A stretch of 64,000 nucleotides of DNA, taken from Anadara kagoshimensis (taxonomy: Eukaryota; Mollusca; Bivalvia; Arcoida; Arcidae). A program made the position numbers and the translations under genes. Below the pieces are notes generated by a model, which saw nothing but the letters and a program-made list of their open reading frames with translations, searched no databases and was not told the origin of the DNA. Below are positions 1 through 64,000 of the stretch, in pieces. The number at the start of each line of letters is the position of its first letter. Position 1 is the first letter of the stretch. The DNA lies in the NCBI GenBank assembly GCA_021292105.1, contig CM037867.1, forward strand, positions 9,428,728 to 9,492,727, read 5' to 3'.

Positions 1-239
1 TCTGAGCCGAAAATATATTAGACCGAGGTTAAAAATGTCAACTTTCAAAGTGTAAAAAAGACGTCAGTTTTTATGTTGTTATAAGTAAATTAAAATGGCG
101 CGATAATCAAACTTCATATGTGATAGGGTGTCATACATTTGAATGCGCGTAGCATGTCTCACAGGGGTTTAGGCAGTTATATATCAGTCCGAAATGCAGC
201 ATGAAGTTTGTGAGAAAATATGGAATATATAAATATGCT

Positions 240-292
240 GATATCTCTCTCTCTCTCTCTCTCTCCTTTCTCTCTCTCCCTCTCTCTCTCTT
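240..292. repeat. (CT)n microsatellite
   Basis: Nearly pure CT dinucleotide tract interrupted by short T/C changes, about 210 bases before the first visible exon of the SPSB-like gene. Confidence 0.9.
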
Positions 293-460
293 CCTACCAA
301 AAACATGATCAGGTTACCACATGATGGGAACGGTTATTTGCTTGTGCTTGCCACAACATGTATTAGTTTGTTCATCATTGATAAGTAAGCTAATGCCCTG
401 AAAGCCTACATGTATAGAAATTTTTATGGTTGTTAAAAAATTATGTTGTTTCTGTTGTAG

Positions 461-2591
461 AAAACAATATATCCTTCAAGCAAGTATGATGTTGCAACAA
501 TGGGCAAAACGGAATCCAAAATCGGTAAGTCGGAATCGTTCTTAGTTACGAGATTTATTCAGAAAAGATTCTGTCACGGACCTCAAAACACAATCTAATA
601 AAATAATTACAAGCAGTCAAAGAATTCCTCTTTCTAAAATCTATATAGGTATTGTATTACGTATTGGAATACACAGGTTTCAAACATAAGTATGATCTCG
701 TTTGCAACGGGGTCTATCGACTGAGAAACACTATCATTCTTTTTCCTGTTATTGTTTATACACTACAGTAGCTCATTTGGTAGTAGTGTCATGTGATACT
801 TTTGAATTTTTATGAAATAATAAATTCATAAGTAGCACATGACAGTAGTGACATATATGTGCCACCATACATTGTAAAATCCTATGAAATAACATGAATT
901 GGTTACATTTGCATGGATTCCAACCCCGGCCGGGTATGTCAAAACCCTTCATAAAGTTACTCTCAAGACAACTTAAGAAGGTTATACTGCAACTAAGCTT
1001 ACAAAGGTGAGGAAAAACACATTTTTTAACAAAAATGAAAACTCTATATACTGACAAATAAATTAACACGAGCGATAATTGCTATATTATAGAGTCACGT
1101 GATATCCCAGAAAAATGGATGTTTACAGCAAAACTACGAAGGAAATTTGAGGGCGACAAATTTGATAGATTTTCTCCAGGGATGAAATCGGTGAATGGAA
1201 ACACAATTGTGAGAACCCGAGAAGGTAAAATGAAATACCCATACAGCATGAAAATGCTTACATGTATCCGACCTCAAATAATACTAAAACCTCTACGGAA
1301 GCTCAGTTAACTTTGATGAAGTACTCGCCCCGTATGTGGGAGGTCGTGGGTTCGAACCGCTTTCCAAGACTTGAAAATAGGTAGTGACTGTTCTTTCGCC
1401 AAGCACTGGGCAAATAAAAGGCACGGAGTCAACCTTAAAAACATATTCCCGTGTCATGACAAACGTTTCGAGTATTGTTTTGAGCGCTATTCATAGGTAA
1501 AAAATTTGTCACTTGACCTATAGTTGGTTACTTCTCGATATAAGTGAAATATGCTTGACTAGGACATAAATCCCAGTGCATAAATTAATCAATCTAATAG
1601 TATTATAACCACAACATTGTACACATGTATATTATATTGTCATCAAACCCGGCGCACGTCCAAAGTCAGGAGTTTTTAATTAGTATAACCTTTTCTAATG
1701 CTTTATTCTCTTTTATTGTCTCACTGCGGTTTTGACTTGATTGTTTAACGCTAGAAAACGTCTAGCTACTTATAGAAAAAACCCATAAAATCATTTTCTG
1801 TTAAAGATTTGCTTGATTAGCTATTCCAGTAAAATGGAATCGATAACTGCTGGAATTAGGTAGTCTTTTTTCAAAACCATAGAAACCACGTGATTCATAA
1901 ATCTTTCCATCTCCGAGATAAAAACTTTTTTGCTATTAAAAATTAAAGGATGGGATATAGTCATAAACAAACATACTAATCCATGTTCAAATGACAATCT
2001 CACAGGACAGTTCAAACTTTGAAACTGGCGAATGAAGATAAACACTTAACTAACATCGAGCAGGAAAAATGAGACTAGGTGTTCCGGAAGGGCAATCACT
2101 TCCTGTTTAGTTGGCTATATACGCTACGTGTGAAATCGAAATTGCGAATGGAACTTGAGGAACATGAAACAATGGTACGTCAGATATATGTTTTTAGGTT
2201 TCCCATGTCAAGTTGCTGTGATCTATCTCACGTATTGTCTCAGCAAGTTTTCTTAAGCTAGTAGGGTATAGTACAGACATGTCTAAAGTTTAACACTGAG
2301 CTAACAAAAAGGAGTAGCCGAGTTGTCGAGATACGGATAGTCAGAGAACACAAAGCTGCCGATATATAGATGGCAACTGCCGAAATGTTCTCTAGATATT
2401 GGTATCGAGATGAGACTGAGATTCGGTACTATTTCATTAGCTTAGTGTTAAACGTTCGACAATATTTCATAGTGTTTACTTTGCGTTTGGGTTGTGATTT
2501 GGACATGGACCGGTATGTTGCGGTTTTGGACATGGGTGAGTGTGTTTGCTTTCGGATTGTGATAATGCCATGAATTGGTAGTATGTTTGTT

Positions 2592-2671
<80 letters not shown>

Positions 2672-4922
2672 AATCATTATGTAATGTATGTAAAAAGTCG
2701 ATGTTCATATACAAGATGTCAGAAAGTTAAATATTGCTAGTGGATAATTGGGTTTGCCATGCAGTGTACCACAAGATACCACATGACGTTTATGAGCAAC
2801 AATTATTTTCATTTGATATGAATTCACAATAGTCGACGTTTTTCCGTACAAATAACATTAATTCAGGAATTAACGACCTGAAAGGTTTCCAAAATCGTTC
2901 CACATAAACGTTAGGAGGTATATTGTCACGTTGTACACTTGCGAATTACATTTGATACGTTTTTGTTTTGTGTTACTTGCAATAATACAAAAAGACAATG
3001 GTGTCATTTCCTGTCAACATCTTGTACACGCAATTGGATGACGCCAACCTTACGTTTACATGACGTAAACTAACAAACAGTTTGATCAAGAAAAAATAAA
3101 ACTTGGTCTTTTCTTTTTCCTCCTTTACACAGAATCATAACTACCAAACATGTGTTTGTTTCTTTTAGATTCCGGCACTGTAGATGGTGCTCGATGGTGT
3201 AGAGGATTTGTCAGTGGAAAACACGTATTTGAAATAGCGTTTCCTTGTCACATGCGCGGTAAACAAGCCTCTATAGGAATTGGAAAGAAATTGGCCGCTA
3301 TTTCTGCCAAGAAAACTTCCGTTTCAGTCGGAACAGGGATAGATTCCTGGGGAATTGATTTATCATCACGAGTGACACAGCATGACGGTCAGACTATCAA
3401 GAATTATCCACAGAAAAGGAAACAAAAAATTCCAGATCGGTTTTACATGTACCTGGATCTCGATTCCAGAAGTTTATCGTTTGGTACTGATAGGGAGTAT
3501 TTTGGAACAGCCTTTACAGATTTTGGGGATCAAGAAACTCCTGTCTACCCAATGGTCACGTGCTCGGTGCATGGTGCCACTATAACCATGGTTTACAGAG
3601 GGAAAGGTCTGTTTCTATTATTATTATTCAACTCCTAAAAATTCAGCCATTTAGGACAACAGGGGATTGGCATTGTTCCACCATATCAGATAATGTGGGA
3701 CTACCATTTTTATTGGTATTCAATAAACATTTACACTTCATTGGCATTGAGCATTTGGTTCTACACAACTGGTGTTAGCTTTCTGCCATATCTTTTTTAA
3801 GGTTTTCTCTGTTGCCTACAAGGGACATCTGTTGTCTAAAGCGAGCTCTTACGAAGCGCAGTGCCTCTCGCCGAATAGGTTAAAATCCAACACAGGGAGA
3901 TCCTTGTGAGGAAGTTTGTCGGATCGCTTGCCGAAGGTCGGTGCTTTTCAACGATCACTCTGGTTTCCTTCACCATACATGAACTGACCACCTCAATATA
4001 AGTAAAAGAATTTTGATTGGGGCGTAAAGCACCATACCTCTATTCTTGCCTCGGTGGCCTAATGGATAAGACGTCAGTCTACAAATCCAAGGTCTCTGAC
4101 CGCTGTAAGTTCGAGTTCCGCTCAGACCACATGCGGGAAAGTGAATTTTCCTTGCCATTGGCCTTTACTGGTTCACCTGGTATCAGTATAATGTGACTTA
4201 GGGACTGGTATGCTTGTCTGCGGCGTACTGACTCGGTGAGCTAGCACCTTAAAGTCGCCCTGAGTGCGCGCTAGTACAAGGTTAACCATACAACACACTC
4301 GCACTCCACATGCATACACGAACTTGTTCATAGATTAATAAAATAGTCCTCGTCGCGAATAGCTGAAAAATTGCTGATGCGACGTTAAGCAACATTCAGC
4401 CAGTCAACCAACCAACCAACCAACTCGACTCTTGCACACAGTGTATTATACTTAAATATACAGAAAAGGCTCAAGACATTAGTTTTTGTTATATACATTG
4501 GTACTTCTCAACGCGCTAGGTGTGTGTAGTCACTTGGTATGGGATGTACTTATGTGTAATGAAGAATTCATAGACCAAAAACATGAACATCTCCAACCAA
4601 ACCGGAGATTGTAAGCTATTTGGTTCTATGGTTCTGGTCTATGATACCGGAGATGGCAAGTTATTCAGTCTCGTGCTATTATTTCTTACAGTTCGTTTAT
4701 TTTCTTTTTTGAACAATTTTAATGAAATTAAAATATTAAACAACTTGGTATCATTTATTAATCTAGAAATATATGATTCCAGATTAATAAGCCATAAACG
4801 CCGAAAGGTCGTGTTCAAAAATGTCGTAATAGACACGCTAAACATACTTTAAACAAAAATGGGTTTTATATTTTTATCTTGCAGGGAAGGAGATGCCAGT
4901 ACCTTTACGACAGAAGAGATGA
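461..4922 (+). CDS. SPRY-domain protein, SPSB-like, four exons (whole-gene entry)
   Basis: Join of 500-524, 1111-1224, 3169-3606 and 4885-4922. Every junction is phase 1 with GT donor and AG acceptor, so the frame runs unbroken to TGA at 4920-4922 and gives about 204 residues. The centre is a SPRY domain of the SPSB / FBXO45 kind, with landmarks HVFEIAFP, SWGIDL, the short HDG motif, LDLDSRSLSF and ITMVY. In SPSB proteins this domain binds short (D/E)(I/L)NNN-type peptides and a following SOCS box recruits an E3 ligase. Here the frame stops 11 residues after the SPRY domain, so no SOCS box is encoded and a ligase role cannot be inferred. The N-terminus MGKTESK fits an N-myristoylation site (Gly2, Ser6, Lys7). 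A splice acceptor precedes exon 1 (AG at 459-460) and the frame is open back to it (KTIYPSSKYDVAT), so ATG 500 could instead be an internal methionine and coding exons could lie upstream. Family assignment is solid; partner and role are unknown. Confidence 0.82.
500..524 (+). CDS. SPSB-like gene, first visible coding exon
   Basis: Encodes MGKTESKI plus one base, followed by a consensus donor (GTAAGT). The extra G joins to AA of the next exon to give Glu. Two out-of-frame ATGs at 486 and 489 precede the chosen start by a few bases; in their frame the exon would end in the wrong phase for exon 2. The chosen ATG has A at -3 and G at +4. The exon probably begins at 461, after a T-rich tract ending in TTGTAG. 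Confidence 0.7.
1111..1224 (+). CDS. SPSB-like gene, exon 2 (pre-SPRY segment)
   Basis: Codes for 37 whole codons (KWMFTAKLRR through TIVRTRE) with split codons at both ends. The acceptor is ATATCCCAG and the donor is GAAG|GTAAAA. The segment FSPGMKSVNGNTIVRTRE corresponds to the pre-SPRY strand of SPSB-type proteins that precedes the conserved glycine-rich entry into the domain. An alternative acceptor 20 bases upstream (TATTATAG at 1091-1092) would leave a different phase. This exon is confirmed mainly by frame continuity with exons 1 and 3. Confidence 0.75.
1290..1567 (+). mobile_element. tRNA-derived SINE, family A (decayed)
   Basis: Degenerate copy of the window's commonest SINE. It has the tRNA-like head with a B box (GGTTCGAACC), the 'caagacttgaaaatagg' body, the 'tgactgttctttcgccaag' block and the 3' segment 'tctcgatataagtgaaat'. 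The copy lies in intron 2 of the SPSB-like gene, in the sense orientation. Confidence 0.75.
2593..2668. repeat. (TA)n microsatellite
   Basis: About 75 bases of almost uninterrupted TA repeats inside intron 2 of the SPSB-like gene. Confidence 0.95.
3169..3606 (+). CDS. SPSB-like gene, exon 3 (SPRY domain)
   Basis: 145 codons covering nearly the whole SPRY domain: DGARWCRGFVSGKHVFEI at the start, then MRGKQASIGIG, DSWGIDLSS, IPDRFYMYLDLD, REYFGTAF and VYPMVTCSVHGATITMVY at the end. The order and spacing match SPSB and FBXO45 SPRY domains. The acceptor is preceded by a strong T-rich tract (TGTTTCTTTTAG); the donor is AAAG|GTCTGT. An in-frame ATG at 3150 lies in the intron and is not the start. 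Confidence 0.9.
3845..4040 (+). mobile_element. SINE-like repeat fragment
   Basis: Contains 'gttaaaatccaacacaggga' and a 3' portion ending 'tttgattggggcgtaaagca', the tail style of the window's other SINEs. A related fragment is at about 43755-43830. No complete tRNA head is visible, so it is 5'-degenerate. Confidence 0.5.
4048..4430 (+). mobile_element. tRNA-derived SINE, family B
   Basis: Starts with a tRNA-like head whose A box is in 'ggcctaatggataagacgtc' and B box in 'agttcgagttcc'. A ~250 bp unrelated body follows, then the 3' end 'ttgctgatgcgacgttaagc' and a short CCAA-rich tail. It lies in intron 3 of the SPSB-like gene, sense orientation. A reverse-oriented partial copy is at about 5551-5790. 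Confidence 0.8.
4885..4922 (+). CDS. SPSB-like gene, last coding exon
   Basis: The acceptor TTTATCTTGCAG is followed by GG, which completes the split Gly codon, then KEMPVPLRQKR and TGA at 4920-4922. In SPSB proteins the equivalent point leads into the SOCS box (PLPLMDLCRR-like). Here only a short basic tail remains. Whether this is the ancestral form or a secondary loss cannot be decided from one locus. Confidence 0.72.
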
Positions 4923-5545
4923 AAAATCGGACCCAAGGACGGAGTAAAATAATCGAACCCCAGTACGGGGTATCTCTATTAGAATCCCAGAAGGTCCAAG
5001 AAGGTTCTACAGAAACGATCTGTTGAGCACAGAGACCGGTCTGAGAATGGTTCACGTTTGGTTTATCAAAACCACCAGCCTATATGGTGTTCAAACTTCT
5101 CTGGTAAAAATTAGCTAAAACAATTGAGATAAATTCGTTAATTGGTTACTGAATACACAAAATGATAAGTTTTTGTATATTTAAAGGAAATTTTGGAGTG
5201 TAACGTCTAAGTGTAGCCTGTTGTAAGGCGTGAAACATCTGAAAAGGCGTCTTTATAACACATCTGTTTTAATGATGCAAGTGTTAATTATCAGAATGTA
5301 CTGATACCGGATTGTAGAACTTCAGATATTATTTAATTCGTTTTTTCCTTGCAAGACATCTACTTTAAAATAGAGAGAAGGGAATTTTTTATTGTATGGG
5401 GAGCATTTCCCACATCTTGACACAGAATGAATATATAAATGTTGTATGGATTATTTTTGTCTAAAGTCGACAGTTGTTTACAAAAATCCAAAGATAGATT
5501 AATTTTAATACTGAATAACTGAATTATTTTGGACATTGTTGTTGT
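4923..5545 (+). other. Probable 3' UTR and flank of the SPSB-like gene
   Basis: AT-rich sequence after the stop codon with no supported ORF or recognisable repeat. No AATAAA hexamer is obvious close to the stop, so the cleavage site is not assigned. Confidence 0.35.
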
Positions 5546-5550
5546 AATGT

Positions 5551-5790
5551 TGTTTTACGTCGAAGTAGCAATTTTTCAGCAATTCGCGACGAGGGCAAGT
5601 TTATTAAGCTTCAAGGATTCATGAAAAAAGTTCGTGTAGTTGTGACATGTGCGAATGTGTTTTATGGTCTACCGAATTATACTCCGGGAGACCTTTAAGA
5701 GTGCTAGCTCACAGAGTAAGCACGCCGCAGACGGCAAGCATGTCACTCTCTCAGTCACACTATCATTACACTGGGTGAACCTGTCGATAC
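5551..5790 (-). mobile_element. tRNA-derived SINE, family B (partial, 3' part)
   Basis: Reverse complement of the family B body and 3' end, seen as 'gcaatttttcagcaattcgc' and 'cacgccgcagacggcaagca'. The tRNA head is missing. The copy abuts a reverse family A head at about 5810. Confidence 0.7.
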
Positions 5791-5805
5791 TCTGCCCTCT
5801 CGTTA

Positions 5806-5945
5806 CCTAGCACGGACCTCGTGACTTTCATTTCTAAATGTCCAGTGTTTGGCGGAAGAACATCTACTGCATATTTCCATGTCTTGGTTAGACCCCAGCC
5901 GGGGTTCGAACCCACGACCTCCCACATACGGAATTATGTGGAGAA
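5806..5945 (-). mobile_element. SINE family A head (partial)
   Basis: Reverse-oriented head with 'gggttcgaacccacgacctc' (B box) and 'gtgactttcatttctaaatg'. Two open frames of 60-100 residues cross it on both strands; they are by-products of the repeat. Confidence 0.7.
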
Positions 5946-6671
5946 TTACCCAACAACATTTTGTACATGCTTCCAAGATGATGTGCAGCATTTTAACAAC
6001 CGGTTTTTTACGTTTGAGAAGTATATTCAAAAGTCTCAGTTTTGTAATCTTGTGATTGATTCACTTACATCAAGGTCCTTTATGGGATGGTGGAGACAAA
6101 CCGGAGTGCCCGGATGAGACTTCCAAACGTCTACATACAAGGATCTTCGAAATGCCAGAGTTCGAACCAAGTAAACCAATGGTCCATGACCCGTATGCAC
6201 ATGTTTTAGTCCACCCGGTCAGGGACGTCCCTCAAAGGTATTTCGTGGAGCTGCATAGTACTTATACACAAAAATGTGATCATGTGGTGCAAAGCTTTTT
6301 AAGTATTTTATTCAGCTTTGCACTAATGTGCTATTATAGCCAGCTTTAGATTGCTAGTACCCAATGAAATACCTCAGATAAACATCATAGATCACATACG
6401 AAGGGAAGTCAAAAAGTTCATAGAACAGTGTATTCAGCCAAGCGTAACACACATTTTCTTTACTCAGTGTTACTTATTTATAAATTTCTTAAAGTTATTC
6501 CCTGAGGGGAAAATCCTTTTTTAAAAACGATATTATAAGCAAGTTTTATAATATCGTTTTTACTTATTTAGACAACACAACATTCCGCCATTTTAAACAT
6601 ATCAAGTTTATTTATCAAAACATATTTGTGTATTCTCAAAAGCATTCAAAGTTGGTGACCATCAAGCAATC

Positions 6672-7366
6672 ATGGAAAATCAAAACGTTGAGTTCAGGAC
6701 AGTAATAAAGTTCCTCACAGTAAAGGGATCAAATGCCAAAGAAATTTACCGGCGAATGGCCGAGGTGTACGATGACACTGAGTATTCCTGCCTATTCCAC
6801 AGTGGCAAAATGGTCAGCTGAATTTAAACGTTGGCGCACCTCACTGAAGGATGACCCACGGTCAGGTCGACCAGCTGATGCCATCACAAAGGAAATTGTC
6901 ACGTCTCATGAATGATCGTCGAATTTGATGACATAGCTAGGGAGTGTGACATTTCACATGGAAGTGTATACACGGTTATCCACGAGCATCTTGGGATGTC
7001 AAAAGTATCCGCAAGATGGGTCCCCAGAAACCTTAATGTACAGGATCGCTTCCAAAGACTCCAGTCAAGTCGGGAGCTTCTTGGCATTTATAATGATAAC
7101 CCGGAGAGCTTCCATTTACGTTTAGTAACTGGTGATGAAACATGGATTCATCATTGGGACCCAGAAACCAAAAAAGAGTCCATGCAATGAAAGCACCCAG
7201 GCTCAACCCCACCAAAGAAATTCAAAACCCAACCATCAGCTGGCAAAGTCATGGCCACTGTGTTTTGGTATTCTAAGGGCGTTCTGTCAATCAATTATAA
7301 ACCTGCTGTAATCTCTGTCACTGGGGCTTACTATGCTGATCTAATGAAGCAGCTGAAAGCTGCTAT
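6672..7366 (+). pseudogene. mariner transposase, N-terminal part (broken)
   Basis: Starts MENQNVEFRTVIKFLTVKGS, the DNA-binding HTH region, and continues through AEFKRWRTSLKDDPRSGRP, then TGDETWIHHWDPETK with the first catalytic Asp. After KKESMQ the expected Trp is a TGA stop, followed by KHPGSTPPKKF and ATVFWYSKGV. There is at least one frame change near 6760 and another near 6910. The reading ends at YYADLMKQLKAAI, exactly where the insertion begins. Confidence 0.85.
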
Positions 7367-7699
7367 TAGATTATCAAAGTACTGAAAGTACTAAAATTCG
7401 CGAAAGATTAGAAAGACAGGGAGTTCAGTGTCTCCATCAATGTAGTGTCAGGTATATGAAGTTGTCAGGTAACTGAAAGGAGGTTGTTATGTTCACCTTG
7501 CATTGCTCCCAACACAACATAGCGGGTTCATGTAGTGTGCAATGTGCAGACTATGAGCATGGGGCTGTTTTAATATTCACACATTGGACCAATATTAAGG
7601 ATTCATGTAGGAAATAGTTCAATCCGAATAAATGCATGTATGGAACCATCAAGGATTGTCAAAGTTACTTCCATCGTCATGGAGACCCTAATATTAAAC

Positions 7700-9022
7700 A
7701 AGAGGTCCATGAGCCTTAATGCTCACATGCAGCTGAGTACATATCTCATGCAGAGGTTCAATGGTCATTGACATTAATTAAAGAGAATGTCCAAATAAAT
7801 TTTAAGCAGTAAGGGCCAATTATATGTAAGGATTTTTTGCAAATGTATTATAACATAACTAGTCATAAGAGTGCTACATATAATATATCTGAAATCTAGC
7901 TACAATATATTGTTTATAAACAACTAAAAAGGTAAAGAAAAATTTGAACCCATGACCTTAATCTAAATATCGCAATGAATATTAGGTCAATACCTACAAT
8001 TTAGAAGCCTATACAAAAAGTTTATAGTTTTTGAGATAATTAACCATGTCAGTATTTGTTTGCATCAGTGACCTTGACTTTTAAACTCATGTCCTTCATT
8101 CATATATCAAAATGATCGTTAGGCCAATACCTACAATATTTTAACATATATGCCTATACAAAAAGTTTATAGTTTTTAAGACAATTAATCATTTCAGTAT
8201 TCATTTGCATCTATAACCTTGACCATTAGACCTATGACCTACATTCATATATCAAAATGAACATTGTGTAAATGCCTATAACATTCTGATATACATGCCT
8301 ATAGAGAAAGTTTATCATTTTTGAGATAATTCACCATTTCAGTATTTGTTTGCATCTATGACCTTGACCTTTGAACCTATGACCTTCGTTCATAAATGGA
8401 AATGACCGTAAGGCAAATGCCTACAATATTCTAATATACATGCCTACACAAAGAGTTCAAAGTTTTTGAGATAATTAACCATTTCAGTATTCGTTTACAT
8501 CTATGACCTTGACCTTTGAACTTATGACCTCTATTCATATATCAAAATGACCGTTGTGCAAATGCCTACAGTATTCCAATACACATGATGATGATGCCCA
8601 TACAAAAAGCTTATAGTTTTCAAATATATTGACAAATACATTAATTTTGCAATTTCCCCCTCAAGTACCTTGCCATTATCTCATTTTGGCCCCTAAAGCT
8701 ACAATATGTGCAAATCTAAAACTAGGTGCCCATAGTGTTTTACATGAAATATCTAAGTTATATCTCTTGTAGGTTCAGAGCAGATGATTTTTAAAGATTT
8801 TCACAAATTTCCCCTTTATGGGGCCCCAAGGGGACATAATCCTTGCATTTGTGCAAATCTGAAAACCCCTTACTTGACCATTACTGTCAAATATCATCCA
8901 ATTTGGCTCTGTAGTTTTGGAGGAATTGATAAAAAATGTGAAAAGTTTATACATGACGCACATCGGACGAAGATAGATGGCAATTGCACATCTGAGCCTT
9001 TGGCTCAGGTGAGCTAATAAGC
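7700..9022. mobile_element. Non-autonomous element with internal ~145 bp tandem array
   Basis: Left end reads 'aagaggtccatgagccttaa' followed by 'gctcac'. Right end reads 'gagcctttggctcaggtgag' and 'ctaa'. This end pattern recurs at 37165 and 38486. The core is a tandem array (8009-8625) and the rest is non-coding. It sits inside the mariner. Class is not certain; I infer a TIR or Helitron-like non-autonomous element typical of bivalves. Confidence 0.6.
8009..8625. repeat. ~145 bp tandem repeat, about 4.3 units
   Basis: Units begin with 'cctatacaaaaagtttatag' and include 'catctatgaccttgaccttt' and 'gcctacaatattctaatata'. Starts fall near 8009, 8152, 8297, 8442 and 8596, the last incomplete. 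Units are diverged from each other, so the array is old. Confidence 0.85.
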
Positions 9023-9460
9023 TTCTGATATCTTTCATGTCATAATTGAGGATATTTTTTAAATAAATTAATAACTTGAAAAAATTAACTATATTTTATT
9101 ATTATTTATATCACCAGAGTTGTGTTTTAAGAATTCGATAATTTTTGGAAGACTTTTTATTCCCGAGACCAGCATAATTTTATTAAATTTTGTAAACAAC
9201 AATTTTTTCAATCGGGTGGCCGTTAGGATCCCCGCTGACTGGGTTTGACAGGTGACCCCTCTACAAAGGTTCTGTACATGATAAAAATGTAGTTGACAGA
9301 TGACCACTCTACAAAGTGACAGCTATCCCAGATTTCACTCTAATCAATTTATAATTTTTTAAGGATGACTTCATGGAATGCTTTGAAAAAGGGGAAAAGC
9401 AGTATGATAGCACAAAATTCCAAAATTTTTGTCTTAATATGGGGAGACTCCTCACATCAG

Positions 9461-10303
9461 CAGGGATTGAGCTTAACTTTTCGATGAGCCATACAATGAA
9501 CTGTCAAGAGTGATGGTTGATCTGAATATATCAGGCATATACATTTGGATTATTCTATCCTTTGCTTTACTTTTCGATATTCAACATCTGCAATTACATT
9601 GACGAATGGTTTTGCAGAAAATGTTGATCTATAGGTACTGCCAATGTCAATGACTGTATAATTTTGGCAGATTTTGATTTATTAGCAGGAACTTGTTTTG
9701 CATTACTAAAGGCTTGGGCCTGTTTGTGATATTCAGAAATGTCATGTTTATTTACACTGTCAAGTTTATAACTGGTGCAACCCTCGGTAAATACAGATTT
9801 TTTTCCTGTCGAACTCTACACAAATCACAATCGGCACACTTCATTCTGTCCTGCGTATCATACAACCAAGGCCTGCCATCTTCCCATGGCTTTTTATATG
9901 CTCCGATGCGTTTGGACTTATCATACTCTTGATAGTACTTTCGTTTTTCCGCAGGTCCTTGTTTAGCCTTTGGAGTCGATGCTCCTAAAAATTTCCACAT
10001 GGCAGAAAGCCGGAAGTATCATTTTATACATAAATATCAGAAAAGGAAACGAAATGGCACCGTATTTGAATTCCGGTCGGAACACCGGTCCATTTACACT
10101 TGTTAACTATATGATACCCATTTTTCAATTTTACTATTATTGTCGCCAGTCAGAAATATAAACAGGAAATCGGTAAACGGATCGGAATGTCAAATACACC
10201 GAACTGAAAATTCTAATCGCCACCTGGCAGCCCTGGGCGACCTGTGTATGATACATTTATCGCCCAGAGCGAAAAACTGGGCGCCCGTTAATCTCAATCC
10301 CTG
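9461..10303. mobile_element. Inverted-repeat element carrying a zinc-finger ORF
   Basis: Left terminus 'cagggattgagcttaac' matches the reverse complement of the right terminus 'gttaatctcaatccctg' with one mismatch over 17 bp, giving an 843 bp element nested in the mariner insertion. CAGGG termini suggest the hAT superfamily. No clear 8 bp target duplication is visible. Confidence 0.5.
9752..10000 (-). CDS. Short zinc-finger-like ORF, KIAA1586 / ZNF862-like N-terminus (fragment)
   Basis: 82-codon frame beginning MWKFLGASTPKAKQGPAEKR, then a KRKYYQEYDKSK stretch, KKPWEDGRPWLYD and MKCADC, ending LPRVAPVINLTV. The 'GRPWL...MKC..C' arrangement resembles the N-terminal TTF/BED-type finger that precedes hAT-derived transposase domains in KIAA1586- and ZNF862-like proteins. 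Only the first Cys pair is clear and the His part is absent. No hAT catalytic or dimerisation domain follows, so this is at most a first exon or captured fragment. It lies inside the 9461-10303 element, whose inverted ends agree with a hAT origin. The upstream side (10030-10550) is richer in CpG than its surroundings. The assignment rests on motif memory alone. Confidence 0.35.
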   Translation of the reverse strand: MWKFLGASTPKAKQGPAEKRKYYQEYDKSKRIGAYKKPWEDGRPWLYDTQDRMKCADCDLCRVRQEKNLYLPRVAPVINLTV

Positions 10304-10533
10304 ATCGGGAGGGTTGGCAGGTATGATAAAGCGGAGAATATAGTTGGGGCGGAAAATATTAATATTGGGGCGAAACGTCCATAACCCGCATTCAAAATTT
10401 GAGTTATCTACCTTTATTTCAACTTTGAACCTACATACGAGAGAGAGTTGATTATCTGTAACGGAAGAATATTCGGGTTGAGAAATCTGCATGTAACAGC
10501 TAAATTCGAGAATGATCAAGATCATTCGCGAAT

Positions 10534-10878
10534 AAAAACGGAGGGGAAAGTTGAGCCGAGGGGTATTGCTTCTTCACGACAATGCTCCTGTGCACAAGTC
10601 AAGGATTGCACAAGTAGCGATTCGTGAATGCAAGTTCGAACAACTTTTAAAATCACCCACCCTACAGTCCCGATTTGGCACTCGGTGATTACTTCCTATT
10701 TAGAAATTTGAAATCCCATTTACGGGGAATCAGATTTCCTGATGATGATGGACTTAAGGCTGCCACAGAGGCATGGTTTCAGAAACAAACCAAAGACTTC
10801 TATTTCAAAGGTATGGACAGTCTAAAAGAAAAGTGGGCTAAGTGCATTGGGGTAAATGGGGACTATATTGAAAAATAA
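10534..10878 (+). pseudogene. mariner transposase, C-terminal part (broken)
   Basis: Resumes at KRRGKLSRGVLLLHDNAPVH, with the second catalytic Asp in HDNAP. After one frame change near 10647 it reads PPYSPDLALGDYFLF with the third Asp (D34D spacing), and finishes NGDYIEK. The join with the N-terminal half is at AAI / KRRG, so the insertion hit the middle of the catalytic domain coding sequence. Confidence 0.85.
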
Positions 10879-11127
10879 TACTAAAATGTATGGATTGTTG
10901 CGGCAATATATACCCCGTTCTATGAACTTTTTGACCTCCCCTCGTAACTCCAATATGCTGGTACCAAGTAAACAAGTAGGCTTTTGGGGTCAAACCAACA
11001 GCAGTAAGATGTCTCGAGTTGGAAGACAGTAAAGACCTATCCAATTGTCGACTGTTGCCCCTCATCTTCAGTATGGCAGTGTCTTTCACCACAAGACTTG
11101 ACTGTCCTTAGCAATTGTATGGGAGGA

Positions 11128-11445
11128 TTGATTGATTGATCTTCCCAGTCAAGGATAATTCACGATCAGCTACAGATGTAATGGCAGAAATGTTTTACCT
11201 TTGCAGTGCTTCAAGCCAATGTTCAGGAAGTGTTCCTTAGGGTGTCAGGCCTGACGTGACATGGGACATCATATTTTAAGGTCTATTCCTAAGGACCCCA
11301 TAACCTTCATTTCTAAGTGCCGACATCTTTGCGAAAGAACAGTCACCACCTATTTTCAAGTCATGGCCATACCAGTAGTGGTTCCAACGCATGACCTTCC
11401 ACATAGGATGCCAGTACTCTACCACTGAGCTACTGCGGTTGTTCT
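11128..11445 (-). mobile_element. SINE family A copy
   Basis: Reverse-oriented. The 3' end 'cttcccagtcaaggataatt' is at the low-coordinate side, then the body, then the tRNA-like head ending at 'ctctaccactgagctactgc'. It continues into a tandem array of heads. Confidence 0.7.
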
Positions 11446-12050
11446 GTCTTCCAGAGGACCCTGCGACTTTCATTTCTAAATGCCAAGTGTTTGTTAAAAT
11501 AACAGTTGCTAACTGTTTTCAAGTTTTGGTCAGACCTGGCTGGGGTTCAAATCCATGACTCCCCACAAAGAACGGGAGTACTCTTGTCAATTGAGCTACT
11601 GTAGTTGTTCGTACTTCTAGAGAACCCTGTGTCTTTCATTTCTAAATGTCAAGTGTTTGGTAAAATAACAGTAACTACCTTTTTTCAAGTCATGGCCATA
11701 CCAGTGGTGGTGTCAAACCTTCTACATAAGAAGTGAGCTAGCTACCTAGTTGTTCTTTCTTCCAAAGTACCCAATGACTTTCATTTCTAAATGCCAAGTG
11801 TTTGGTGAAACAACAGTAACCATTTATTTTCAAGTCATCACCATACCACCTGGGGTTCAAACCCACAACCTACCAACTGAGCTAATATAGTAGTTCTTCC
11901 AAAGGACCTGTGCCTTTTATTTCTAAATGCCATTTGTTTGGTGAAATAACAGTTGTTACCTATTTTCAAGTCTTGGTCAGACCTAGCTGGGGTTCAAACC
12001 CACGACTTCCTACATACGTAGTGAGCACTATGCTACCGAAGTGGTCTTGT
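11285..12050 (-). repeat. Head-to-tail array of five SINE-A head units
   Basis: The block 'ctttcatttctaaatgccaa' (with small changes) recurs near 11302, 11468, 11633, 11776 and 11916. Each copy is followed by 'ttttcaagt..tggtcagacc', a B-box-like 'ggggttcaaa.ccca' and 'gagctac'. Spacing is 140-167 bases. The SINE 3' body is present only beside the first unit, so the array grew by tandem duplication of the tRNA-like head. Confidence 0.8.
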
Positions 12051-12279
12051 GTCAACCGAAGGAGTGACATACACAATGAACACAAAAAAACTGTGTACTC
12101 TGTAACAATAAAAATGTTTAATAGATTATTGGCTGCCACAGCTAAATATAATAATACCTTTGTAAGTACAATAAACGTTCAGGCAATAGTGATTACTATA
12201 AACATGCTTTTTATCTCTATTTTAAATAATTCACTCTTCTAATAGTGCAAGCAATTCCAAATATAACTCCTTAAAAGAA

Positions 12280-12920
12280 CCTGGGCACTGCAGTTTAAGC
12301 ATTTCAAAAATATTATTTTAAAAACTGCATTGCAGTGAAAACATTTTACAATTTATCTCTTAAAACATAGTTAAAACACAGTGCATACATTTCCAAATGT
12401 ACACCTAGAAACTTAGCACTGCAGTGCAAACACTTAAAACACTGCATTGCAATGTAAACCTTTTCAAATTGGATTCACCGCTGTCGACCACCTGATACCC
12501 TCTAATGTTTGTGCGAAACACTTTATTTCCAATGGATATGGAATTGCATAAGATGACATTTTCCTGTGAAAACAATGTTATTCTGGGAAATTGTGATGTT
12601 AACATTTTCCAAAACGTTCGACAAAATCGTCAAGGGGTATTGATCACGTGGTACAGGGGCTAAACCTACTGATATATTGAAAATGTAGTAAAACTGCAGT
12701 GCAAACATTTCTAACTATACACAAATGTACCTAGAAACTTGGCACTGTAGTGAAAACATTTCAAAACATCGCCTTTAAACACTGCATTGCAGTGAAAACC
12801 TTCCCAATAGATCTCTTAAAATGTAGTAAAACTGCAATGCATACATTTCCAACTTTAATCTTAGAAACTTAGCCCTGCAGTGCAAACCCCTACCAACATG
12901 ACACTGCAGTGCAAGCGAAA
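12280..12920. repeat. Interspersed 'actgcattgcagtg' repeat cluster
   Basis: Many short repeats of 'aaacactgcattgcagtgaa' and 'ctagaaacttagcactgcag' in loose tandem. The CTGCAGTG core is palindromic. Another element (12477-12660) lies within the cluster. Confidence 0.6.
12477..12660. mobile_element. MITE, 'ccgctgtaccac' termini
   Basis: Left end 'accgctgtcgaccacctgat' and right end 'ttgatcacgtggtacagggg' are imperfect inverted repeats. A second copy at 58455-58587 shares 'accctctaa', 'gcgaaacactt' and 'ttccaatggatatg'. Confidence 0.6.
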
Positions 12921-14208
12921 AATACTAAATATTCTGTCCTGTTTCAATCACCAACAAAAAAATACAATGACATCTTTTAACTTATCCAGACATACTCGAA
13001 ATGACTTGTTTCTTCTTGAAAAGTATCCAGTCAAATTTCAAATTAAAATTCTGTTCTGTAGCAACAATAAATAAGGGAATTTATCTTAATGATCAACAGA
13101 AACAAATATTTCATAAGTAAAATTTCCCATTCAATTTCAAAAGATCAAAAGTAAATGTTATAAAAAAAATCCCTTAAAAACGTCTACAGCTTTCCAAATT
13201 TTAAAATATATTTAAGAAAAAGATGTCCGATTTAAACACAAAAAAGCCTTATCAATTTGATCAATGTTGAAAACACACAAACAAAATGATTAATTATTAT
13301 ATAATATACTGGCAGAAAATATGTAAAAATAAAACAAAAATATTGCATAATGAAGCGTTACAATAAATACATTTGCATGATAACTAATAATTATCTAAAA
13401 TAAAAACACCCACAGAGTTACAAATTTTCTATTTTCATAAACTCAAATTTAAGGTAAATACAGAGTACATTAAATATTTACTACTTTTTTAAAAACTGTG
13501 TTATAATGTGACACTTGAAGGATTTAATGGTTTTTTTTGGGGAGGGGGGGGGGTATTGACAAAGTACTTAAAAACTTGCTTGTTTACCATGTTAAGATGT
13601 GAAGTAACCATCATGTTCCTAAAAATTTGATATTCATTGTTGTCTCCCAAACCTTCTGCATAAATTTTGCTGTTTAGAAAAAAGTTCCATAAAAATACTA
13701 CCGACCTTTACATAGTGTAGAACATAATTGACAATGTATAAATTATGCCACAGACTGAAAACTGATAATAGTCCCAAGACATATGAGCCCAATAATGTAT
13801 AGCATACCAAGATCAGGCATATCAAGGGGAGATAAGTTAACAGGAGATAACTATGCATGGTCAACAACTAAATACACTTACAACTGATATGCGATTTCAT
13901 CTTTTTTTTTTTAAATAAAAATGTTATAAATCTTATAAAAACTGACCATGCAAGGCAATGCCAATAAATGCACCAAGTTACATTTTAGGTAAATCACCAA
14001 AACAGCATTTGTTGTATTTTAAAAACTATCCCAGTATTTTAAGAGACAGATGATAACTGAATGCACAAAAATATGAGGCAGTAATGTCTCAAATTTTATT
14101 TTAAAGTCACATTTGTAACAGATAGTTAAAATTCCAAAAGTTTACACATGAAATATTTCAAAAAACAGTGAATACGAGTCATGATAACAAGAGAGGGAAT
14201 TTATTTAT

Positions 14209-14210
<2 letters not shown>

Positions 14211-14246
<36 letters not shown>
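14211..14246. repeat. (GA)n microsatellite
   Basis: About 34 bases of pure GA repeat in the probable LASP 3' flank. Confidence 0.9.
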
Positions 14247-14249
<3 letters not shown>

Positions 14250-14489
14250 AAAATAGTGTTTATTTTTTATAAATAATTCAATTTGTTATCGGACACTTCT
14301 AATTTTCAAAATTATGAAATTTCTAATCTAGCATAATTTCCGGTTATAAATGAGAATATTCTAATTTGTGAATAAATCTATCTGCAAGTTTAAAAAATAT
14401 AGTGCTGTAAAAATAACCCAATCTTAAATAAAATATTTACATTTGTTAGACATGGCTAAACTTTTGCTTAGTTCAAGGATAAACATACT

Positions 14490-14710
14490 TTTTATTCAAT
14501 TATGTTACATACTTCTTTATTCAATTTCATGACATACTTCTATATTTAGTAACGTGACATACTTCTTAATTTAGTAACAAGACATACTTCTTTATTCAGT
14601 TATGTGACATACTTCTTAATTTAGTAACGTGACATACTTCTTAATTTAGTAATGTGACTTCTTCTTTATTTACTTACATGACATACTTTGTTATTTAGTT
14701 AGTTATGTGA
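14490..14710. repeat. ~28 bp minisatellite, about 8 units
   Basis: Repeating 'gacatacttctttatt' followed by 'tagtaacgt', with unit lengths of 27-30 bases and moderate divergence. Confidence 0.85.
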
Positions 14711-15653
14711 CAGCCATTCAAAAATAAATGAAATTACATCACATTTAAATATTTAAGAAACTTTCACAAATTCACTGAAAAAAATAAAACTTATCTGAAA
14801 ATATGTTCAAATAAATGAACCAAACACAGGAAGTCTGCCTTATCAAAATTTTCAATTTAGCAAGTACCAAACTTGGAGTGGCTTAGCAAACCTTCAATTT
14901 TAGCATGACCAGATTCTGTTTATGAGTGAACTTATTCTAATTACTGCCTGTCAGCTCTACTATTTCTTGTATGTAAGCTAACTAATACAGCTCTACCACT
15001 TTTTTTTGTATGTAGGCTAATTATCATGGCAGCAAAATCCAGTTTATACAGATTGCATTTGGATCAAGAGAGACAACTCTTGTTTAAACAATTTCAAATA
15101 CAAATTCAAACAAAACTTATAAAACATCCAAGGCTTCTTAACAAGCAACAAATCTCCGCCTAATTTAAAATCTTCTGAATTCTTTAACTACATTATGATT
15201 ATAAAATATCTGAAAACAATTTAACTATTTTAAACACGTCTTTACATAGTATACAGTGTAAGATGTGTATATATATATATATACATATACATACATATAT
15301 ATCTATTTATCATAATCATTCATTCCTGTAATGTACAAAACTGCATCATATGATTATATATAAACTTTACAATTCAAACATTCTCTGCTTTTAAATTTTA
15401 TCCATCTAATAACAATATATATATATAGATACATTAATTATCTTTTAAAACAGAAAAAAAATTATAAGTAAATAAAAGATGACACTGATGGCAGTGTACC
15501 TTGCAGTAATTGATATTGAATTTGGATGATGTCCTAAGTATTTGAGGCCTGTGAAGGAACAGGACTTTGCCGAGCTTTGCAAAGTTTTTATCAAATTCAA
15601 AAATACGACAAACAAAAATCAAATCTTTGCAGAGAATTCTGGTCCATCAAATT

Positions 15654-15790
15654 CCAAAACAATAAATTATCACTGGAACTAAATAGCGACTTTAAGTTAT
15701 CCTTATATCAAGGATAGAAGATGCTAGTTTTCATCACTGGAACTAAATAGCGAGTTCAAGTTATCCTTATATCAAGGATAGAAGAAACTA
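15654..15790. repeat. ~66 bp tandem duplication
   Basis: 'atcactggaactaaatagcg' through 'atcaaggatagaaga' occurs twice in direct succession with few differences, so the duplication is fairly young. Confidence 0.85.
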
Positions 15791-17005
15791 GTTTTTTAGG
15801 TTTAACAATATATTCTTATATTTCTAGTATTTCTCCTCCAAACATTACAATGGAATGACCCATTTTTTAACGTTTGGATCACACCACAGCTTGATAGAAA
15901 GATAAAGGAATAAAACTTAGTCTGGTATGCTGGGTTTTTCCACTTTCACTTTCATGATTTTTTTAAAAAAAAAACTTAATGCCAGAGTAACATGATTAGG
16001 TCATTTTTATTATTTCTCTGTTATTGCAAAATATAAAAAAACATCTATGTTTACAATATTTTATGTCAAGTTTCTCATCAAAAGGATTTTTAATTTCAGA
16101 CAACAAATTTTCAAATAAGAAATTGTTGTTTTCCCCCAAAATTGAGACATTTAAAAGTATTATGATATGAATCTAATTTGAATTTAGCAATGCACCAAAC
16201 AACGATGCATTGAAATGTAAATAGAAATTTACATCCAAATTGGGATTATTCCCCTGATATCTTGGTGTTCAGTTCTGGGATAGCATATCAAATGAAAAAC
16301 TTTCTCAAACCAGAACTGGGGCTATGAAAGGTGCTAAGATGTATACGCAAGCACTTCAGATGACATAAATACCTGGGACAGTCAAAACTCAGTAAAAAGC
16401 CTCAAACAGTGTTCATTCTAGAAGGAATGGCCCTTTTTTGGTGTCAAATGACCCATTGTTAGTCTTAGTAGGTCATATTTAACATTACATAAATGCAAAA
16501 ATATTGATGTTATGATGTTTTAGAGATGGCTCCTTCTGAAAAATCCTAGAATGAACACTGCCAAAGTAAAAGTGAGCATTTTTTACAATGCAAGTGTCTT
16601 TTACAAATAGCCCAATATCATAATAGAAAATAAATAAATTCTAGTTCTTCAATAAATAAAGGTAGCCCTCGAAGGCAGGTTCAACCGTAATATATTCTAC
16701 AAAGAAATTGTACTACTAAGCCTGCAATATCATGAACATAAATTTAGGAATTTGTATACAACTGATGTACATGTTTTCCATATTAAGAGTCAATTTATGC
16801 GATGAAAATTCTGAAAAATCTTTTTGATCAGAAGAAAACCATCTAACAAATATTCTAGGTTTATCTAATACACTCAAGTTATTGAATATTATATTTATAT
16901 TAAGCTTGAGTTACAAAAATCACAATAACAGTTAAAAGGTTAAAAATTAAAGCAAAGAAACAAGGGGGAGGTAATTTCATAAAACGAGCTATAAGGTTAA
17001 AATAA

Positions 17006-17182
17006 CTATTTGACTTGTTCAACATAATTAGATGGAAGCATGCCTCTTTGGCCTGTTCTCTGGACTGTACCCATCATCCATCCAGCATCTACTGGTTGAC
17101 AAAAAGTTATCTCATCGCCATCTTGAAAACTAACTTCATCATCATCGGCAGCGGTATAGTCGTACATTGCTTTACATACCAT
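17006..17182 (-). CDS. LASP: LASP last exon, SH3 domain
   Basis: 58 codons and TAG. The acceptor TCCTTTCCAG precedes [20 protein letters not shown]; the domain then runs through [19 protein letters not shown] and [12 protein letters not shown]. The ALYDY-like AMYDY, the GW of the binding groove and the PSNYV motif are all present, so the ligand-binding surface looks intact. The exon begins in phase 0, matching the end of the Pro/Gln-rich exon. The length fits one SH3 domain with no C-terminal extension, as in other LASP proteins. Confidence 0.97.
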
Positions 17183-20100
17183 CTGGAAAGGATGGAGACA
17201 AATTAAAATAAAGTTATAAATGATATGTGTAACAGTTTATTTTATCCCCCATGAAATATTTTCCTAGGATGATATTTTCTTGTGAGATTTGTTCAATGCA
17301 AAATATTTTATAGGTAAATATTATCCATGGATAATATTTTACGGAGTAAGCCATGACATTTATTCCGCTGGATAGATTTTACCATGAAATTATATCCTCC
17401 AGGACATATTTTCACCTGGATAAAATTATCGATTACATATACATTTTCAAAAGTATGCCAAAGCCAAATCAACTAAGAAATCCCCAACTCTTTGCATGAC
17501 CAGAATACATATAGCCAATGGCACATACATCTACATAAAGATTGTTCCTGTGTAGTTTCATAAAGATCTAAGAATGGAAGAAAAAATAACAGCAGAAGAA
17601 ATAGAGGAAAAGCTGTGTCACTCACATTGTTTTTGGGAAAATAATAATTTGATGAATAAAATCAATAAAATGTGAAAAAATAAAAATGAAAATAAATTGC
17701 TTTTCATATGATCTATATGGTTTTGTGAATTGTTTCCTATAATACATATGTATACGGTTATTAAAGATGCCAGAGTGACTATAAGATGAACATCTCTATT
17801 AAAGAAAGAGATAAACAGATGTGGAAAATTCAATGTCCTACAGTTTCTTTCTGGTTCAATGAGATACAGGGGTGTGGAAATTCAATCTCCTATTTTTCCT
17901 TTCTGGCTTAAAGAGACACAGGGGTGTGGAAATTCAATCTCCTATTTTTCCTTTCTGGCTTAAAGAGACACAGGGGTATGGAAATTCAATGCTCTAGTTA
18001 TCCTATCCGGTGCACACCTGGCACAGGGGTGTGGATATTTGTGTCTTATTTGACCTGTATGGTACAAAGAGATGCAGGTGTATGGAATTCCAATGTACTA
18101 AGGAATTGTAATGTGCTAGTATTGCTTGTGCTTTTCAGTACCTAGAGATTCAGGGATGTGGAAAACCAATGGCACAAAGAGACCCAGTGCTTTATTTGTA
18201 TTCATTAGATTTCCTGTAAATATTTTCTGAAATTTACTGTCACAAACAAATTGACACTGACAGTATGTATGATCAAATTTGTGACCCCGCACTTACAACA
18301 AACATGCCATCAATTAAGATATCCAAGTGTTTAAGATTAATTATAAATTGAAATAAAATACTGCATAAAATTTTAATACAATAATTTACCCCTTTTGACT
18401 GTCTATCCACTGGTGCCTGCGGGGGTGGAGGCTGATACTGCTGCTGGGGTGGTGGTGGTTGATATTGCTGCTGGGGTGGTGGTTGATACTGTTGGGGTGG
18501 TGGCTGATACTGTTGGGGAGGAGGCTGGTACTGCTGCTGGGGTGGTGCTTTGTATTGTGACGCTATAAGTAAAAGAGTAAATAATAAACAGTAAATATAA
18601 AAAAGAAATTTTCACATTAGTAATTTTTTGCAAGAATCAACATTTTAAGATAGCCGTATAATTTTATTTTATTTCCCAATAATGGTCTGTAAACATGCAG
18701 ATGAATGGTATCAAAATTAATTCACGAAAGCTCTATTTTCGCATATTGTTACTCTCATTAAAATATGCAAAAAATAAAACAAATGCCAAATTTTTCGATT
18801 TACAGTATATGGTAATGTAATCATACTTGCCTACACTTTCCTGAGACAAGGAGTAAGTTTGTATAAATTTTGATCATAAGTTTTACAAAATCTGTCGTAA
18901 GGATTCCTGTATTTGACTTGACAAAATATGGATATGCTGTATAATTTTTTATCCCATTGTTTCTTTCCTCATTTAGATTGGCAGCCAAAGATCCTGATTG
19001 GCAGCTAAAGATTGTCACTTTTATGCCCATGATGTAAAGAAGCCATTAATTAACAAATGTACATCACTGGATCCCCGTCTTGCACACTTGGACAGTATTT
19101 ACACATTGCCCTTTGCTCAGTTTGAATTGTAGGAAGTTGCCATTTCACTACAAACACGGACTAGAAAACTGTTTCAACTCCAATTACAGGATTCTTTTTT
19201 AGTTCTAAGTTTTTACTTGCAATCATAAGGTCGTAATTTTAACCTCAAAATCGTACAACTTACGCCAAAATCGTAAGGGTAGGCAAGCATGGTATGTGTA
19301 TTTTATACATGAAAATAAAATTTTCATGAATATATATATTTTATTTTAATATGATTGTAATCGTCCATCGTTAATTTTAAGATGCTTTATTTCACAGTAT
19401 GACAAAGTCACTTCAAGGTATGCTATTTCCAAATTTACCAATCGTTTTTTCATTCTAGATTATAATTGTATACTGATTTCAGGTAACTTGGATTGATCCG
19501 ATAGGCCAACAGCATGGCTCAAAATGAAGAGATCATGACATTAAAGTCCAAAATATGGACCTTTTTTTTTTTTTTTTTTTTGCTTATTACAGTGGCTATA
19601 AATAATTTACGAAGCAAATGTTATTATTAAGTATTGCTTTCAGTTTTACCAGTAGTTTAGTTAATATGATAGTAAACCTGTATCATGATATGTCATTTAA
19701 AAAACTTCACAAACAGAGTAAGAGTTAAATATAACAGAAACAAAGATTCAATGTACATGTATCTTCAAAATGCAATGAAAAATGGAGGAACAAAAAGCTA
19801 CACACAGTAAGGAAGTCGGATGGAAAATTTTTCCAGTAAGCATAGAACCAGTTTTTGGTCCGAAATATCATTCAACATCCTGACATCCTGGAAATAGTGA
19901 ATAAACATTCATTCTTCAGCCATGCTCACCTTGCCCAGCTATTGAACCATATCTGTCATTCATGGGATCATAATCAGCAATACTTCCAACTTTACGGCCA
20001 GAACTGGCACTCTCCACTGAAAAAACAAACACAAACACATTCCTGGGTAAATTTAAGCCAAACCATAGGTAACAAAGACATGCTCAGATATTTCATATTT

Positions 20101-23100
20101 TATCCCTAATCATGCAATATAGCTATATACCTGAAACTTCTGCAATCTCTTTCAGTAAATTTTAAAGTAGAAGACAAATTTCTCAAAGTAGGCAGAATGT
20201 ATGGAGTAATATTATTGCAAAAACATATTCAGAAGATGTAAAATTAGTGAAATCCAAACTGTCTCTTTAAAGCTAAATCCACCCCCCCAAACTTTAACCT
20301 TTATAACACTTATAAAGGTTAATGTGATATGACCTTGGTTCAAGTTCATGACCCTTCTGTAGACCTTGAAGATTATTCATGTGAATTACAGTCATTCAAA
20401 ACAGCTATAAGATATGATTTAAAAAAACAACTTTTCCCGCCCTGCTACCTCGACTATATAAACTTGGTTCAAGGTCAGGACACATCTTTGGACTATGATG
20501 GTTATTTATTTGAAGTTTTATGACAGTCATCCAAAGCAGATATGAAATATGACCCAGACACGATTTTCAAACATACTTTTGCCACGACCTTGACCTTTCA
20601 AATATGACCTTCGTTCAAGGTCAAGATACATCTTTGGACCATGAAGATTAATTTGTGTGAAGTTTTATGACAGTCGTCCAAAGCAGCTATGAGATATTGC
20701 CCAGACACGATTCAAAACATACTTTTCCCACAACCTTGACCTTTTTTATATGACCTTGGTACAAGCTGCTTTGAGATATGGCCTGGACACAATTTTTACA
20801 TGGACAGACAGACATGGTGATTCCTCTTTACACCCCTCAAACTAATTAGCAGGGGGGATATATAAAGTAGCAGACAACTTTCATCTCCTTCAGCAGCTGG
20901 CAGCATTATTGAAACTACTGCTTCAACATATGGGGAGAGAAGCTTGCAATGGTGTTTAACACCACAATTTTCCTCATATAAGAGGTCAGTTCCAGAAAGA
21001 TGGAGGAAACCAGAGATTGAAATGGCAAGCAGAACTAAGTTCTATTCAAGTGAAGTAAAATCCATGACACAGTTTCTTCATCTTTGTTTTATTTGTCTCC
21101 TTTCAATATTATCTCGCTTGTTAGGGACAAAAATGTTTAAATTGAAGCAGGAATTAATGTTAGAAATGTGACACTTGAAAGTTGCATCATGCTTAAAATT
21201 TGCCAAACAGGAAGTACAGAGAGAATAAGCATTGTTTAATAAATGACATTTCACAAGGATCAAACCACATGTAAAAATATTTACAATGTTTTTGTTTTCC
21301 TTACATAAAACACCATACACAAATAATCCTCATAACCTCATGGAGATTGTCACATAACAAGGCCAAGTTAGCTATCAAATCAATCCCCATAACCTCATGG
21401 AGATTGTCACATAACAAGGCCAAGTTTGCTATCAAATCAATCCCCATAACCTCATGGAGATAGTTACACAACAAAGCCAAGTTTTACTGTTTACAAACAT
21501 CACACACACAACCTATAGCCCTTTTCATAGGGTCAACAAATGTGGGCGGAGCTTCATGTCTGTCATAATAATGTCGAAGATGATTGGTTAAGTAGTTGTA
21601 GATTAATGTTTGTCAAAACCAAAAGCTGTTTCGACAAAATTATTTCTCCAACCACCAGTAGTAGATAAGTATTTTAAATGTCATACTGACAAAAAATGCT
21701 CAAGCTTTTGGTGTTTTTGAAAGATTGAAAAGAAAAGAAATGGAATTTTACTTTTTTTCTGTCATGGGGTTATGGAGAAATGACCATAATTTCCCATGAA
21801 ACACCTAACACTTCATTAAATTTCAGCTCATGCTCTCAATAACCTCATAGTAGAAAAAAGTAAGATTTCATTTCTTAAATGTGTTTAACATAGAGCATTG
21901 CTGTTAAATATAAGGTCATTGGTGGCTTAATTGCCTACACTTACTTGTGTTACATTCTCGTATTGGAAAACACAAGCTTGCTTGTTAACACTCAAGTGTT
22001 AACAATGAAATGATGATGAATTTTGCCCAATGGACAAAGAATTATCATAATAACTCACTTAAGGACTGAATGTATCATGTGCTCATGTGAGCTGACATTA
22101 CTGACTGGAAACATTGCAAAGGAACAAATTCCACGTACCGCATATTTTTGTCCATGTAACTTAGCATATGCCATCATTTATAAACAAATTTGTTACGTTA
22201 TCACCATGGTAACAAATTATGAACTATGCTGAATCCAAGTTCAGAGTCAATAATTAAAGAATAAGCTATTTATAGTCTGACGGCAGAGTTTTTATAAGCA
22301 CAGGCTAGAATATATTACATAAATCAGCACTGAACCAGCACTTAAGCACTATCCTTTGGTCAGGTGAGCTAAAAAGTTGAAAATTTTGGAAAGCACAGGA
22401 ATTCAGCAACAATTAAAAATACACTAAATATATATGCAGAATAGACCATCATTAGCCAACCATATTTCACAATTTTTACTGTAATATTTAGGGTACTGGT
22501 AGTTATATATGCACAGAACAGTATTTAAGGCATTCTTGATTATGGCAAAACAGACCACGGAAATTTTAGTCAACATTTTTAGTTTATAAAATTTGACAAG
22601 GCAAAAAGGCAAGTTTTGGTCAGTCGATGCACAAAAGAGAAATATTATAAAGTGTAGGACATGTTCAGGATAGCCAGTGGCCTTAACTTGTGGATATACA
22701 TGTAAGTAAAGTACAGTCAAACCTGTCTATAAAGGTCACCCAACGTAACCAGTATAAGTGGCCTTTTAGTGCTGGTAGCCTTTATATACAGGTTCCAAAT
22801 ATATGTATAAAGAACCACTGGGATACAATTCTACTGGCCTTTATAAGCAGTTGCCCTATATAGAGGTGGCTTTTAAGGCAGGTTGGACGGTAATGGTGTT
22901 TTACATCCCAGTCAGGATCCATTTTGTTATACTGAGGCGGTCAGTTTTGGGACTGTGGAAGAAATTAATCTTCTTCAAGCAAACTGACAAATTTTCTCAA
23001 AACAGGATCTGTCTGAGCACGAATCAAACCTAGGCAGTGAAAGGCGCCATGAACTGTATGTTAGTACTTTAGATGTTGACCAACTGGTTGGGGCTATGAT

Positions 23101-26100
23101 CTGTAATCCTTTTATTATATCAATCTACCGTCAGAACTCCTTCACTATTATTATGAGATGAAGTCCAATTGGCCACCAAGCCCCTTATGTGCATTATGAG
23201 TTGTAACATATATGCATGATCCAGATTATATTTAAGTGTGTGTAAGTTTGTAAATGGTTGATATAAATTAATTTTAATTTGCCCAAGTTTGTAAATGGTG
23301 GTTGAAATAGATATAGTTACATTGGTATTGTGTTAGTCTTTGTGATAAGTAATAATCTGTGATACAAATAGGACTTGTTTTTGAGCATGCTCTGAAAGAT
23401 TCACAGTCCCAAGTAGAAAATTTGTGTAATTCATCTGTTTTTATAATCATGTATCTATTACAATCTGTTTTTCAAAATTAGCAATCACAGATTTTTTTTC
23501 TAATATTTATAATCAGCTATTTATATTTTACAAATTTCAAATCATATAGAAGGATTCAAATTTCACCTGGTCAAAAGATCTGTTTTAGAAGGTGTCATTT
23601 AATTTTGACATTTTCAATCCTCATTCTCAATTTTAAACTCTACCAGGTAAAATGACTTCATGATCTATAACCATCATTGTGTTAAAATAATACCATCACC
23701 ATTAAACCACATAACATCCCTTAAAAAAACATTAAAAATCTACCTACATTATTAGGTTGTTGGGATCCTTTTTTAACCCATTAAATTTATTATTAGTCAT
23801 CTCTTAATGGGATCCTTTTTTTAACCCATTAAATTTATTATTAGTCATCTCTTAATGAGTTATCTCCCTTTCCTTAAATTATTCCTAATGTGTTATTTCC
23901 CTTTCCTAAAATATTCCTAAGTTATCTCCCTTTCCTAAAATATTTCTAATGATTTATCTCCCTTTCCTTAAATATTCCTAATGAGTTATCTCCCTTTCCT
24001 AAAATATTCCTGTTTTATAGGAGTTTTTCCCCTTTATTCACAAAAATTAATATCAAAATAATGTGTCGTGTTTAAAAATTAATTCTAACCATCACCAGAC
24101 TTGACTTAGATGCAGTTTTATATCAGACTAAGCAATGAATTATTTGAAATTTGAATTTAGCTTATCCGTGTAAAAATGTATATATGTTTCTCTAAAACTA
24201 ATCATTTGCTTATCAATGGATTTTTTTTTGAAATATTTTAAAAAACATATCCAGATTATAAAGTTATATATAAATATGACATTAGAATTTATTATTGCAA
24301 AAAGCTAAATTGTTATTAATCTGTTCCCATAGTTACAGAATCAAATACCTAATGACTCTAGTGTTTTTTGGTAATTTTTTCAATTATTATATAGTGAGCT
24401 TGCAGTAAAATATGAAAAACTTCAAAGCAATAGGCAAGTAAATATATATATATGTAATAAAAAACAGACTAGAAAATGATACTGGATTACTGTGTTTAAA
24501 TGTAGGAGATGAATAAAACGTATTTAAATCAAGATGTTTATAAAAACATTAGAGGAAATAAGAGGTAGAAACTGAAAAAATAACCAGCTTTATAAAACTA
24601 TAATTATAAACGACAGTGAAAGTAGCAGACATAGATAGCTGTACAAATGTATCAAATTTTGGACTGTATATATTGCGGAAGTTAATTCTGGGATGGTGGA
24701 AGAAACCAGACAACCCCCCAAAAAACAACTGACCTTCAGAAAGTGAACTGACAAAGTTGTTCATGCTAAAATCGGTCTAAAGTGGGAGTCAAACTTAGTT
24801 GTTAAGAGGTTCAGTGATCTGTTAACTGGAGTTACAGGCCACTCTGTCCCTTGTGAAATAGCTTAATTTGTAATTTTATAATTGAATTAAAATTCATAAT
24901 TTGCGTCAACATTTGTGTGCTAAATTCCCCTAGTTATGGCCCATCACACTTTTTTCAAAAAGTCACTCTGGAATTTTTCGCCTAAACTGTGTTTTATAAA
25001 TTGTTGAAATTTCTCAAACAAACAACAACTGAAGGTATACCATTAATTTTGCAACTTTAGGAGACAGCCACTGTGACACTAAATTTATTTTATAAAGCTG
25101 GTATTTTATTCTCCAGTTTCACTATATAAAAATATATATACACCAGAAAAAAGTTAAAATGATAACAAGCTAATGATAAAAGCTGAACTACTCTGGTTAC
25201 TTACTACTGTCCGATCCTGAAGAATAATGGCGTCTCGAATTTCTATCTATATATTTTACAGTAAAACGAATTTAGTAAAATACACATCACAAAATCATGG
25301 TCATAATATCCCTGAAACTATTATGTATTATGTAGGACGGCAAGGTGGCCTATACAAATTTTTCTTGTAACTTGCCAAATTACCCGTTCTCAAATTTATA
25401 ATGTTCGGCAAAAAAGTGTGGGTTCTAATCGAGAAAATAGGGAACAAATAATTTCTTTAACATGGTGGCAATATCATATTTATGACTGTTACAACACTAT
25501 TAATAAAACAATTGTTGGTAAGGTCCAAAGATTTTGGGTTTTTTAAGATTACCTGAAGCACAAAAATTTTTGGGACCATAAATTACATGATGCTTAGTGC
25601 ATGATGCCCAAGTAGTACTCGTTAACCAATAATATATATATATCAGTTGTTCAAAAAAAAAAATTATCATGTTTATGGAATTTTATAAATATTAATAAGA
25701 ATAAATACACTTCAAAACCTACTGTTCCAATCACTATGTTTGTGAAGTGAATTATGCTTTATTTCCATAGAAAACCAAAAAAAAAAAAAAAAGTTAGTCC
25801 TTTTTTACTTACTTGTACATGCATCAATGATTAGCATAAAATATTTCTGCACAGAGTAAAATGTTGGCACAATGGGAATTTAACAGGTTGAAAAATCAGG
25901 CAAATGGAGGACCTTGTTGCCCATAAGACGTAAAATGTCACCAAGGACATAACTTCTTGTGTAAACATCACCATTTTCGTCAGTAAAATCCCCAAAAGCC
26001 AACATTTTCCTTTCTACAGAAATACTTTACAACACTCGCATATGCACAAACAGATACAACTAGGCACAATGTAGTGAACAATATCAAACATTATTCAAGT

Positions 26101-26896
26101 TGGAGTTACATAATTCACTGTCACAGAAATAGTGATACAGACAGTATAAACCAATTAATTTGAAATCAGTTAGCCATCATGTTATTGAAAAAATACAAAA
26201 AAATATCTGGGTGTAGGTTGATGGAAAATAATCCTAAACAAAATGTTAGGGATGTTAGAGCTGTTATTTTCAGCTGTGTAAGTGTACCTCAAAAAACCAA
26301 AGTTTTATTCTCAACTTTATTGTTTAAAAATGTTAATTAATTTCTCTTAGTTAATGGAGTTGATTAGAGTAATGATGTTAAACGTCCCAGTCAAGAATAT
26401 TTCATTTATATCCAGACATCACCAGCTCTAGGCGAGGGTGCAGACATTTTGCCTGTGTGTTTTGCTGATGGCATTATACAACATGGTTCTTTGTCTTGCC
26501 TTGCCTGAAGTGACACTGGATCTGGTTTATTTTAAGTTCCCATCCAAAAGAACCATGACTTTCATTTGGTAATGCTGGGTGCTTGGAAAAAGAACATTCA
26601 CTATTCACCGGAGACCCGAGACTTATGGAGTGAGCACTCTACTAACTGAGCAGTGGTTCTTTTAGTTAATGAAATCATGAGTTACAAATGAATCATGTGA
26701 TACATTGAATATAAGTGTGAATATAAGCTTTTTTTTTTAGGTCAGATTGATTGAATTTCTTACATTGTTGTTTTGTGAAAACATTGCTGGTATTCTAGGT
26801 TTCTACAAATATGTGTTGTAAACATTTCAGAGTCAAAATAATAGCTCTGTGGGGGTAATGATGTACATGAATAAATGCTGATAATGATCAAGATGT

Positions 26897-26959
<63 letters not shown>

Positions 26960-29900
26960 GAATAACCAAAACATGCTTATATTCAAATATTCAAAAACAA
27001 AAGTTTAAAACAATATACACATAGCAATTCACATGATGACAGCATGGTAAAAGTGAACTTATACAGGTAAAAAATGTTCATAATAAAACCTTAAAGTACA
27101 GTAAAACCTGTATATATATATATATAAATTGTTCATTGGACTGTAGAAATTACATTGTATATCATGTACATTTTGAAAGTTTATTTCGGTTAAAAATAGT
27201 GAAACAGAATTGAACTCAATTTTGACTTCCTAGTTTTCTGAGTGTTCAAGTTAAATAAGAGTTGAGTAATGGTGTTTAACGTCCCAGTCAAGAATATTTC
27301 ACTTATATCGAGATGTCACCAGCTATACGCGAAGGTCATAAATTTTGCCTGTGCGTTGCGCTGATGGCATTATACAGCAGGATTCTTTAGAGTGCCAAGC
27401 CCACTGTGACACGGGACCTCGTATTTTAAGTTCCAATCCAAAAGAACCGTGACTTTCATTTCGTAATGCCGAGTACTTGGCGAAAGAACAGTCACTACCC
27501 ACTTTCAAGTCTTGGATCAGACCTGGCCAGGGATCAAACCCATGACCATCCATCCACTTACGGAGCGAGCACTCTACCAACTGAACTACTGCAGTGGTTT
27601 TCAAGTTTAATAAGAAAAGATGACACAGAATATTGGGTTCACATAAAGACTTCAATGAAGATGCTCAAAGTATTAAACAACAGAGTATCTGAGTATCTAA
27701 GTTCAAGTACTGAGCAAAAGTAGAGTTATTCCCCTTCAACAATTTTGTTTTTGACTAAGAAACCACTGCCAAACATATAGGTTACACAAGACGTCAAAAT
27801 GAAGTAAAATAAATGGCTTTTAATGTTGAAATGGTGTATTTGGCAAATGCGTGACTCTTTAGGTTTTTAGAAATTTTATACCCATCATGGGTCATAGATA
27901 CTTTGCAGTTCATACCCATGGCTGGAGGGAGATGGCAAGTCTGCTTTAATAGAGAGGAGGTCTTATTAAGAGGCGCTGGTATAACAGGTTTTACTGTATA
28001 TATCTAACATCACAGTACAGTTGCACTTAGCAGTTGACATTTTATGTGAAAAAATGAAAACAAAAATACAGTGGAACCTGAGAAAACTGAACCCAAAAGT
28101 TGTCTCAACTGAATTACTTAGATTTGAGACTATGTATTAGGACACATCATTACTTCATCAGAACAAATCATTCAAATTTAATGCTATATCAACCTAAATT
28201 ATGAAATGGAGAAAATAATCTGTGAAAATACCTGTCTTATCTCAACAAAGTAATTAGTCTGGAAGGTGTGCTGTTTAGACAGGTTCCACTCTATGTACAT
28301 ATATAGCCATATATAGCATTTCATCATGACAAGTACAAGCGTACTCAAACAGGTCAACTCACCTTTACCGATCTCGGAATCATATACTACATTGGTTTGT
28401 GAAGTTCTCTGTGAGTAAGGGGTACCTCCTGACTGAACTGGGGGATCATATTCGCTAATTTTACCAGGGTTACGACGACGAAATTGCTGGGCATCTGAAA
28501 TTCGAGATAAAAGTTTTTTTTATAGAACTGCAAAATTTACAAAGGTTGCTGGGCATCTGAAATATGAGATGAAATGTTTTTTTTCATAGAATTGTAAAAT
28601 TTACAAGGATTATGATGGTAAAAATGCTGAGCATCTCAAATAAAAGATAATGATTATTTGAATAGAATTGCAAAATTTACCAGGATCAAAATGGCAAAAA
28701 TCCTGGACATCTAAAAACAAGATAATGGTTATTTGAATAAAACTACCAAAATTAACCAGGATCACAAGGAAATTAACGTATCGCCGGCCACGCCCACAAT
28801 GTTCCGTCAAATGGTTGGATGCTTGATTTACATGCAAAAAAGAATGAAAACTCAGCCTGAATAGCGCCATTTAATGACGTCACTGACACTAGTATGTCAT
28901 TAGTTGCCGTGACGCTGCTTTGGTACCGTGATGGCGGCCAGTGTCAGAACAATGTGGGCGTGGCCGGCGATCCATCAATTGCTGGGAATCTGAAGGTTAT
29001 TTACCATGGTCAAAATTGCAGAAATCCTGGACATATGAAATGCAAGGTAATGGTTATTATAATAAAATTTTCAAATTTACCAAGATGACGGCAAAATGGC
29101 TGAGCATTCAAGAAATACATGATAAAGATTATTTGTTATTTGAAAAAAAATCACAACAATTTTACAGGATTGCAATGGCAACATATTGGCATCTGTAATG
29201 TAAAATGATGATAACTTGACTTCGATCTAGATAGACCTATTGTTGAATCATAAATGTGTAAATATTACATCTGAAATTCATTTACAAGTTAAAAATAAAT
29301 TTAACAAAACCAATCACAACTAATACTTCAAATTCAGCAAAAAAAAATAGTGGCCTTTTTTCTTTCAATATTGGGACAGATGGCCAGACAGGATGATTCC
29401 TATAACCCCCCCCCCCCCCCCCCCCCACTTCAATTGTGTGGCATATATAAATGCTAAAAAGAATATGAAATGCACTAACAAAGATGATGAATCATAAATC
29501 AGCTGACCACTCGGTCAACAAAACCCTGAGTTAGGCAGACATTCATCAGCCCTTAAAACCTTCTCTAATAATACCTCCTCCTGGCTAGGACGATTTTCTT
29601 CCATATGCTGTTTTTGTTCTAAAGTTCCTGATAAGCCACATTGCTAATCGTCTTCATATGCTGTTTTACGCGGGTTGTTTCTGGATCATCATCCACCGAA
29701 ATCTTTTTGCCTTTCTGTTTTCAAACTCTGATGATATTCACCTGGAGAAGAAATTAATATGATAAAATAGATTTATCAGCATTTCAAATTCCAGCCATTA
29801 GTAGTCTGAATGATAATATTGGAGCAGTATTGGTACATTGCGACATTTCTCCTATCTAGATCAGCCAGAAACAGGTTGAACTGATGTAAAGTAACTCCAA

Positions 29901-32900
29901 CACCCCTACCGCTTTTTAACATCACCAATATGGCCTCTAGTGGTGTTGCCACCTAAAAGGGAACCTTGCATCATTGGCCCTAAAAAAGAAATTTTAACAG
30001 CCCACAAAAATGACAGCAGTGGGCCAATCATAGCAAAAATGTTTCCAATCCATTTTGACTGATGAGAAAATACTGATTTTTATTTTTACCCCAGGTATAT
30101 AGTAGACTTGAGAGAGTTTTTAGAAAGACTTAATTTTTTACACTTTGCTATTTAAACGAAATTTCTCAGGAAATGCCATCAACATGGCGAAACATGTTAA
30201 ATACAGTCTATCCTGTCATAACAGCTATACAGGGAACCAATAAAACGTGGCCTTTATCGGAAGGTGGCCCTTATATACAGGTCAAATAATATGAATAAAG
30301 AGCCATTGGGACAATTTTTCACTGGCCTTTAGAAGCAGGTGGCACTGATATAGAAGTGGCCTTTAAGGCAGGTTCTACTGTAAATAACATAGGACTGTGT
30401 GATGTCTTCTGTAATTTTGTATTAATTTTTTTAACTTCAGAACTTTCTTATCCACAAGGATCTTCCATCAGACTCTAACACCACCGATTACCATAAAGGT
30501 GTTGATTCTCTTGTTATTCAATTTAATACTTCTAATATTTTTGTAATAAAAACCATATATATGAAAAACTGATTGATCCAATTTGTGACAATAAGAACCA
30601 TTTTCAAGAGTCAAAAACATAAAAACATAGTCTAAAGCTCTGTGTGAACTGAAAACCTGTCCTATCTGAACCAGAAGTTGTTCAGTTTCGGCTGGCCCCA
30701 GTTTCAAAATCATTCCTTAACTAAGAGTTTCTTAAATTTAATCTTGCAAAATTGATAATCTTAATAATGTTGTTATTTTTTTAAGATATTCAAGAATTTA
30801 AGGTGCCATTTTGAAGATCAGTTCATGCATACAATATCTGCATCAAGTTTTCTCACAAATGTTTCCTAGTAGCTTAAAAAAGATCATCAATATTTGAAAG
30901 GTCTAAGTTAAGGATAATCTTAGTCAATAAATGATTGTAAAACTCGGGTCTGGTTATACTGTATTCATTTAATATTCTACAGATTAAATATCATTTGAGG
31001 ACAAATAATAGAAATAATGAATATTTTATTAAATCAGTTGTTAAAGTGGTTGTTCTGTACGAGGGAAGAATGCAAAATATTGCTAAAGAATAGCTTTCAA
31101 ATGAGCCTAAGCAAGCAATGAAACAATGGCAGTATTATCTTATAAACTATTATTTACCACTGCGGTAGCTCAGTTGGTAGAGTGCTCGCTCCGTAAGTGG
31201 AAGGTCGTGGGTTCGAACACCAGCCGGGTCTGACCCAAGACTTGAAAGTGGTAGTGACTGTTCTTTCACCAAGCACTCAGCATTACGAAATGAAAGTCAC
31301 GGTTCTTTCTGATGGGAACTTAAAATAAACGAGGTCCCGTGTCATGGTGGGGTTGGCACGCTAAAGAACCCTGCTGTATAATGCCATAAGCGCAACACAC
31401 AGGCAAAATTTCTGCACTTACGCCTATAGCTGGCAACATCTCGATATAACTTATAAGTGAAATATTGTTGACTGGGACGTTAAACACCATTACTCACTCA
31501 CTCTTATATACTATTAATATAAAAGATTTTGTAAAATAGGATAACCGTTTTGTTTTTTTTTTATTAATAAATAGTGTTAGCATGATATGTATCATGTTTG
31601 CCAATAAATCATATCAATTATCAAACCATACAAATCATGTATATGCATCAACAAATCACCTTTAAATATTTGTATTTGATTTTCAAGGTCAAATGCTCCA
31701 ATGGGTAAAGAATCTAACCAATAATTTGATTATTATGATAAACAGGAAAACCACTTAAATGGAGAGTACAACCTATCAAAACTACGGTACATTATATTTC
31801 TTTATTTACCCGGTAGGTAGTTGAAATTTTCCACAAAATAAGATTGAAATGCCATTTTTTCATTATCAGGGTTCGTACAGACATTTGGACTCCAAATTTA
31901 AGGACTTTTTAGGGTCTTTTCAGGGTCTTATTTGCAAATTTAAGGCCTAATCAAAGGGACAATTTTAGCAAAAAAATATTGGTGCAAAGCCAATTAAATG
32001 AATAAAACAATTATTTACTTGTCCATAGTAATGATACTTGAAGTGGAGGTTGAAGTTTGGTGTTTCGTTTGGGCCAGGTACCTTTAAGTTTAAATTGCCC
32101 ATTTCAACATAACTTATGAATTAATTATTTATTGATATCAATCTATTTGCAACCACTTAATATCGAAATACAGACACCCAATGGCCAAATTCAAGGACTT
32201 TTTAGGGCCTTCAGGATAAATTCAAGGGCTTTTTAGGGTCAGACTTGTTTTTAGGGTCTTTTTAGGGCAAACCTAAAACTTTAAGGACTTTTCCAGGCCT
32301 GTACGAACCCTGAAGATTCAAATGCCATTTTTTCATTATCATGGAACCCAGATCTGGTGCCAATAGGGCCTACAAAAGTTTGTTTTGTCTATGTAATCTA
32401 AAAATCATAACAGTAACAGAAAACTCATTTTAATATATTTGAGAATTTGAAAGTGATTCGTAAACTCATTCTCATAAAAGTTGTGCAAACTGGAAAATCA
32501 AAAGTACATTCACTGAAAATCCATTCCAAATACAATTGACAACACAGTGGAATCAAACCAAGCTTAATGTCAGTTATCCAAGATGACTACTTCCAAAATC
32601 CAGGAACATTTATAATTAACATATGGCATAACATTATTTAAGGTATTTCAGGTGTGTTCAAATATATGTCATAATATTATTAAAGGTATTTGGTTTGTTA
32701 AAAAATTCTCTGGTGCGACAAACAAGTTTGAAACAGCAGTTAAACATGAACCTTAGTTAAAGAAGTATGGTGATTTAATGTTAACTGTTTTAGAGAGGGT
32801 ACACTTTCAAAACATCAGTGACAATTTGAGGGGACGTGAGGGGATGTGAGGGAAGGAAGAGTAAGGAGTTAATGCTGATGTCAATAATGAATCAGAGGGC

Positions 32901-33393
32901 TCAGAAATTACCTGAACTATCAATGTTAACACATTCAAATGTCATTCGCTTATGATCAATTGGATAGAGACCACTATGGTGGCTCAAATGGTAGAGTGCT
33001 CACTCTGTATGTGGGAGGTTGTGGGTTTGAACCACAGCCAGGATTCTGACCAAGACTTGAAAATAAGTAATGACTATTCTTTAGCCAAGCACTCAGCATT
33101 TGGAAGTCATTTTGACCATAATAAGAAACCTTAAAAATTGATGCCCATTTTTTCAAGGTGGCATGTTAAAGAACCCTCCCTGCACATTGTCCTGAGAACG
33201 AGCACATTGCCCTAAAACACTTCAAAGGAATTATTTGCCATTTCACCTATAGTGAGTAACATCTCAATATATGTTAACTATTCTTGACTGGGATGTAAAA
33301 CCCCATTTAATCTATCAATAAATGGATGGATGCAAGCATGGTTTCATGGTATGTCAAAATTCCATGTTCAATTTCCAATAGATAGTATAGTTT

Positions 33394-33427
<34 letters not shown>

Positions 33428-34345
33428 TACACCTTTCAGATGAAACTCAGGAATCTCATTGATATCTCATTCATCTCAAAACCATGCCATGATTTTTCAA
33501 AAATACATCAGGTTTTAATTAGGGTATAAAGGTAAAAAAATGTTTAAAAATGGGCAGTGGAAGTAAGTGTTATCCAAGAAAATGTAAGAACAGGGTCCGT
33601 GGGAGACTTTCAGAATTCCATGCCAGATTACCAAATATGGTTGTATATACCAGGCTAAAGTTTTCAACGTTTTTCCGATGCCTCTGCATTTCCACGGTGT
33701 CTGGAAGCTGACAGGAATAACCTTTTAGCTTTTCAAAATCACTTTGGTATTGAATCTGTTTTTTTAATAAAACAATAACAAGTTATAACTTTCATTATAT
33801 CTGCGAATTAATGCATGTATTTTCAGAATTCAATCTTTTTTTTTTAATAAAACAATACAAATGATGATTTTCAAATTACACCATTGTTAAGAACTGCAAA
33901 TAAATACAAGCGTTTTCAATTCAATCTTTTTTTAAAGTAAACAATACGAGTTCAAATTTTCAAATTACATTATAGTTAAGAACTGCAAACATGACTTTAG
34001 TCTTTAATTTTTTAATTTATTAATTCCTGCAAATTACACAAAAGTTAAGTGCATACATTAAATTACTGACCAGTACATGTATTTTTAGAATTCAGTCTTA
34101 AAATATAACAATTTTATTTAACCCTTGATCTGTATGAAAGAATGAAGAACTCTTTAACATCCTACATTTATACCAATAACGTAAACACATTTATCATGTA
34201 TCAACCACATTAATTACGAGACAAAACTCGTGAACACAAAATTATTCCATTTAAAATACAAAGTTCTACAAAATTTTGTAACTAATATAATCAGAACCTA
34301 AATCAAAACATCTATGTAATCTCAACACTGCCCCCTCCCTCATCT

Positions 34346-34382
<37 letters not shown>

Positions 34383-34601
34383 CAAATACACATACTCCAC
34401 ATATGCATACATTTCATATTATGTGCATAATTACATACTAAATAAACATTAATTTTATAAATTAATCATTAAAAGCAGATACAGGTAAGTAACGCACATA
34501 AAAAGGAAATTATCTCTCTCTCTCTCTCTCTCTCTATACTGTAAATTATTTAAACCAGTTGGTAATGTTACCAGACCATTATGATTATCTGTCACTTATT
34601 T

Positions 34602-34636
<35 letters not shown>

Positions 34637-37600
34637 CACTCACATGCACAGACACATGCATTCACATGTATGTATAAATACCACACATTTCACAAAATTG
34701 TAATCAAGACTAAAATTATTAGCATAAAATCTTTATTATATTTTCTGCGGGGTAGGGGGGTGGTGGGGAGATAAAATGGGATGGTTATTAATGATCAAAA
34801 GTAGATTAAGATGAACCATAAAACAAGCTCAACATTACATAATCCATTATTATTAAATTTTTTAGCAAATAATAATAATTCAGGTCCAGAAATTATATGG
34901 GACTGTGGCTTAATCGAAAGGGACTGTGGTGTGTGGGTTATTGACCTTGTCAACAATCTTTAACATACACCGAAAACATTTCCTATAAATGAAGAGCAAT
35001 ACAATTTTGATTTCACTCAATTTTTGGCAATTATATTTAAAGGAAAGTGTAGATAAATGTTATGGTAGGGGCATCTAATAATGTTTATGGTATCTAGGTC
35101 ATGCTCAACAAATGTTGAATCCAATGTCTGTATCACTGTTTGTGGCAGCAAATAATGCAAAATTTCCATAGAAAGTTAAATGTACCAGTATAAAGTGTGG
35201 CATTTTTTACTTGCAAATACCTGCAAATCATACAAGATTAGCAAATTGGTGAATTAGGATTGTGTATGTTCAAAGGCCATAATTCTTAGGAAAAAGTTCC
35301 TGCTATGGGGATTCTTGTGTTGAAAAAGTGTTGAATGATAGATCTTTTCCATATATACTATACAGGTAAAATTAATATATCACTTCAAGTCTAATGTGAC
35401 AGCCATTTTCAAACATGTAATGATGTTTAACGTCCTAGTCAACGAAATTTCACTTATATCGAGGCATTGCCAGCTACAGGCGAAGGTGCAGAAATTTTGT
35501 TTGTGTTGCGCTGATGGCATTATACAGCAGGGTTCTTTATCGTGCCATACCTACTGTGACAAGAGACCTCGTTAAATAAATATTTTCTATCCAAAAGAAC
35601 TGAGACTTTCCTTTCATAATACTAAGTAAGTGCTTGGCAATGGAACAGTCACTACCCACTTTCAAAGCGAGCACTCTACCAACTGAGCAATGGAAGTAAG
35701 GACAACAATGTACTTTTTACAGAGATATTTCATAGTATACTAGAATGTGAATAATGATCTTAGGCTCATGTGAGATGTTAACAATATCAAACTTTAAGTT
35801 TAATACTGGATTTTCTATGAAAAGTTTGCAAAATAGAGTGCCATAAACACAGTGATACCAATAATAAAACGAGAAAAGGACAACCTAATGCTAGGAGCCA
35901 ACAGGTGTTCTGGTAGTCTATATGTACATATAGAACACTGACTGGAACCAGTGCCAGGTTGGTTTTAACAAATCTTAAACCAGCAATTAGTCATGTGTAG
36001 GTTAGAAACATTTGCGAGAAAACATATTCCCAATTTTCAAGGTGACCCCTTGTCCCACTAATGCCACAAATGTATCTTCTCAGTAAAAACTTCCTTATTT
36101 TACCGGTACATTTTACCTACAGTCCGAACCACGAAAGTTTCCTACTGCTAATGTTTCTTCTTATACAGTTTGAAAATATTTTTGAGACTTAAAATCTATG
36201 AGCTATACAGGTACCGTACCAAAACACTTGTACTCCTAGCACAACAATGGAAGGTCTACAAATAAATACAGCTAAACTTTGATAACTTGGAACTATATGA
36301 GACTGATTTTGATGTAAACTTTAATTTGACGACGATGGCGGTATCAATTTAAGAATAAGATAATGGGAAACACCAAACGCTGAGACCACCAAAAATGACT
36401 TGGTTCCCAAAAATTGACAGGGGTTCAAAATTGGGTTTTGCAATGGAGGGTCCAGGACCTTAAATTGTGACTTTTATTTTTTGCAAGTCCCACAAAGTCT
36501 AATATCAAAATTGAAAGACCCATGTGTAATTATGTTATTAAAGAGAAAAGGCTGGATTATCCTATTTAAAAAAGCAGGTCCATATAACTTTTATAGTCTA
36601 ACTATTAAAGGTCTAAATGTTAAATCAAAAGGTCCCGACCTCGTACCCAGGGAATTTTGAATCCCTGATTGATGTCCAAGTTATCACTGTTTGACTATAC
36701 AAATTTTTATAAGGTTTGACTGGTATTTCTTTAATTCTCTTCTTAAGGAATAACTATAAAGAATCGGGATGGACATTTAATAAGTTCAAACCATATAAGA
36801 AAATTGATACCAAGCTAAATTTTTTGCTGTTTTCCAGATGATGTTTAAGGATTAACGGGTCTGCGACGGTCGTGATTGTACCTTTTGACTTTACGAAATC
36901 GCTCTGATACTCTACCTATGTAGTTTAAACAATAATTTATTCACTTAAAGGCATACAATCAACATTAGAGTGACACACAAATAGTCAGTGCAAGGAAAGG
37001 ACTCGAGAGAAAGGCTACTAGACCAAGGTCTTATATTAACTTGTCTCTATATAATCTTTGCTTAAATTAGCAAGATAAAATCAGGCAAATCAAATAAAGA
37101 ATCAATTCAAGATGTATCAAAATGTCATTTTGTACCATGCTGTTAAAATTACAAATGATATAAACCAGAGGCTCAGTGTGGCTGAGCCTGTATCGCTCAC
37201 CTGACTAAAATGCTTTTAAAGCAAATTTGTATATATGCTTTTCCCATAGGGTCCAATGTGAAACAATGTTCTCCGCTGGCAGCCATGTTTTATGGCAGAT
37301 CAGAAAAATTTTGGCAATCTATGTAAAGGACCTTCTATACATCATTCCTGTAAAGTTTGGTTCAATTTGCTTCAGTCATTTCTGAGGACATAGTCAAAAA
37401 TGCGTTTTTCCCATAGGGTCCAATGTTAAACTATCTTTTGCGCTGGCAGCCATGTTTTTTGGCAGATCAGAAAAATTTTGGCAATCTATGTAAAGGACCT
37501 TCTATACATCATTCCTGTAAAGTTTGGTTCAATTTGCTTCACTAGCTTCAGAGAAGATAACAAATATATGCTTTTCCCATAGGGTCCAATGTGAAACTAT

Positions 37601-38684
37601 GTTCTCCACTGGCAGCCATGTTTTTTGGCAGATCAGAAAAATTTTGGCAATCTATGTAAAGGACCTTCTATACATCATTCCTCAAAATTTGGTTAAGTTT
37701 GCTTCAGTAGTTTCAGAGGAGATAGCCAAAATGTGTTTTCCCATAGGGTCCAATGTTAAACCATGTTCCCCGCTGGCAGCCATGTTTTTAGGCGGATCAG
37801 AAAAATTTTGGCAATCTATGTAAAAGACCTTCCATACATCATTCCTGTAAAGTTTAATTGAATTCGCTTCAGTCGTTTCAGAGGAGATAGCCAAAATGTG
37901 CGTTTTCCCATAGGGCCCAATGTTAAACTTTGTTTGGCCCTGGCGGCCATTTATTTTTTTTGGCGGATCAGAAATATTTGGGCAATCTTAGTAAATGACC
38001 TTACATACATTATTCCTGTAAAGTTTGGTTCAAATTGGCTCAGCGTTTTCAAAGAAGATAGCAAATATATGCTTTTCCCATAGGGTCCAATGTTAAACTA
38101 TCTTCTGCGCTGGCGGCCATGTTTTTTGACGGATCAGAAAAATTTTGGCAATCTAAGTAAAGGACCTTCCTTACACCATTCCTGTAAAGTTTAGTTAAAT
38201 TTGCTTCAGTCATTTCTGAGGAAATAGTCAAAAATGCATTTTTCCCATAGGGTCCAATGTTAAACTATCTTCTGCGCTGGCAGCCATGTTTTTTGGTGGA
38301 TCAAAAAAATTTCAGCAATCTAAGTAAAGGACCTTCCATACATTATTCCTGTAAAGTTTGGTTAAAATTGCTCTAGTGGTGTCAGAGGAGATAGTCAAAA
38401 TGTGAAAAGTTTACGGACGGACGATGGACGACGACGGATGCCAAGTGATGGCAAAAGCTCACATGGCCTTTGGCCAGGTGAGCTAATGAGAGAGAGAGAG
38501 AGAGAGAGAGAAAAAAAGAAACTATTAGTAGTGTACCATGGAAGGAGAGAGAGATAATGAGTGTCCATGTGCATGCGTGTGAGTATATAAATGAGAGAGA
38601 AAGAGAGAGAAAACTATTAGTGCACCATGGAAGGAGAGAGAGATAATGAGTGTCCATGTGCATGCATGTGTGTGTGTATATATA

Positions 38685-38727
<43 letters not shown>

Positions 38728-38903
38728 AAAGAAACTATTAGTAGTGTACCATGGAAGGAGAGAGAGATAATGAGTGTCCATGTGCATGCGTGTGAGTATA
38801 TAAATGAGAGAGAAAGAGAGAGAAAACTATTAGTGCACCATGGAAGGAGAGGGAGATAATGAGTGTCCATGTGCATGCATGTGTGTGTATATATATGCTA
38901 GAG

Positions 38904-38946
<43 letters not shown>

Positions 38947-39118
38947 AAACTATTAGTAGTGTACCATGGAAGGAGAGAGAGATAATGAGTGTCCATGTGC
39001 ATGCGTGTGAGTATATAAATGAGAGAGAAAGAGAGAGAAAACTATTAGTGCACCATGGAAGGAGAGAGAGATGAGTGTCCATGTGCATGCATGTGTGTGT
39101 GTATATATATGATAGAGC

Positions 39119-39165
<47 letters not shown>

Positions 39166-42100
39166 AACTATTAGTGCACTATGGAAGGAGAGAGAGATAA
39201 TGAGTGTTTATGTGTGCATGCACCTGCATGTGTGTGTTTGTACAATTGCACCTACACATTTAATTCATAAATATTCCAATTAAGATCTGATGGCATGCCA
39301 GGTACCTTAACTTTGGGAGTCTGATCATATTTGTACATCATACATGTGAACAAAAATGATCAGTAAAAAAAAATATAATAAATCTGAACTAAAAATAAAG
39401 AAATAAATTAAACAAACATTTTTTAGTTAGTTAAACCTTGTGATTAAAACGCTATCATGAAAGTAAAGTAATAAACAGTATCTAGGATATAAATAATTAA
39501 ATAACAAGCAAATTAGGTGTATTATGAACTCCCGCAAACAGTTTTTTTTGTGATTTGCACTTATGTTCAAAGGGCAATAACTCCGAGGAAAATGAGCAAA
39601 CAAACTTGGGTTTGTATCTTCTATCAATGTTAGTACTTTGCACCAAGTTTCCTGTAAAAGTGCTTCATGGTTTCGGAAAATTAACAGTGAAGATTTTCGG
39701 ACATACTGAAGGACAGAAACTCAAATTTAATATCACCCTCTTTGTCTGAAAAGCAGGAGATAAAAAGGTGTCAGGAAACTAATGTAAATTTACAGTATCT
39801 AGGGAATGAATGAATGAATGAATGAATAAATCAATAAATCAATAAATAAATAAATAAATCAATAAATAAACAAAATAAAATAAAACAAAACAAAACAAAA
39901 TAAAATAAAATAAAATAAAATAAAATAAACACTATATTTCAGTAACTTAAATATCCAGAATTTAAAAACTTAATTTGCACAAAAATCAACTTGGGCATTG
40001 AACACATTCCAATAATCTGAAACTGAACATTTCTACTTAACCAATTGGCAATTTATTCATGCAATATTAAAAACTAAATTGACTATTATACTAGAAATCA
40101 AAGGGGAATAGCTTGTATAACTAAGGAACAAAACAAATAAAACCATGTAACAAAATAACACAAAACTGAAACCTAATAAATCATAAGAAAACATGCAAAT
40201 TCAGTAAATTATGATTCCCCACCAACAAGTTCTTTTTTGTAGTTTGCACTTAATGACTTATGTTCAAAGGGCCATAACTCCTATGAAAATGAGCAAACCA
40301 ACTCAGGTTAATGATATGTGCATCTCCTATCTATGTTGATTCTTTGCACCAAGTTTCGGAAGTTACTATTTATGTAATCACAAGTATCTTTGCTAGTCAC
40401 TCTCTGCCTACCATGACTTAGGATTTGATGACTAAACATGTATGAAAGTACTATGAAGTCACTTCTGTGTGGTCAGATCTAGCATATGACCCCCCCCCCC
40501 CCCACTGGCCTGGACTGACATAAGTTGGCCTGAGCTACTGCCTGGCTCACCTGTTTCTAAATCACCATTATTTATATAGATCTAATAAATAACCTTAAAT
40601 TACCCTTAAAATTAAAATATGAGTCATAGTTGAAATAGTGCACTTCCTTCAATAATTGACAGTTTTAGCAGTTTTTAGCAGAAGTTGGGAAAAACTGCAA
40701 CTTTTTTCTACTGCAGAAAATTTGATATTGACTGTATTTGGCCCTTGGGATATGCCCAAAAAATCCTGAACCACTCTTAAATGAATGCTTCCTTCATCCA
40801 CTTGGCCACACCTCTCTTAATAGTCTAAAATCAAACTAATCAACATCTTATTTTAAGATAAAACTGGTCAGGATACAGAGATATAATATAACTGTTATCT
40901 GATACACACATTTAATGAGTAATTGAAGATAAGGGTCCTTATATGACTATATATAAACATGTAATGTCACAAACAACATCTATATACAATGAAAACGTAT
41001 AAGTACGGGGTATATATAAAACATAAAGTGCCAACTGCTTACAAATAAATTGTTGACCCAGGGATATTGCAATCCTAAGGCTAGGCTGATCAGAGCCCTC
41101 AAAAAGTTTTATGGCTGTCATCACAGTATTGTTGATAAGTTTGATGTCTCTGTGTCCAGGATTGTCCTGGATATATTTGACGTCCCATTGTTCTTTTGAC
41201 TCAATTTTGATAACACAGGAGGTAGGTGTAGCTAGCTAAACAGGAGGTGCTTACCCTTCCAAAGCACCTGGCCTCACATCCCTGGTGAAGTTCACAGGTT
41301 TAACCTGACTTGTCAGTTTTTACGCTACTGGATTGTGATTAATATATGGATTAGTAAGTTTGTTTTTTATCCCTGGTGAAGTTCACGTGTTTAACCTGAC
41401 TTGTCAGTTTTTACGCTACTGGATTGTGATTAATATATGGATTAGTAAGTTTGTTTTTTATTTTAGTATGATCGTATGTTTTTTTTACATCACAACACCA
41501 ATTTTCATGAAGGCGGTTGTTTAACACTACAAATGCTTGAATCAAATGCGGTTATAAAAATAAATTGCACTAAAAGTACCTGTACATTAATCAAGGGCTA
41601 TTTAAATTCTGAATGCATTAATCAAGGACCATTTAAACACGTAAGAAAGCATTATTCAAGGACCATTTAAACATTAAATGCATTAACCAAGGGCCATTTA
41701 AACACTAAATGCATTAATCAAAGACCATTTAAACATTAAATGCATTAATCAAAGACCATCTAAACACTAAGAATGCATTAATCAAGGACCATTTAAACAT
41801 TAAATGCATTAACCAAGGGCCATTTAAACACTAAATGCATTAATCAAAGACCATTTAAACATTAAATGCATTAATCAAAGACCATCTAAACACTAAGAAT
41901 GCATTAATCAAGGACCATTTAAACATTAAATGCATTAATCAAGGACCATTTTAACACTAAGAATGCATTATTCAAGGACCATTTTAACACTATGAATGCA
42001 TTAATCAAGGACTATTTAAATATTGAATACATTTTTCAAGAACCATTAAAATACTAAATGCATTAATCAAGGACCATTTAAACAATAAATGCATTAATGA

Positions 42101-45100
42101 AGGGCCATTTAAACATTAAATGCATTAATCAAGGACCATTTAAACACTTAAGAATGCATTATTCAAGGACCATTTAAATACTGAATGCATTAATCAAGGG
42201 CCATTTAAACACTGAATGCAAGAATCAAAGATGATTTTAAATGCTATTAATGCAAGGAACATTTGAACACTATTGTGATAAATACAACACTCAAGCTCAC
42301 TTAAAGCATAATTATGGACAACTATAACAGCATAAACCTGTCTATACTGCAAGTCCTCAAAAATACCTTAGCTGAAACACCCATGCAAGGATATAACATT
42401 GGGTGTTCTATCTTCATACAGAGTGAGCTATAATGCAAGTCACATAATCTAGACAGTTAACACATCCCTGAGCTAGATTTAAACAAGGAAGGCGTGCCTA
42501 CTATAAAACAGAGTTATACCAAGCTGGCGTTTTTGGTATTTTGTAGGTTTCTTTGCATATCTAGCGTATCTGTGACCTGAGTGTATGTACCTCGTCCCCG
42601 TTCAAACTCACTGTGATATTGTACCTGCAGACGGAAAATTCACACACGTGATGTCCAATCAGATAAAAATTAACAATGGATAATCAGGGAGACATAATCA
42701 ATTAATCAATTGATTAATAATTGGAATTACGGGTACATAATAATAAAATTGTACATCAGTTAGAAATAAAGCTGGCAAATACCATAATAAGAATTTAATT
42801 TTGTGTTTAAGAAGAACCATATGGCTCTTTCTACTTTTGTTGTTCCTCAGTGATGATACTTCTAAACTTTAGAACTTGTGGTCCCTGAATACGGATCATT
42901 GTCCGATCACTGTCCGCCATGTTGTTTAAGAAGGAAGAAAAGGAAATGAAATGGACTTAACAACAATCCAGAAACTATTCAGATATTGGCAATGATCAAT
43001 TATTAATCTTGTGCTCGATTATTAGGATTGCTGCTCTGACAAGGACCGACAAGCGATGTCCCATTATTGGACATCACTAATTTACAGAGACCAAAACAGT
43101 GTAAATATTTACAATGTCCATGAGGCATTCACACCTCAGAGTTCAATCTATTTCACTTAAATTTCAACTACATATCCACATATAAATTTGATTGGTTCAA
43201 AAATTGAAATTGACAAATGTAATTTTTTATAGAAACAGAATGATTCAAAGGGAGGTAACTCATTACTCTATAATCTATATTTTCAAGGGAGATAACTTAC
43301 ATTACTCTGAATTAATGTGTTATCAGCTATTCTTCTCATTTCTGGTGTGTCTGCGACTTGTGTATGCTTTGTTTGTGGATAATGACTAAAATAGAAACAT
43401 GAAAATACACATAAAAAGAAAACACACAGTCATACCAATTTAAACTAGAAAAATGTGAGCCAAAAGCTCACAAAAAATACCTCCCGCTTTTTTTAATTTT
43501 TAAATAGGAGGTGCACATCTACATTATATCACAAAGATTGTGTGAAAGTTTCCTGAAAATCCATTGAAGGGTTTAGGAGGAGTTGTGGATAAGAGATAGG
43601 TACCCTAAGATGTAACGGAAGGACGGACGGACACACGGACGGACACCCCATATCACTATATACCCCCCACTTTATAAGCAAGGGGTATAAATATTTTACA
43701 GTCTAATATGCATGAATTAGCAAGAGATGGACACCAAAAATCTTAAAAAGATTCTTCTCACCACCTGGATTTGAATACTTTTCTGAATCTAGTAGCAGAA
43801 AGTTTGTCGATTCGCTTGTCAAAGGTAAATGTTAATCATTTACTATCAAACAGATAACAGTGAAAAAATCAATAGGCACCAGTGTGCACAAGCCGAGTTG
43901 CAATTCCAAATTCTATACGATGTATGTTTTACATACAAAATTTTAGTTTCATAATTTGAGAGAAGTTGAAAATAGGTATTAACGACTCATACACGCACAC
44001 ACACGCTAAGCTATGCCATAAGCACATAGATCTCTAGTCAGGTAAGATAAAAAGTAGATTTGCTTCATTATTTGCATTTAACCACTTTTAGAAGCTGAAT
44101 AAGGGTCCATATTTTGGACTTGAATGTTGTTGGGATAACAGTGAAATTTGATCTCCTCACTTTCTGCCATGTTGTTGGTGTTTCCAAGTTGCCTTTATAA
44201 ACAGTATACTTCTAAACTCTGGAGTGAAAAACAAATGGGAAATTAGGGACTGGCTTACCCTAATGTGACTGTCATCGTGTAAACCAAAAAGTTTTAGAAT
44301 TAACTGTGATATACTGTAGAACAATATAACGTTATGGTCCTACATCATGGAATCCAATTATTCCTCAATGACCAGAATGAAATCCGATTCAACATTTACA
44401 GTTCAAGGCCCCAGTATTACAGTTTTACAATCATTCCTTAACTAAGATTTTCCTAACTTAAACCTGACAAATTTTGTCAACATTTTATGGTGTTACAAAT
44501 TAAAAGTTTGACAAAATTTAAAATACAGCATTTATAAGCTTTGACTGATCTTCAAAATGACATCTAAAATTACTGAATATTTCCAAAATTTACAAAATTA
44601 TTACAGTATGGAATATTTGTCAAATTTACAATTAGGAAAATCTTTGTTAAGGAATGATTGTGAAACTTGAAATCAAGTGTTTAAACTTAATGATTACTTA
44701 CGCATTGCAATATGGCATTTTGTCGTAACCTTTGTAATTTTTCATATTTAGTGTCATGTTGCATACTTGACATTTGAAACATCCTTTGTGCCATACCTGA
44801 AAGTAAACAAGAAAGTTTGAAAATAAATTCTGTTTACAGATTTGTAAAATAAATTATGGTAAGAACAGAAAGGAAGCTGTGAATCACAAAATTTTCTGTG
44901 TTAGTAAAATCGCTACAGAAATATCTTTTACGATACATATCAACCTTGCTGCCTTCTTTAAATGTGTCTTCTACTTGAAAATATATTGAAAGGACTGACA
45001 AGAACATGTAAGAGAATATTTATTTCTATTTTTTTTTTACATGACTTTTTTAAAAGTGGTGGTTAGATTGATTGACTGATTGATTGATTGATTGATTGAT

Positions 45101-48100
45101 TGAATGGGGTTTTACGTCAAAAAGTGGTAGTTATGTCTCCTTGTTAAGACCTATAAGTACTACAGTCAAAACTGTCTATAAAAGTCACCCAAGGAAACCA
45201 GTAAAAGTGACCTTATATGGAATTTAAAAAACATCGTGATGAATACAAAGCATTTGGGATAAAATTTCATTTTATCATTTTTTATTTTTATAAAGCTTTT
45301 TATTTATAAAAGCGGGTAGTTCACAATATAGATGTGGCCTTTAAGGCATGTTTGACTGTGTATGGTTTGAAACACTGCAAGTCAATGTAATTTTTTGAAA
45401 CTCATCTCTGTTTCCATTCCTGGTAGCCAAAATCGCCATTGGCTAATAATTTCTGAGGAATTCTTTCAAAAGTAACCTATTTTAGCAAATTTGTGGAAAA
45501 ATACTTAAAAAAGGACTATATTTTCACAAATTTTGGAAATTTGGCTACTAATTATTTCAAATTTGTGGAAACCTAGCATCTGGTGTTGCAGTATCATACC
45601 ATGTATGTAATATGTATTGGCATAGAGTGCATTGAACATATAGTGTAACATCAACTTCTTATTAAACAGATGTATATATATTACATAATTATATGATATA
45701 TCCAAGGGCAAGGGCAATAATGAAAACATGATACAATAAACATGATTGGTAAAGGCACAACATTGGGGAGGGGGGATGTGTGTGTGTGTGTGTGATTTGA
45801 ATGCTGATTAGCACACAAATTCCTATAACATTATTACACAATAGACATTTTTGTTGCATCAAACAATATGAAGGTGTGTCTGAACATATGGATTAGATCT
45901 TCATCTTGGCCTCTTACATTTTGATTTGGACTTGGATTAGATTTTCAGTCTTTCCTCAATAATTGTTGTTATGCTAATGGACATGTCTGGTAAATATTTC
46001 TGAGTTCAATTAATTTTTTCTTAAATTCAAGCCCATGTGCTCCTCAGGGGCGGATCCAGGATTTCTTGAAAGGGGGGGGGGTTGAGAACTATCCAGGATT
46101 TTTGAAAGGGGGGGTTGAGAACTATACAGGATTTTTTAAAAGGGGGATGAGAATTATATCAATGCTAGATGCGAGCGCCAAAGGCGCGAGCTTCCAGAGA
46201 CGATGGGTCTAGGGCCGATGGGGGCCAAGAAAATAATTTTAATCAGTCAATATCTCACTCTTTCTCTCTCTTTAAATTTTTCAAAGGGGGGTTGCAACCC
46301 CCGCAACCCCTCCCCTAAATCCGCCACTGCTCCTGATAAACTTTTATATTTGCCTTAGCTGTTGAAAGTTTCTGGGAACCTCATATAAACATTTAGTAAG
46401 TGAATATCAAGTTAAATGCTTGAAATACCAGCTTCATTAAATTTGTATGTTTACATGGAGCATTGCTGGCAGATTTGACACTACAATCACTGTTTGCTAC
46501 CTTTAACATTCTGACCCATGCTTTACATTTAACATTTTTGTAATTCAAATACAGTCCAACCTGCCTTAAATGTCACCTCTATATAAGGGTCACCTGGTTA
46601 TAAAGGCCAGTAGAATTATATCTCAATTGCTCTTTACTTATGTTATTTGAACCTGTATATATATATAAAGCCCACCTGCCCATAACGGCCACTTTTACTG
46701 GTTCCCTTGGGTGGCTTTTATATAGACAGGTTTGACTGTAATACTATATGGTGGACCTATAAAATGTGTACCATCTGGTGTAGCAGGATAAGGGTCTGGT
46801 CCTAGCTGACAAAAACGGTAAAGGCTAGTTATATAAAAAAAATTAAAGTCTCCTGAGCCATTAGGCCCATCAGGCCGGAGCTTATCCCGGTTTCAGTGGC
46901 GTTAAGCGACTGAGAGTACAAGACTCTCCCCTGAATGGGACGCCGGTCCATCGCAGGGTTAACCCCCAGCATTTTGCTGGTACTCATTTATTTTTCAGCT
47001 GAGTGAACTGGAACAACGTGAAATTAAGTGTCTTGCTCAAGGACACAACACATCGCCCGGTCCAGGGATCGAACCCACGACCTTCGAATCATGAGTCCAA
47101 TGCCTTAACCACTAGGCCACGCGCTTCCACAAAGGCTACTTATATATATATTTATTCATTTACAACCACTGGGCCAATGAATTGTCAAAAATCTAGGCAG
47201 TTCACATATTAAAATTCCAGTATATGTTTTCAATACGGCCATAAATTCTTTGTAGTAACATCATCAAGATTTGGTGCTTACTGAATCAAAAATATAAATA
47301 TATAAATACATTTTAAGCTATTTTCTGCCTTAATAAAGATAAGATTATCTAGAGAAACATACGTACATACAAAATGATGTATCTATGTCTGTATGGATTA
47401 TATACCGTGGTGGGGGTGTACACAGAATTCTGGCAGATTGACAAAAGAATGGAGTAAATAACCACAGCTGATGAATCTTCACTAACTGCTTTACGATCTT
47501 ATTCTTATAATATACCTACCGCGGGTCACCAAGTAGTGCTCGAATGATACAAAGATTTGGTTTCAAAAATCTAACCTGGAAAATGTTATTTTGTTCATAA
47601 AACCTATTATGTTTCATGTTTGATGCCTCTAATGAGGGTTCAATGACCGAATGTGTTCATCTTTTTATACCAGACAAAAAAAACTTGGAGAAAACCACTA
47701 ACTTCCCACACTAATATCAGCCCAAAAACACCTAACTTTCTCAAACCGAGATCTGCCCAAACCCACAACCTCACAAGCTTTCTGAGTTTGCCACACTAAG
47801 ATCTGCCTAAAACCACCGACCTCACAAATTTCAAACATGAAGATTTGTTTAAAACCCCAACTTCACAAACTTTCAGGCTGAAGATCTGCCCCGAACATCA
47901 AATACACAAATTTCCCACATGAAGATCTGTCCCAAAACACCAACCTCAAAAATTTCTCCACACTGTGGAAATGGGATAAAGTGCAGTTTTATTCGCAGTG
48001 TAATAAATTTCTATTATTTAGTGGTTTGAAAGTTTCTGTGAAAAAGTTGTACCATATGTAAAATAATAGATACATGTGTATGATTCTCTGGGGCCTTACA

Positions 48101-51100
48101 CAAAGAGGATAGGTGAGGTGAGGTAATATTCTCCACCTTCCAGTCAATTTCAGAAATCTGCAAAAAGGTAAAAAGTACAAAGCTGCGAAAAATTAAACCC
48201 ATGAAATTGAGTACATTTACAGTATTGCATCAATTTAAGACATATACCATATTCAAGAAAGTGTTATTTTATTTTGGCTAAAAATCCTTTGATGTGACAT
48301 AAAATAATGTGCAAAAAAGTAAATTCAGTGAATTTGGATCCCCCACCATCAGGTTTTTTCTGTGTGACTGTGATTTGCACTTATGTTCAAAGGGCAATAA
48401 CTGCAAGAAAATGAACAAACCAACTCGGGTTAACGATCAATCAATGTGGATGCTTTACACCAAGTTTCATGAAAGAGTGCTTCATAGTTATAAAGAAGTT
48501 GTGCAGACAATATCAGATAGATGGACAAAAACTTGTATTTAATTTTCCCATCTTTCTTCGAAACGAGGCATAATGAGAAATACTGGTACTCACACTAACT
48601 TGCATTCAATAAAGAAGGGATTTTTTTGTCTGAAAATCTGCTGTTGTGACATGTTTAAAATAATATGCAAATGGATAGTACTGGTATTGCACTAACTAGA
48701 AGCTACTTGTATAAGATTTCTAAATTTAAACCGAGTAATAAGTTTACAAGTGTTCATCTTGTGTTTGTTACAAACAGTTTGTATTGGAATTAGATAAGAG
48801 ATACTGGTAAATGCAAGGTGTGTGATATTGGAAACTAATGCATCCTGATTAGAAGATAAAATAACTTCAGGAATCCTTCCTACTGATGTGTATACCAGTG
48901 CTGTAAACATTCTAATAGTTAATCAGTAATAACAATGACTTTTTCTGAAACTTTATGTGTTTATTAAAGTGTCATAAACTATTGGTCCTTTAAGTGTCAC
49001 AGAAAATTTATTGCTGACATGTCGGGGCTTAAAGTGTCACAGAAAATCTATTGGCGATATGTTGGGCTTAAAGTGTCACAGAAAATCTATTGATGATATG
49101 TCAAGACTAAAAGTGTCACAGAAAATCTATTGGTGGCATGTCAAGACTGAAAGTGTCACAGAAAATCTATTGGTGATACGTCAGGCCTTGAAGTGTCATA
49201 GAAAATCAATTGGTGATATGTCAGGCCTTGAAGTGCCACAGAAAATCTATTGGTGACACGTCAAGGCTGGAAGTGTCACAGAAAATATATTGGTGATACG
49301 TCAGGCCTTGAAGTGTCACAGAAAATCTATTGATGATATGTCAAGACTAAAAGTGTCACAGAAAATATATTGGTGACATGTCAAGACTAAAAGTGTCACA
49401 GAAAATATATTGGTGAAACTATTATAGTTCAAGCAATAATAAATCAGAATTACTTTAGTTTCGAACAGACAGCAGGACAAGGGTAAACCAGTATGATGGC
49501 CTGAATTATTTTGTTTCAATGACCATAACATATGTCCTCCCAAAAAATATTATTAAATTTAAACCTCCAGACCCAACTTTATATGTGCGACATTTATTAG
49601 AAGGTTTACAGTGTGTATGTTCAAGGTTATAGTATCTTTACACAATGTCAAACAAGTTCATTACCTAAGGAAATGCCTTAACAAACAGTTTGCCAGAGTG
49701 TTATATAAGGCAGCTCTATAAAAATTAGAATCTCGATGCATGAATCCTAGTATCTTAACTTCCTGAACAAAACCATTTTTTTTAATTATTGTTTTCATAT
49801 CTATGCTGCTTTTCAGTTTGTGACATTGCTGTGTCCACAAAAAATACATCAAATTTTTAACCCTGGGTCTTCTAGCGGTATATCTAAGAAGAATAGCGAA
49901 CCCACCTCATGATATATTTGAACCACTGTGGTAGCTCAGTTGGTAGAGTGCTCGCTCTGTAAGTGGAAAGTCGTGGGTTTAAATCCAGACCGGGTCTGAC
50001 CCAAGACTTGAAAGTGGATAGTGACGAAAAATACATCAAATGTTTAACCCTGGGTCTTCTAGCAGTATATCTAAGAAGAATAGCGAAGCCACCTCATGAT
50101 TGATATATTTGAACCACTGTGGTAGCTCAGTTGGTAGAGTGCTCGCTCTGTAAGTGGAAAGTCGTGGGTTTAAATCCAGACCGGGTCTGACCCAAGACTT
50201 GAAAGTGGATAGTGACGAAAAATACATCAAATGTTTAACCCTGGGTCTTCTAGCAGTATATCTAAGAAGAATAGTGAAGCTTATTTGAGGCATGTGAACT
50301 CCCATGTATTATTTCAATTCTAACACGACTTATATCAAAATCATTTGAATAAAAGCTGCAAACTCTTTTCTTGGAAGTAAATTTTAATATTTATTTGCAA
50401 AAAGGTTCTGTAAAATAAATTCCAGCTGTTGAGATGACCTCCATTGAAATAAATGATTTATGAATTAAAATTATGTCAAAACAATTGTTCACGACACATA
50501 TCATGACATCACAAGGTTAGTAAGGGAGTTTGTGGATATTTATGGTAAATCGTTTGTTTAACCACAGTGACTCACAACATAGATCCTGTTAAAATGAAGG
50601 AGCAAGTAATGGTGTTTTACGTCCTAGTCAAAAAAAAATTCACTTATATCAAGACATTGCCAGCTATAGGCGAGGGTGCAGAAATTTTGCCTGTGCGTTG
50701 CGATGATGGCATTATACAGCAGGGTTCTTAAGCAAGCCAAGTCTACCGTGACACATTTATTTTAAGTTTCCTTCCGAAAGAACCCCGACTTTCATTTCAT
50801 AATGCTGCGTGCTTGGTGAAAGTACTGTCACTACCCACTTTTAAGTCTTGGGTCAGACCCAGTCGGGGTTCAAACCCATGACCTCCTACTTACTGAGCGA
50901 GCACTGTGCCAACTGAGCTATCACAGTGGTTTATCCATAAAAGGGAGATCTACACACATGTGCACACACACACACATACACCACACACACACACACCACA
51001 CATGCACACACACATGTATGTACAGTAAGTTAACACATAAAAACCACTAACTACTGATCATTTCCTGATGGCAGTGTGTAAAACAGGGACCATCTCAAAA

Positions 51101-51410
51101 GTAAATATTTAACATTTTCTCAATACTGTGCATAACTGGAAATCATTCAAAATTCATATCCTCTTAATCAGAAATTTAACAATAAACACAAATAACAGGA
51201 AGTCAAACCCACAACTACAATTGCTGCTTAAGAATGATCTTCCACTGTTCAAAACTGTGAATAACTGGAAATTATAATTTTGTCAAAATTTATTTTCCTC
51301 GTAATCAGAAATTTGGCTATTTACACCAATGACAGGAAATCAAACTTCCACTGTACTGTAGCTAGCAAATTGAAACATTGTTTTCTCTAGTTTGTAACTG
51401 CTCTTGCTCC

Positions 51411-51445
<35 letters not shown>

Positions 51446-51596
51446 ACACTTGAGGATATTTTACATGTAATTAATCACCAGGTAATTAATACACATTTGA
51501 TTGACAAGTTGATTTGGTGCTAGTTGAAACTTTGGACATCAATTAGGTACATTATGACAAATTACCTTTACCAATACACACATATAAATTTATATA

Positions 51597-51634
<38 letters not shown>

Positions 51635-54600
51635 GATCATGTTACCACATTATTCAGGTAAAGATAGAGAGAGGAAAGAAAAACAGTTGTGATGTTTTAT
51701 GTGACAGTTGAGATTCTTACACTGATATCGAGGCAGCAAAAAAGTTTTCAACATTAGGATCAGCTCAAATAGAATTAGAATCTAAGCAATGAAAAGCGTT
51801 GTGATCCATCCCTAACTGCACATTTAACATTACTATGCCACCAAGGTCCCCAAAGCAAGAAAGAAAAATCTGTATTACGGTAATTAGATTGGATTTAATG
51901 GTCAAAATTATAGTGCATTGTAGTACACCTATATCCCGATATAGACCATGTTGCAGAAAACCATTAAAGTTTTTTAATGCCATCTAGCCTCAATACAAGA
52001 ACCTACAATATTAAACTTTAACTATAATTAACAAATCACATCATTGAGTCCCATATATTTCGCACATCATTCCAAAAATCCACAACTTATTTACAACATG
52101 TATAAAGTTTTACTATAATTTATGAGTGTTTGGAAAAAGAGCCCATATTTTCATATTTGGGTCTAACAGTAATTTTCCCAAGCATCGCACCCAAAATTAA
52201 AGAAGGCACGAGGCACAATTTCTCTAAACATACCGGTAGCTACACCAGCTGATATTTATCGTATATTCATGTATATATATTTTGTGTACAAGTATAGGAT
52301 TGCCGAGTGTGTAGTCATTCCTAAATAACCACTTTGATCAACTGCGATACATCCAAGAAGAATGCATTCACATCTCTGTTTATTATTAAGTACTATATAT
52401 ATAACACAGAATTTCTAAAACTGGCAATTCATTGAGATTCTCACTTCCTAAAATTAGTCATCTACTTACTAAGTTTTATGAGCATACATGGCCGAGTTGT
52501 ACTGTCACTGGCTTTCGAAGTCAAGGGTTGTGGATTTGAACCTAAATCAGGACTTGGAATTTTTCTGAGATGATTTTCATCTCCTGTCCATATTAGAGCT
52601 GTAAAAGTAGTCTTTCAGATGGGACTTAAAACTGAGGTCCTGTGCCTCTATGCCTGCTAAAGACACCTCTGTAGAGTTAAAAAAAAAAAATAACAAGAGG
52701 CCGTTATAGAGGGCGCTTACATAAAAAGCCATTGACTGATTGATTGAAAAGAGTTTAGCATCCCAGTCAAGAATATTTCACTTATATCAAGACATCACCA
52801 GCTATAGGTGAAGTGACAGAAATTTTGGGCCTTTGCAGTGTGCTTAAAATGCCTTCCGTGACACAGGGCATCAGTTTTTAAGGTCTCTTCTAAAGGACCT
52901 CGTGACTTTCATTTCTAAATGTCGAGAGCTTGGCGAAAGAACAGTCACTGCCTATTTTCAAGTCTTGGTCCAACCTGACTACTACATACGAAGCAAGTAC
53001 TCTACCATTAAGGTACTATAGTGGTCTTAAAGGTGACTGATACAGACTAAGCAAGATAATAAGATAAGAAGTCTTAAATTTTGTTTTTACACATCATTAG
53101 GTCTTATTCCTCACTAATTGTAAAACTACCAATTTTTTCACAAAAACATTTACAAATCATGTACAGTGGTACATTGTACTACTAAAGACATTATTTCCAT
53201 TCTCTTTATCATCTCGAAATAATTTCAGATATGTGCAATCATTCAGTAAGAAGCCAGACTGATCACTCCCTGTATATAAACAGTGTGGGATGATCTTAAA
53301 ATTCCTGCTATGTTTTTCATCATTGTCTTGAAGTTAAGAACCATACCATTTTTGTTCATAGGGATCAGCCTTATAATGTCTTAAAAATTCAAATCGGGCC
53401 AAGAAAAATATTTTTTTCTGTTTGGTTTCAACAAAATAGGGATGGTACTAGTTTCCCAATCATTCCTTAACTAAGAAATTTAGCAATTTTGGTCGATCTT
53501 AAACTTTTAAAAAGTTTCAACAAAATAAGAATATAGATCGTATAAGCTCAAAATGATCTTCAAAATGACATTTTTATATCTTGAAAACCAATAATTTTAT
53601 TTGACGCTTTCCCATTTGCGAGATTTAAGTTAAGGAAAATCTTAACTGAGAAATACATGATTGTAAAACTGGGGCCAGTACTTTCAGTTTTAAATCTTAC
53701 TTGAGAAGGGTCGGTTTCCTTGTTTCTAAGTATATGTTAATAATTTTCAATTTATGTTTCGATACTATTAAAAATTGTCAAAATTTTGAAATTTTATCAT
53801 AAATCTGTCATATATCACAATATATACTTTAAAATTTTGAAATTTTATCATTCAAAATTTTATCATAAATCCCCTTGTATATCACAATATACTTTTGATC
53901 TAAGTAATTGGTCATCAGTTTGTGAATGGGTATTAATAAATTTATATACTCGGTAAGCAGGGATGAAACTTGCCTATTTTTAGTTAGGGGCCATCTCTCT
54001 TCAGAAAAGTTGTTTCAGTAATAAATGGCTAAAATGTGTAAATATGAGGGGGTCCAGACTTAGTTTTAGGAGCCACTGGCTACTGCAGCACTGGGCCCCC
54101 TGCTAATTTGCATTCATTAAAAGTCATATCAGAATATAATATAATGTCATTTTACAAGGCAATTTGCAATAAATTTTACCAGCAGACCATGGATACCCAT
54201 TGTAGAGGAAGTTCTGAAAAATACAAAATTTGAACAAATTTTCTGGAATATGGTAACCAATATTAACCGGTACCGGTATATCATATATATATCAATGTTA
54301 TCCAATTCTGCACAACAGTTAAGGGATGTCATGTAGTATTTTGGGGATAAAAAAATAGATAAAAATTATAGCCCCGAAATTCAATCAGACCGAACTGTAA
54401 TACCTATTCAAGCTTTGTTTATTAGAATCAGTCCCTGTTGTTTTACTTGCTCATCTATTTTTAATTTTATTTTTTTTGCTGCCAATCTGTTTTTCCCCTG
54501 ATTTTTGCAATAGCATCCAGTGATTTTGTTACATTATCTAAAAACTACCTCCTACATGTACCTTTTAAGTTTGAGAAAATTGAAGTTCTGAGATATAGCA

Positions 54601-55937
54601 AACAGCATTATGATATGCTGGCAAAAGCTAGTATCTTCATTGCAAAGACAATATATTGTGGTACTAGCTGATATTTTGCAAGCAAGGACAACTATATTTA
54701 TTTTTTGTTTTGTTCATTACTGTTGTTTTGGTAAAATTGGGAATTTTTATTCATTTTTCCCTAGGGGAAACTACCAGTACCTTTATTCGGTAGTAATTTT
54801 GGGCTAACAAAATCAATGGCATCTAACTGATCACCACTTGCCCAAGACTGGACCTGTATTTAGAATCTGACTATAACTAACAACATTTACAGACGTTGAG
54901 TTCCGGTTAATTAAGTGTGGAATTTCAGTCTCACTTCTCTTTTCTTCACTTTATTTGTCTGTCTGTTGTATACTATGCAGCTGACATAGTGTTTTGGCTA
55001 ATTGTAAAATGTGGACTGGACTTTTGGATTGGATTGGATTCCTGTGTAAAATATGGGCTGGGTTAGACTCTTTGATTAAATTGGACTCTTGTGTTAAATG
55101 TGCATGCATTGGAGTGGAATCTTGAACTTATTGGGATCTTGGACAGGAATCATGGACTGGACTTTTCTTTGGACTAGACTCTTGGACTCTTAAACTGAAC
55201 TCTATTAAATTTTCTTTTTTTTATATGTTTGTTTATTATTTTCATTAATTTGTATTGAACAGAGCGATTTCTTAAACTTAAAGTATTAATAATTCATGAG
55301 TCAAGTCCAAGAGTCCATTCCGACAATCCAATTCATGAGGATAGTCCTAGAGTCCAATCTAATCAACAGTGCAATTCATGAAGACAGTACACGATTCCAA
55401 TCCAATCCAATTTTACACTTTGCCTAATGTTTGAATGTTAACAGACGGACATGGACTTAGATATGAAATGTCTGGTGTTTATGCATTAAAATCAATATTG
55501 TATATACTGACCAAATGTGAACCTCATCATCAGATCTATATATATATATACTACTGGCAAAAGATAAATACATATATACAATACATTGACATCTTGTCAG
55601 TTTTCAATCTTCCCCCCCCCCCCCCCCACCTCTCTCTCTTTCTCCTCTCTCTCCACAGCTACATTATTCTCTTTCCTCATTGTAAGATAAATACATTTAC
55701 CTATACAACACATGCCATTTTGGACAGCAGTTTTCAAATATCACTCTCTCTCTCTCTCTCCAGTTACACTCAATGTAGTTACACTGTCCTCATATTGTAA
55801 TAAAGATTATAATTGAAACAACCACACTAGATCTTGTTCCCCTCTCTCTTCTCTCTCCATAGCTTTATCATTACATGTATTTATAAATTTGAAAATTCAT
55901 GTAATTCGTAACAATTGAAATGCCATTTTAATGCAGC

Positions 55938-55984
<47 letters not shown>

Positions 55985-58900
55985 GAAAATAGAAATTTCA
56001 ACTATTTATTAAAATTTCATCAAGGGGTCAAACTTGTATTTAAAACATACAGTAACACACAAGTGTCCTGACATGCATACACTATACATGCCATCAGGTA
56101 AATCACCTAGATCTCATATTACCTATACACCTGTATACATGCAAACCAACAGCAATGAAATAGCAATTAAGTTCCAGGGTGACTCTACTAGTAGTAGACT
56201 CCTAACACGACCTGGGGGTCATGATGATCTATACAGACAAAAGGTGTTACCTACAATTACTGAGTCAGGTTATCTGATAATAAACTTCTGGGGTGACTCT
56301 ACTAGTAGTAGACTCCTAACGGCCTGGGGGTCACGATGATCTATGCAGACAAAAGGTGTTACCTACAATCACCAAGTCAGGTTATCAGGTAATAACACCC
56401 ATAATTGTTGTCAGGCAACTAGTTTGACCTGGTCAGAATGACCACTTACTTCTTTTTTAAGACTGAGGCCATGCAAGGTCACAGATATAGGAAAACTATG
56501 TTGTATATATGTGATGATCATGATCATTTTGGATTTTTTATTTTAGGATTTCATAATTTTTGTTCCAGGATGAGAAAGTTCCATGCAGCATGATTATGTA
56601 GTGATTGTATGTAGACTAAAAATCACTGAGGCCTGGCCAATAAACTTGAGACCCTTCATATTACATAAGTCATTCCCATACATTTTAATAGTGTTATAAA
56701 TTATTGTACTGTTTTGTTAATTCTTTGCATTCACCTATAAGCATTACATATACATGTACATATCTTACCGTGTAGTATAAGTTTTATGTTGTATAGTCTG
56801 TACACTGCCCAATGGGGGCGTATTTGTACCAATGAAGTATTTGTATTTGTATGAACAGAATGTTTTCCTTGAGGGAACAAATCTGTAAATCTCTGTCTCA
56901 ATCAAACTACAACACCTGTCAACACATCTACATGGCTGCAGGGATTGAAACCAAACTGGACCTGGACCAGTGGCCTTTATTTTGTAGCCTCAGTCAGTGG
57001 TCCAGAAAAGTTCCAAATTTGGAACCTACTGGAGTTCAAATATATTCAAGTCTTGCTTGACAAAATTTGACAAAAATAATGCCTGTGTGCCAACCCTGGC
57101 CCATCTATTTAGTTTAGAATTCTAGTTTAATCTATATCTGGTTTTAACTTTTATATGTTATCATGTTGACACAATTTTTGAAACATGGCCCCAGCTTTCT
57201 CAAAACACTGGTCCAGGATGACCTCATAACCACGTTTCTGGATTGAACACAGGCCCCAGTTTCACATCATTCCTTAGCTAAGATTTTCCTCAACTAAAAT
57301 CTGACTATATTTCATTTTTATAATTTCCTGAATTTTGAAGATATTCAGAATTCAAGGTGTCATTTTAAAGGTCATTCCTAGATTAAAACAACTGCATTTA
57401 GTTTTGACAAGAAATATTTATTAGTACTTCCAAAAACATTACCAAAATTTGCTAAATTTAAGTTAAGAAAAATCTTAGCCAAGGAATGATAGTGAAACTG
57501 GGGCCTGTCCCCGGTTTCACAATCATTCCTTAGCTAAGATTTTCCTTATATTAAGCCAATTTTGGTAATCACTTTTTGGAAATACTGATGAATATTTTTG
57601 TAAAAACTATGGTAAATGCAAATGTTTTAATCTAGAAGTGACCTTAAAAATGACATCTTAAATTCCTGAATATCTTGAAAATTAACAAAATTATAAACTT
57701 TTGAAATTTTGCAAGATTTAAGTTATTAAGGAAAATCTTAGCTTTAAGGAATGATTGTGAAACCGGGGCCTGGTTTGAAAGGACTGTAATGGCCAGCTCA
57801 AACTTGCCAAACTCAAGTATAACCATAACTGCCTACTGTATACACTTATAAAATCAAACACCTGGGATATATAGTGAATCTGGTATGTCAAATAGTAAAC
57901 ACAAATATTTTATAATCCATAATATAAACAAAAACTGTGATATTATAACACTATATATACCAACAAATGGTGACTGAGTCATGCTAGGAAACCGAGGGGG
58001 GCTAGATTAGCCTGTACAAAAATTTGTCAATGTCAAATGAATTTAAATTTTAGTATTTAGTCACACATATATACATGCAGTAACTGAGTGAGACCAAAAT
58101 CGTTTCTCACTTTTCCCCTATTCTGGCAATTCCATTATATCTACCATGGTGTAGAATTGTGGTGCATGTATATTTAAAGGAACGGAAAAAATAAGACTGT
58201 GTATATAGTCTATAACACAATATCTGCACGTAGGCTGATAGAGAGTATGGTAGATTTGATTGGATTGGGTAATTGTTTTTAAAGTCCCAGTCAAGTTTCT
58301 TTCGCTTATTTCCAGGAGGCACAGTCATTTTTGAGGTAGATGAGGAATTTGGAGTGGCTTGAGAAAACGATTAGACCTTTGATAAACTTTCTCACACTAT
58401 AGGATCTTTTTTTTTCTTTCTTTTTACCCTTGGTTTTAAAGACACAATGGGGTTTGCTGCTGTACCATGTTATACCCTCTAACACTGATGCGAAACACTT
58501 ACTTCCAATGGATATGTGACGTTTACGTTTTCCAACAACATGTTCCGCACATAAGTTAAGAGGTATTGATCATGTGGTACAGCGGCGACCCCCATTAATG
58601 ATTCTTCACCAAGACCCCTATTACATACAGGCATTTCTGTCAAAATCTATGTGACTATGTGGCCCAAGTGCATGGTATTTTAAAAGGTATAAATTTTCAG
58701 TCAGTCTATGTCTACATTTACAAGTACCTGTTTTAGTGGTCAGTGAATTATCTCTAAGTGTGTGTTAACATACTTTATCTATTACCCTAATTATAGGCCA
58801 AGATTCTGAGGCTCAATTTTACAGACCTATTAAGATTCTTATCTTCAATCCTGTTTAACAATACTTCACACATATGTATAACACAAGATTAAAGGCCAAC

Positions 58901-59084
58901 AAATGAAAAATCTGTTTCTCCCTTGTCACATCTCTTAACAAGAATGCCATTAGGAGCAACACTACTCCCTGGTCATACCTCTAACAAGAGCACCACTAGG
59001 CAGAGCAAGAGTCCCCTGTCACATTTCAAGCAAGAGGGCCACTAGGCATGGCAATACTAACAACCCACATCCCTCTGGTTTAAC

Positions 59085-59145
<61 letters not shown>

Positions 59146-62100
59146 GTATGTATAACATAAGACTGAGTAGGGCAAACAAATGAAAAATCTGTTTCCCTGT
59201 TACAGCTCCTACAATGTGCAAAACTCAAAATCCTGCTGTATTTAAAATTAAACTATTGAGTAATGTGCCTGATATAAAAGCCTATACTCGAATGGTACCC
59301 TCAAGTTGTTGAGAAGTGGAAATTAAAGAAACATGTAGATGGTTTGTAAGACAAAGTGGCAATTTGATATCTCTTCTGTTTCATGACAAAGATGGTTAAA
59401 TAAAGGTCTGGGATTTTAGGGCAGAACTGCATAACGCAATGATGCTTGTCCTCAAATGACAATAAGCAGAGACTCAATATGAAGACAAGAAACTCAGAAT
59501 TACTTTAGATGGCCTTATCATGGTCCAATTATCACCCTATATGTAAATATATGGTTTATACAAGCTGGAGAGGTAATATGACAAGCTTGTTGGTCATGAT
59601 CTTTATATTACTAAATAGAGCATTAATTTATATCAAAACATATTTAAATGTATACATATAAATAATACTTAGAAAATTCTTACTGAAACTTTTTTATGGA
59701 TGAAGATTATTGGTGATAACCAACTTAAGTTTAGCCAATGTTCCAAATTTTAAAAAGGTTCAGACCACTGGACTGTCAGAGGCCTTAGCCTGCTTAGGCC
59801 ATCAAATCTGAGAACTTGATGAATATTTGGTTGCTTTTGAATTTTATTGGATGCAGATTTTTTTTTTCTTTCTAGCTTGTTTCATGAAATAGATACCCTA
59901 GGTTTCCACAAATTTAAATCATTAGTAGTCAAATTTCCAAAATTTGTGAAAGTATGGTACTTTTTAAAGTATTTCGTCACCAATTTGGTAAAATAGGTTA
60001 CTTTATGAAAGAATTTACAAAAAATTAGCAGCCAATGGCGATTTTGGCTACCAGGAATGGAAACATAGATACCAGAGATTAAGATTAGCAAGGGCTGGGG
60101 GTCCCCCATGACTCCTAAAAAATAAAGTCTGGCCCCCTTTAAGCCATTGATTTATAAATGATCAAGAACTTTTTTCTGAAGAGAAAAGGGCACCAACTCA
60201 AAACAGTTAAGCTTCATCCTTGAATTTGAGGAATCAACTGACTTTCAATAATTATAACAATCCTTGGGAGCAAACCAAAATCATCTAAAGTGTATAGGGA
60301 TGAAGATTACTGTTAAAACTTCTTTTCTGAAGTGAGTTGGGTCCCTAACTCAAAATAGTTAAGCTTCATCCCTGGTGTATGTGTTCATATGCATAAAAAC
60401 CAGCAGCCACTTTAAATAAATGTACATATCATATCTTAGGTGCAAGTGTTTTGTAAATCATTATGCATGAGTCAACATTGAACAACATGTCATTGTGTGT
60501 CCTGTATAAAGCCTACTTCTAACTCTCCTCAAGTACCGGCACAACAGTTTATAGAACTTTACAATGACATGAAAGGTATAGGTTTGCAATTTTCTAGTTC
60601 TACATGTGCACACTCGTGTACACTACACAATTATTTTGAAATTATGAATAGTAACCATAAGTATGGTTTATTTTCCAGTCAAAATTATTTCACACATTTT
60701 AAAGGGGTTGGGGTGAGGGGACGGGTACTAGGGTAGGCGTTAAAAATTCCCCGGGTCATGGTTATTTTGACATTATGAATAGTAACTATTACTATTAGTG
60801 TTCTTTGTTTTCCCGTCAAAATTATTTCAAACATTATACAGGGGTTAAAAATTCCCCAGATCACTATTATTTTGAAATTATATTGAAATATCACCAGTGG
60901 CCACTAACAGGTGTACAAAAGGGCAAGGGGGTTAGCTAGGTTTTCACAAATTTAAAAAAATTAGTAGCCGAATTTCCAAAATTTGTGAAAATATAGTCCT
61001 TTTTAAAGTATTTTTCCACAAATTTGCTAAAAGAGGTTACTTTTTGAAAGAATTCCTCAGAAATTAGTAGCCAATGGCGATTTTGGCTACCAGGAATGGA
61101 AACATAGGGTTAGGCCATGCCTACCATATCATATTTAACTCTATTTTTTAGGTCTCGTCATCTGAAGGACCATAATAACTGATTACAATTTACAGTAAAA
61201 AAAGATTAAGAAATGTTTACATGTGTGTGGAGTTGCAAACTATACTTACATTAATACCGTGGTTCAAAATTAATATCATGATTGGAAGGTACATGAGCCA
61301 TTATGTTATCATATTAAAAAAGTAGAATCATCCTGGTAAAAAAAATAGCAGGTCCATCAGAATTTACAGTTTAAACATCAAAGGTCTCAATTTAAATTCA
61401 AAAGATCCCGGCCCTTAGACCCAGGTAATTTTGAACACCTGTAATGATTTATACAATCATTGATAAATTTTATTCAGTGTGCAAAGTTCAAAACCTTCAG
61501 AAATGAGACATAAAAATGAGTAAATGATCCTAAGTCAAGATTACTTCATTTTTATTATGATATCATTACCTATTAATAAAGTAGGAGATGAGTATACCCA
61601 GGTATTATTGACAAACAGTTGAAAGAGGATAAACCTACAGAAATTTGTTTTTTTTTTGAACAGCAAGAGGTATATTTCATTGATACAGAAAGGTTTCAGT
61701 AAATGAAGAAAATGGTCTTCTGTCTCAACATACATATGAATTTAATTATTCAATTTCCAAGTAATTATTTTTTTATTCCATTTACTTTTGAGATGGTCCC
61801 TAAAAAGAATTGCATCGTGAAACAGCTGCCCTTTATTAATAAGCTGTCTACCAATGTAGGTAACATACAGCTGTTTGTCAATATTTTATAACATCTCTCT
61901 CTTTCTCTACAACAAACACACACTTCATCTCTTCCCTACACCATCCCATACTCTTCCCCCCCCCTCCCCCTCCACACCAAACTAAGCTGGGTAATAATGA
62001 TTACAACTTATAAATATACCAATATTACTTTTACAGGTGTTAAATTACCTAATCCTGTCTAGGAACCTCAATTATTTATAATTTACCAACAATTTTATTC

Positions 62101-64000
62101 CTTAGTTCATTATACATGTATTATGTAACGCAAATGCTAGTTACAATGAAAAAATTGTCATAAAATTCCCTTCACCCACGCCGGGAACCGAACCCGGGTC
62201 ACTCGTTTTTAAAAACGAATGCTCTACTGTTTCGCCTAAAAGATACCCCATAGGTGCAACAGTAGTAATGTCTCTTAATCTGCACATAGTATATACTATA
62301 TACCATGTGGCTATATTACTACAATTAAATAAATATCTAATTATTCAAGAAAATTTAGAGCATTGTTGTTACTGAATAATTAATTTATATATGACAATGA
62401 TAGGCAGTCTTTACTGTCTTTTCTCCAATTACCCAATTTGCTTAAGAAATGTTCTGGTAAAGTTAATATTTTTCTCTAAAACAGTAGCAAGGAATTCACA
62501 ATTTGGATAAACAATATTTATATTATGAATCATCGTTAATTTGTTATTAGCTTGCTAATTTGAGTTCAGACCACTAACCTCCTAACAAGATTAGTACAAA
62601 TTTTGATGTGCATCAATGATCACACACTGAATTCATAAATCTAGATTACTGATTAAACATATTTACTTGTAAGGTAATGTTTATTTATACCCAAATCATA
62701 CACAACCAACATTGTAATATTAACAATTACAGGAGCTCAAAAATCCCCAGGTCAGAAGATATTGGACATTCAAAACTTTTTGTGGGACCTGCTAAAATTA
62801 AAAGGCAAAAGGTCCTGGACCTTCCATTACAAAATATAATTTTGAATCCCTGGATTAAAAATGACATGTAGTACTGTAACACACACTCTAGCATGATAGA
62901 TTGCACAATTTATGTGGGAACATTAAAGATCATCCTAATTAATGACCTCACAGATATGCCAAATGTACTACTTGGTAATTTTTTAAAAGCATTTTTACAT
63001 TTTTTTTTTAAAAATAGTTCCCAAAATCAACCTAGCGGAATGTATATTGGTATTAGTACTATTATTATTAACCACTTAATCGATATTAAATTTACAATTT
63101 TATGTAACACAGACTAACTATATGCAAATAACCAGGGAACAAAAATTACAATCATTATAATTCCATAAAAACTTTCAGTGTCCACACTGGCTCAAATCTT
63201 TGTAGCAAATTTTAGTAGAATTTTTATATTTTATATTTTCTACTTAAATATGATTTGTTTCTCGCAATTTATATAAAGTGTCACAAATTACATTCGCGAC
63301 TGAGTGAAATCTTGGACTTTCAGAAGTAGTGTAGATTTACTACTACAGATAAAACTGTATATGTAGATTAGGGTGCTTACATTCACAAGGTCATGTCACT
63401 TGTAAAATACTTATTTATAATGCTCTATAATAAATACAGACACACTTACACTCTTGTTAAACAACGGAGGCAAAAGTAAACCCAGGGAGGGTATACCTTC
63501 TCCCCAAACTCCACTCGCACAAACCACACCTTGTACATAAAGTTAACTTAAAATTGTAGAAATCAAGTTAAAAAAAATTAATGTGTTAAATTAAAAGTTT
63601 TCTTTGGATTTGTTTAATAAATATTTATACTTAATGAGATTTGAAATAAACAATAGCAATTATATAACCAACCAAAACTGAAACCGAAATATCAATGGAT
63701 TTTCTTGAAACACTACACGGATCAAGTTGTTCAGTCCCGCCCATTTTTCAGGAGTAACTAAAAAATCTCTGAATTCTTCCATTCTTTTGGATATTAAAAT
63801 GGACAGAAATTTGGAATGTGTATTCTGACCAGAGGTACACAATTTTATCAATTCACGAGTAGCAAGCAAGCATTAAAATCAGGGTAAATCTCATATAATC
63901 TGCATGATAAACACAATCAGTAGCAGGTTGTAAATCTAATACCACCCATCCGAGGAGCAACTCGAGTTTTACCTTGTCCAAACACTTTAGTTCTTCGGTT
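17006..64000 (-). CDS. LASP: LIM and SH3 domain protein (LASP), partial at the window edge (whole-gene entry)
   Basis: Exons in transcript order: 64000-63973 (cut by the window), 44796-44702, 43385-43301, 42624-42520, a questionable 29741-29575, 28486-28363, 20016-19930, 18562-18390 and 17182-17006. Frames and GT/AG sites agree across all but the questionable exon. The visible product is about 290 residues: LIM domain (its first Cys pair lies outside the window), two nebulin-type repeats, a linker with SEYDP and ADYDP motifs, a Pro/Gln/Tyr-rich exon and an SH3 domain ending at NYVEQVK. LASP proteins bind actin through the nebulin repeats and act in focal adhesions, cell edges and muscle; the SH3 domain binds proline-rich partners such as zyxin or palladin in vertebrates. 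The linker motif [12 protein letters not shown] is also seen in insect Lasp, which supports orthology. Introns total over 46 kb and carry most of the window's repeats. The promoter and start codon lie beyond position 64000. Confidence 0.95.
17850..18180. repeat. ~52 bp tandem repeat, about 6 units
   Basis: Units contain 'acaggggtgtggaaattcaa' and 'cctttctggcttaaagagac'. The central pair is almost identical and the outer units are diverged. Lies in LASP intron 7. Confidence 0.85.
18390..18562 (-). CDS. LASP: LASP Pro/Gln/Tyr-rich exon
   Basis: 57 codons plus a split Ala codon. It reads [11 protein letters not shown], then repeats of QYQPPPQ-type units (about six), and ends APVDRQSKG. The acceptor is ACTTATAG and the donor GGG|GTAAAT. 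This is the low-complexity linker before the SH3 domain. Vertebrate LASP1 has a shorter Gln/Pro-rich stretch in the same place, and insect Lasp a far longer polyGln one. The proline runs could bind SH3 or EVH1 domains. The minus-strand frame that reads [12 protein letters not shown] across this exon is out of phase with its neighbours and is not used. Confidence 0.93.
19561..19581. repeat. poly(T) tract
   Basis: About 21 T residues in LASP intron 6. Confidence 0.95.
19930..20016 (-). CDS. LASP: LASP linker exon with ADYDP motif
   Basis: Reads (V)[17 protein letters not shown] then [11 protein letters not shown] and one base. The acceptor is TTTGTTTTTTCAG; the donor CAAG|GTGAGC is strong. The exon starts and ends in phase 1, so skipping it would keep phase but replace 29 residues. 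The [10 protein letters not shown] block is conserved in insect Lasp. The previous exon carries a related KISEYDP motif, which suggests an old internal duplication of this linker. Confidence 0.94.
20280..20870. mobile_element. Element with internal ~140 bp tandem array
   Basis: About four diverged units containing 'ttcaaggtcaggacacatct', 'gttttatgacagtc' and 'gacccagacacgattt'. The array ends in 'acagacagacatggtgattc' and 'ttagcaggggggatata', an end type that recurs at 43620-43690. Confidence 0.65.
21320..21485. repeat. 57 bp tandem repeat, three units
   Basis: 'ataacctcatggagattgtc' followed by 'acataacaaggccaagtt' occurs three times; the first two copies are almost identical. Confidence 0.9.
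22712..22892. mobile_element. MITE, TACAGTC family (copy 1)
   Basis: Termini 'tacagtcaaacctgtctata' and, inverted, 'ttaaggcaggttggacggta'. Similar 180-200 bp copies are at 30202-30382, 45161-45362 and 46550-46740. The TA-CAGT ends suggest a Tc1/mariner-mobilised MITE with TA target sites. Confidence 0.75.
23758..24010. repeat. 52 bp duplication followed by ~30 bp minisatellite
   Basis: A 52 bp unit ('tgggatccttttttaaccca' through 'gtcatctcttaa') occurs twice. Five or six units built around 'ttatctccctttcctaaaat' and 'attcctaatg' follow. Confidence 0.85.
26365..26662 (-). mobile_element. SINE family A
   Basis: Reverse-oriented. It reads from the 3' end 'gttaaacgtcccagtcaaga' through 'ggcattatacaacatggttc' to the head remnant 'actctactaactgagcagtg'. 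The B box region is worn. Confidence 0.75.
26900..26956. repeat. (GA)n microsatellite
   Basis: About 56 bases of uninterrupted GA in LASP intron 5. Confidence 0.95.
27097..27998. mobile_element. Inverted-terminal-repeat element, possibly enlarged by a SINE
   Basis: Left end 'tacagtaaaacctgtatata' and right end 'ggtataacaggttttactgt' are near-perfect inverted repeats of about 15 bp. A SINE-A copy (27265-27600) lies between them. The ends belong to the TACAGT class. Confidence 0.45.
27265..27600 (-). mobile_element. SINE family A
   Basis: Well-kept reverse copy with 3' end 'tttaacgtcccagtcaagaa', body 'gcgctgatggcattatacag', head 'ctctaccaactgaactactg' and a B box in 'ggatcaaacccatgacc'. Open frames crossing it on both strands are repeat by-products. 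Confidence 0.88.
28068..28293. mobile_element. MITE with TACAGTGGAACCTG ends
   Basis: 'tacagtggaacctgagaaaa' at the left and 'tttagacaggttccactcta' at the right form a 13-14 bp inverted repeat around 226 bp of AT-rich DNA. It stops about 70 bases from a LASP exon. Confidence 0.75.
28363..28486 (-). CDS. LASP: LASP linker exon with SEYDP motif
   Basis: Reads [16 protein letters not shown], then [24 protein letters not shown] and one base. The donor AAAG|GTGAGT is strong. Two acceptors lie 8 bases apart: TTTCAG (exon start 28494) and GCCCAG (start 28486). The downstream frame is fixed by the later exons. Only the 28486 start joins in frame to the phase-0 ends of either the 42520 exon or the 29575 exon, so I chose it. 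The 28494 start would need a phase-1 donor that I do not find. The 5' edge of this exon is the seed of the neighbouring tandem array. Confidence 0.85.
28455..29215. repeat. Decayed tandem array derived from the edge of a LASP exon
   Basis: The motif 'aatttaccagg', then 'aaattgctgggcatctgaaa' and a 'gataatggttatttgaatag'-like spacer recurs about seven times with unit lengths of 62-85 bases. The first unit is the real exon edge with its splice acceptor. Others start near 28531, 28594, 28670, 28747, 29001, 29071 and 29155. The fifth is split by a MITE (28782-28969). Confidence 0.75.
28782..28969. mobile_element. 188 bp MITE with CGCCGGCC ends
   Basis: Left 'cgccggccacgcccacaatg' and the inverted right end 'gtgggcgtggccggcg' agree over about 24 bp with one mismatch. 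Both sides are flanked by AT. It is markedly more GC-rich than its surroundings and contains a TGACGTCA-like site (gacgtcac). It lies in one unit of the exon-derived array. Confidence 0.85.
29407..29427. repeat. poly(C) tract
   Basis: About 20 C residues in the intron before the questionable nebulin exon. Similar C runs occur at 40491 and 55611. Confidence 0.95.
29575..29741 (-). pseudogene. LASP: LASP nebulin repeat plus linker exon, frame broken
   Basis: Good acceptor TTTCTTCTCCAG, then sequence that aligns to the canonical end of LASP nebulin repeats. One frame reads [13 protein letters not shown], then [17 protein letters not shown] second frame continues [18 protein letters not shown] to a weak donor (GAG|GTATTA). 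The start (V-YHQS, nebulin-like) is readable only if bases are missing in short A and T runs, and one base is missing at Tyr-(His)-Gly. I infer four single-base deletions; the 167 bases present would then be 171, a phase-0 exon of 57 codons that fits between the 42520 and 28486 exons. It would supply a third nebulin repeat, as in LASP-2/LIM-nebulette. It is either a decaying host exon that is now skipped or a homopolymer-error site in the assembly. All other exons of the gene are clean, which leans toward true decay. Confidence 0.7.
30202..30382. mobile_element. MITE, TACAGTC family (copy 2)
   Basis: Ends 'tacagtctatcctgtcataa' and 'ctttaaggcaggttctactg'. The interior shares 'gtggcccttatatacaggt' with the 22.7 kb copy. 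Confidence 0.75.
30694..30955. mobile_element. MITE, GGCCCCAGTTTCAC family (copy 1)
   Basis: Left 'ggccccagtttcaaaatcat' and right 'aaatgattgtaaaactcggg' are long imperfect inverted repeats that continue inward as 'tccttaactaaga' and 'taagttaagga'. Related copies are at 44407, 53443, 57252 and 57509. Confidence 0.75.
31155..31505 (+). mobile_element. SINE family A, best-preserved copy
   Basis: tRNA-like head 'ccactgcggtagctcagttg' with A box (TAGCTCAGTTGGTAGAGTGC) and B box (GGTTCGAACACC), body 'caagacttgaaagtggtagt', 'gaggtcccgtgtcat' and 3' end 'gactgggacgttaaacacca' followed by ACTC repeats. About 350 bp. This serves as the reference for the other copies in the window. Confidence 0.93.
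31867..32312. mobile_element. CAGGGTTCGTACAG inverted-repeat element with 27 bp flanking repeats
   Basis: Starts 'cagggttcgtacag' and ends 'ctgtacgaaccctg', an inverted repeat of 14 bp. The interior repeats 'aaggactttttagggtcttt'-like blocks. Immediately outside both ends is the same 27 bp segment (31840-31866 and 32313-32339, containing 'atgccattttttcattat') with one mismatch. Ends of this kind are usual for hAT elements, but those make 8 bp duplications. Confidence 0.8.
32968..33320 (+). mobile_element. SINE family A
   Basis: Sense copy with head 'ggtggctcaaatggtagagt', B box 'ggtttgaacc', body 'ttctttagccaagcactcag' and 3' end 'cttgactgggatgtaaaacc'. The middle is worn. Confidence 0.8.
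33390..33422. repeat. poly(T) tract
   Basis: About 32 T residues soon after the 33.0 kb SINE copy. Confidence 0.95.
34349..34382. repeat. (CA)n microsatellite
   Basis: About 32 bases of CA repeat in LASP intron 4. Confidence 0.95.
34511..34634. repeat. Two (CT)n microsatellites
   Basis: CT tracts at 34511-34536 and 34602-34634, separated by unique sequence. Confidence 0.95.
35408..35697 (-). mobile_element. SINE family A
   Basis: Reverse copy with 'gtttaacgtcctagtcaacg' at the 3' end, 'gctgatggcattatacagca' in the body, and a shortened head 'cactctaccaactgagcaat' that lacks the B-box segment. Confidence 0.82.
36418..36667. mobile_element. CAGGG...CCCTG MITE (hAT-like), copy 1
   Basis: Ends 'caggggttcaaaattggg' and 'ccagggaattttgaatccct' are inverted repeats. 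Related shorter pieces are at 61329-61441 and 62730-62852, sharing 'gtccaggacctt'/'ggtcctggacc' and 'aaaaggtcccgacc'. A 5 bp 'attga' flanks both ends. Confidence 0.65.
37165..38486. mobile_element. 1.3 kb element with internal ~165 bp tandem array
   Basis: Left end 'aggctcagtgtggctgagcc' then 'gctcacctga'; right end 'agctcacatggcctttggcc' then 'aggtgagctaa'. The right end follows an 'acggacggacgatgg' tract common in bivalve repeats. Between lie about seven or eight units. The same end pattern delimits the 7700-9022 element, but the internal units differ. Confidence 0.75.
37225..38400. repeat. ~165 bp tandem repeat, about 7 units
   Basis: Units contain 'cccatagggtccaatgttaa', 'gctggcagccatgttttttg', 'gatcagaaaaattttggcaa', 'aaggaccttc' and 'cattcctgtaaagtttggtt'. 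Unit identity is high between the first few copies and lower at the right. The unit size is that of known bivalve satellites, but I cannot confirm identity to any. Open frames of 60-99 residues here are repeat by-products. Confidence 0.9.
38486..39232. repeat. GA-rich higher-order minisatellite, 213-215 bp period
   Basis: Alternating monomers A ('agtagtgtaccatggaagga' with 'gcatgcgtgtgagtatataa') and B ('attagtgcaccatggaagga' with 'gcatgcatgtgtgtgt') give A-B-A-B-A-B plus a final variant. The start of A recurs at 38520, 38734 and 38949. Each B ends in a GA tract of variable length. Long open frames on both strands across this region are artefacts of the GA tracts. Confidence 0.9.
39530..39750. 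repeat. Dispersed repeat, 'ttcaaagggcaataactcc' type (copy 1)
   Basis: Contains 'gatttgcacttatgttcaaa', 'gagcaaacaaactt' and 'tttgcaccaagtttcctgta'. Copies at 40205-40380 and 48335-48545 share the same order of blocks. They look like the right part of a larger element whose ends I cannot fix. Confidence 0.65.
39800..39935. repeat. (AATA/AATG/AAAAT)n simple repeat
   Basis: A run of GAATGAAT changes to AATAAATC, then to AAAATAAAAT units over about 130 bases. Confidence 0.9.
40205..40380. repeat. Dispersed repeat, 'ttcaaagggc' type (copy 2)
   Basis: Shares 'tttgcacttaatgacttatg', 'aaagggccataactcctatg' and 'gagcaaaccaactcagg' with copies 1 and 3. Confidence 0.65.
41279..41462. repeat. 91 bp tandem duplication
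   Basis: 'cctggtgaagttcac' through 'ggattagtaagtttgttttt' occurs twice head to tail with only two base differences, so it is recent. Confidence 0.92.
41585..42245. repeat. ~28-32 bp minisatellite, over 20 units
   Basis: Units of 'tgcattaatcaaggaccatt' plus 'taaacactaaa'. Variants alternate (aagga/aaaga/aaggg), and an internal segment of about 120 bp is itself duplicated (near 41650-41760 and 41790-41910). It starts 275 bases downstream of the 42520-42624 exon. Confidence 0.92.
42520..42624 (-). CDS. LASP: LASP exon, nebulin repeat 2
   Basis: 35 codons, phase 0 at both ends: [19 protein letters not shown], then [16 protein letters not shown]. The acceptor is TTCCGTCTGCAG and the donor TTG|GTATAA is only fair. 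It completes the first nebulin repeat begun by the previous exon ([11 protein letters not shown]) and supplies a second (TYTQVTDT...NTKNASL). Being symmetrical (0-0), it can be skipped without frame loss. The repeat in this exon is less typical than the broken exon at 29.6 kb, which looks like the usual LASP end repeat. Confidence 0.93.
43301..43385 (-). CDS. LASP: LASP exon, end of LIM domain and nebulin repeat 1
   Basis: One base completes Ala, then [20 protein letters not shown] and DNTLIQSN, 28 codons in all. The first His is the last zinc ligand of the LIM domain (CNAH). [11 protein letters not shown] is the nebulin actin-binding repeat core. The acceptor is CTATTTTAG and the donor AAT|GTAAGT is strong. 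Confidence 0.96.
43455..43690. mobile_element. Short element with 'acggacggac' 3' region
   Basis: Starts 'gtgagccaaaagctcac', an inverted repeat in itself, and ends 'tataccccccactttataag' and 'caaggggtata'. The interior has 'gaaaatccattgaagggttt' and 'aaggacggacggacac'. The ending matches the style of the 20.8 kb element. Confidence 0.55.
44407..44669. mobile_element. MITE, GGCCCCAGTTTCAC family (copy 2)
   Basis: Left 'ggccccagtattacagtttt' then 'acaatcattccttaactaag'; right 'ttaaggaatgattgtgaaac'. Ends 33 bases from the LIM exon at 44702. Confidence 0.75.
44702..44796 (-). CDS. LASP: LASP exon, second half of LIM domain
   Basis: 31 codons plus two bases: [20 protein letters not shown], then [11 protein letters not shown](A). 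The zinc ligands visible are H-x2-C-x2-C-x2-C and, 17 residues on, C-x2-H (the His is in the next exon). All agree with the LIM consensus. The acceptor is TTTACTTTCAG and the donor TGC|GTAAGT. The sequence [15 protein letters not shown] closely matches LASP proteins across animals. Confidence 0.97.
45068..45103. repeat. (ATTG)n microsatellite
   Basis: About eight GATT/ATTG units just before a SINE-tail-like 'gggttttacgtc'. Confidence 0.9.
45161..45362. mobile_element. MITE, TACAGTC family (copy 3)
   Basis: Ends 'tacagtcaaaactgtctata' and 'ttaaggcatgtttgactgtg', with TA at the outer edge. Confidence 0.78.
45406..45577. mobile_element. MITE, CTAGGTTTCCA family (copy 1)
   Basis: Inverted copy of the elements at 59898-60068 and 60936-61107. 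Shared blocks are 'ccattcctggtagccaaaat', 'cgccattggctaat' and 'atttgtggaaacctag'. The ends form an 11 bp inverted repeat (ctaggtttcca / tggaaacatag in the other copies). Confidence 0.8.
46045..46329. mobile_element. hAT-like MITE, CAGGGGCGGATCC ends
   Basis: Left 'caggggcggatccaggattt' and right 'cccctaaatccgccactg' are inverted terminal repeats. Flanking 'gctcctca' and 'gctcctga' agree at 7 of 8 bases, consistent with an 8 bp hAT target duplication. The interior has a duplicated 'gggggttgagaactat' block. Confidence 0.78.
46550..46740. mobile_element. MITE, TACAGTC family (copy 4)
   Basis: Ends 'tacagtccaacctgccttaa' and 'tagacaggtttgactgta'. The interior shares 'ggccagtagaatt' and 'tatttgaacctgtata' with the 22.7 kb copy in inverted order, so it lies in opposite orientation. 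Confidence 0.8.
46851..47132 (-). mobile_element. tRNA-derived SINE, family C
   Basis: On the minus strand the head reads 'gcgtggcctagtggttaagg' (A box), with 'gggttcgatccctgg' as B box and then 'gtccttgagcaagacactta'. The 3' side holds 'cagcaaaatgctgggggtta', a hairpin, and 'tcccattcaggggagagtct'. This general SINE type is widespread in marine invertebrates. Confidence 0.85.
47640..47955. repeat. ~44 bp degenerate tandem repeat, about 7 units
   Basis: Recurring 'aaccaccaacctcacaaa' and 'tttcacac.aagatctgccc' blocks, strongly diverged. Confidence 0.75.
48335..48545. repeat. Dispersed repeat, 'ttcaaagggc' type (copy 3)
   Basis: Shares 'gatttgcacttatgttcaaa' and 'accaagtttcatgaaagagt' with copies at 39.5 and 40.2 kb. 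Confidence 0.65.
48985..49425. repeat. ~39-40 bp minisatellite, about 11 units
   Basis: Units 'aagtgtcacagaaaatctat' plus 'tggtgatatgtcaaggctt'. Two sub-variants (ggcctt and agacta) alternate. Open frames on both strands (KCHRKSI repeats and the antisense) are by-products. Confidence 0.92.
49862..50285 (+). repeat. ~190 bp tandem duplication containing a SINE-A head
   Basis: The segment from 'ccctgggtcttctagc' through the SINE head 'ccactgtggtagctcagttg' (49923 and 50114) to 'gacgaaaaatacatcaaatg' occurs twice plus a partial third. The period is about 187-191 bases. The two SINE heads are identical over about 100 bp, so the duplication is recent and later than the SINE insertion. Confidence 0.9.
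50598..50934 (-). mobile_element. SINE family A
   Basis: Well-kept reverse copy: 3' end 'gttttacgtcctagtcaaaa', body 'gatggcattatacagcaggg', B box 'cggggttcaaacccatgacc' and head 'aactgagctatcacagtggt'. Confidence 0.88.
51411..51447. repeat. (GA)n microsatellite
   Basis: GA repeat with one A interruption. Confidence 0.9.
51598..51630. repeat. (TA)n microsatellite
   Basis: About 30 bases of TA repeat. Confidence 0.9.
52485..52735 (+). mobile_element. tRNA-derived SINE, family D (degenerate)
   Basis: Head-like 'catggccgagttgtactgtc' with B-box-like 'ggatttgaacc', body 'gatgggacttaaaactgagg', then a poly(A) run at 52680 and 'gagggcgcttacataaaaag'. Confidence 0.6.
52738..53024 (-). mobile_element. 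SINE family A
   Basis: Reverse copy with 'tagcatcccagtcaagaata', 'cgtgactttcatttctaaat' and a shortened head 'tctaccattaaggtactata'. The B box is lost. Confidence 0.8.
53443..53687. mobile_element. MITE, GGCCCCAGTTTCAC family (copy 3)
   Basis: Left end worn ('actagtttcccaatcattcc'), right end 'catgattgtaaaactggggc' intact, with inner arms 'ttaactaaga' and 'taagttaaggaaaatctt'. Confidence 0.72.
53955..54115. repeat. 'gcagggatgaaacttg' dispersed repeat
   Basis: Contains 'gggatgaaacttgcctattt' and 'gagggggtccagacttagtt'. Inverse-oriented related pieces occur at 60085-60225 and 60295-60375 ('gtctggcccccttt', 'gttaagcttcatccct'). Probably a CAGGG-ended MITE family. Confidence 0.5.
54990..55435. 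repeat. Fold-back (long inverted repeat) structure
   Basis: The left arm contains 'ggattggattggattcctgt' and the right arm 'cgattccaatccaatccaat'. Further into the arms, 'ttggactcttgg' faces 'ccaagagtccatt'. The outermost pairing is 'gctaattgtaaaatgtgga' with 'aattttacactttgcctaa'. Arms are ~180-200 bp and imperfect, with an AT-rich centre around 55215-55280. Confidence 0.65.
55535..55760. repeat. Cluster of TA, C and CT simple repeats
   Basis: TA run near 55540, C run at 55611-55628, and CT runs to about 55760. The 121-residue open frame across it is low complexity and not supported as a gene. Confidence 0.85.
55942..55983. repeat. (GT)n microsatellite
   Basis: About 40 bases of GT repeat. 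Confidence 0.95.
56165..56395. repeat. ~114 bp tandem duplication
   Basis: 'gggtgactctactagtagta' through 'gacaaaaggtgttacctaca' and 'gtcaggttat' occurs twice (starts near 56172 and 56286) with a handful of changes. Confidence 0.88.
57252..57505. mobile_element. MITE, GGCCCCAGTTTCAC family (copy 4)
   Basis: Left 'ggccccagtttcacatcatt' and right 'aatgatagtgaaactggggc', with inner arms 'ccttagctaagattttcct' and 'aagaaaaatcttagccaagg'. Next to copy 5 with only a few bases between. Confidence 0.85.
57509..57770. mobile_element. MITE, GGCCCCAGTTTCAC family (copy 5)
   Basis: Left 'ccccggtttcacaatcattc' and right 'gattgtgaaaccggggcc'. The interior is similar to copy 4 in opposite order, so the two lie in inverted orientation side by side. 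Confidence 0.85.
58255..58330 (-). mobile_element. SINE family A, 3' fragment
   Basis: 'tttaaagtcccagtcaagtt' and 'cgcttatttccaggaggcac' match the SINE-A 3' end in reverse; no head follows. Confidence 0.55.
58455..58587. mobile_element. MITE, 'ccgctgtaccac' termini (copy 2)
   Basis: Left 'gctgctgtaccatgttatac' and right 'gatcatgtggtacagcggc' are inverted repeats. The interior matches the copy at 12477-12660. Confidence 0.72.
59081..59141. repeat. (CA)n microsatellite
   Basis: About 58 bases of CA repeat. Confidence 0.95.
59898..60068. mobile_element. MITE, CTAGGTTTCCA family (copy 2)
   Basis: Left 'ctaggtttccacaaattt' and right 'ggctaccaggaatggaaaca' then 'tag'. About 171 bp. Confidence 0.82.
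60936..61107. mobile_element. MITE, CTAGGTTTCCA family (copy 3)
   Basis: Left 'ctaggttttcacaaattt' and right 'ccaggaatggaaacatag'. Close to copy 2 in sequence and the same orientation, 870 bases apart. Confidence 0.82.
61329..61441. mobile_element. CAGGG...CCCTG MITE (hAT-like), fragment
   Basis: Shares 'aaaagatcccggccc' and 'gacccaggtaattttgaaca' with the 36.4 kb element; the left end is lost. Confidence 0.5.
62163..62250 (-). other. tRNA-like sequence (pseudo-tRNA or SINE head)
   Basis: On the minus strand: A-box-like 'taggcgaaacagtagagc', an anticodon-arm-like hairpin ('tcgtttttaaaaacga') and a T arm with B box 'ccgggttcggttcccggc'. The acceptor stem ends do not pair and no CCA-adjacent structure is clear, so a working tRNA is unlikely. 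Confidence 0.5.
62730..62852. mobile_element. CAGGG...CCCTG MITE (hAT-like), copy 2 (short)
   Basis: Ends 'caggagctcaaaaatcccca' and 'aattttgaatccctg' are inverted repeats around 'aaaaggcaaaaggtcctgga'. Related to the 36.4 kb element but half its length. Confidence 0.6.
63973..64000 (-). CDS. LASP: LASP first visible exon (LIM domain start), cut by window edge
   Basis: Reads TEELKCLDK ending in a phase-0 donor AAG|GTAAAA, and joins directly to VWHKGCFKC of the next exon. In LASP proteins this follows CARCGK.VYP near the N-terminus, so only about 10-15 residues and the start codon are missing, beyond position 64000. Confidence 0.95.

What the first reader, a model, noticed from the sequence alone, without database searches (positions are those of the whole stretch)
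29575..29741. A third LASP nebulin exon with a broken frame
The minus strand here has a strong splice acceptor and a clear nebulin repeat plus linker ([18 protein letters not shown], then [11 protein letters not shown] in another frame), in the correct order between two LASP exons. The frame is lost by what look like four one-base deletions, three of them in short A or T runs. Either a third nebulin repeat (as in LASP-2/nebulette) is decaying in this lineage, leaving a two-repeat protein, or the assembly carries homopolymer errors. The other eight exons are free of such errors.
Basis: partly seen in the sequence, partly recalled or inferred. Interest (0 to 1): 0.72.

Follow-up and report, generated by a model that had tools for sequence, protein, structure and literature searches.

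The report
Intact LASP exon, faulty assembly patch
The 'broken' exon of this actin-binding LASP gene looks like a stretch of uncorrected sequencing errors, because a second copy of the same locus in the same genome assembly reads it through cleanly; the gene itself appears to encode five nebulin repeats rather than the usual two or three.

Summary
In detail: window 29741-29575 (minus strand) is a LASP nebulin-plus-linker exon whose frame is lost. Real decay is not supported. The same assembly holds a second copy of the locus 289 kb upstream on the same contig, where the exon is 172 nt and fully open. Between the copies the exon shows no substitution, only five one-base gaps in the window copy. 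About 1.1 kb around it carries 19 one-base deletions; its main 500-bp bin has 11 with 0 substitutions, against a mean of 0.90 over 97 bins. Uncorrected consensus explains this better than decay. The exon is the fifth and last repeat exon, not the third: two intact 105-nt repeat exons lie at 36915-36811 and 33755-33651. Spliced from copy A, the gene gives an open 434-aa LASP: LIM, five nebulin repeats, linker, SH3. So the broken frame is most likely an artefact. The five-repeat form is a modest side finding: the one survey read reports two repeats in all five LASP proteins of the non-human animals it studied (PMC3305314 section 10). No reads, transcripts or related species could be examined.

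The parts
63973..64000 (-). LASP exon LIM1, its 3' 28 nt only (the exon runs past the window end to C11:9492768; [23 protein letters not shown])
   Evidence: bases beyond the window fetched; same exon in copy A
44702..44796 (-). LASP exon LIM2 (95 nt), second half of the LIM domain
   Evidence: identical in copy A
43301..43385 (-). LASP exon N1 (85 nt), first nebulin repeat
   Evidence: identical in copy A
42520..42624 (-). LASP exon N2 (105 nt, phase 0-0), nebulin repeat
   Evidence: identical in copy A
36811..36915 (-).
   Evidence: no Pfam hit on its own; one difference between the copies, at a third codon position in the alignment
33651..33755 (-).
   Evidence: identical in copy A
29575..29741 (-). 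LASP exon N5, last nebulin repeat plus start of the linker; 167 nt here with five one-base gaps, 172 nt and open in copy A
29183..30281 (.). patch of one-base indels with few mismatches relative to copy A, spanning a run of 21 C at 29406-29426; read as uncorrected consensus
28363..28494 (-). LASP linker exon L1 (132 nt, entry phase 1)
   Evidence: identical in copy A
19930..20016 (-). LASP linker exon L2 (87 nt)
   Evidence: identical in copy A
18390..18562 (-). LASP linker exon L3 (173 nt), QYQPPP-rich
   Evidence: identical in copy A
17006..17182 (-). LASP exon SH3 with stop codon (177 nt)
   Evidence: one difference between the copies, at a third codon position in the alignment

Best explanation
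The exon is an intact, ordinary part of an animal LASP gene: the last nebulin repeat and the start of the linker. It looks broken only because this copy of the locus in the assembly contains a patch of about 1.1 kb of uncorrected consensus sequence, mostly with single bases missing. The locus occurs twice on the contig, most likely as two allelic haplotypes placed one after the other. Where the two are nearly identical (window about 26.5-34 kb), reads used for correction may have been drawn to the other copy, leaving this one unpolished. Shown: the second copy, its open 172-nt exon, the gap-only difference in the exon, the local excess of one-base indels, the open 434-aa spliced product of copy A. 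Inferred: that the bases are missing from the data and not from the animal, that the duplication is allelic, and the polishing mechanism.
For: Second copy at C11:9169301-9169660; open 172-nt exon; exon plus 30-bp flanks aligns over 233 columns with six one-base gaps, all in the window copy, five of them in the exon, and 0 mismatches. Of 97 bins of 500 bp with at least 300 aligned columns, the mean is 0.90 one-base deletions; the bin at 29500 has 11 with 0 substitutions, the bin at 30000 has 6 with 4, no other has more than 4; the whole comparison has 1,279 substitutions, 92 one-base deletions and 71 one-base insertions in 48,156 columns. With that mix of events, nine in a row without a substitution would have a probability of about 3e-9, and 11 or more deletions in one bin about 2e-9 (rough, since rates vary along the locus and events need not be independent). 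Copy A splices to an open 434-aa LASP. The ten exons of the window show 2 substitutions in 1,222 aligned nt against 599 in 25,652 non-exon nt of the gene, as expected of a gene under constraint.
Against: No raw reads, read depth or RNA could be examined. One of the five exon gaps is outside any homopolymer. The patch is not deletion-only: the alignment has 5 one-base insertions in the bins at 29500 and 30000 together. The MAFFT alignment shows 13 mismatches at 29958-30160, in clusters that I read as displaced indels without testing it; the MAFFT alignment also places a two-base gap with mismatches where searches place single gaps. Substitutions are so rare near the exon (6 of 2,856 flanking nt) that their absence alone says little; the weight lies on the excess of indels. 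The duplication has not been shown to be false. The planned check of frameshift rates in other genes of this assembly was not done.
Confidence: 0.92

Rival explanations
1. A true tandem duplication of roughly 290 kb, in which the window copy of LASP has lost this exon by real mutations while the upstream copy stays functional.
For: The copies lie in the same orientation on one contig, 288,876 bases apart, and are collinear in the stretches compared. The exon is broken in the window copy.
Against: Five gaps in 167 nt with no substitution in the exon, within 19 one-base deletions in about 1.1 kb, is not the spectrum I would expect of mutation. The other nine exons of the window copy are intact, with two substitutions in all. 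Several percent divergence with large insertions is what two haplotypes of a highly polymorphic animal can show (recalled, not tested).
Confidence: 0.05
2. One reading: a nebulin repeat is decaying in this lineage and transcripts skip it, leaving a shorter LASP.
For: The frame is lost in the window copy. A skip could stay in frame if the internal acceptor at 28486 were used.
Against: The exon is intact in the other copy of the same assembly. N2, N3 and N4 are intact, so a skip would leave four repeats, not two. Through the acceptor at 28494 a skip gives a stop before the SH3 exon.
Confidence: 0.02
3. The exon is a stray duplicated fragment, not part of the gene.
For: None found beyond the broken frame.
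Against: It has splice sites, the right order, and in copy A the length (172 nt, 1 mod 3) that joins phase-0 exon N4 to phase-1 exon L1. A DNA search of the own genome returned it only at the two LASP loci (2 candidates, both scored; such a search can miss diverged copies).
Confidence: 0.01

Closest known systems
LASP1 (LIM and SH3 protein 1)
   Same: LIM, nebulin repeats, linker, SH3 in this order. Solved-structure matches include LASP1 SH3 (3i35) and a 31-residue LASP-1 LIM chain (1zfo), among 55 sequences that are mostly other SH3 and LIM proteins.
   Different: Five nebulin-repeat exons against two repeats; three extra 35-aa modules between the first and the last repeat.
LASP2 / LIM-nebulette (NEBL)
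   Same: Same architecture with more than two repeats; the best solved-structure match of the whole protein is the nebulette SH3 (4f14, E 2.7e-20).
   Different: Three repeats by PMC3305314 (section 10); five encoded here.
Drosophila Lasp
   Same: LIM, nebulin repeats, SH3.
   Different: Only two nebulin repeats (PMC9140763 passages; PMC3305314 section 10).

Membership tests
LASP (LIM-nebulin-SH3) class | N-terminal LIM domain | tested here: met
   Pfam LIM 28.0 bits, cut-off 22.9, on a spliced protein that lacked exon LIM1
LASP (LIM-nebulin-SH3) class | Nebulin repeats after the LIM domain | tested here: met
   Pfam Nebulin 79.5 bits, cut-off 20.1, three stretches passing on their own in the spliced protein. 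Exons alone: N4 20.5 bits, N5 19.9, N2 14.8, N3 no hit (N1 not given). A local profile built from these repeats and two human ones finds all five (partly circular)
LASP (LIM-nebulin-SH3) class | C-terminal SH3 domain | tested here: met
   Pfam SH3_9 50.5 bits, cut-off 30; tblastn 67% identity to LASP1 208-261
LASP (LIM-nebulin-SH3) class | Two nebulin repeats at fixed spacing, as PMC3305314 reports for the non-human animals it studied | tested here: not met
   Five repeat exons encoded. Human NEBL with three is still placed in the class, so repeat number does not exclude membership
LASP (LIM-nebulin-SH3) class | Binds actin and focal-adhesion or Z-disc partners | not testable with these tools
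   Needs expression and binding assays
Decayed (pseudo-) exon | Disabling changes accompanied by substitutions | tested here: inconclusive
   No substitution in the exon against copy A, five gaps; but the surrounding sequence also has very few substitutions (6 of 2,856), so the argument rests on the excess of indels

The most novel reading that the evidence does not exclude
This animal's LASP gene encodes five nebulin repeats, three of them on symmetrical 105-nt exons (N2-N4) any subset of which can be left out in frame, so one locus could make LASP forms with two to five actin-binding repeats.
Probability: 0.6. Interest if true: 0.42.

Novelty: not a real feature. Interest (0 to 1): 0.22.

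Why it matters
The broken frame should not be read as biology: an annotation built on the window copy alone would truncate or mis-splice LASP and could be reported as lineage-specific loss. The by-product matters a little more. The survey read here says that all five LASP-class proteins of the non-human animals it studied have two repeats, and suggests that rigid spacing limited the spread of nebulin repeats (PMC3305314 section 10). A gene with five repeat exons, three of them skippable in frame, would be a counter-example that transcripts could test.

Tried and rejected
Rejected: real decay, and a stray fragment (see rivals). I first took the N runs of 2,500 to 7,500 bases near the copies for assembly gaps; their lengths are multiples of 2,500 and the tool says that withheld stretches read N, so they were not used as evidence. 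The argument that skipping the exon always loses the frame was weakened when an internal AG at 28486 was found to restore it. A planned genome-wide check of frameshift rates was not done because the genome search stayed busy.

Led nowhere: Pfam Nebulin search of the own genome (no match, and none in its 14 control genomes, so it shows nothing); Rfam over the window (one weak tRNA match). Paper searches: (LASP or nebulin repeats with mollusc, bivalve or oyster) returned 0 papers each; one search listed 20 of 502, none of the 20 holding 'nebulin' or 'lasp'; one search listed 6, of which three were opened (PMC3305314, PMC2359764, PMC9140763); one search listed 4, of which PMC3305314 and PMC7109182 were opened; ('five nebulin' with LASP) listed one, on NRAP, not opened; (false duplications in bivalve assemblies) returned 0; (haplotigs and polishing) listed 3, none opened. 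These searches are all that stands behind 'not found in print'.

Full report
What was checked. The minus strand at 29741-29575 was read directly. It has an acceptor, nebulin text split over two frames, and a donor. The list of open frames showed one more nebulin segment at 36915. A profile made from seven repeat segments, five of them from this gene, found five repeat exons on the minus strand; the next match in the six-frame peptides of the window had E 2.1. The E-values of the five are partly circular; the lack of a sixth is informative.

A second copy. A search of the window's own genome with 351 bases around the exon gave two places: the window itself and C11:9169301-9169660, 98% identical and nine bases longer, 288,876 bases upstream. 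The exon with 30-bp flanks aligns over 233 columns with six one-base gaps, all in the window copy, and no mismatch; five of the six are in the exon. An event list from a wider MAFFT alignment agrees; the MAFFT alignment places one pair of these gaps as a two-base gap with a few mismatches. In the other copy, called copy A here, the exon is 172 nt and reads [57 protein letters not shown] plus one base. Four of the five missing bases are in A runs of two to five; one is an isolated C.

The indel patch. Between the copies, 48,156 aligned columns hold 1,279 substitutions, and 92 one-base deletions and 71 one-base insertions in the window copy; alignments under 300 columns, under 88% identity or off the main diagonal were dropped before counting. 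Of 97 bins of 500 bp with at least 300 aligned columns, the mean is 0.90 one-base deletions. The bin at 29500 has 11, with 0 substitutions and 4 one-base insertions; the bin at 30000 has 6, with 4 substitutions and 1 insertion; no other bin has more than 4 deletions. In all, 19 one-base deletions lie between 29183 and 30281. The MAFFT alignment of the same stretch shows 13 mismatches at 29958-30160, in clusters that I read as displaced indels, without testing it. A run of 21 C lies at 29406-29426; it is 31 C in copy A. From about 26.5 to 34 kb the copies have almost no substitutions outside that cluster. Uncorrected long-read consensus gives such a pattern (recalled); decay alone would not be expected to. 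That correcting reads were drawn to the other copy is inference.

The gene. Copy A splices to an open frame of 434 aa from 11 exons: LIM1 69 nt, LIM2 95, N1 85, N2, N3 and N4 105 each, N5 172, L1 132, L2 87, L3 173, SH3 177. Leaving out any combination of N2-N4 keeps the frame; leaving out N5 loses it before the SH3 domain if the acceptor at 28494 is used. An internal AG at 28486 would keep the frame on skipping N5, so the phase argument supports, but does not prove, that N5 is needed. In the window copy, N5 as assembled gives a stop with either acceptor. The window copy's first LIM exon runs past the window end and has the same coding sequence as in copy A.

Are N2-N4 real exons? Each is 105 nt, phase 0-0, with AG and GT at its ends in both copies. 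The donors of N2-N5 begin gtat, those of LIM2 and N1 gtaagt and of L1 gtgagt; gtat is the weaker form (recalled) and would fit alternative use (inference). Between copies the ten window exons hold 2 substitutions in 1,222 aligned nt, against 599 in 25,652 non-exon nt (exon bounds there were a few bases off the final ones); both are at third codon positions in the printed alignments. N2, N3 and N4 together show 1 substitution against 8.9 expected from flanks of 1.5 kb (0 of 2.9, 1 of 5.0, 0 of 1.0; Poisson 0.001). For N4 and N5 the local divergence is too low to tell. Pfam alone is less clear: three nebulin stretches pass on the spliced protein, N4 alone passes the cut-off, N5 and N2 alone fall below it, and N3 alone has no hit; the exons are 35-aa pieces of a repeat that spans exon junctions. 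No transcript was available.

The duplication. The window is collinear with C11:9146323-9206591 in blocks, those over 1 kb being 91-97% identical, with large insertions between them. Outside the window, 1,227 unmasked bases at 9420001 match 9135758. Of seven small stretches fetched as probes, six match in place and one (9300001-9301500) has only short matches in several places; two of the six, at 9380001 and 9529001, are repeat arrays and so weaker evidence. Without those two, collinearity is supported from 9022045 to 9207064 in copy A (185 kb), and to 9247568 if the last is counted. The sequence between the probes was not all compared. This looks like two alleles placed in a row, but read depth was not available and a true tandem duplication is not excluded.

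Family. The spliced protein meets Pfam's LIM, nebulin and SH3 models. In the solved structures its best matches are SH3 domains of nebulette, nebulin and LASP1; a short LASP-1 LIM chain is also among the 55 sequences matched, below several other LIM proteins. A survey of LIM proteins (PMC3305314, section 10 read; passages) reports two nebulin repeats in all five LASP-class proteins of the non-human animals it studied and three in human NEBL. A muscle review (PMC9140763, passages) gives two for Drosophila Lasp. Passages of PMC2359764 and PMC7109182 gave no count for molluscs. Five repeats would be a new variant of a known kind.

Verdict. The exon exists and its frame is broken in the assembly; the break is most likely an error in this copy, not evolution, so the finding as written scores low. 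The novelty section rates the broken frame. The five-repeat LASP is worth a look with transcripts.

Noticed in passing
window 36915-36811 and 33755-33651 (minus): Two intact 105-nt nebulin-repeat exons that the finding's gene model passes over, giving this LASP gene five repeat exons.
   Followed up: yes
C11:9022045-9207064 (perhaps to 9247568) against C11:9320001-9493200 (perhaps to 9530200), the window included: Collinear duplication about 289 kb apart on one contig, long blocks 91-97% identical with large insertions; probably two haplotypes placed in sequence. Sampled, not compared throughout.
   Followed up: partly
window about 26500-34000: The two copies have almost no substitutions here although the flanks differ by several percent; could be a phase switch in the assembly, shared ancestry or gene conversion.
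   Followed up: no
window 29406-29426 (+): A run of 21 C within the indel patch; 31 C in the other copy.
   Followed up: partly
window 47121-47058 (minus): Weak tRNA family match (30.6 bits, gathering score 29), possibly a tRNA-derived repeat.
   Followed up: no
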